This document shows positions 1-26,049 of a stretch of DNA of 26,049 nt, in pieces. A program made the position numbers and the translations under genes. Position 1 is the first letter of the stretch; each line of letters starts with the position of its first letter. The notes under the pieces were generated by a model. It was not told the origin of the DNA. It ran no database searches and saw only the letters and a list, made by a program, of their open reading frames with translations. Origin of the DNA: Dialister sp. (GTDB lineage: Bacteria; Bacillota; Negativicutes; Veillonellales; Dialisteraceae). Where the stretch lies: NCBI GenBank assembly GCA_022722495.1, contig JAIJLI010000010.1, forward strand, positions 1 to 26,049, in the 5' to 3' direction.

Positions 1-135
1 TATGCAATATATGGCATAAGGGTATAAACATCGCCTCTATGAGGAACGCCATGAAGCACCCATCGGAGATACCACTTTGCAGGTGAAGCTGAACGGTTCA
101 CCTGTTGGCTGCGACCGGAGAGGGAGCAGTCCAGG
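1..135 (+). repeat. 3' part of the non-coding repeat module (copy A), with two-hairpin motif
   Basis: This stretch matches 1448-1576 of copy B. It shares the CATCGGAGATACC block and two hairpins. Hairpin 1 pairs 80-87 with 97-104 around the loop GCTGAACGG. Hairpin 2 pairs 107-112 with 126-131 around the loop GACCGGAGAGGGA. The loops are almost identical in both copies, while stem pairs change together (81-103 is A-T here and C-G in copy B; 109-129 is C-G here and T-A in copy B). That pattern indicates a folded RNA or single-stranded DNA. The strand is not proven; plus is given because the module's promoter points this way. The left end of the module lies outside the window. Confidence 0.6.
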
Positions 136-139
136 AGCT

Positions 140-178
140 AAAAAAAAAGAATAGGTTCCCTTTTCGCAAAGGAAACCT
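140..178 (-). terminator. Rho-independent terminator of the 193-933 gene pair
   Basis: On the minus strand an 11-position stem with one mismatch (153-163 with 168-178, loop tcgc) is followed by a run of nine T (140-148). This is a classic intrinsic terminator, placed just after the stop codon of the leftward gene that ends at 193. Confidence 0.8.
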
Positions 179-192
179 ACCGGTGTTGAACT

Positions 193-540
193 TTACAATT
201 TTATGTAGATGAGCTTAGAATCCTCATTTCTCTCTACATGATAAATATAGTTACATCCAAAGATACCCGACCCCTCATTTCTATCAAGATGAGTGAGAAG
301 ACTTGCCATCAAGCCTTCATCAAAAAAATCACTTGTTCCATACATTATCTCAATAGAAATAGACGCTTTATCAATATCCAAGCGTGCAAGGTAGAGATTG
401 TTTCCCCAGAAAAAAGAGTACAATATACCTTTACCCTGATATTCGCCTATTTTAGTATATCGCCCTCTTTTGAGAGGATCAAGGAAATGTTCGAAATCAG
501 TTTTTAACTGCTTTACTTTTTCGTTGATTTTTTCTTTCAT
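193..540 (-). CDS. Hypothetical protein, 115 aa (second gene of a small cassette)
   Basis: I do not recognise this protein. It begins MKEKINEKVKQL and appears to be a soluble, mixed alpha/beta protein with no signal peptide or membrane segment. The reading frame can be extended to a TTG at 567, but the ATG at 540 is preferred: the extra residues are encoded by AT-rich spacer-like DNA. It lies 30 bp after the gene ending at 571 on the same strand and is followed by a strong terminator, so the two probably form a two-gene transcript. The pair sits between two copies of a non-coding repeat module, which suggests cargo of a mobile element. No function can be assigned. Confidence 0.6.
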   Translation of the reverse strand: MKEKINEKVKQLKTDFEHFLDPLKRGRYTKIGEYQGKGILYSFFWGNNLYLARLDIDKASISIEIMYGTSDFFDEGLMASLLTHLDRNEGSGIFGCNYIYHVERNEDSKLIYIKL

Positions 541-570
541 TGTAGTATATATTAAAGTAAAATACAAGAA

Positions 571-933
571 TTATTCTGAGGTAACAAATTTCCATTCCTT
601 AGACCAATTAAATATGTTCATAGAAGGATAGTTCTCCCCATCTGACTTAATACCTTCACTTTGCCATTGTACAGTAACAAAGTAACCTTCTACTTTAATT
701 ACCTTAATGCACATTTCCATGAAGGAGAATGTTTTACCAACCATTCTCTCAAGTTGATATATAGGAATGATTTGATATTTTTGAATCTCTTCCTCTGTCA
801 GTTCTCGATTGTAGAAAACGTAACAAAAGTGAGAAATCAACCACTCCTTCTCGACCTCTCCCAATTCCGGATGAGAATTGCTGTTCCAATAAGGACGACT
901 CACCAAATATTTGAAAAGATTTTCCTTTGCCAT
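571..933 (-). CDS. Hypothetical protein, 120 aa (first gene of a small cassette)
   Basis: Unrecognised soluble protein beginning MAKENLFKYLVSRPYW. It is rich in aromatic residues (several W, Y and F) and has no signal peptide. The ATG at 933 is the only good start. It is the promoter-proximal gene of a leftward pair with 193-540. No perfect TAnnTTTG box was found upstream; the start of the repeat module (about 957) lies only some 25 bp before the gene, so its promoter may be within or next to the repeat. Function unknown. Confidence 0.65.
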   Translation of the reverse strand: MAKENLFKYLVSRPYWNSNSHPELGEVEKEWLISHFCYVFYNRELTEEEIQKYQIIPIYQLERMVGKTFSFMEMCIKVIKVEGYFVTVQWQSEGIKSDGENYPSMNIFNWSKEWKFVTSE

Positions 934-1110
934 AATCTATATGTATTTAATAGTTCAACATTTTGTTAATTCACTCAGTCTCGGACATATCGGGTATCCA
1001 GATTCCTGTCTAGCCTTTTTTATGATTTCTCATTTCCTTCGATCCGAGATTTTTTTAGAGATACATCGGTCTAAGCGAGTTCCTCTGAGCCTTTTTACGT
1101 GCAATATGGG

Positions 1111-1256
1111 ATGGCGGTGTACTAAGGACAGTAAGCCAAGGAATTTGGCAGAAAGTTTTCTGGAAAGCCCAAATCTTTGATTTGTGGAAGGCTTCCTGAA
1201 AAGTTTGTGTCAAATAGCGGCTCTGCCCGGTCCTTGGTATCTGTCTGCGCCGCCAT
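1111..1256. repeat. 146-nt covarying hairpin (copy B)
   Basis: Nested pairings from outside in: ATGGCGG 1111-1117 with CCGCCAT 1250-1256; GACAG 1127-1131 with 1241-1245; CCAAGGA 1136-1142 with 1231-1237; ATTTGGC 1143-1149 with GTCAAAT 1209-1215; TTTTCTGGAA 1156-1165 with TTCCTGAAAA 1193-1202 (one mismatch); CAAATC 1170-1175 with 1179-1184. Copy C keeps every helix, with paired substitutions. It could act as RNA, or as folded single-stranded DNA like a recombination or replication site. Which of these is not decidable from the sequence. Confidence 0.7.
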
Positions 1257-1264
1257 AACTTTGC
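1234..1264 (+). promoter_or_regulatory. Bacteroidetes-type promoter inside the repeat, reading right
   Basis: TTG at 1234-1236 and TAACTTTGC at 1256-1264 are separated by 19 bp. This fits the Bacteroidetes primary sigma factor consensus (TTG / TAnnTTTG, 19-21 bp spacing). It overlaps the 3' arm of the hairpin. Downstream there is no gene on the plus strand, so it should make a non-coding transcript. The same promoter is kept in copy C. Confidence 0.65.
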
Positions 1265-1270
1265 AAAGTA

Positions 1271-1378
1271 AAAAGTTAGAGGGACGTTACAAAGAAACGT
1301 AGTCCATAAAAAACGAGGTCGAAGAAGAAATGAGGATAACCTTTAGGTAAAATAATAGCTATGCCAGGGCATAGCTAT
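1271..1378 (+). ncRNA. Candidate small RNA of the repeat module (copy B)
   Basis: Inferred transcript from about 7 bp after the -7 box to the end of a perfect inverted repeat (1355-1365 with 1368-1378). It holds the segment GAGGTCGAA (1315-1323), also present in copy C (3117-3125) at nearly the same distance from the promoter. The ending hairpin has no U-run, so the 3' end is uncertain; the transcript could continue through the two-hairpin motif at 1524-1574. Confidence 0.35.
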
Positions 1379-1523
1379 AGAGTAACATAGGTATATAATA
1401 CCATACCTATATATGTGCATATAGGCATAGGTATATACATATATAAGAACATAGGTATGCAATACTATAGGTAAATAGATATATAGTAACATATTCAGAT
1501 ACCCATCGGAGATACCTCTTGTC

Positions 1524-1574
1524 CCGGTGAAGCTGAATGGTTCAGCCGGATGTTGCGACCGGTGAGGGAGCAAC
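1524..1574 (+). other. Two-hairpin motif with invariant loops (copy B)
   Basis: Hairpin 1 pairs 1524-1531 with 1541-1549 (one bulged G at 1545), loop GCTGAATGG. Hairpin 2 pairs 1552-1556 with 1570-1574, loop GACCGGTGAGGGA. Compared with copy A, each loop differs at only one position, while base pairs in both stems show compensatory change. I do not recognise a known riboswitch or RNA family. Confidence 0.6.
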
Positions 1575-1583
1575 CGCTAAGGC

Positions 1584-1623
1584 AAAAAAGTTAGCCATTA
1601 AGAAAAAACGCCCAATGGCTAAC
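1584..1623 (-). terminator. Rho-independent terminator of the 1638-2765 gene pair
   Basis: A perfect 10-bp stem (1590-1599 with 1614-1623) is followed on the minus strand by six T (1584-1589). It lies 14 bp after the stop codon of the gene ending at 1638. Confidence 0.8.
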
Positions 1624-1637
1624 AACTGACAACTACA

Positions 1638-2162
1638 TTATATATTTAGGACAAAATTTGCAAATTCCTCACCCGATAAATGTTCATCCACCTTATCACC
1701 ATACTTTTGTTTTTGTTTCTCATAGAAATCCTCAGTCGTTGCCATAACAACGTTTCTATCAACAAAAAACTCATTATTGAAATCACTAGTATAGATACTA
1801 CCAATACAAACGCTATCTCGCATTTCCTTAAGGCTTTCTCTATCTAGCTCTCCAATTTCTCGTGGCAATTCAACATCAGAAAGATATACATCTTGATATC
1901 TGTTAACCTTGCAATCTTCTTTTGGAACAAAGATACTATCGTTAGTCCAATCAATATCTTCGGGTGTTAGCTTTTCCAAATCCAAGATAGCATAATGGTC
2001 GCCATATTCATCGGTAATTGTAGATATAACACGTTCATCATCCTTGCTCCACTTATAGGAGAAGTCTTCTTTTAACAATTCATTGCTGGCAATAGTAGTC
2101 TTGATGCCGTTATCAAGAACTATCTCGGTACCCTTTTTCAGCAAACAAAAATCATTCTTCAT
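1638..2162 (-). CDS. Hypothetical protein, 174 aa
   Basis: Unrecognised acidic, soluble protein beginning MKNDFCLLKKGTEIVLDNG. The N-terminus looks like a short beta-rich domain and the C-terminal third is predicted helical (EDFYEKQKQKYGDKVDEHLSGEEF). No signal peptide or membrane segment. ATG at 2162. It follows the gene 2244-2765 on the same strand, with a strong hairpin in the gap, and is followed by a terminator and the non-coding repeat. It is one of four unknown cargo genes between repeat copies. No function is claimed. Confidence 0.65.
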   Translation of the reverse strand: MKNDFCLLKKGTEIVLDNGIKTTIASNELLKEDFSYKWSKDDERVISTITDEYGDHYAILDLEKLTPEDIDWTNDSIFVPKEDCKVNRYQDVYLSDVELPREIGELDRESLKEMRDSVCIGSIYTSDFNNEFFVDRNVVMATTEDFYEKQKQKYGDKVDEHLSGEEFANFVLNI

Positions 2163-2189
2163 ACTCTTGAAAATTAATCGTTATTATTT

Positions 2190-2223
2190 CCATTCAGCTC
2201 ACCATTTAAGGCGAGCTGAATGG
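2190..2223 (-). terminator. Intercistronic hairpin between two cargo genes
   Basis: A perfect 11-bp stem (2190-2200 with 2213-2223, arm CCATTCAGCTC) lies in the 81-bp gap between the two leftward genes. No T-run follows on either strand, so it may be an attenuator, an RNA-processing or stabilising hairpin, or a weak terminator. Confidence 0.4.
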
Positions 2224-2243
2224 ATTTGTCACAAATTCAAGTT

Positions 2244-2765
2244 TTATGCAGTCTTTGCAAGCTTATCTGCATATTTCTTATGAAGATATTCAAGAAGGAG
2301 GTTCTTAAGAACATTCACCTTGTCATCCTCATCATATCGGAAATAACGTGGAACATTATCACCATATCTGTTCATTTCAAACGCTTTACCGTGATATTCA
2401 CCAGCAGCAAAGAACTCATTAAAAGGAACGCAAAGAGTTCTGTCTGTATCATCCATTTGGAAATAAACCCTAACGAACAACTTGCCTTTGCAGTAATCAA
2501 CACCATAGATAGTGCTATTCCAGCCGTTACCAGCCTCTCGTTCGTTGGAAAGATTCAATCTCTTGTCACGAGAGTATTTCTTTACAAAATTATTGTCTTT
2601 ATCAGTCTTGTATGTGTAGTCTTTGTATCCTACCTCCTTAACGCATCTGAGGATAGTATCGTAAGTAACACCCTTAATCTCCGAAGAGGTCAAAGCATTA
2701 ACCATATTCACCTTGTTCACTGCGTTCATTCTGCTAAAAATAGCAACATTGATGTTCTGTCTCAT
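2244..2765 (-). CDS. Hypothetical protein, 173 aa
   Basis: Unrecognised basic-to-neutral soluble protein beginning MRQNINVAIFSRMNAV. The first ~50 residues (NKVNMVNALTSSEIKGVTYDTILRCVKEVG segment) could be a small helical domain; the remainder is beta-rich with many charged and aromatic residues. No signal peptide. ATG at 2765. It is promoter-proximal to 1638-2162, separated by a strong hairpin, and lies just left of repeat copy C, matching the position of the gene 571-933 relative to copy B. Function unknown; the context suggests mobile-element cargo. Confidence 0.65.
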   Translation of the reverse strand: MRQNINVAIFSRMNAVNKVNMVNALTSSEIKGVTYDTILRCVKEVGYKDYTYKTDKDNNFVKKYSRDKRLNLSNEREAGNGWNSTIYGVDYCKGKLFVRVYFQMDDTDRTLCVPFNEFFAAGEYHGKAFEMNRYGDNVPRYFRYDEDDKVNVLKNLLLEYLHKKYADKLAKTA

Positions 2766-2800
2766 AATTGTAAAGTTTAAAAAATTAATAAAGAATTATT

Positions 2801-2813
2801 CTGGTTAAACCAG
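2801..2813. promoter_or_regulatory. 13-bp palindrome upstream of the 2765 gene
   Basis: CTGGTTAAACCAG is a perfect palindrome (6-bp arms, one central base), 35 bp before the start codon of the leftward gene at 2765. It could be an operator or part of the leader; there is no further support. Confidence 0.3.
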
Positions 2814-2917
2814 TTTCACAACCTTTTTCAAGACTTCTCGTTTCTTTCGATCCGAGATTTTTTTTAAGTTTCATTCCGGAAAACCAGATCACTTAACCTT
2901 TTTACGTGCAATATAGT

Positions 2918-3062
2918 ATGGTGGTGCTCCAAAGACAGAAAACCAAGGAATATGGCGAAATATTTTTGGAAAGCCCAAATCTCTGATTTGTGGAAGGAGT
3001 TCCAAAAATATTTTTCCATATAGTGGCAGTGCCAGGTCCTTGGAGTCTGTCTGCGCCGCCAT
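2918..3062. repeat. 145-nt covarying hairpin (copy C)
   Basis: Pairings: ATGGTGG 2918-2924 with CCGCCAT 3056-3062; AGACAG 2933-2938 with 3047-3052; CCAAGGA 2943-2949 with 3037-3043; ATATGG 2950-2955 with 3016-3021; a perfect 14-bp helix 2958-2971 with 3000-3013; CAAATC 2976-2981 with 2985-2990. Relative to copy B several pairs change on both sides (T-A to A-T in the ATnTGG helix; C-G to T-A in the 10-14 bp helix; G-C to the wobble T-G in the outer helix). Confidence 0.7.
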
Positions 3063-3070
3063 AACTTTGC
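3040..3070 (+). promoter_or_regulatory. Promoter inside repeat copy C, reading right
   Basis: TTG 3040-3042 and TAACTTTGC 3062-3070 with a 19-bp spacer, identical in design to 1234-1264. No plus-strand gene lies downstream. Confidence 0.65.
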
Positions 3071-3076
3071 AAAGTA

Positions 3077-3211
3077 AAAAGTAAAGAGATTCCAGGTTGG
3101 ACAAAACAGAAAAAATGAGGTCGAAAATTGAAACGAGGATTTTTAATAGATATAATTAAGGTAAATATGAGATAGACATAATAACCATTTTATTTAGTTC
3201 AATAAAATGGT
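3077..3211 (+). ncRNA. Candidate small RNA of the repeat module (copy C)
   Basis: Inferred from the conserved promoter to the hairpin 3184-3211. It contains GAGGTCGAA (3117-3125) and a later GAGGAT (3136-3141), both also found in copy B. No U-run follows the hairpin, so the end is a guess. Confidence 0.35.
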
Positions 3212-3247
3212 ATATACTCAAAGAAAAACTACTTCATTTATATTATG

Positions 3248-3289
3248 AGAAAGAAAAGGGGATGAGCTGCACATAGACACCACATCCCC
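3248..3289 (-). terminator. Terminator of the fimbrillin-like gene
   Basis: A 7-bp GC-rich stem (3258-3264 with 3283-3289, arm GGGGATG) is followed on the minus strand by TTTTCTTTCTC. It lies about 135 bp after the stop codon at 3423. The stretch 3290-3422 between them holds no other feature that I can see. Confidence 0.6.
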
Positions 3290-3422
3290 AAAGGACACAA
3301 AACTTATATAGGATATAAAAAATCAAATGCGTAAACAAGTTCCGCTTTATTCTTGGACGCAGCGAAGACTTACTCTGGCCGAACGACCGTTGTCATTGGA
3401 ATTATCCACTTTCAATTATCAA

Positions 3423-4886
3423 TTACTCGGTAACGATGGTACAGCCGGTGATTCCATCTGATGCTAATTGCGTCTTGATTTTGTTTATGGTTGCCTCACT
3501 GCAACCTGCCATTCTGATAGTCTCTAGGTACAGGCAGTCGAAAAACATGGCGTCCATGTCTGTTACGTTTCTCGTGTCCCAACCGCTTAAGTCCAAGGAG
3601 GTGAGACCAGAACAATGTATAAACATGGCGCCCATGTCTGTTACGTTTCTCGTGTCGAAGTTGGATAAGTCCAAGGAGGTGATAGAACCGCATTCAGAGA
3701 ACATGTATTTCGTGCTAGTGATGCCTTCGAACACTGCTACAGGAATACTCCAATTTCCGCTAGCACCGGGGGTTACTTTGTAGCTAGTGCCGTCCAATCC
3801 CCCCACATAGTAGGTAAATTCATAATCGGCGGTTCCACAGATGAACTTCTCTTCCACATCCCCAAATTCTTCTGCCGTCCAATCCTTCATATTCACAGAA
3901 AGCTTGATACCCTTCCCGGAGATGATGAGGTTGCCATCAGCATCCTGTCCTGCACCATTTGAGAAGTCAAGAGTGTAGTTGTAACGCTTGCCCATCTCCC
4001 AGGAATCACCAATTCCAACATACGCCCACTTGTCAGAGCACAAAACCTTGCCACCCTGCATGGCGATGGAAACCTTCAGTGCGATGTAAGCACCATCATA
4101 GGCCTTGCTGGTAGAGGTCAAAGACTGTGGAATAAGCATAAAAGGCACATTACCCTTGGCACTGAAATCAGTAGCGTCGGATCCCAGCGTAACGGCTTCA
4201 CTCAAAGAAGTAGTATAATCCCCAGTCTGAGAATCCTGAGTCCAGGAAGCATTGGTACCATCTCCATTATAAGAAGGGAAAGTAAAAGTACCCTTGTTCT
4301 TGATACCGCCGAGCTTTACGCCAGACACCTCAATGGTATAAGCAGTGTTGGTGTTCTTGGCAGAGATGGTAATCTCAGAAAGCGCATGCTTGAAGTCGAT
4401 GGCAATACCATCATTAGCGTTACCGGTCTTGTTACCCTTGGCAAAGGCATAAACGAAGTCCTGCTGATCTGCGGCAGCATCATTTGGAGAGAAGTTCTCC
4501 ATCTTCTGAGTAGTACTTGTAATGTCGAAGGTATAACCTTCCTTGCCAGGCTTGGCAGGAGCATAGGCATAGAAGTGCAGATTGCTGTCATCAGCCGGCC
4601 AGAAGAAAGTACCAGCATCAGTACCGTAACCATCACCGCTCTTTGAATACTTGACACCAGCCATGTAATTAGCCTCACCTTCCTGGAAGGCAGTAACATA
4701 GAAGTCCTGTAAGTTATCAATGCTTGTTTCCACGGCACGAGAGTAATTCACTGACGGATAGATGGAAATCTGCTTGGAGTTAGATGAATTAGATGAAGAG
4801 GAAGCGAGACCGTTCTCCTCCTGTGAACACGAAGTGGCCAGCATCACCACAGCCAGAGCCACGAATAATACATTTTTTCTTGTCAT
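3423..4886 (-). CDS. Fimbrillin-like lipoprotein with C-terminal BspA/DUF285 repeats, 487 aa
   Basis: Probable outer-membrane surface lipoprotein. The N-terminus (MTRKNVLFVALAVVMLATSC) is a lipoprotein signal peptide with the lipidated cysteine at residue 20, followed by a Ser/Asn-rich linker. Residues ~38-340 resemble the Bacteroidales fimbrillin/Mfa1-like fold (FFWPADDSNLHFYAYAP and DFKHALSEITI motifs are typical). Residues ~385-460 are DUF285/BspA-type leucine-rich repeats with the SLDLSxxDTRNVTDM motif. Two of these are almost identical at the DNA level with a 78-bp (26-aa) period (3545 and 3623). Known members act as fimbrial tip or anchor subunits or adhesins; adhesion is inferred here. 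ATG at 4886; own promoter and terminator, so apparently monocistronic. Confidence 0.85.
   Translation of the reverse strand: MTRKNVLFVALAVVMLATSCSQEENGLASSSSNSSNSKQISIYPSVNYSRAVETSIDNLQDFYVTAFQEGEANYMAGVKYSKSGDGYGTDAGTFFWPADDSNLHFYAYAPAKPGKEGYTFDITSTTQKMENFSPNDAAADQQDFVYAFAKGNKTGNANDGIAIDFKHALSEITISAKNTNTAYTIEVSGVKLGGIKNKGTFTFPSYNGDGTNASWTQDSQTGDYTTSLSEAVTLGSDATDFSAKGNVPFMLIPQSLTSTSKAYDGAYIALKVSIAMQGGKVLCSDKWAYVGIGDSWEMGKRYNYTLDFSNGAGQDADGNLIISGKGIKLSVNMKDWTAEEFGDVEEKFICGTADYEFTYYVGGLDGTSYKVTPGASGNWSIPVAVFEGITSTKYMFSECGSITSLDLSNFDTRNVTDMGAMFIHCSGLTSLDLSGWDTRNVTDMDAMFFDCLYLETIRMAGCSEATINKIKTQLASDGITGCTIVTE
3545..3700 (-). repeat. 78-bp tandem coding repeat (26-aa BspA/DUF285 units)
   Basis: The block ACATGGCG[TC]CCATGTCTG and its flanks recur at 3545 and 3623. 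They encode the SLDLSxxDTRNVTDMxAMF repeats near the C-terminus of the fimbrillin-like protein. High nucleotide identity suggests recent duplication and possible repeat-number variation. Confidence 0.6.
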
Positions 4887-4926
4887 ATATCTAAATTAAA
4901 AGTAATTAAAATACTATCAGTCAAAG

Positions 4927-4968
4927 CCGCACTGCTTTCCCAAGCAGCACGGCAACATAGCAAAGATA
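4927..4968 (-). promoter_or_regulatory. Promoter and leader hairpin of the fimbrillin-like gene
   Basis: On the minus strand TATCTTTGC (4968-4960) matches the TAnnTTTGC -7 box. No clear TTG lies 19-21 bp upstream. An interrupted hairpin (CTGCTT/AAGCAG core, 4927-4952) falls at the start of the predicted leader, about 40 bp before the ATG at 4886. Confidence 0.5.
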
Positions 4969-5047
4969 ATAAATATCTAAACTAACATTTCCCCTTAAGA
5001 AAATAATCTTAATAAATTTAAACTATAAATTTGCTTAAAAAATAAAA

Positions 5048-5082
5048 CCAAAAAGAACATACTACTTTCACAAGCGGTATGT
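5048..5082 (-). terminator. Possible terminator of the 5126-6427 gene pair
   Basis: ACATAC 5057-5062 pairs with GTATGT 5077-5082, and on the minus strand TCTTTTT follows. The stem is short, so support is moderate. Confidence 0.4.
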
Positions 5083-5125
5083 TTAAAAGAAATAGTTTAA
5101 TGCTATGAAAAAAGTTTCATCAATA

Positions 5126-5680
5126 TTATAAATATCTAGAACCTTCATTCAGGAATATACATTCAATCTGGCTTTCCGTCCGGATTTTAGGAGTAGTCAG
5201 CTTCTCACCATCCAGTTCTCTGAGAAAGTCAGGCGTTCTCCACCATTTCTTTACATCTTCGATGGAAGAACCGGTGTCAGCGGCACATTGTTCAATATCC
5301 TTTGACATAGGATTTTGGAATCTCCAGAAGCAGATTTTCGGTGCGGACTTAGATAGGGTAAGTTCACCCAGGAGAGACTTATTTTCCAACCAGCTTTCAT
5401 AAGGCGGCAAGATATCCTCCTCGTCTTTCATCTTCTCAACGTCGTCCACCTCATCAAGTATATCTGCTTCATCAATATCACGTTCCTCATCCATATACCA
5501 GTCGAGGAATGTCTTGGCAGAGTTCTCGTTATCATCCAAGCCTTTCTTGGCGATAAAGTGTAGATATCTCTCGGTCATATTATCGGATGCATGTTCAATC
5601 AGCTGACTGGCAGTTATCTGTTCATCCTGATAATAGACCAAGAGAGTATCGAAGTCATAATTGTTGCCTTCAAGAATCAT
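5126..5680 (-). CDS. Hypothetical acidic protein, 184 aa
   Basis: Unrecognised, strongly acidic soluble protein beginning MILEGNNYDFDTLLVYYQ. The central part (residues ~65-90) is almost entirely Asp/Glu-rich, and a WW-containing C-terminal segment (DVKKWWRTPDFLREL) could be a small helical domain. No signal peptide or membrane segment. ATG at 5680, 15 bp after the stop codon of the DUF4099-like gene, so it is almost certainly co-transcribed with it from the promoter at 6446-6454. Acidic proteins next to mobilisation genes are sometimes DNA mimics or chaperones, but nothing here proves that. Confidence 0.65.
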   Translation of the reverse strand: MILEGNNYDFDTLLVYYQDEQITASQLIEHASDNMTERYLHFIAKKGLDDNENSAKTFLDWYMDEERDIDEADILDEVDDVEKMKDEEDILPPYESWLENKSLLGELTLSKSAPKICFWRFQNPMSKDIEQCAADTGSSIEDVKKWWRTPDFLRELDGEKLTTPKIRTESQIECIFLNEGSRYL

Positions 5681-5695
5681 AAGTAAAAAATATGG

Positions 5696-6427
5696 TTATC
5701 TGCCCATGGCAGCACTACGTTTATTTTTCTGTGCAATCTCACTCTGGATATCCTGCATTTCATCAGTATAATCCTCCTCATTGACGTAAGAGAGATTATT
5801 GTTCTCATCGTTAACCCAACAGCCATAGATACCGAAGGAGTAGCGAGGAAGCTTGTTTTCATTGAGATTTTTATCCAGGCTGTTACCCTTGGACATCTTG
5901 ATACCCTTTTCCTCCGAAAGATCAACGCTGTATGTGACACATCCCTGATCCTTTGTAAAGGTGATAACTTCTCCGGTAGAAAGCTGTTTGGCAGACTCCT
6001 CGGGAACGCCCACCTGCTTGGTAAGAATTTCAAGATTATGCTCAATAACGCTCTTAGGGCATGAGACAATCTGGTTCGTAGTCTCATCAAGCTGGTAATA
6101 CATATCCGGTTTTCCTTCAAAGGAAGCGAGTAATACCTTACCGCTTCTGAGAGTTTTCTGCTGTTCCTCATCAAATCCTTCCATATTAATATGGCTGAAA
6201 TAAGGCATGACGAAAACATCCACCCCAGCATTTGTTCTTACAAGTGAAATCCTGGCTTTTCCTTTCTTGTCATCGATGTTGAAAGGCAGGACTGGCGTTC
6301 TTCCACCTGTGAGAAGGCTTTCTATCACATTTTCCGGGAGATCATCAACCATTTCCTGTGAAAGGCCATGCTCACTTAATATCTCGTATGGAATCTCATC
6401 CATAGTAAAATTTTCCTTTTTTCTCAT
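5696..6427 (-). CDS. DUF4099-like mobile-element protein, 243 aa
   Basis: Residues ~8-75 (DEIPYEILSEHGLSQEMVDD, then a LLTGGRTPVLPF motif) resemble the DUF4099 N-terminal domain of proteins found on Bacteroidetes conjugative elements. Residues ~90-180 contain YYQLDETTNQIV and GEVITF, in the style of the repeat units that follow DUF4099 (DUF3945-like). The family often precedes topoisomerase or mobilisation genes, but its biochemical role is unknown to me. At 243 aa this is shorter than many DUF4099/DUF3945 proteins. ATG at 6427; leftward operon with 5126-5680; divergent from the transfer operon. Both promoters in the shared spacer carry the same upstream element, implying joint control. Confidence 0.6.
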   Translation of the reverse strand: MRKKENFTMDEIPYEILSEHGLSQEMVDDLPENVIESLLTGGRTPVLPFNIDDKKGKARISLVRTNAGVDVFVMPYFSHINMEGFDEEQQKTLRSGKVLLASFEGKPDMYYQLDETTNQIVSCPKSVIEHNLEILTKQVGVPEESAKQLSTGEVITFTKDQGCVTYSVDLSEEKGIKMSKGNSLDKNLNENKLPRYSFGIYGCWVNDENNNLSYVNEEDYTDEMQDIQSEIAQKNKRSAAMGR

Positions 6428-6445
6428 AATTGCTTAAATTTTGAT

Positions 6446-6454
6446 GCAAAGGTA
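6446..6454 (-). promoter_or_regulatory. -7 box of the DUF4099-like operon
   Basis: TACCTTTGC on the minus strand matches TAnnTTTGC. No TTG lies at the -33 position, but the 20-bp element at 6494-6513 is exactly 39 bp upstream, so activation by a DNA-binding protein is likely. Confidence 0.7.
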
Positions 6455-6493
6455 CGCTTAATAAAGCGGAAAGCAGAATAAAAAAGGCACAAC

Positions 6494-6513
6494 CTTTTAT
6501 TTTAACACTTTCA
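6494..6513 (-). promoter_or_regulatory. Conserved 20-bp upstream element (copy 1)
   Basis: Plus-strand CTTTTATTTTAACACTTTCA; 39 bp separate it from the -7 box of the leftward promoter. It is identical to 19696-19715 (with flanks, 26 bp are shared) and to the inverted copy at 6549-6568. Its centre falls near -60 from the inferred transcription start, the usual place for a class I activator site. Confidence 0.7.
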
Positions 6514-6548
6514 AGAGCAAAACCATCGTTTTATGTCAAATTACTTTA

Positions 6549-6568
6549 TGAAAGTGTTAAAATAAAAG
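6549..6568 (+). promoter_or_regulatory. Conserved 20-bp upstream element (copy 2)
   Basis: TGAAAGTGTTAAAATAAAAG, the reverse complement of copy 1 and facing the rightward promoter. The gap to TACCTTTGC (6608) is again exactly 39 bp. Confidence 0.7.
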
Positions 6569-6607
6569 CTAGTGTCTTAAAAATGCCCTCTTTAAATGAT
6601 TAAATAG

Positions 6608-6616
6608 TACCTTTGC
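6608..6616 (+). promoter_or_regulatory. -7 box of the transfer operon promoter
   Basis: TACCTTTGC, a perfect TAnnTTTGC match, 23 bp before the ATG at 6640. There is no TTG at -33. The predicted leader is very short. Confidence 0.75.
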
Positions 6617-6639
6617 ATATTAATTAAGGTGTTGTCAAG

Positions 6640-7647
6640 ATGAAAACAAGAAAGATTGCAAAGTTGATAATAATGATTTATCTACTTGTACCACAGGTCG
6701 TTAACGCTCAACAAAGAGAAAACGACCAAGACTATTGGATAGACAAGTTCTTCAGTGTGAGCTTTCCATTGAAGAGTATCAAGGTCAACTCAGCCTTCGG
6801 GATACGTTCAGATCCATTCTCCGGGAAGCATAAGCGGCATAACGGTTTGGATCTGAAAGCCAGATACGAGGAAGTGCTCAGTATGTTTGACGGTCTGGTA
6901 GAAGCAACAGGTAGTGATAGAGGTTCTGGGAAATATATAGTCATGAGATATGGCGTATATATGGTAAGCTATTGCCATTTATCCCAAATCTGGGTAAGAC
7001 AGGGACAAGCAGTACTGGCAGGAGACGCAATAGGCGTAAGTGGCAATACAGGTCGTTCAACCGGTCCGCACCTGCATCTGACAAGCAGGTATCATGGTCA
7101 GCTTGATGATCCTATCAATCTGCTCCTGCATATCAGGGAAACGCGCAAGAAGGCACTGAAAGCATTGAATCTTGATGGTGACAATCTTTCCACCCCGGAA
7201 GATTTCATCCGCCGATATGCCGACATAGCGATGCGTCAGCAGAAAAAGTACGGAATCCCGGCATCAGTCATTCTGGCTCAGATGGCTTATGAGAGTGGAT
7301 GGGGAAGCAGCGACCTGGCGCAGAAGGGCAATAATTATTTCGGCATCAAATGCAACAGCAACTGGTTGCGTCAGGGACTTCCATACAGCCTACATAACGA
7401 TGACCGTCCCAACGAGAAGTTCTGCAACTTCTCCTGTGTAGAAGAGGGAGTAGAGTACCATACAAGGCTACTGATGAGTGACCGGTATGCCCGGTGTTGG
7501 AGATACGGCCCAACAGACTATCATAACTGGCTTAAGACCATCAAGGCTTCCGGCTATGCGACCCGAAAAGACTATGTATCACGCTGTGAGAAAATCATAA
7601 AGAAGCACAAGCTGTATATTTATGACCAGAAAGCGTTGAAGATATAA
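6640..7647 (+). CDS. Peptidoglycan hydrolase: M23 endopeptidase fused to glucosaminidase, 335 aa
   Basis: Exported cell-wall hydrolase. A signal peptide (residues 1-23, ending VNA) is followed by an M23/LytM metalloprotease domain (~45-160) with the expected zinc and catalytic residues: H67 and D71 (HNGLD), H113 (YCHLS), H144 and H146 (GPHLH). Residues ~187-330 form a FlgJ-like GH73 glucosaminidase domain with catalytic E218 in AYESGWG and the NYFGIKC motif. The protein could thus cut both peptide and glycan bonds. First gene of the rightward operon; in transfer systems such enzymes open the wall for the secretion apparatus, the role played by VirB1-type proteins. That role is inferred from context. 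Confidence 0.9.
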   Translation: MKTRKIAKLIIMIYLLVPQVVNAQQRENDQDYWIDKFFSVSFPLKSIKVNSAFGIRSDPFSGKHKRHNGLDLKARYEEVLSMFDGLVEATGSDRGSGKYIVMRYGVYMVSYCHLSQIWVRQGQAVLAGDAIGVSGNTGRSTGPHLHLTSRYHGQLDDPINLLLHIRETRKKALKALNLDGDNLSTPEDFIRRYADIAMRQQKKYGIPASVILAQMAYESGWGSSDLAQKGNNYFGIKCNSNWLRQGLPYSLHNDDRPNEKFCNFSCVEEGVEYHTRLLMSDRYARCWRYGPTDYHNWLKTIKASGYATRKDYVSRCEKIIKKHKLYIYDQKALKI

Positions 7648-7692
7648 AAGAAGAAATAAACAAAAAGTTATACATTAATATATATATAAATA

Positions 7693-8877
7693 ATGAAAAA
7701 GAAATTATCGTTGATTTTAGGAGCAGCCTTTGTCTGCAGTCTGGCAAATGCCCAGGTATATGGTGATGACGAGAAGGATTACATCAAGTATTCCCAGAAT
7801 ACACCTGTAGTATTGGCAAATGACAATGCCAAGCCATTCTTCTCCGGTCAGGAGAAGTTTCATCTGTCATCCTTCTCTTCCAACTGGTTTGTATCCGTCA
7901 AGTCCGGCATATCCATCTTCAATGGAGTACCCCTTGGATGTGATGACATGTTCGGAAGAATCAAATATATGTTCTCTGCAAGTGCAGGAAAGTGGCATTC
8001 TCGTTTCTTTGGAACCAGGATAGCCTATCAGGGGTTCAATTTTGACAACTGCAACGGAAAGAGTATGGACTACCAGAATCTCCATGTAGATATTCTGTAC
8101 AATCTCAGCAGTTACTATCGAGACAGCTATGCCACCCTACCCCGATGGGATTTCGTACCATACGTGGGAGCAGGAATCATGAGAAATTCCACTGTAGGAA
8201 ACAGACCATTTGCCTTATCATACGGAGCAATGGTAAGTTATCGAGTAGCAGACAGAGTGCATGTGACCGCCGAATTGGGCGGAACTTCTACCTTCCAGCA
8301 TTTTGATGGAGTTGGAAATGAAAAGCATTTCGGAGATGACCTCTTCCAGGCAAGCATCGGACTTACTGTTGATCTAGGCAAGCAGGGCTATGAAGCCAAG
8401 AAGTCACTGGGCGTTCTCAATACAGGAGATATGGGAACGGTCACGGATCTCACCAGACATCCAAAGAATGACTACAAGGGACTCAACGACCTTCGCAAGA
8501 GACTTTCCGATGAAGAAGCAGCAAGGCTTAGCCAAAATAACGGTTATGCAGACGGCATCAAGTCTCCAATACTCTTCTTCTTCAAGATCAATTCAACCAA
8601 TCTCGTAGATAAGCAGCAGAAGGTTGAAATTGGTGAGATTGCCGCCGCTGTCAACAAGTATGACCTAAAAGTGAGGATTGTCGGAGCAGCAGACAACAAG
8701 ACCGGCAAGCCAGGCTACAACCGCAAGCTGAGTGTGAAGCGAGCAAGATATATAGCCAAGCTGCTCATAAGGGCCGGAGTCTCTAAGGACAGAATGACAG
8801 GTTCAAGCCAGGGAGGTATTAATATATACAAGCCTTATACGGCAAACCGTCATACCTGCGTAATTCTCTACAAGTAA
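7693..8877 (+). CDS. OmpA-family outer-membrane protein, 394 aa
   Basis: Signal peptide (MKKKLSLILGAAFVCSLANA, residues 1-20). Residues ~60-230 alternate hydrophobic and polar residues with many aromatics, as in an OmpA-type beta-barrel. Residues ~285-394 match the OmpA C-terminal peptidoglycan-binding domain (ILFFFKINSTNLVDKQQ, then GAADNKTGKPGYNRKLSVKR). It likely spans the outer membrane and grips peptidoglycan. It lies 45 bp after the wall hydrolase and before the Bax-inhibitor gene in the same operon, so it may anchor or stabilise the transfer apparatus; this is inference. Confidence 0.85.
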   Translation: MKKKLSLILGAAFVCSLANAQVYGDDEKDYIKYSQNTPVVLANDNAKPFFSGQEKFHLSSFSSNWFVSVKSGISIFNGVPLGCDDMFGRIKYMFSASAGKWHSRFFGTRIAYQGFNFDNCNGKSMDYQNLHVDILYNLSSYYRDSYATLPRWDFVPYVGAGIMRNSTVGNRPFALSYGAMVSYRVADRVHVTAELGGTSTFQHFDGVGNEKHFGDDLFQASIGLTVDLGKQGYEAKKSLGVLNTGDMGTVTDLTRHPKNDYKGLNDLRKRLSDEEAARLSQNNGYADGIKSPILFFFKINSTNLVDKQQKVEIGEIAAAVNKYDLKVRIVGAADNKTGKPGYNRKLSVKRARYIAKLLIRAGVSKDRMTGSSQGGINIYKPYTANRHTCVILYK

Positions 8878-8888
8878 CAATTAACAGC

Positions 8889-8919
8889 GTCCTCTTCCTG
8901 CACAAGCAAGGGAGAGGAC
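8889..8919 (+). terminator. Intercistronic hairpin before the Bax-inhibitor-1 gene
   Basis: GTCCTCTTCC (8889-8898) pairs with GGAGAGGAC (8911-8919), with one mismatch or bulge. The sequence after it is A-rich, not T-rich, so it looks more like an attenuator or mRNA-stabilising hairpin that sets expression of genes after ompA than a full terminator. Confidence 0.45.
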
Positions 8920-8935
8920 ATAAAAATATAAAGCA

Positions 8936-9643
8936 ATGGAACAGATACAGTATGACAGTATCGGTAGATACCATAGTTTCAGTAGTGTTTACACTAATCT
9001 GATGAGCAAGGTGTTCACCTGGATGACATTTGCGCTTATCATTACAGGGGTTACAGCCTATGGGGTAGCTACCACTCCTACCTTTCTGAGAACCTTGTTT
9101 ACGAGCAATTCGTTGTTCCTTGGGCTTCTCCTAACCCAAATGGTTCTGGTCTTGGTGCTGAATGCAGTATTGAACAGACTGTCGGTCGTAATGGCAACAT
9201 TTCTCTTCATTCTCTATTCCGTTTTGAACGGAGTGCTGTTGTCAGGCATCTTTGTACTATATAGCATGGCAAGTATTTTCAAGGTATTCTTTATTACAGC
9301 AGGAACATTTGGTACAATAGCATTATATGGTTATTGTACCCGTAGGAATCTAGCCTCTATGGGGAAGATTCTCTTCATGGCTCTTATCGGTTTGGTAATA
9401 GCCACGGTAGTAAATCTGCTTATGAAGAGTAGCGGATTGGAATATATTATCAGCTATGTGGGAGTGGTTGTCTTTTCAGGTCTCACGGCATGGGACATGC
9501 AGAAGATAAAGAGGCTTCTTCAACGTGAATATGAAGACAACGAGAGTACACAAAAGATGTGTCTTCAAGGAGCAATGACACTCTATCTTGATTTTGTGAA
9601 TCTCTTTTTGAACTTCGTGAAAATTCTTGGAAACAGAAAATAA
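8936..9643 (+). CDS. Bax inhibitor-1/YccA-family membrane protein, 235 aa
   Basis: Integral membrane protein with seven hydrophobic segments over residues ~25-230. Family signs are the MTFALIITGVTAY segment near the N-terminus, the SVLNGVLLSG helix, the YDMQ-like TAWDMQKIK motif, and the C-terminal GAMTLYLDFVNLFLNFVKIL helix. Family members form pH- or calcium-sensitive channels or bind proteases such as FtsH (YccA). Its length (235 aa) is typical. It sits inside the transfer operon, 22 bp before the 854-aa gene, which is an unusual place for a housekeeping-type protein; it may protect or tune membrane quality control during assembly of the apparatus (inference). Confidence 0.9.
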   Translation: MEQIQYDSIGRYHSFSSVYTNLMSKVFTWMTFALIITGVTAYGVATTPTFLRTLFTSNSLFLGLLLTQMVLVLVLNAVLNRLSVVMATFLFILYSVLNGVLLSGIFVLYSMASIFKVFFITAGTFGTIALYGYCTRRNLASMGKILFMALIGLVIATVVNLLMKSSGLEYIISYVGVVVFSGLTAWDMQKIKRLLQREYEDNESTQKMCLQGAMTLYLDFVNLFLNFVKILGNRK

Positions 9644-9665
9644 CAATAACTAAAATTTAAGAGAT

Positions 9666-12230
9666 ATGACATATATCGGAGTAAACAGCTACCCAAGACA
9701 GCTGGATGTAGCCCCAGAGCTTCGTAGAACGCTAGAGGCAAATGGAATGCAAGCCCACATTGGGCGCACAGAACGTGGAACCTATCAGCTCATAACCATG
9801 AGCCATGACAACAAGATTCCACATTATTACGATTTGACAGACAGACAACTGGCAGACCTGGTGAATCAGGGAACAAACAACCTGAACAAGAAAGCCTATA
9901 CAACGTTTGTCAATCTTGTTAAGAAAGACTATCATGTTCCAGAGTCATGGGTTGCTGCAAAAAACGTCAATTCTCCTGTGAATATGGGACTTTTTGGATA
10001 TACACTCTCGCCTGGCGAATATGGAATTGGAAGTCCATACCGATTCAGACCATTCCACGGATCCTGCTTTGGTCCCTTCGACGGTTGTTTCCACGGAGTG
10101 AACCTCAGAAGAGTCGGTGGTTCACTTTTCTATGATGATCGTCGTTATATCGTTGGAGAGAGACCCGACGGACGAATGGTTGCCGGAGAGTTGAAGTCGG
10201 GATCCTATGGATTCTACTCCAAGCCGGAACAGAAGAATGATGTTCTATCAAATATCAAGGTAGCGGAAAAGAAGGCAAAACCTTTTGCAATGACAGACGA
10301 GGAGAAGAAGAAGGTCACTTGTCTGAAAAATATCACCTGGTATCAGAACGGTCTAGGTTGGGCAACAGGAGATACCATCAATAGCATGCTATCCACCCAT
10401 GGGCTTGAACTCAACGAGAAGGACAAGACCTTGACCGTCAAGGCTAAAGGATCCACCAAGGCGTTTGTCTATCACCTTAGTGATGATGACGCAACGATTC
10501 TTTTCAACCAGAAAATCAAGGTGGAAACCAAAAAGGGCAAGATCATAAATGAAAAGGACGGCAATAGCCTTGACGAACGTCTCCACTGCATTAACAACAT
10601 CATCAAGGAAGACTTTGATGACAAGGTTACAGCTGCAAAATTGAACGAGCGTGACTATATCTCCCTCAAACTCAACGAAAAGAATCAGCAGCAGCAGTTA
10701 GCCGAGGAGCAGCCACAGCAAGCCATGGGCGCAGGTAATGATATCATAGACTTTACGGCTTCAAGAGAGGCTTACCGCACCGGTTTCATAGACCATTGGA
10801 ACTCCATTGGTGTTGTTGATGGTCGCCAGCTTGATGAGACTAAGGGCTTTTATTTGCCTACCAAGGGTGGCAGAGCCGTGAGTGTCGGAGAAATCCAGGT
10901 CTATCCATCAAGTGACGGTGTTGACAGAGGGCAGACCTATAAGATGACAGCAGTCATCAACGAGAAGGTCTTTACACATGATATCAGCAAGGAAGACTAT
11001 ATGAAGTTTCTGAACTATGATGACGAGCATCGTCTGGAGCTTTTTGACCGTACTTTCAAGGAAGTGCAGATCAAGTCATCCAAGAATGGACCTTTGACAG
11101 ACCCGTTCCGTTCCGATCGTCTTGATAATTCCCAGACAGCAACCAAGCTTGAAGGAAATTACTGTTTCGTCGTTGGAAAGGAAGCAACGACCATCACTTC
11201 TGCCACAGCCTGGAAAGATGAGGTCTCCGGCAACTATACACTTAATGTCAGAGACGGCAAGGATGCCGGAATGTGGTCATTCAAGATTACCGAGGCCCAG
11301 TATCTTGCCTTCAAGAAAGCAGGTTCCTCAGATAAGGCACAGATGTTGGCAACCTTGATACCATGGAACGAGCAGTTCAAGGGTAATGTTCGTGTAGTAG
11401 CGACACAAGACCTTCACCGTCCTTTAGGTACCTTACAAGCTAACGGAACCCAAAAGGAAATTCGTCCAGAGGTTCTGGAAGAACTTAAGGCCAAGGGAAT
11501 GGGGTATGTGCCTAAAGAGTTTGCAGCACCCAAGAACCCACAGGACGCAAAAGTTTCAGAGCCAGACAAGTCAAATCAGACTGATAACGCAAAGGAGCAG
11601 AAAGGTCAAACTATTCCACCATCAGCCAATGATTATCAGGTAAATATAAATGGCGAGAATCTGAACTTGAACGATATCCGTGCCCAGACCCGAAAGAACC
11701 TTCTTGGAGACGCACAGGTAAACGGCGAGTCCCTGGATAACATCAAGGAGAGTAAGGAATGGAGACGTTCCGGAGAAAATGGACGTTCTACCGAGATTGG
11801 AGATATAACTGTTGAGAAGCTGCGGGATGCAGACGGCAAGCCTATCGAGGGAAAATACGTCATGTCCGCAGTCATCGATGGTAATGTTGTGAGCCATGAA
11901 ATCAATCAGAAGCAGTATGACAAGTTCCTTGTCGTCAACGATTATCAGCGAATGAAGCTCTTTGACAAGATCTTCCCGGAGGTGGAAATGAAAACAAAGG
12001 AAGGAAGAGGCTTAAATCTGGGAGCTGCCATTCTTGCTGCAGTAACGGTAGGTGTTGGAGCAGCAGCCATGATGTCACGAAGAGACCACTCCGGACCAGA
12101 TATATATATGGATGTGTACTCCAAGCCTGGAGTTGTTTCTCCTGGAGCCGTTGCGTCAGCCCTTTATGAGGATAAGCTGCAAAGAGATATGGAAACTGGA
12201 ATGTCTCATGGTATGGGAAGAGGCTTTTAG
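9666..12230 (+). CDS. Large repeat-containing protein of the transfer operon, 854 aa
   Basis: Unrecognised large protein without a signal peptide. Residues ~1-200 form an N-terminal region with a Gly/Phe/Cys-rich stretch (~130-150). A module of about 95 residues occurs twice, at 383-475 and 684-782, with the shared pattern VGEIxV...YxMxAVI...HxI...YxKFL...LFDxxFxEV. A weaker version may lie at ~520-575. Residues ~620-655 are a polar linker. A single predicted membrane helix (784-803, GAAILAAVTVGVGAAAMM) is followed by SRRD and a ~50-residue tail. It therefore looks like a cytoplasmic repeat protein anchored by its C-terminus. Position before the PH-domain and coupling-protein genes suggests a structural or substrate-handling role; no function is known to me. 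Confidence 0.7.
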   Translation: MTYIGVNSYPRQLDVAPELRRTLEANGMQAHIGRTERGTYQLITMSHDNKIPHYYDLTDRQLADLVNQGTNNLNKKAYTTFVNLVKKDYHVPESWVAAKNVNSPVNMGLFGYTLSPGEYGIGSPYRFRPFHGSCFGPFDGCFHGVNLRRVGGSLFYDDRRYIVGERPDGRMVAGELKSGSYGFYSKPEQKNDVLSNIKVAEKKAKPFAMTDEEKKKVTCLKNITWYQNGLGWATGDTINSMLSTHGLELNEKDKTLTVKAKGSTKAFVYHLSDDDATILFNQKIKVETKKGKIINEKDGNSLDERLHCINNIIKEDFDDKVTAAKLNERDYISLKLNEKNQQQQLAEEQPQQAMGAGNDIIDFTASREAYRTGFIDHWNSIGVVDGRQLDETKGFYLPTKGGRAVSVGEIQVYPSSDGVDRGQTYKMTAVINEKVFTHDISKEDYMKFLNYDDEHRLELFDRTFKEVQIKSSKNGPLTDPFRSDRLDNSQTATKLEGNYCFVVGKEATTITSATAWKDEVSGNYTLNVRDGKDAGMWSFKITEAQYLAFKKAGSSDKAQMLATLIPWNEQFKGNVRVVATQDLHRPLGTLQANGTQKEIRPEVLEELKAKGMGYVPKEFAAPKNPQDAKVSEPDKSNQTDNAKEQKGQTIPPSANDYQVNINGENLNLNDIRAQTRKNLLGDAQVNGESLDNIKESKEWRRSGENGRSTEIGDITVEKLRDADGKPIEGKYVMSAVIDGNVVSHEINQKQYDKFLVVNDYQRMKLFDKIFPEVEMKTKEGRGLNLGAAILAAVTVGVGAAAMMSRRDHSGPDIYMDVYSKPGVVSPGAVASALYEDKLQRDMETGMSHGMGRGF

Positions 12231-12259
12231 CCTCTCCCCTTCCCCAAAAATAGATATTT

Positions 12260-12772
12260 ATGAGTTTAAATCAATCCAACTGCTTTCAGTCTTTGGTACT
12301 CCGTCCCCACTGGATTCAGTTTTTCATCAACGAGTTGTTCATCTTGATACTGACGATAGGCTGTTTCTATCTTGTTTATTTCGGTGAAGCAACAATAGGT
12401 CGAAGTGATTATTTCAGCATACTGCTGATTCCGGGAGTGTTGCTGTTGTTCTATTTAGTATGCAGAGCTATCTATATGTTCCGTATGGTTTATGTCATCA
12501 CCCCAGAACAGTTGATTCTGCTTAGGGGAATACTGTCGCATTCTACAGACTATGTAGAGCTATATAGAATAGTTGACTATCAGCAGCACCGAACCTTTCT
12601 GCAACAGATTTTTGGACTGAAAGATGTCATCATATACACTGGAGACAGAAATAACCGGAAAGTGATAATGACAGGGGTAAGAGAGTCCATTGATGTAGTA
12701 TCTGAATTGAGAATCAGAGTAGAGTTTAACAAAAAGAGACGAGGAATTTATGAATTTACGAATCAATCTTAA
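12260..12772 (+). CDS. Bacterial PH (bPH2/YdbT-type) domain membrane protein, 170 aa
   Basis: Two adjacent membrane helices (about residues 20-42 and 50-72) are followed by a bPH2 domain at ~76-155 with the typical YVITPEQLILLRGILS start, an ELYRIVDY segment, and FLQQIFGLKDVIIYTGD. Such proteins sit in the inner membrane with the PH-like fold in the cytoplasm; their ligands are mostly unknown. ATG at 12260. The 3' end overlaps the next gene by 23 bp, showing translational coupling. A PH protein in a transfer operon could be a small scaffold near the coupling ATPase (inference). Confidence 0.8.
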   Translation: MSLNQSNCFQSLVLRPHWIQFFINELFILILTIGCFYLVYFGEATIGRSDYFSILLIPGVLLLFYLVCRAIYMFRMVYVITPEQLILLRGILSHSTDYVELYRIVDYQQHRTFLQQIFGLKDVIIYTGDRNNRKVIMTGVRESIDVVSELRIRVEFNKKRRGIYEFTNQS

Positions 12773-13457
12773 GTATTTTGCCTTGACACTGCTCCTGTCT
12801 TTCGGTTGCAGCGTCAAGGCCGGTGTGACGGAATCAAATCCTGGAGAAATAGCAGCTCTCACCAAGGGAGAAGACATGGTAAACGGAACAATATCCAAGC
12901 AAATAGTAGATCAGGATGCCAACACAGTAAAAGTAGGAACCCTATTTTTACCGATATCAGTTATGAAGAAATGGGAGCGTAATTATATGAATTACCTTGA
13001 AAAGGGATATAATTATGCAAGTACAGTATTGGCATGTAGCAGTCTCTATGCAGACGGAGTAAGAACATTCATGAACCTCATAGAGTTAAACAAGGCTTTA
13101 TCCCATAACCCACAGGGACCATTTGCATCCATTTCTATGACCAACATCTATATGGAAGTGGCGACGGAACTTGTTGAAGTATATAAGTTAATAAAAATAG
13201 CTACCGGTCCAAGTAACATGAACCTCTTGACTGGTTCTGAACGGTCACAGATTCTCTGGTATCTCTCCCAGAAATTGGAGTCTCTCAACAAGAAGCTTCA
13301 CCATCTTGCACTCTGTGTTTCCATATATTCCTTCCAGGATGTATGGAATCAAGCTACGCTGGGTATGGCCGAAAAGTCACATGGTCAGATAGCAAGGGAA
13401 GCTTTCGGACGAATGAAGAATGCTTGCTATGCCTGTAATGCGTTATATAGACAATAA
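12750..13457 (+). CDS. Exported transfer-operon protein, 235 aa (related to the next gene)
   Basis: N-terminal signal peptide (LKYFALTLLLSFGCSVKAG, residues ~8-26; the FGC has a poor lipobox so a type I cut after VKA is more likely). The mature part is mostly helical. The C-terminal third (about residues 165-200: TGSERSQILWYLSQKLESLNKKL, then SFQDVW) resembles the matching part of the following gene and, loosely, the helical periplasmic TraI/VirB5-like proteins of Bacteroidetes conjugation systems. It starts inside the PH gene and ends 2 bp before the next gene. The VirB5-like idea is tentative. Confidence 0.55.
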   Translation: MNLRINLKYFALTLLLSFGCSVKAGVTESNPGEIAALTKGEDMVNGTISKQIVDQDANTVKVGTLFLPISVMKKWERNYMNYLEKGYNYASTVLACSSLYADGVRTFMNLIELNKALSHNPQGPFASISMTNIYMEVATELVEVYKLIKIATGPSNMNLLTGSERSQILWYLSQKLESLNKKLHHLALCVSIYSFQDVWNQATLGMAEKSHGQIAREAFGRMKNACYACNALYRQ

Positions 13458-13459
13458 AG

Positions 13460-14197
13460 ATGAAAAGGATGAGAAATAAATACATATATATAAGTATTGT
13501 GTTACTTTTCCTGTTGCCATCAAGGATATCTGCAGGAGTAGATCCGACCAGAGCTGCTGCCTTTGCAACAATAGCAGCAGCCGCATCCAAGGTGAACATC
13601 GCACAGGATGCAGTGATAACATCCCAGTTGGGTGCACATATCGTATTAAACAATGAAGTAAAGAAAGTCACGAATTTCAAGAGAAAATTCAATGAATATC
13701 TCAGTACTTACAATGATATTCTTGCTCTGGCAGCGCAGCTTTATGGAGTCTATTATGAGATAGATCTTGCCATTACCAATGTTCGAAATTTGAAGACTGT
13801 AGTTCTGAAGGTTCCAGAGAATGTATTGGCCGTGTCAATCATAGACAAGAAGAACTCTATCTACAACAATATTCTTAAAACAGGAATAAAAGTTGCCGGT
13901 GACATAGAATCCGTACTTCCTTATCACAAGGATCCCGAAAAAAATCCTAAGATGACACAGAAAGAGCGAATCATGGCAATAGGAAAGATACGAGCATCTT
14001 TACGTAGAATGAATCTTCTGATGTACAATCTTTGCCGATCCATCAAATACACCACGCTGATGGATGCATGGTATTACTATAGTAAGCATCATCCAGCAGG
14101 AGCATCTACAAGACCTATGGCAGATATAGTGTCAGAGTGTCAGAAAAGGTGGATAGATAATGCAAGAGGAGCAAACAAATATAACACAAGAAAATAA
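13460..14197 (+). CDS. Exported helical transfer-operon protein, 245 aa (paralogue of the preceding gene)
   Basis: Signal peptide (YIYISIVLLFLLPSRISAG, residues ~7-25) followed by an Ala-rich helical segment (RAAAFATIAAAASKVNIAQ) and long helices. The section TQKERIMAIGKIRASLRRMN then TTLMDAWYYY lines up with SERSQILWYLSQKLESLNKK then SFQDVW of the previous protein, so the two are probably diverged duplicates. The overall plan (signal, helical hairpin, ERxxxI motif) is like DUF4141/TraI-type proteins of Bacteroidetes conjugative transposons, but I cannot confirm it. It lies 8 bp before the coupling ATPase gene. Confidence 0.55.
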   Translation: MKRMRNKYIYISIVLLFLLPSRISAGVDPTRAAAFATIAAAASKVNIAQDAVITSQLGAHIVLNNEVKKVTNFKRKFNEYLSTYNDILALAAQLYGVYYEIDLAITNVRNLKTVVLKVPENVLAVSIIDKKNSIYNNILKTGIKVAGDIESVLPYHKDPEKNPKMTQKERIMAIGKIRASLRRMNLLMYNLCRSIKYTTLMDAWYYYSKHHPAGASTRPMADIVSECQKRWIDNARGANKYNTRK

Positions 14198-14205
14198 AAA
14201 AATAT

Positions 14206-16419
14206 ATGGAAGAATCAAAGGAATTACAGGGAATGTACACCTTTTTCCGTTCGATGATATACGTCTGGCTGTTAGGCGAATTTTTCATGTATGCACTTGA
14301 CCCGACTGCTTTGGATTTTCTTGGCGGTCTGGTTGTTGACATACATAACAGAATGGGAACCTGGGGAGTCTATAAGTTCCTGCCATATTGCAAGGTTGCC
14401 AATCTCATGCTGGTAATCATTACCTGCATCGGAACAAAGAACAAGAAGCAGCTGGAGTTTAACGCAAGAAAAATGGTCTTTATGCCATTAGGCATAGGCC
14501 TGTTACTTGTTATGCTTTCCGTCTTCGTCTATAACCTTGACAGCAATTCAAGAATCTGGATATTGAAGACTAACCTCTGGATTTATATGATATTTTCACT
14601 CTTGGGAATCATCCTTATTCATGCAGCCTTGGATAATATCTCAAAGTATTTCAAGGACGGAATGCTGAAAGACCGATTCAACCTGGAGAACGAGAGCTTT
14701 GAACAGACAGATGAACTTGTTGACAACAAATATTCCGTCAACATTCCTATGCGCTATTATTACAGAGGTAAGTTTCGCAAGGGATGGATAAACATCGTAA
14801 ATCCTTTCAGAGGAACATGGGTTGTAGGTACACCGGGTTCCGGTAAATCCTTCTCAGTTATTGACCCGACCATACGTCAGCACAGCAAGAAAGGCTTTGC
14901 CATGGTTGTCTATGACTATAAGTTCCCTACCCTGGCGACAAAACTATACTACCATTACCGTAAGAACATGGCGCAAGGCAATACGCCTAAAGGATGTAAG
15001 TTCAATATCATCAACTTCGTCGATGTAGAATACTCCAAGAAAGTCAATCCTATTCAGCAGAAGTATATCGGCAACCTTGCTGCTGCCCAGGAAACGGCAG
15101 AGACCCTTATTGAATCACTCCAGAAGGGTCAGAAAGGTAATGGCGGAAGTGATGACTTCTTCCAGAAATCAGCAACCAACTTCCTCGCAGCATGTATATA
15201 CTTCTTTGTCAACTACAACAAGAAACCATACGCCAAGGATGGAACGGAACTTGTAGCTGAGTATATGACAGACGAGGAGACAGGTCATAAAAGACTGACA
15301 GGAAGAGTCTTTGCAAAAGGCGTTCCAGGAGTTCAGGTTGAGCCGGAATACTGGAAGGGGCAGTATTCAGATATGCCTCATGTACTGTCTTTTTTGAATC
15401 ATGACTATCAAGAGATTTTCGAGGTATTGGAAACAGACCCGGAAGTATATCCTCTCTTGGGTCCATTTATGACCGCCTTCAAGAATAAGGCGATGGAACA
15501 GTTGGAAGGTATGATTGGTACTCTTCGTGTGCAGACTTCACGTCTGGCCACAAAGGAGTCATATTGGGTATTCAGCGGTGACGATTTCGACCTTAAGGTC
15601 TCAGATCCGCATAATCCAAGCTATCTGCTCATTGCCAACGATCCGGAAATGGAAAGTATCAACGGAGCCTTGAACGCACTTATTCTGAACCGACTGGTAA
15701 CACGAGTAAACAGTGGACAGGGCAAGAATGTTCCGGTGAGTATCATTGTCGATGAGTTGCCGACTCTCTACTTCCACAAGATAGACCGTTTGATAGGTAC
15801 AGCCCGAAGCAATAAGGTAGCTGTAACACTCGGCTTCCAGGAGCTACCGCAGCTGGAGGCAGACTACGGAAAGGTAGGTATGCAGAAGATCATCACCACG
15901 GTAGGTAATGTAGTCAGTGGCTCAGCACGAGCAAAGGAGACTCTTGACTGGTTGTCCGGCGACATATTCGGTAAGGTGGTGCAGCTTAAGAAGGGAATCA
16001 CTATCGATAGAGATAGAACATCCATCAACCTGAATGAGAATCTTGACAGTCTCGTTCCAGCTTCTAAGATTTCCGATATGCCGACCGGTTGGATATGCGG
16101 CCAGACAGCACGCGATTTTACCGTAACTAAACTGGGCCGTCGCGATTCCATGGATATTCTGACAACAGAAGAGTTCAAGACAACAAAGTTCTACTGCAAG
16201 ACCAACTTTGATATGGATGCCATCAAGGCAGAAGAGGAAGATTACAAGAACTATCCTCTGCCAAAATTCTACACCTTCAAGACACCGGATATGAAGGAAC
16301 GAACCTTGTACAACAACTTCAACCGTATCGATCAAGAAGTTAAGGACATGATACTTACCATCCAGCAGCAGCAGAAAAAGACGAATAAAGACAGTGAGAC
16401 AAACGGAAATCAAAAATAA
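14206..16419 (+). CDS. Type IV secretion coupling protein, VirD4/TraG family, 737 aa
   Basis: Inner-membrane DNA-pumping ATPase that links the relaxosome to the secretion channel. Four hydrophobic segments occupy about residues 10-30, 60-80, 88-108 and 121-140. The ATPase part has a Walker A motif GTPGSGKS at 208-215 (preceded by NPFRGTWVV) and a Walker B VSIIVDELP with D516/E517. The region after it (IGTARSNKVAVTLGFQELPQLE, GSARAKETLDWLSG) is typical of the TraG/VirD4 C-terminal domain. At 737 aa it resembles the MobC/TraG proteins of Bacteroidetes mobile elements. Last gene of the rightward operon, ending 15 bp before a strong terminator. No relaxase or VirB4 is in the window. Confidence 0.9.
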   Translation: MEESKELQGMYTFFRSMIYVWLLGEFFMYALDPTALDFLGGLVVDIHNRMGTWGVYKFLPYCKVANLMLVIITCIGTKNKKQLEFNARKMVFMPLGIGLLLVMLSVFVYNLDSNSRIWILKTNLWIYMIFSLLGIILIHAALDNISKYFKDGMLKDRFNLENESFEQTDELVDNKYSVNIPMRYYYRGKFRKGWINIVNPFRGTWVVGTPGSGKSFSVIDPTIRQHSKKGFAMVVYDYKFPTLATKLYYHYRKNMAQGNTPKGCKFNIINFVDVEYSKKVNPIQQKYIGNLAAAQETAETLIESLQKGQKGNGGSDDFFQKSATNFLAACIYFFVNYNKKPYAKDGTELVAEYMTDEETGHKRLTGRVFAKGVPGVQVEPEYWKGQYSDMPHVLSFLNHDYQEIFEVLETDPEVYPLLGPFMTAFKNKAMEQLEGMIGTLRVQTSRLATKESYWVFSGDDFDLKVSDPHNPSYLLIANDPEMESINGALNALILNRLVTRVNSGQGKNVPVSIIVDELPTLYFHKIDRLIGTARSNKVAVTLGFQELPQLEADYGKVGMQKIITTVGNVVSGSARAKETLDWLSGDIFGKVVQLKKGITIDRDRTSINLNENLDSLVPASKISDMPTGWICGQTARDFTVTKLGRRDSMDILTTEEFKTTKFYCKTNFDMDAIKAEEEDYKNYPLPKFYTFKTPDMKERTLYNNFNRIDQEVKDMILTIQQQQKKTNKDSETNGNQK

Positions 16420-16434
16420 AAGCATAAATTTAAA

Positions 16435-16469
16435 AAGAGAGGTGATCAAAATTTTTGATCACCTCTCTT
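16435..16469. terminator. Bidirectional rho-independent terminator
   Basis: A perfect 17-bp inverted repeat (16435-16451 and 16453-16469, arm AAGAGAGGTGATCAAAA) with one central base. It lies between the convergent coupling-protein and LRR-protein genes and can serve both. Confidence 0.85.
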
Positions 16470-16497
16470 GCTATAATAGAAACAACGAAAGATTATG

Positions 16498-18936
16498 CTA
16501 GTTTTTCTGAACCATAAGCTTAAGAGAATATTTGCCTACTTTTATAATAACCAGTGACTCTGATACCGCACAAGAAGCAACACCATCTACAGCAGAAGAA
16601 GATCCTATGAGTTGACCATCAACAGTAAAGAACTTAGCTGTCTCGCCGGTTTTGAGTCCATAGACGGTAACTATTCCCCTATCTGCAGAAGTCATGATTC
16701 CACGAGTTTCAACGTGATTGATGTTTGTAGCATCCGCTTCATTGCCGAGCCAATATAAAGTTGCTTCTGCTGTTTCTGAAAGTCTATAGCCTTTTGCAGA
16801 AGCATATACAGATATGTTGTAGGCAGCAGTAAGAGAAACCTTACCTTCCTTATTGGCAGCTTTATTGACGATATCATCATCTGTTATGGTATAGTGATAT
16901 TTTACTCCTGGAGTATCACAAGAGAATCCGACTTCACCATTCTCATACGAAATAGAAGGAGTAGCACACTGTTCGGTAGCATATTCATCAGAATCATCAG
17001 GATTCCAGGCTTCCAGATACCTGTAATCAGAACTCAGTTCTTCTTTGTATGTATCAAGATGCTCATTTGGCACCATAATACGGCAAGTAGTAGGAATCTC
17101 CGCATCAACGATACCAATAGGCATAGCTCCCTTGAAATATAACGTATCGAGATTGTTGCAGTTCTTGAAGCAACTTACTCCTAGTTTAGAGACACTAGTT
17201 TGAAGGGTTATAACAGACAGTTTCTCACAACCTGAAAAACTATTATCCCTAAAGGAAGTTACACTCGAAGGAATTGATATAGAAGACAAATTACTACATT
17301 CTTTGAAACAGCCTTCTCCAATTTCCTTTACCCCTCCAGGAACAACGACATTTCTCAGTTTCTCACAACCACTGAAGCAGTTCCAACCTATTTTTATAAC
17401 TGTAGATGGAATATTTACAGAAGATAATCTGGCACATCCAGCGAAGCAATTATCTCCCAACTCAACCATTCCAGAAGGGATATCCACAGAAGTCAATCTT
17501 ATACATCCCTTGAAGCAATTGCTCGGCAAACTACTTACACTCGAAGGAATGGAAACAGAAGTCAAGCCGCAGCATCCTGCAAAACAGCTATCGTTCAATT
17601 CGGTTACTCCAGCAGGTATCGATACAGAAGTCAGTCCTGTACATTCCGCAAAGCTGCTCCATCCCAACTCTTTCACTCCTGCAGGAATGGAAACAGAAGT
17701 CAGTCCGCTACAACCATAGAAGCTGCTTTCACCTATTTTAGAAACACTTGACGGTATTTTGATTGTTGTCAGATTGCTGCATCCTGCAAAACAACTATCT
17801 TCCAACACTTCAGCACCAGGTAAGATAGTCACAGAAGTCAATTTCTTGCAGCCAGAAAAGCACTTTTTCGAAATCTTGGCAATACTTGAAGGAATTTCGA
17901 TAGAAACCAAATTGTCACAGCCATTGAAGCAGTTATCTCCTACGAGTACTACAGATGCAGGTATCGTTCCGGAAGTCAGTCCAGTGCAACCTGAGAAACA
18001 TCCCTTTCCAAATTCAGTAATCCCGGCTGGAATATCAATAGAGGTCAGTTTGCTGCATCCTTTAAAACAGTTCTCGCCGAACTTAGTAACAGATGATGGA
18101 ATTTTAATAGAGGTCAAATTGGCACACTCAGCAAAGCAATTATCTCCCAGTTCCCTGACTCCAGGCTGAATGATAACGGAAGCCAGATTTTCACATCCAC
18201 TAAAACAACTCTCCAGTTTGTTACCACCAGAAGATACTGTAATGGAAGTTAAACGGCTACACCCGGAGAAACTGTTTTTTCCTAGATTTGTTACCGAAGA
18301 AGGGATGGTTACCATACTTAAGCTGCTGCAATTTGAGAAGCAGTTATCTCCCATAGTTGTTACGCTTGAAGGGATTTCAATGGAAGCTATCTTAGTACAT
18401 CCGGAAAAGCAGTTATTCCCCAAGACTTTAACACCATTTCCAATAGTTACAGATATAAGTCCTCTACATTCATTAAAGCATCCATCACCTACTTCCTTCA
18501 CTTCCGAAGGGATAATGATACCAGAAAGTTTCTCACAACCACCGAAGCAGTTCCAGCCAAGCTTATTAACAGTAGAAGGAATTGTAACGGAAGTCAGTCC
18601 GCTGCATCCGGAGAAACAATTGTCGCCCAATTCTGTCACGGTATATTCTATGCCATTAGTATCCTTAACAGAACCAGGAATAGCTATTCTACCAAAATAG
18701 AGACTGGATTTTGGCAGTACCGTCGCCGTTTTAGTTTCCTGGTTAAGGGCATAGCGGATTTCATTAATTACTGCAAAACTTGTTTTTGCCAACGAGGTAC
18801 TTGTTGTAACTATCATCATAATTACCACTAAAAGGAAGCTCTTGAAAGAGCAGGAAACATCTAGATTTTTACCCAGGTGTTTCTTTCTAATCATGTAATT
18901 TACCATAAAAAATATATTTTGTTGTTTAATTGCCAT
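16498..18936 (-). CDS. BspA-type LRR_5 surface protein, 812 aa
   Basis: Exported leucine-rich repeat protein. A hydrophobic signal segment (FKSFLLVVIMMIVTTSTSLA, about residues 32-51) is followed by 22 repeats of ~23 aa with consensus xNCFSGCxxLTSVxIPSSVxxLGx (residues ~105-620). Most repeats keep CFxxC, giving a ladder of about 40 cysteines. Repeat 7 is shortened (NKLESCF). The C-terminal ~170 residues (from ATPSISYENGEVGFSCDTPG) look like an immunoglobulin-like/FN3-style domain plus a tail. Known BspA proteins bind host proteins or other bacteria; that role is inferred. Starts at 18936, 18906 or 18894 are possible; 18936 leaves a leader of only ~13 nt after the inferred transcription start. 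Confidence 0.85.
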   Translation of the reverse strand: MAIKQQNIFFMVNYMIRKKHLGKNLDVSCSFKSFLLVVIMMIVTTSTSLAKTSFAVINEIRYALNQETKTATVLPKSSLYFGRIAIPGSVKDTNGIEYTVTELGDNCFSGCSGLTSVTIPSTVNKLGWNCFGGCEKLSGIIIPSEVKEVGDGCFNECRGLISVTIGNGVKVLGNNCFSGCTKIASIEIPSSVTTMGDNCFSNCSSLSMVTIPSSVTNLGKNSFSGCSRLTSITVSSGGNKLESCFSGCENLASVIIQPGVRELGDNCFAECANLTSIKIPSSVTKFGENCFKGCSKLTSIDIPAGITEFGKGCFSGCTGLTSGTIPASVVLVGDNCFNGCDNLVSIEIPSSIAKISKKCFSGCKKLTSVTILPGAEVLEDSCFAGCSNLTTIKIPSSVSKIGESSFYGCSGLTSVSIPAGVKELGWSSFAECTGLTSVSIPAGVTELNDSCFAGCCGLTSVSIPSSVSSLPSNCFKGCIRLTSVDIPSGMVELGDNCFAGCARLSSVNIPSTVIKIGWNCFSGCEKLRNVVVPGGVKEIGEGCFKECSNLSSISIPSSVTSFRDNSFSGCEKLSVITLQTSVSKLGVSCFKNCNNLDTLYFKGAMPIGIVDAEIPTTCRIMVPNEHLDTYKEELSSDYRYLEAWNPDDSDEYATEQCATPSISYENGEVGFSCDTPGVKYHYTITDDDIVNKAANKEGKVSLTAAYNISVYASAKGYRLSETAEATLYWLGNEADATNINHVETRGIMTSADRGIVTVYGLKTGETAKFFTVDGQLIGSSSAVDGVASCAVSESLVIIKVGKYSLKLMVQKN
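17080..18640 (-). repeat. ~69-bp tandem coding repeats of the LRR protein
   Basis: Twenty-two units of about 69 bp, each containing words such as GAAGTCA, GAAGGAAT and AAGCAATT in the plus strand, encode the LRR_5 repeats. They are coding, not a CRISPR array: units keep the reading frame, drift gradually and have no constant repeat with unique spacers. Long plus-strand frames opposite them are a by-product. Confidence 0.8.
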
Positions 18937-18955
18937 TAAATGATGCTATATTTCT

Positions 18956-19023
18956 GCAAAGGTACAAAAAACAAGTGACAGAAAACTAGAAAAAATACAC
19001 AACTTCTTATTTAGCGATTTTCA
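18956..19023 (-). promoter_or_regulatory. Promoter of the LRR gene with a weaker copy of the upstream element
   Basis: TACCTTTGC on the minus strand (18964-18956). At exactly the same 39-bp spacing lies TGAAAATCGCTAAATAAGAA (19023-19004), which keeps TGAAA and AAATAA of the element found before three other promoters (13 of 20 bases on direct alignment). No -33 TTG. Confidence 0.5.
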
Positions 19024-19042
19024 AAGAATCAAAATATTTGTC

Positions 19043-19606
19043 TTATAAATCCTCCCCATTGGCATGATTGTATTCATTATCATAGCACATACAAATGCCG
19101 TACTTTCCATAACTTTCACAAATTCTAAACCATACAGGTTTCATAAACATCATTTCCCTATTTTCCATATTGGGAACTTGATAAAACACCGCTTCATACT
19201 TCTTTTTGTTAACAGTCATTTCATACGAAATGTTCTCCTCATCAGACAAAGTGTATTTATCAAGCGGAATGTACCGTTTGTTATGTTCAAATTGGCTCAC
19301 AAGGTTATTGAAACGTATTTTTATTTGGGCTTCATCCACAGGATTTTTATCAGCAAGCATGATTCTATAAACCTTATTCTTGTTTGTGAAGATACGTACA
19401 CCAACATCAGTTCCATTAAATTCACCTTCTAACCATTCAAGGTCACCCATCTTCTTAGGAACAAACCCTTTGGCTATTAACTTCTGTTTCATTTCTGTCT
19501 TTGTACCATCCACAGGTATTCCAAGAAATTCTGTCACGTCTTTGTTTTGTGCGAATGAAGCAAATGATATTGTCATTGCTATCATCATTAAAATAATCTT
19601 TTTCAT
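19043..19606 (-). CDS. Small exported protein of unknown function, 187 aa
   Basis: Signal peptide (MKKIILMMIAMTISFASFAQ, cut after FAQ or SFA). The mature protein starts NKDVTEFLGIPVDGTKTEM; the segment FLGIPVDGTKxEMxxKLxxKGF recalls small exported Bacteroidales proteins of unknown function. The remainder is a mixed alpha/beta domain with the YEAVFYQVP strand and a Cys-containing end (CMCYDNEY). The frame reaches a TTG at 19612, but ATG at 19606 starts a standard signal peptide. It has its own promoter with the shared upstream element, so it should be expressed with the transfer operon despite lying beyond the LRR gene. Confidence 0.7.
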   Translation of the reverse strand: MKKIILMMIAMTISFASFAQNKDVTEFLGIPVDGTKTEMKQKLIAKGFVPKKMGDLEWLEGEFNGTDVGVRIFTNKNKVYRIMLADKNPVDEAQIKIRFNNLVSQFEHNKRYIPLDKYTLSDEENISYEMTVNKKKYEAVFYQVPNMENREMMFMKPVWFRICESYGKYGICMCYDNEYNHANGEDL

Positions 19607-19647
19607 AATCAAAGACTTGACCGTGTTGTCGAGGGCTTAATTTTATT

Positions 19648-19656
19648 GCAAAGGTA
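19648..19656 (-). promoter_or_regulatory. -7 box of the 187-aa exported protein gene
   Basis: TACCTTTGC on the minus strand, 41 bp before the ATG, with no TTG at -33. The 20-bp upstream element lies exactly 39 bp further upstream. Confidence 0.7.
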
Positions 19657-19695
19657 TATATAAATATTGGGAGTCCATCATTTTACAAGTACTAC

Positions 19696-19715
19696 CTTTT
19701 ATTTTAACACTTTCA
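19696..19715 (-). promoter_or_regulatory. Conserved 20-bp upstream element (copy 3)
   Basis: Plus-strand CTTTTATTTTAACACTTTCA, identical to 6494-6513; identity extends to 26 bp with flanks (19694-19719 and 6492-6517). Same orientation and distance (39 bp) relative to the -7 box as the two copies near 6500. Confidence 0.7.
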
Positions 19716-19799
19716 AGAGAAAACAACAAAGAAACACAACAAATTAAGTTAATATTAGTGTATAGAAACAATCATTCACACATATAATAAAGGAAACAC

Positions 19800-19836
19800 A
19801 AAAAGAGGGTGCGCCATAGACTTAGGACACACCCTC
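19800..19836 (-). terminator. Terminator of the 19927-22514 gene group
   Basis: GAGGGTG 19805-19811 pairs with CACCCTC 19830-19836. On the minus strand it is followed by TTTTTGTG. The loop shares GTCTATG with the terminator at 3258-3289. Confidence 0.65.
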
Positions 19837-19878
19837 CTCGGTTCTGATTGTTTCTGCTTTAAAGTAAATGCAATAATC

Positions 19879-19908
19879 GGGAGGTGGTGAAAAAATCCAC
19901 CACCTCCC
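19879..19908. terminator. Second strong hairpin after the 19927 stop codon
   Basis: A perfect 11-bp stem (GGGAGGTGGTG, 19879-19889 with 19898-19908, loop of eight) stands 18 bp after the stop codon of the gene at 19927. No T-run follows it, so it probably protects the 3' end or assists the terminator at 19805-19836. Confidence 0.5.
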
Positions 19909-19926
19909 TCGCAACTTTACCAATAG

Positions 19927-20595
19927 TTATACTGTCGTAAACTGATAGTCTTTATTCTTATAGCAATTCCAGTTGTTTATTTTCACTCTTGTAGCAACAC
20001 TCTGGAAAGCATCAAAGACAACCAACTTCAATTCCTTCAACTTGTTCAAAACATTGCGCACAGTCTCTATACAACAGCCACAAAATGCCGCTATATCTCC
20101 TAACGTACCGATAAGTTCGCCACGATGTGCATTCGTGTTTGCCACAAGGGAGATTTCATCTTTATGAGACGCATGAAGAGTGAGATACATATATATATTA
20201 GTAAGATACTTACATCTGTTCTTATATATACGTTCTATTTCAAACCCTTCTGGAATTTGTATCTGAACATAATTTGTTCCAGGAGACGGTTTTACAGCTG
20301 GGATAGTGATGATGTTCTGCTTGATCTTGTCATTGTATTCAAGCTGAATCAAACCATTTCGCATGAGCGTTCTCAGATACCCTTTCGCTTTGTCTATTGA
20401 ACACTTGAACACTTTTGCAATATACTGTTTTGATGCTACTGTCTGACCTGTAGAAAGAGTAATAGAAGCCCCATTCCAAGAGTCAATAAGCTCTTCGCCC
20501 ACACTCTTAGCATAGAGCATGAGATATACATTCATTGTCTCTGGCTTTTTGAAACAAGGCTTGAAGTCTGTATCGTGGAGAATATTAATAAGCAT
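19927..20595 (-). CDS. Tandem winged-helix protein, 222 aa (regulator or replication-initiator-like)
   Basis: Two helix-turn-helix-like segments are visible: residues ~50-85 (TVASKQYIAKVFKCSIDKAK then LRTLMRNGLIQLE) and ~160-200 (GTLGDIAAFCGCCIETVRNV then LNKLKELKLVVFD). Both have the 'recognition helix + KLxxLGL' pattern of winged-helix domains. The N-terminus (residues 10-45) resembles phage or plasmid DnaD-like replication proteins. There is no signal peptide. It is the last gene of a leftward group starting with the XRE/ImmA-like gene and begins 7 bp after the stop of 20603-20983. It could be a transcription regulator or a replication initiator; I cannot choose. Confidence 0.55.
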   Translation of the reverse strand: MLINILHDTDFKPCFKKPETMNVYLMLYAKSVGEELIDSWNGASITLSTGQTVASKQYIAKVFKCSIDKAKGYLRTLMRNGLIQLEYNDKIKQNIITIPAVKPSPGTNYVQIQIPEGFEIERIYKNRCKYLTNIYMYLTLHASHKDEISLVANTNAHRGELIGTLGDIAAFCGCCIETVRNVLNKLKELKLVVFDAFQSVATRVKINNWNCYKNKDYQFTTV

Positions 20596-20602
20596 ACCTC
20601 TT

Positions 20603-20983
20603 CTATTTTATGATTCTGATTACTGGAATGGTATTGCCGGAATACTTACAGGTTCCTATCTGTTCCACTTTGCCTTTAGGAGCCGTGATAATCTGGTCAT
20701 TCACGTAACTGTCTGTTCCATCATTCTGAAACAGCACTTCGCCCCCAAATCTTATATCTGATGAAAGGTCTTCCACATGTGCTACTGCGCTGCCGTCCTC
20801 CAACACTTCATCTACCGTGAATTTGGAGATATGAAGCGTTTTAGGAGAAGCCATCATGGTAATCTCCGGTGTGCTACTTGCTTCGTTTGTGGCAAAGTAA
20901 GCAGAACACATGGCAATACATATCATCACCACAAAGAAGATGACGATAAAGCCACAACCAAATTTGATTATCTTTTCAAACAT
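20603..20983 (-). CDS. Small single-pass membrane protein of unknown function, 126 aa
   Basis: One N-terminal membrane helix (FGCGFIVIFFVVMICIAMCSAYF, residues ~8-30) followed by a ~95-residue soluble, beta-rich domain (DEVLEDGSAVAHVEDLSSDI...). The positively charged start (MFEKIIK) suggests N-in topology with the domain outside the cytoplasm. I do not recognise the family. It lies 39 bp after 21023-21421 and 7 bp before the tandem winged-helix gene, so all are likely on one transcript. Confidence 0.6.
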   Translation of the reverse strand: MFEKIIKFGCGFIVIFFVVMICIAMCSAYFATNEASSTPEITMMASPKTLHISKFTVDEVLEDGSAVAHVEDLSSDIRFGGEVLFQNDGTDSYVNDQIITAPKGKVEQIGTCKYSGNTIPVIRIIK

Positions 20984-21022
20984 ATCATTTATCTTTAAAT
21001 TGGGTTCACTTAATTATATTTT

Positions 21023-21421
21023 TTACTTATAGGTAATGAGTCTCTGCCCGGTCTCCCATCCACCTTTACGGTTGAGCATATCCGGTTCATACCATTTGTT
21101 AAAAACCACATAGTCACGCTTTGGCTGACGGACTATCACAGCGTTGAACTGTACATTGGCATGGGTCTTCCTTCCTCGAAACGGAATATACTGTCCCTGG
21201 TAGGAATGAAGCCCGGACACAAAGGTTCCACCGCTATTCTGGTCAATGCCCACACTTGTAATGATGATGGTGTTGGGCACATACGTCTTCCCATCGAAGC
21301 AGGAACCATAGTAGTTCCTACAGAATATTTCCAATACATACTTGCAGTCTGCTACCGAGAGCTGCGCCTTGCATATCCCCACATACAGGATAGCAAGAAG
21401 AAACAAAATTATCTTCTTCAT
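21023..21421 (-). CDS. Small exported protein of unknown function, 132 aa
   Basis: Clear signal peptide (MKKIILFLLAILYVGICKAQ, cut after KA). The ~112-residue mature part has four cysteines near its start (ADCKYVLEIFCRNYYGSCF and after), enough for disulphides, and a beta-rich remainder (THANVQFNAVIVRQPKRDYV). Unrecognised. It sits 34 bp after the XRE/ImmA-like gene on the same strand. It may be a periplasmic accessory factor of the same mobile element; no more can be said. Confidence 0.6.
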   Translation of the reverse strand: MKKIILFLLAILYVGICKAQLSVADCKYVLEIFCRNYYGSCFDGKTYVPNTIIITSVGIDQNSGGTFVSGLHSYQGQYIPFRGRKTHANVQFNAVIVRQPKRDYVVFNKWYEPDMLNRKGGWETGQRLITYK

Positions 21422-21455
21422 ATTTAAGATGTGTTAGTTATTTATTCTATTGATA

Positions 21456-22514
21456 TCAAACAATCACAAAATTGTGTACAACATCTACCGTGGTGGTATT
21501 TAGCAGGGCAGCAGCCTTGGATTGAGTGATGATACCGCTTGCCAATGCTCTGTAAACCATACTTTCAAACTTTGTAACCTTCTCCTTGTCTATGGAGCTT
21601 GACTCTGATTTCTTCATAGAATCAGCACTGCCGAGGTTCTTGCAATAATCAGAATAGTGCTTCGAAGAAATAACTCCGAGATATTTTGCCTTCGCCATCA
21701 GAACATCCACAGAAATTCCATACTCATTCTGTAGATATTTCAGTTCCATAAGAGCTATGCCGTTACGCTTCCCCCCTACTACGGAGAAAAATACGTCGTG
21801 TGGCAGAAGTATTTCATTAGCGAAGACGCTGCAAAAATGCTCTTTCTTTTTATTATCGATACTCTCATCAAAGCAAAGAATAGCATGTGCCAACTCCTTA
21901 AGGGCAGCAAAGCGAAAGCTCTCAGCGTTGAGATTGCTGTTGATGGCTATCACCGGAATAGAGTCGTTTAGGATGGCATGAAGACTGGTGAATGCATCTG
22001 ACGCATCAATATTAGCTATAATTACGCCCTTTGATTCCAGGAGATTCATTACATTGGTGATAGCAGCGGTACCCATTCCCCATGCCTGGCGAAGAATGGA
22101 AGCACCCTGTAATACATCGAAAAGCGTCTTCACCTGATGCTCTGCCAGAACGGAATTGAACGAATGTTCTATTCCACAGATTTCTTCTATCTCACCAGTT
22201 CGTTCTATTGTGTTTTCTATGCTACTGGCGATAGCCATTTCTTTCTTCTTGTTCAATCCCTGCAGCTTGCCATAGCGTATGTTTCTGGGAGAAGAGGTTT
22301 TGTCGCAGAAAAGATAATCCGGGTTTATCTCCAGGACATCGCAAAGGGCTATCACTATGTCACTTTTAGGCAGCATCACCCCATTCTCATATTTGGATAG
22401 AGTCTGTTTGGTGATAATGTTGCCCATCATATCACATAGCTGCTGCATAGACAATCCTCGCATTAATCGAGCGTTATGCAATTTTTCCGCAAAGCCTTTC
22501 TTTAAGTCCATCAT
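21456..22514 (-). CDS. XRE regulator fused to an ImmA/IrrE-type domain with altered HExxH, 352 aa
   Basis: Residues ~8-70 are an XRE helix-turn-helix (KLHNARLMRGLSMQQLCDMM, then TKQTLSKYENGVMLPK). Residues ~150-260 resemble the ImmA/IrrE (peptidase M78, DUF955) domain: RFAALKELAHAIL aligns with RFxLAHELGH, and a later FANEILLP matches the third family block. The first zinc-binding His is replaced by Lys (K206-E-L-A-H210), so protease activity may be lost. Families with this plan regulate phages, ICEs or stress genes. It is the first gene of a leftward group and has a palindromic operator candidate 42 bp upstream. Two adjacent ATGs are possible starts. Confidence 0.8.
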   Translation of the reverse strand: MMDLKKGFAEKLHNARLMRGLSMQQLCDMMGNIITKQTLSKYENGVMLPKSDIVIALCDVLEINPDYLFCDKTSSPRNIRYGKLQGLNKKKEMAIASSIENTIERTGEIEEICGIEHSFNSVLAEHQVKTLFDVLQGASILRQAWGMGTAAITNVMNLLESKGVIIANIDASDAFTSLHAILNDSIPVIAINSNLNAESFRFAALKELAHAILCFDESIDNKKKEHFCSVFANEILLPHDVFFSVVGGKRNGIALMELKYLQNEYGISVDVLMAKAKYLGVISSKHYSDYCKNLGSADSMKKSESSSIDKEKVTKFESMVYRALASGIITQSKAAALLNTTTVDVVHNFVIV

Positions 22515-22555
22515 ATTATTATTTTGAAATAGTTATGATTATAGTAAAAACCTTT

Positions 22556-22576
22556 TTAGTAAGAAATACTTACTAA
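22556..22576. promoter_or_regulatory. Inverted-repeat operator candidate before the XRE/ImmA-like gene
   Basis: TTAGTAAG (22556-22563) and CTTACTAA (22569-22576) form a perfect 8-bp inverted repeat with a 5-bp spacer, 41 bp upstream of the start codon. This suits binding by a dimeric XRE regulator and suggests self-control. Confidence 0.45.
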
Positions 22577-22644
22577 GAACCTTCCTACTTATTGTCTTAT
22601 CAACTCATCTGAGCGGATGGATAGCCAGAAGGAAAGATACCTAT

Positions 22645-22761
22645 TTATATCTTTGGCACTAAGGTCTTATCGTCTAAAGCCCCCTTCCGATACCCCCTAC
22701 CTTCCCATTTCTTGGCGAAGGCTGCAGCCACTATTTTTTGTTGCTTTTCGTTTGCTGTCAT
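22645..22761 (-). pseudogene. Probable N-terminal remnant of a DNA methyltransferase gene (38 codons)
   Basis: A short frame from ATG at 22761 encodes MTANEKQQKIVAAAFAKKWE then GRGYRKG, followed by unrelated residues and a stop. The start (xxAxxFxxxWxGxGxxKG) strongly resembles the first residues of class I SAM-dependent DNA methyltransferases / type IIG restriction enzymes, where it is normally followed by the pattern ESQxFW and hundreds of residues. Here the homology ends after about 27 codons, so the gene appears deleted. It lies 70 bp after the ORF6N gene, a frequent companion of such systems. Based on remembered family patterns; needs a search. Confidence 0.4.
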
Positions 22762-22831
22762 AATGTTGCAATATGCATAATTTACAATATATTATAAAGA
22801 AAACAGTTTTTCATATTAACGAGAAAAACTA

Positions 22832-23764
22832 TCAACTTCTATTTATTTTTTCCAACAATTCATCCGGTGTCAGTATTTCCATTTTCGAGAAACCGAACCA
22901 TTTTTTGCCCAAGTCTTTGATGGATGCTCCTATGTGATATACATCATCGTCTATACAAAGGAAACGGTCATGCGACAACCGGAATGCTTCAACGTCAATC
23001 GGTGTATATTGGGCGTTATGACGGTCTAAGTCGAGTTGAAATTGACGGCTTATTTGTTGAGTATAGATAACCGCAGGCACGTTTTCTTCTCTTTTGTCGA
23101 GCAAGGTTAATACTGTCTCATCAACATAGTTGTCTATGAGAATTATGCGTTTCTTAGCACTTTTAATCAAGTCGCCCACGAATGTATAGGCATCATAAAT
23201 CTGTCCGTTATAAAACACACCTTGCTTTGGCTTTGCGCTGCCTTCATCTAATTTACGGAACACCTCATCTATGCGCTTGTCTGTCACTTGCTGATGCTGC
23301 AGCATTTCCAATTGATGGTACTCAATTGTTTCCAAGCGGCTGAACACAGAAGCGTTGTTCGCCATAAAATGACGCATTGATGTAAAAGCTCGCATTATGC
23401 GAATATTCACTTCAATTGCCGTTTTAGAACGAAGAACACCGCTCAACATAGCTACGCCATTTTCAGTGAAGGCATAAGGCGAGTATTTTACGTTACTACC
23501 ACGTCCTTCGTTCAAGATGCCAATTTGGCATCTTGAACATTCTTCTTTAGTCAACTGAAACATAAAATCTTCTGGAAAACGCTCTATATTACGCTTTACC
23601 TGCCTGTTTAGTTGCGAAGTTTCTACTTGGTACAACCGTGCCAGGTCACGATCTAGAATAATCTGTTGCCCTCTTATTACTTTTATAAGAGACTCTATAT
23701 TATTTGTAAAGCTAATATTGTCACGTTCTGTGATTTGTTGTATCTTACCTTCATGTTGTTCCAT
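22832..23764 (-). CDS. ORF6N domain protein with C-terminal phospholipase-D-like domain, 310 aa
   Basis: Residues ~20-110 match the ORF6N DNA-binding-like domain (IKVIRGQQIILDRDLARLYQ, then RNIERFPEDFMFQL, then YAFTENGVAML). A helical middle (EYHQLEMLQHQQVTDKRIDEVF) leads to a PLD-like region at ~185-300 with KKRIILIDNYVDETVLTLL and SHDRFLCIDDDVYHIGASIKDLG. Proteins of this plan are common in Bacteroidetes, often beside restriction-modification or other defence genes; their exact role is not established. The frame extends to a GTG at 23773, but the ATG at 23764 is preferred. Last intact gene of the leftward group, followed by the methyltransferase remnant. Confidence 0.85.
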   Translation of the reverse strand: MEQHEGKIQQITERDNISFTNNIESLIKVIRGQQIILDRDLARLYQVETSQLNRQVKRNIERFPEDFMFQLTKEECSRCQIGILNEGRGSNVKYSPYAFTENGVAMLSGVLRSKTAIEVNIRIMRAFTSMRHFMANNASVFSRLETIEYHQLEMLQHQQVTDKRIDEVFRKLDEGSAKPKQGVFYNGQIYDAYTFVGDLIKSAKKRIILIDNYVDETVLTLLDKREENVPAVIYTQQISRQFQLDLDRHNAQYTPIDVEAFRLSHDRFLCIDDDVYHIGASIKDLGKKWFGFSKMEILTPDELLEKINRS

Positions 23765-23786
23765 AATTAACACCTAACTAAGATTA

Positions 23787-24146
23787 CTAATTCTGCTCTT
23801 CATCATCATCAGAGTTCTCTTCCTCCTGTTCCTTCTCCTTTTCGTTCGCATCCGCAATGTTGCTATTGCAAACATCGATGATATCCTGAAACGGTTTCTT
23901 GTCCTCTGCTTGGACAAGCTTCTCTTCTGCCATTGCCTTGATAGCCTCGAACTGCTCTAGAGAGAACTCATTAGAAGTATTCATACCTTTCTTGCGTGCA
24001 GTTATTCTCACTTCATAACCATCTTCACAAACCGCATAGAAGGTGACTACAGAGTTTGTGTCCTTGCACATTTGAAGTAAGTACTTTGTTACTCCTTCCT
24101 CATCCTTGGATGGAGTGCAATCTATGTTGTTTTGATTCTGTTTCAT
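23787..24146 (-). CDS. Hypothetical protein with acidic tail, 119 aa
   Basis: Unrecognised soluble protein. Residues ~15-60 form a small alpha/beta unit (TKYLLQMCKDTNSVVTFYAV, CEDGYEVRITARKKG), residues ~62-85 are helical, and the last ~20 residues are almost all Glu/Asp (EKEKEQEEENSDDDEEQN). Acidic tails of this kind occur in accessory or anti-defence proteins of mobile elements, but that is only a hint. It lies 19 bp after the DUF2493 gene and 22 bp before the ORF6N gene on one likely transcript. Confidence 0.6.
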   Translation of the reverse strand: MKQNQNNIDCTPSKDEEGVTKYLLQMCKDTNSVVTFYAVCEDGYEVRITARKKGMNTSNEFSLEQFEAIKAMAEEKLVQAEDKKPFQDIIDVCNSNIADANEKEKEQEEENSDDDEEQN

Positions 24147-24165
24147 AATCTATGTATTTTATTTA

Positions 24166-24576
24166 TTAATATCTAACTACAGCTACCTGCAAGTTATGCT
24201 TCTTGGCTGTATCTATCATGTTCTTTGTGCCCCGGCTCTTGCCATTCCAGAAGGCGATAAGTGTATGAGCCACGCTAGCCATCTTTGCATTTCGGATTGG
24301 TCCGGCAGCTCTACCATTGGCTTTCCAGTCAGCAGGAAACGTCTTCAGCTCGTAACCTCGTTCCTGGGCATAGCGTTCACCCAGGGTATCAGCACCACTG
24401 GCATGACCGGAGACGATCACGATATTTTCCGGCTTCTTATTCTGTAGGTAGAAGTCACACTTCTCCTTCAGCAGTTCGTAATCTGCAAAGTCTCTGCATC
24501 CTGCAACGATGACTTTGTATTTCGTGATTGAATCTATTATCAGCCTGTTAGCTGTATCTACTTCTGCTTGACTCAT
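24166..24576 (-). CDS. DUF2493 (SLOG-superfamily) nucleotide-binding-like protein, 136 aa
   Basis: A Rossmann-like SLOG domain fills most of the protein. It begins KVIVAGCRDFADYELL at residue ~21 and continues with IVIVSGHASGADTLGERYA (the glycine-rich SGxAxGAD motif) and a PADWKANGRAAGPIRNAKM block, which is characteristic of DUF2493. Related domains bind nucleotides or nucleotide-derived signals (DprA, LOG, TIR-linked SLOG), and DUF2493 genes are common on phages and plasmids. The biochemical role of DUF2493 itself is unknown. ATG at 24576, 8 bp after the preceding gene. Confidence 0.85.
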   Translation of the reverse strand: MSQAEVDTANRLIIDSITKYKVIVAGCRDFADYELLKEKCDFYLQNKKPENIVIVSGHASGADTLGERYAQERGYELKTFPADWKANGRAAGPIRNAKMASVAHTLIAFWNGKSRGTKNMIDTAKKHNLQVAVVRY

Positions 24577-24584
24577 ATTGCTTA

Positions 24585-24830
24585 TTATTGATTGTTCTTT
24601 TCCAAAGATTTCGGCTCTTCATACGTTTTGTAAAGCTGGCACAGAACATTTTTATTCTTGACAACCAGGTAGAAAACCACTTCACCCTTTTTGGGTTGAT
24701 AAGCAGCTCCTACAAAAAGAGCCGTCTTTCCGTCAGTCAAGACATACTTTTCCCAACCTTGTTTTAAAGAAGGTGTTCTAACGCTATTATAATAATCTTT
24801 AGCAATCTTTGAAAGTTCAATAATATCCAT
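24585..24830 (-). CDS. Hypothetical protein, 81 aa
   Basis: Small unrecognised soluble protein beginning MDIIELSKIAKDYYNSVRTP. A helical start is followed by several beta strands (GKTALFVGAAY, GEVVFYLVVKNKNVLCQLY). No signal peptide. It lies 25 bp after 24856-25320 and 8 bp before the DUF2493 gene, so it is part of the same leftward transcript. Short, but the spacing and codon content support a real gene. Confidence 0.6.
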   Translation of the reverse strand: MDIIELSKIAKDYYNSVRTPSLKQGWEKYVLTDGKTALFVGAAYQPKKGEVVFYLVVKNKNVLCQLYKTYEEPKSLEKNNQ

Positions 24831-24855
24831 ACTATAGAATTTTGAAAAATTAAAC

Positions 24856-25320
24856 TTATTCTTCTCTTAGAAATTTAGCGGAAGCTTGCAACATGATGAT
24901 AGATTGCTGAACCGTCTTCCGTGCCTGGTAATCAGAACCGGCATCATCCAGATACTGTCTGTTCATTCTGACCATCGTATTGAGATAATCAGCACACTCT
25001 TCCTTGCTTGGATTAAGCAGATGAATACTACAGGAAACGGTCTTCATAAAATAATCCATACCTTTTTTGAGTAGAGTCCTGATATTGCCGACATTAGGAT
25101 GAGTACCAATCATCTGATATATCTGTATGCGAAGGCTGACACCATTTCGTGGGCATCCAATTCTGTAATCGTCCCCCACTTCCTCTTTTTCTCCATCCAC
25201 ATAATCGACCTTGGCGAGGAAGCCATTGTCCTTATCGGTACAAACAAGAAAGTCACATTCACCACGTTTATGATTGCGACTGGTATCTACTATGAATAAA
25301 GGGATTTCTCTCTTTGCCAT
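24856..25320 (-). CDS. Hypothetical protein, 154 aa
   Basis: Unrecognised soluble protein. Residues ~1-60 are beta-rich (EIPLFIVDTSRNHKRGECDF, LVCTDKDNGFLAKVDYVDG), and residues ~75-154 are mainly helical (NIRTLLKKGMDYFMKTVSCS, ECADYLNTMVRMNRQYL). ATG at 25320. The leader directly upstream (25329-25371) is a near copy of the leader of the next gene to the right (25787-25830), which suggests the two share translational control. Function unknown. Confidence 0.6.
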   Translation of the reverse strand: MAKREIPLFIVDTSRNHKRGECDFLVCTDKDNGFLAKVDYVDGEKEEVGDDYRIGCPRNGVSLRIQIYQMIGTHPNVGNIRTLLKKGMDYFMKTVSCSIHLLNPSKEECADYLNTMVRMNRQYLDDAGSDYQARKTVQQSIIMLQASAKFLREE

Positions 25321-25328
25321 AAGTAATG

Positions 25329-25371
25329 CACCGCTGCCCTACGGATTTATTTAGGCTTCTAGCACGCCTTA
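25329..25371 (-). promoter_or_regulatory. Repeated gene leader (copy 1), before the 154-aa gene
   Basis: A 24-bp sequence (plus strand begins CACCGCTGCCCTACGG and ends ATTTATTT; 25329-25352) is identical to 25787-25810. It starts 8 bp upstream of the ATG here and 7 bp upstream there. The next 19 bp are also related (about 11 of 19 identical). A leader-type control element or a duplication of the gene front is possible. Confidence 0.55.
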
Positions 25372-25401
25372 TTCTATCAAGTTAAATTAATCTGCAACTG
25401 G

Positions 25402-25779
25402 TTACAGATATTTTTTATTCTCTTTTCTGTTTAGATTCACAAGGAAAAAATTGCCAGATGCTTTATCAGCAGCTTCCTGTGCTTCTTCCATTGTTTCAAA
25501 ACGTTTTTCAATAACGCAACTACATGGAATTACTTTAGCCCAAGGTTTAGCTACCGCCTCATTTACCTCATCTATATCCTCTACGGAAGGCTTGAAGTAT
25601 TCAATACCTTTTGACTTGCGTCCGGTCTTCCAAAAGGCTTCAATAGCAACATTTTTTGCGCTATCTTCATTATCAGCTTCAACAATATTTTCAAAGCCTT
25701 CAAATTGCTTATATCCGAAAGACCCATCAGAATATATATGTCTGTACCAATAAAAGCCATGAACATAATATCTTTTCAT
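25402..25779 (-). CDS. Hypothetical protein, 125 aa
   Basis: Unrecognised protein beginning MKRYYVHGFYWYRHIYSDGS. The start is rich in Tyr/Trp/His, followed by EADNEDSAKNVAIEAFWKTG and, near the end, ETMEEAQEAADKASGNFFLV. These two stretches have a common shape (acidic turn, helix with EA-A pattern), so the protein may contain a duplicated small alpha/beta unit. No signal peptide. It is the first gene of the leftward accessory group with a consensus promoter ~95 bp upstream and the repeated leader just before its ATG. The 81-bp gap to the next gene holds the other copy of that leader. Confidence 0.6.
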   Translation of the reverse strand: MKRYYVHGFYWYRHIYSDGSFGYKQFEGFENIVEADNEDSAKNVAIEAFWKTGRKSKGIEYFKPSVEDIDEVNEAVAKPWAKVIPCSCVIEKRFETMEEAQEAADKASGNFFLVNLNRKENKKYL

Positions 25780-25786
25780 TATAAAT

Positions 25787-25830
25787 CACCGCTGCCCTAC
25801 GGATTTATTTGAGTATCTGGCTCACCCTAT
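25787..25830 (-). promoter_or_regulatory. Repeated gene leader (copy 2), before the 125-aa gene
   Basis: Identical over 24 bp (25787-25810) to 25329-25352, with a related upstream 19 bp. Placed within the predicted 5' leader (transcription start near 25866), ending 7 bp before the ATG at 25779. Confidence 0.55.
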
Positions 25831-25872
25831 TAATAAATAACTGTCCCTTTGAATAGAATCAATCAAGACACT

Positions 25873-25905
25873 GCAAAGGTACAAAAAAGTATTTTATCAC
25901 CCAAA
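25873..25905 (-). promoter_or_regulatory. Consensus promoter of the leftward accessory group
   Basis: On the minus strand TTTG (25905-25902), a 20-bp spacer, then TACCTTTGC (25881-25873): a complete Bacteroidetes-type promoter. Unlike the promoters at 6446, 6608 and 19648 it has a good -33 box and no clear copy of the 20-bp upstream element, so it is probably constitutive. Confidence 0.8.
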
Positions 25906-25931
25906 CAAATGTGGGTTATTTTTTCACAATT

Positions 25932-26049
25932 AACATTCTGTTTGTTCACACATTCTCGGACATATCGGGTAACCAGATTCCTGTCTAGCCTTTTTTATGA
26001 TTTCTCATTTCCTTCGATCCGAGATTTTTTTTAGAGATACATCGGTCTA
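25932..26049 (+). repeat. Non-coding repeat module, copy D (cut by the window end)
   Basis: From AACATT at 25932 to the last base this matches 957-1073 of copy B. From TCTCGGACATATCGGGTA onward only a couple of differences are seen (one base at GGTATCC/GGTAACC and one T in the T-run). It again stands next to the promoter end of a leftward gene group, as copies B and C do. The hairpin part would lie beyond the window. Confidence 0.75.

Follow-up and report, generated by a model that had tools for sequence, protein, structure and literature searches.

A predicted transfer regulon with a fixed-distance promoter site in Prevotella-type conjugative elements

In the 26,049-nucleotide stretch of DNA analysed here (the window, taken at its full length), the 20-mer TGAAAGTGTTAAAATAAAAG occurs in three exact copies, and the gap to TACCTTTGC is 39 bp each time. 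The reading of these promoters as a transfer regulon is supported by sequence comparison, and its promoters are probably switched on by one activator, encoded by the element, that would bind near −61 and substitute for the −33 contact; activation, as well as the identity of the regulator, we infer from sequence. The original prediction had proposed such a regulon; its list of genes proved too short, as a fourth promoter in the window (P4) had been missed, and in relatives the predicted regulon extends to mobilisation, tra, coupling-protein, helicase, and topoisomerase operons.

Promoter sites in the window

The coordinates, strands, and gaps of the three copies were all reproduced (Table 1), and the earlier observation that these promoters lack a −33 element held, with no TTG found 17–24 bp before the boxes. 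The two copies said to have 26 bp in common with their flanks are those of P1 and P3. The Sigma-ABfr −7 box TAnnTTTG is present at all four window sites, as TACCTTTG, and the −33 element (TTG at spacer 17–24) is absent from all four. The window contains five TACCTTTG boxes, three with the exact site, one with the 15/22 version, and one siteless, the last serving as an internal contrast.

Table 1. Predicted promoter sites, −7 boxes, and downstream genes in the window
Feature	Position	Strand	Remarks
P1 site, exact 20-mer	6494..6513	-	Upstream of DUF4099-like gene
P1 −7 box TACCTTTG	6447..6454	-	39 bp past 20-mer; no TTG 17–24 bp upstream
P1 downstream genes: DUF4099-like protein (5696–6427), 184-aa protein (5126–5680)	5126..6427	-	ORF start 20 nt past box
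P2 site, exact 20-mer	6549..6568	+	Head of transfer operon
P2 −7 box TACCTTTG	6608..6615	+	39 bp past 20-mer
P2 downstream genes: transfer operon	6640..16419	+	ORF start 25 nt past box
P3 site, exact 20-mer	19696..19715	-	
P3 −7 box TACCTTTG	19649..19656	-	39 bp past 20-mer
P3 downstream gene: 187–189-aa protein	19043..19612	-	Signal-peptide-like start; no Pfam match
P4 site, degenerate copy, in register	19003..19024	-	15/22 identical to P1/P3; recognised partly through box
P4 −7 box TACCTTTG	18957..18964	-	No TTG 17–24 bp upstream
P4 downstream gene: 812-aa leucine-rich-repeat (BspA-type) protein	16498..18936	-	
TACCTTTG box without site (internal contrast)	25874..25881	-	TTTG 20 bp upstream

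The chance level of the 20-mer was judged by dinucleotide shuffles of the window (n = 100), allowing up to three mismatches. Shuffled sequences contained a mean of 0.03 matches, and three matches were reached in none of the 100. Across the four window sites, P4 among them, the 40-nt spacers average 45% identity; recent copying of a promoter therefore does not account for the equal spacing.

The P2 operon encodes M23/glucosaminidase, OmpA, Bax1-I, an 854-aa protein, and bacterial PH, together with two further proteins and a T4SS coupling protein. The exported protein downstream of P3 has the predicted length of 187 aa provided that its ATG is the start; the listed ORF opens two codons earlier, at a TTG.

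Conserved distance and varying motif in related elements

The comparison set consisted of six Prevotella-type conjugative elements (pE2-28, four contigs, and one chromosomal insertion), two of them near-identical. All six carry the core GTTAA, 47 nt, and a −7-like box before transfer operons; the sequence tag falls into three classes across the elements, and the site-to-box distance is constant. Motif models trained solely on each element's divergent pair gave 37 strong matches (14 being training sites); exactly 47 nt away, 35 of these had a box scoring 5/6 or better. Among the non-training matches the proportion was 21/23, the remaining two having 4/6 there. The scan of related elements suggested by the original prediction thus recovered strong copies that keep a single spacing to a −7-like box. 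A feature of class I activation, a specific upstream site at fixed distance and phase, was found at 47 nt in these 35 of 37 matches. TT[TC]G stood at the expected gap in 19/20, 8/8, and 13/13 motif copies of the three classes (near-duplicate elements included), compared with 1/123, 1/127, and 1/124 pairs, and no peak, in a null set of unrelated viral loci searched with gapped core patterns (120 stretches per class among the matches listed). Six sites were found by motif in further contigs; at 47 nt, four of them had a box scoring 5/6 or better and the other two a 4/6 box (TTCCTTTA and GAACTTCG).

Relatives have as their box either TAnnTTTG itself or one of its variants (TTnn, GAnn, TTCG). TTG at spacer 19–21 is missing in 32/38 sites, TTTG at spacer 19–20 is present in 6/38, and the spacers are otherwise 34–51% alike. 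Divergent sites are separated by either 33–34 or 54–55 bp, a difference of about two helical turns, with the site-to-box distance unchanged, and an ORF starts 16–61 nt past the box at 28 of the 38 sites. The same site precedes the tra, mob, helicase, coupling-protein/OmpA, and topoisomerase operons in pE2-28 and c5; five weaker pE2-28 sites, together with P4, were accepted partly on the strength of the box. Only in pE2-28 does the motif form a clear inverted repeat.

Random scatter of the motif was not seen: in the genomes scanned, matches with 0–1 mismatch were confined to element contigs (37/37). Among the two-mismatch matches, 12/21 lay on contigs not known as element DNA. Reversed-pattern controls gave 0, 3, and 3 matches, compared with totals of 12, 28, and 18 for the real patterns. 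One metagenome-assembled genome (MAG), G001, carries one class B and one class C element, which favours element-specific regulators, subject to the caveat of MAG binning. The exact 20-mer was also present in two viral contigs, inside an ORF in one and in an unrelated phage-like region in the other, and these were taken as chance; a glucosaminidase query found no relative among the viral contigs.

Among plasmids, the highest coupling-protein identity (82%) was to Segatella copri plasmid NZ_CP085933, where the coupling protein is an unannotated remnant (residues 117–728) adjoining a transposase gene; the site is absent from this plasmid. The Bacteroides/Phocaeicola/Parabacteroides plasmids NZ_CP103211, NC_006297, and OY725996 and 26 kb of NZ_OY725768 gave 0, 2, 1, and 0 loose core matches, none motif-like, and the arrangement was not found in Bacteroides-type plasmids with related coupling proteins. 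The core alone (GTTAA-N47-TAnnTTTG) gave 70 matches versus 27 reversed-control matches in 12 genomes, and is unfit for whole-genome scans because the pattern is too short. A motif-agnostic in-register test was positive for the elements and also for a B. ovatus plasmid and genomes G380 and G343, where other repeats give positives; the test is therefore not specific.

Proposed activation and alternative explanations

The 20-mer is probably the window element's version of a predicted activator site belonging to a family of Prevotellaceae conjugative plasmids and ICEs. The activator would be centred near −61, at promoters whose primary-sigma −7 box is TAnnTTTG or closely similar to it and which mostly have no −33, and the fixed distance and helical face would bring it into contact with RNA polymerase in class I geometry; binding, activation, and contact are all predicted from the DNA. 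Mobilisation/relaxase, tra, coupling-protein, cell-wall hydrolase, helicase, and topoisomerase genes, along with some passenger genes, would be switched on jointly.

The original prediction had suggested looking for a regulator gene that co-occurs with the motif. A winged-helix gene accompanies the motif in six elements, but is also present in G380 and G343, where the site was not found in the stretches scanned. Its 110–130-aa product, part of the mobilisation operon and with its gene ahead of that for the relaxase, is the leading, though weakly supported and unproven, candidate for the regulator, and some evidence speaks against it. It was found in 6/6 elements whose mob operon was examined; the window does not include that operon. 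Its AlphaFold2 model has helices and a wing (pLDDT 76), and the best Foldseek matches were ArsR/SmtB-type regulators (probability 0.9–1.0, no E-value ≤0.001), with Rep- and centromere-binding proteins also among the matches; Pfam matches were weak. G380 and G343 encode the winged-helix protein and a relaxase, yet are siteless within 100 kb and 40 kb, respectively, and the profile had matches in 33/399 genomes beyond G001, G176, G343, G357, G366, and G380. Other candidates were set aside: the XRE HTH protein of pE2-28 lacks a match in c5, c1, G366, G176, and G357; the LytTR protein of pE2-28 is not among the ORFs of this plasmid that c5 and G366 also have; two conserved genes upstream of tra have no Pfam match at E 1; and the conserved lipoprotein, membrane, and other proteins of the mob operon, as well as a 202-aa protein, were dropped on reading of the alignments. 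Tentatively, and with considerable doubt, the whole transfer programme in a family of Bacteroidota conjugative elements could be placed under one element-encoded activator, perhaps the relaxase-linked winged-helix protein, whose own gene would also be controlled by such a site and so give positive feedback; the target word would vary between elements, the 47-nt distance would be frozen, and co-resident elements would answer only to their own activator.

Any common regulator would suit shared sites at several operons, and HTH_3/M78 and XRE-type genes are present on such elements; the site could be an operator for an element-encoded repressor silencing all transfer promoters, the distance stemming from shared descent or polymerase trapping. 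We consider this unlikely, as repression does not require exact spacing at −61, most of these promoters are without −33, and the pE2-28 XRE gene is unmatched in the relatives listed above. That a host-encoded activator reads the sites, which would fit an element regulator gene that is a candidate only, appears quite improbable given the restriction of close matches to element contigs and the two motif classes in one MAG (binning again being the caveat).

The position of the site upstream of −50 and its A/T-rich right half in the window would be compatible with direct binding of the alpha C-terminal domain of the polymerase to an UP-like element; however, the sequence of the site is specific and changes from one element class to another, and in pE2-28 (CGTGAAnnGTTAATTCACG) it is not rich in A/T, making this very improbable. 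Recent copying of promoters, or chance, is scarcely credible as the source of the shared site and spacing: within-element copies can be identical over 20–30 bp, but spacers are on average 34–51% identical, the downstream genes differ, and the distance is kept in elements with diverged motifs.

If a single common switch of the kind favoured here, an element-encoded activator, is true, the transfer genes of an element would be turned on together. The site, the distance, and the short gene list make the Prevotella transfer switch directly testable, the fixed distance offers a strong filter for transfer regulons in Bacteroidota metagenomes, and motif classes under a fixed geometry represent a natural experiment on the joint change of activator and site.

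Comparison with known systems

No description of transfer switch-on in large Prevotella conjugative elements was found in the portions of the open-licence PMC literature consulted. Sigma-ABfr promoters of Bacteroides, as described in PMC7366714, have a −7 TAnnTTTG and a −33 TTTG; the −7 box is the same here, whereas the −33 is mostly missing, and a conserved site lies ~47–60 bp upstream of the box instead. In CTnDOT of Bacteroides, small DNA-binding excision proteins are transcription factors for transfer functions, resembling the role considered for our candidate, which sits in the mob operon; a multi-operon fixed-distance site is not described in the excerpts of that source (PMC9956884). RdfS of ICEMlSymR7A, likewise a winged-helix protein, is required for transfer and binds to a promoter of the ICE, but it acts as a recombination directionality factor and has no apparent consensus site (PMC11963761); the protein here is a candidate. 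AcaCD of IncA/IncC plasmids is an activator with responsive promoters, also on SGI1 (PMC7826253). AcaCD belongs to Gammaproteobacteria and consists of FlhDC-family proteins, and the likeness is one of description, the regulator here being a candidate; in both cases, one element-encoded activator (here predicted) would serve several transfer-related promoters.

Site and box in the window

As the original prediction held, the 20-mer occurs in exactly three copies in the window (P1, P2, and P3), each followed after 39 bp by TACCTTTGC, and none of the three promoters has a TTG 17–24 bp upstream of the box. In shuffled sequence, matches to the 20-mer at three or fewer mismatches averaged 0.03. The aligned P1–P3 promoters have little in common beyond site and box, and the window sites have 40-nt spacers with a mean identity of 45%. 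The window contains five TACCTTTG boxes, three of them with an exact site; a version of the site at 15/22 identity or better was found at six positions, including the three exact copies. The promoter of a degenerate copy, P4, was also picked up when −7-like boxes were compared in register irrespective of motif, a test that additionally lists an unrelated 90-bp repeat of the window and in which some control sequences were positive because of other repeats.

Pfam analysis of the window identified fimbrillin-like, DUF4099-like, M23/glucosaminidase, OmpA, Bax1-I, bacterial PH, and T4SS coupling proteins, with a leucine-rich-repeat protein and several HTH proteins further along. The Bax1-I (BI-1 family) membrane protein, encoded within the transfer operon, has relatives in the elements c5 and c1.

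Spacing and motif classes in related elements

Relatives were gathered by protein, and comprised pE2-28 (Prevotella sp. E2-28, 205 kb), the sole named plasmid in which the coupling protein occurs along with the divergent DUF4099/glucosaminidase pair; the pE2-28-like contigs L008–L011; c5 (G001:C5, contig CAMUYR010000005.1); c1 (G002:C1, contig CAMAHD010000001.1); and G366:C49, G176:C1, and G357:C51. The G176 element lies on a 3.27-Mb contig and is therefore taken as chromosomal. The G366 and G176 elements are near-identical (92–100% for most shared proteins), their coupling protein sharing 81% identity with that of the window. The protein search of genome contigs returned 36 loci, of which L007–L013 aligned over most of the query, the match being confined to the M23 part in the remaining 29. 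A glucosaminidase match at 1e-60 was present in 4/399 genomes from the family of G001, and a match in 1/61 from the genus of G366; within this sample, such elements are therefore uncommon.

At the divergent pair of pE2-28, L008–L011, c5, c1, G366, G176, and G357, GTTAA is followed on both strands, at exactly 47 nt, by a −7-like box. The window arrangement is identical, GTTAA plus 8 nt of the 20-mer plus 39 nt placing the box at 47. Loci L014–L040 and L004–L006 yielded one GTTAA-N47-box, about the chance level. Class A motifs are TTGAAAGTGTTAAAATAAAAG in the window and TTGAAAATGTTAATATAAGAG in G366/G176; class B, in c5/c1/G357, is TAAAnGnGTTAAATCAAGA; and class C, in pE2-28, is CGTGAAnnGTTAATTCACG, a near-perfect inverted repeat (9/10 pairs, with 6–7 at the best centres in the other elements). 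The divergent site cores are 33–34 bp apart in pE2-28, c5, c1, and G357; for the window, G366, and G176 the figure is 54–55 bp, longer by about two turns of the helix, with the site-to-box distance constant.

The predicted single distance carried over to the related elements when motif models were trained on each element's divergent pair alone and matches scoring more than roughly two thirds of the maximum were counted as strong. Strong matches numbered 37 in total (window 3, pE2-28 4, c5 10, c1 6, G366 5, G176 5, and G357 4), and 14 of the 37 were training sites. A box scoring 5/6 or better stands at exactly 47 nt in 35; the remaining two belong to c1 and carry TTCCTTCG and TAATTTCA at that distance. 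Such a box is mostly absent at lower-scoring matches. For five weaker pE2-28 sites and for P4, the box contributed to acceptance, and these sites do not support the distance independently. When TT[TC]G was sought 30–60 nt from the motif, near-duplicate elements being counted, it stood at the expected gap in 13/13 class A, 19/20 class B, and 8/8 class C copies, and at other gaps in three cases only. Unrelated viral loci showed no peak at that gap (1/123, 1/127, and 1/124 among the matches listed). A motif search of four fresh contigs gave six sites, two pE2-28-like and four from G002 contigs with homology to c5; four of the six have a box scoring 5/6 or better at 47, and the other two have TTCCTTTA and GAACTTCG at that position.

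A set of 38 sites was compiled from six elements, omitting G176 as a near-duplicate of G366. An ORF starts 16–61 nt past the box at 28 of these; for the other 10, the ORF caller placed the start further upstream, at 0, or at 372 nt, or called none. Sixteen nt ahead of the box, a T is kept in 34/38, the best conserved position between motif and box (next best T position, 24/38). A helicase-related gene, first or last in its regulon operon, is a single open frame in four elements, encoding very large proteins carried by conjugative elements.

Coordinates of sites, boxes, and other features
Feature	Sequence	Position (strand)	Remark
Exact sites P1, P2, P3	window	6494–6513 (−), 6549–6568 (+), 19696–19715 (−)	
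Degenerate site P4	window	19003–19024 (−)	
TACCTTTG box	window	18964 (−)	15/22 site version in register; no TTG 17–24 bp upstream; before leucine-rich-repeat gene
TACCTTTG box	window	25881 (−)	TTTG 20 bp upstream; no site
Conserved T, outside motif and box	window	6592 (+), 6470 (−), 19672 (−), 18980 (−)	
Bax1-I gene	window	8936–9643 (+)	
Direct repeat, ~90 bp	window	1166–1263, 2972–3069 (+)	TAACTTTGC at end of each; unrelated to site
Divergent sites	pE2-28	93803/93774	mobilisation-to-coupling-protein operon and topoisomerase 3
Site	pE2-28	97865	OmpA
Sites	pE2-28	80125; 71365	transfer operon; inside same operon
Site	pE2-28	156393	operon with helicase gene last
Divergent sites	pE2-28	140454/140425	DUF4099/glucosaminidase
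Site	pE2-28	136065	hypothetical gene
Sites (10 in all)	c5	27410; 47035; 137252; 110288; 102298	transfer; helicase; topoisomerase; mobilisation; OmpA; plus divergent pair
Helicase-related frame	G001:C5 (L080, L081)	47118–79058	10,646 codons
Helicase-related frame	G002:C1	26507–48037	7,176 codons
Helicase-related frame	G357:C51	8555–25063	about 5,500 codons
Helicase-related frame	pE2-28	143522–153226	3,234 codons
110-aa protein gene	pE2-28	95800–96132	
TACCTTTG promoters	G343:C64 (L159–L161)	20899, 25075, 37322, 40131 (+)	behind another shared sequence ~30–50 bp upstream, which may be a different promoter-linked repeat
Promoter regions, ~90 bp	NZ_CP103211 (L121), Bacteroides ovatus plasmid	1766, 4395, 5496, 6474, 10254 (+)	five, near-identical; TATATTTG at end, TTTG upstream
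TGAAAGTGTTAAAAACAAAG	G366	C21 27407; C24 61; C27 60; C38 48	two mismatches from window 20-mer

Probable origin and possible identity of the regulator

The class motifs were sought in eight genomes at two or fewer mismatches, giving 58 matches. Every one of the 37 with 0–1 mismatches maps to an element contig: G366:C49, G176:C1 (inside the element), G357:C51, G001:C5 and C70, G002:C1, C39, and C83 (C39 and C83 counted as such by homology to c5), G003:C40 and C153, G004:C225, G005:C60, and G006:C31. The 21 two-mismatch matches divide into 9 on element contigs and 12 elsewhere. G001 contains both a class B element (C5) and a class C element (C70), subject to the caveat of MAG binning. This confinement of close matches, together with the two classes in G001, favours an element-encoded regulator, and reading of the site by a host regulator is less likely. 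In G366, the four TGAAAGTGTTAAAAACAAAG copies, on four other contigs, are perhaps a repeated sequence; three of them lie fewer than 80 bases from a contig start.

Thirty-six pE2-28 ORFs have matches in both c5 and G366; in the part of them scanned, a transcription-factor-like domain was recognised solely in a 110-aa protein. This protein has weak winged-helix profile matches and a winged-helix predicted model (pLDDT 76). Its top Foldseek matches are ArsR/SmtB-type regulators (E 0.004 and weaker), the list including Rep- and centromere-binding proteins, and a sequence search of the PDB gave two weak matches only. As to a regulator gene that co-occurs with the motif, this winged-helix protein is encoded near the relaxase in 6/6 elements for which the mobilisation operon was covered. 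Against it, the loci G380 and G343 have the protein and a relaxase, and no such site was found in the 100 kb and 40 kb searched, an absence that fits a relaxosome protein equally. The two residues preceding a conserved F in the predicted recognition helix (KK in c5, c1, and G357, SR in pE2-28, and MK in G366) track the motif classes, which, the classes being few, is only suggestive. The winged-helix protein is a possible, on balance doubtful, regulator of the predicted regulon.

Proposed activation and known systems

In class I activation, the protein sits near −61 at a fixed distance and phase. TTG at spacer 19–21 is absent from 32/38 sites, and a protein bound at the predicted site would be centred near −61 of promoters mostly lacking a −33 element, at fixed distance and phase; we infer activation through this site from sequence. 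A repressor reading the same site is less likely, as is the site being an UP-like element.

Among the papers listed in searches of open-licence PMC, we found no description of a regulon of this kind in Prevotella elements. A start map of B. thetaiotaomicron gives −7 and −33 elements (PMC7366714), CTnDOT excisionases are described as moonlighting as transcription factors that serve conjugation functions (PMC9956884), an ICE regulator with a winged-helix fold is known in RdfS (PMC11963761), and AcaCD-responsive promoters offer a precedent for a transfer regulon spread across several promoters (PMC7826253).
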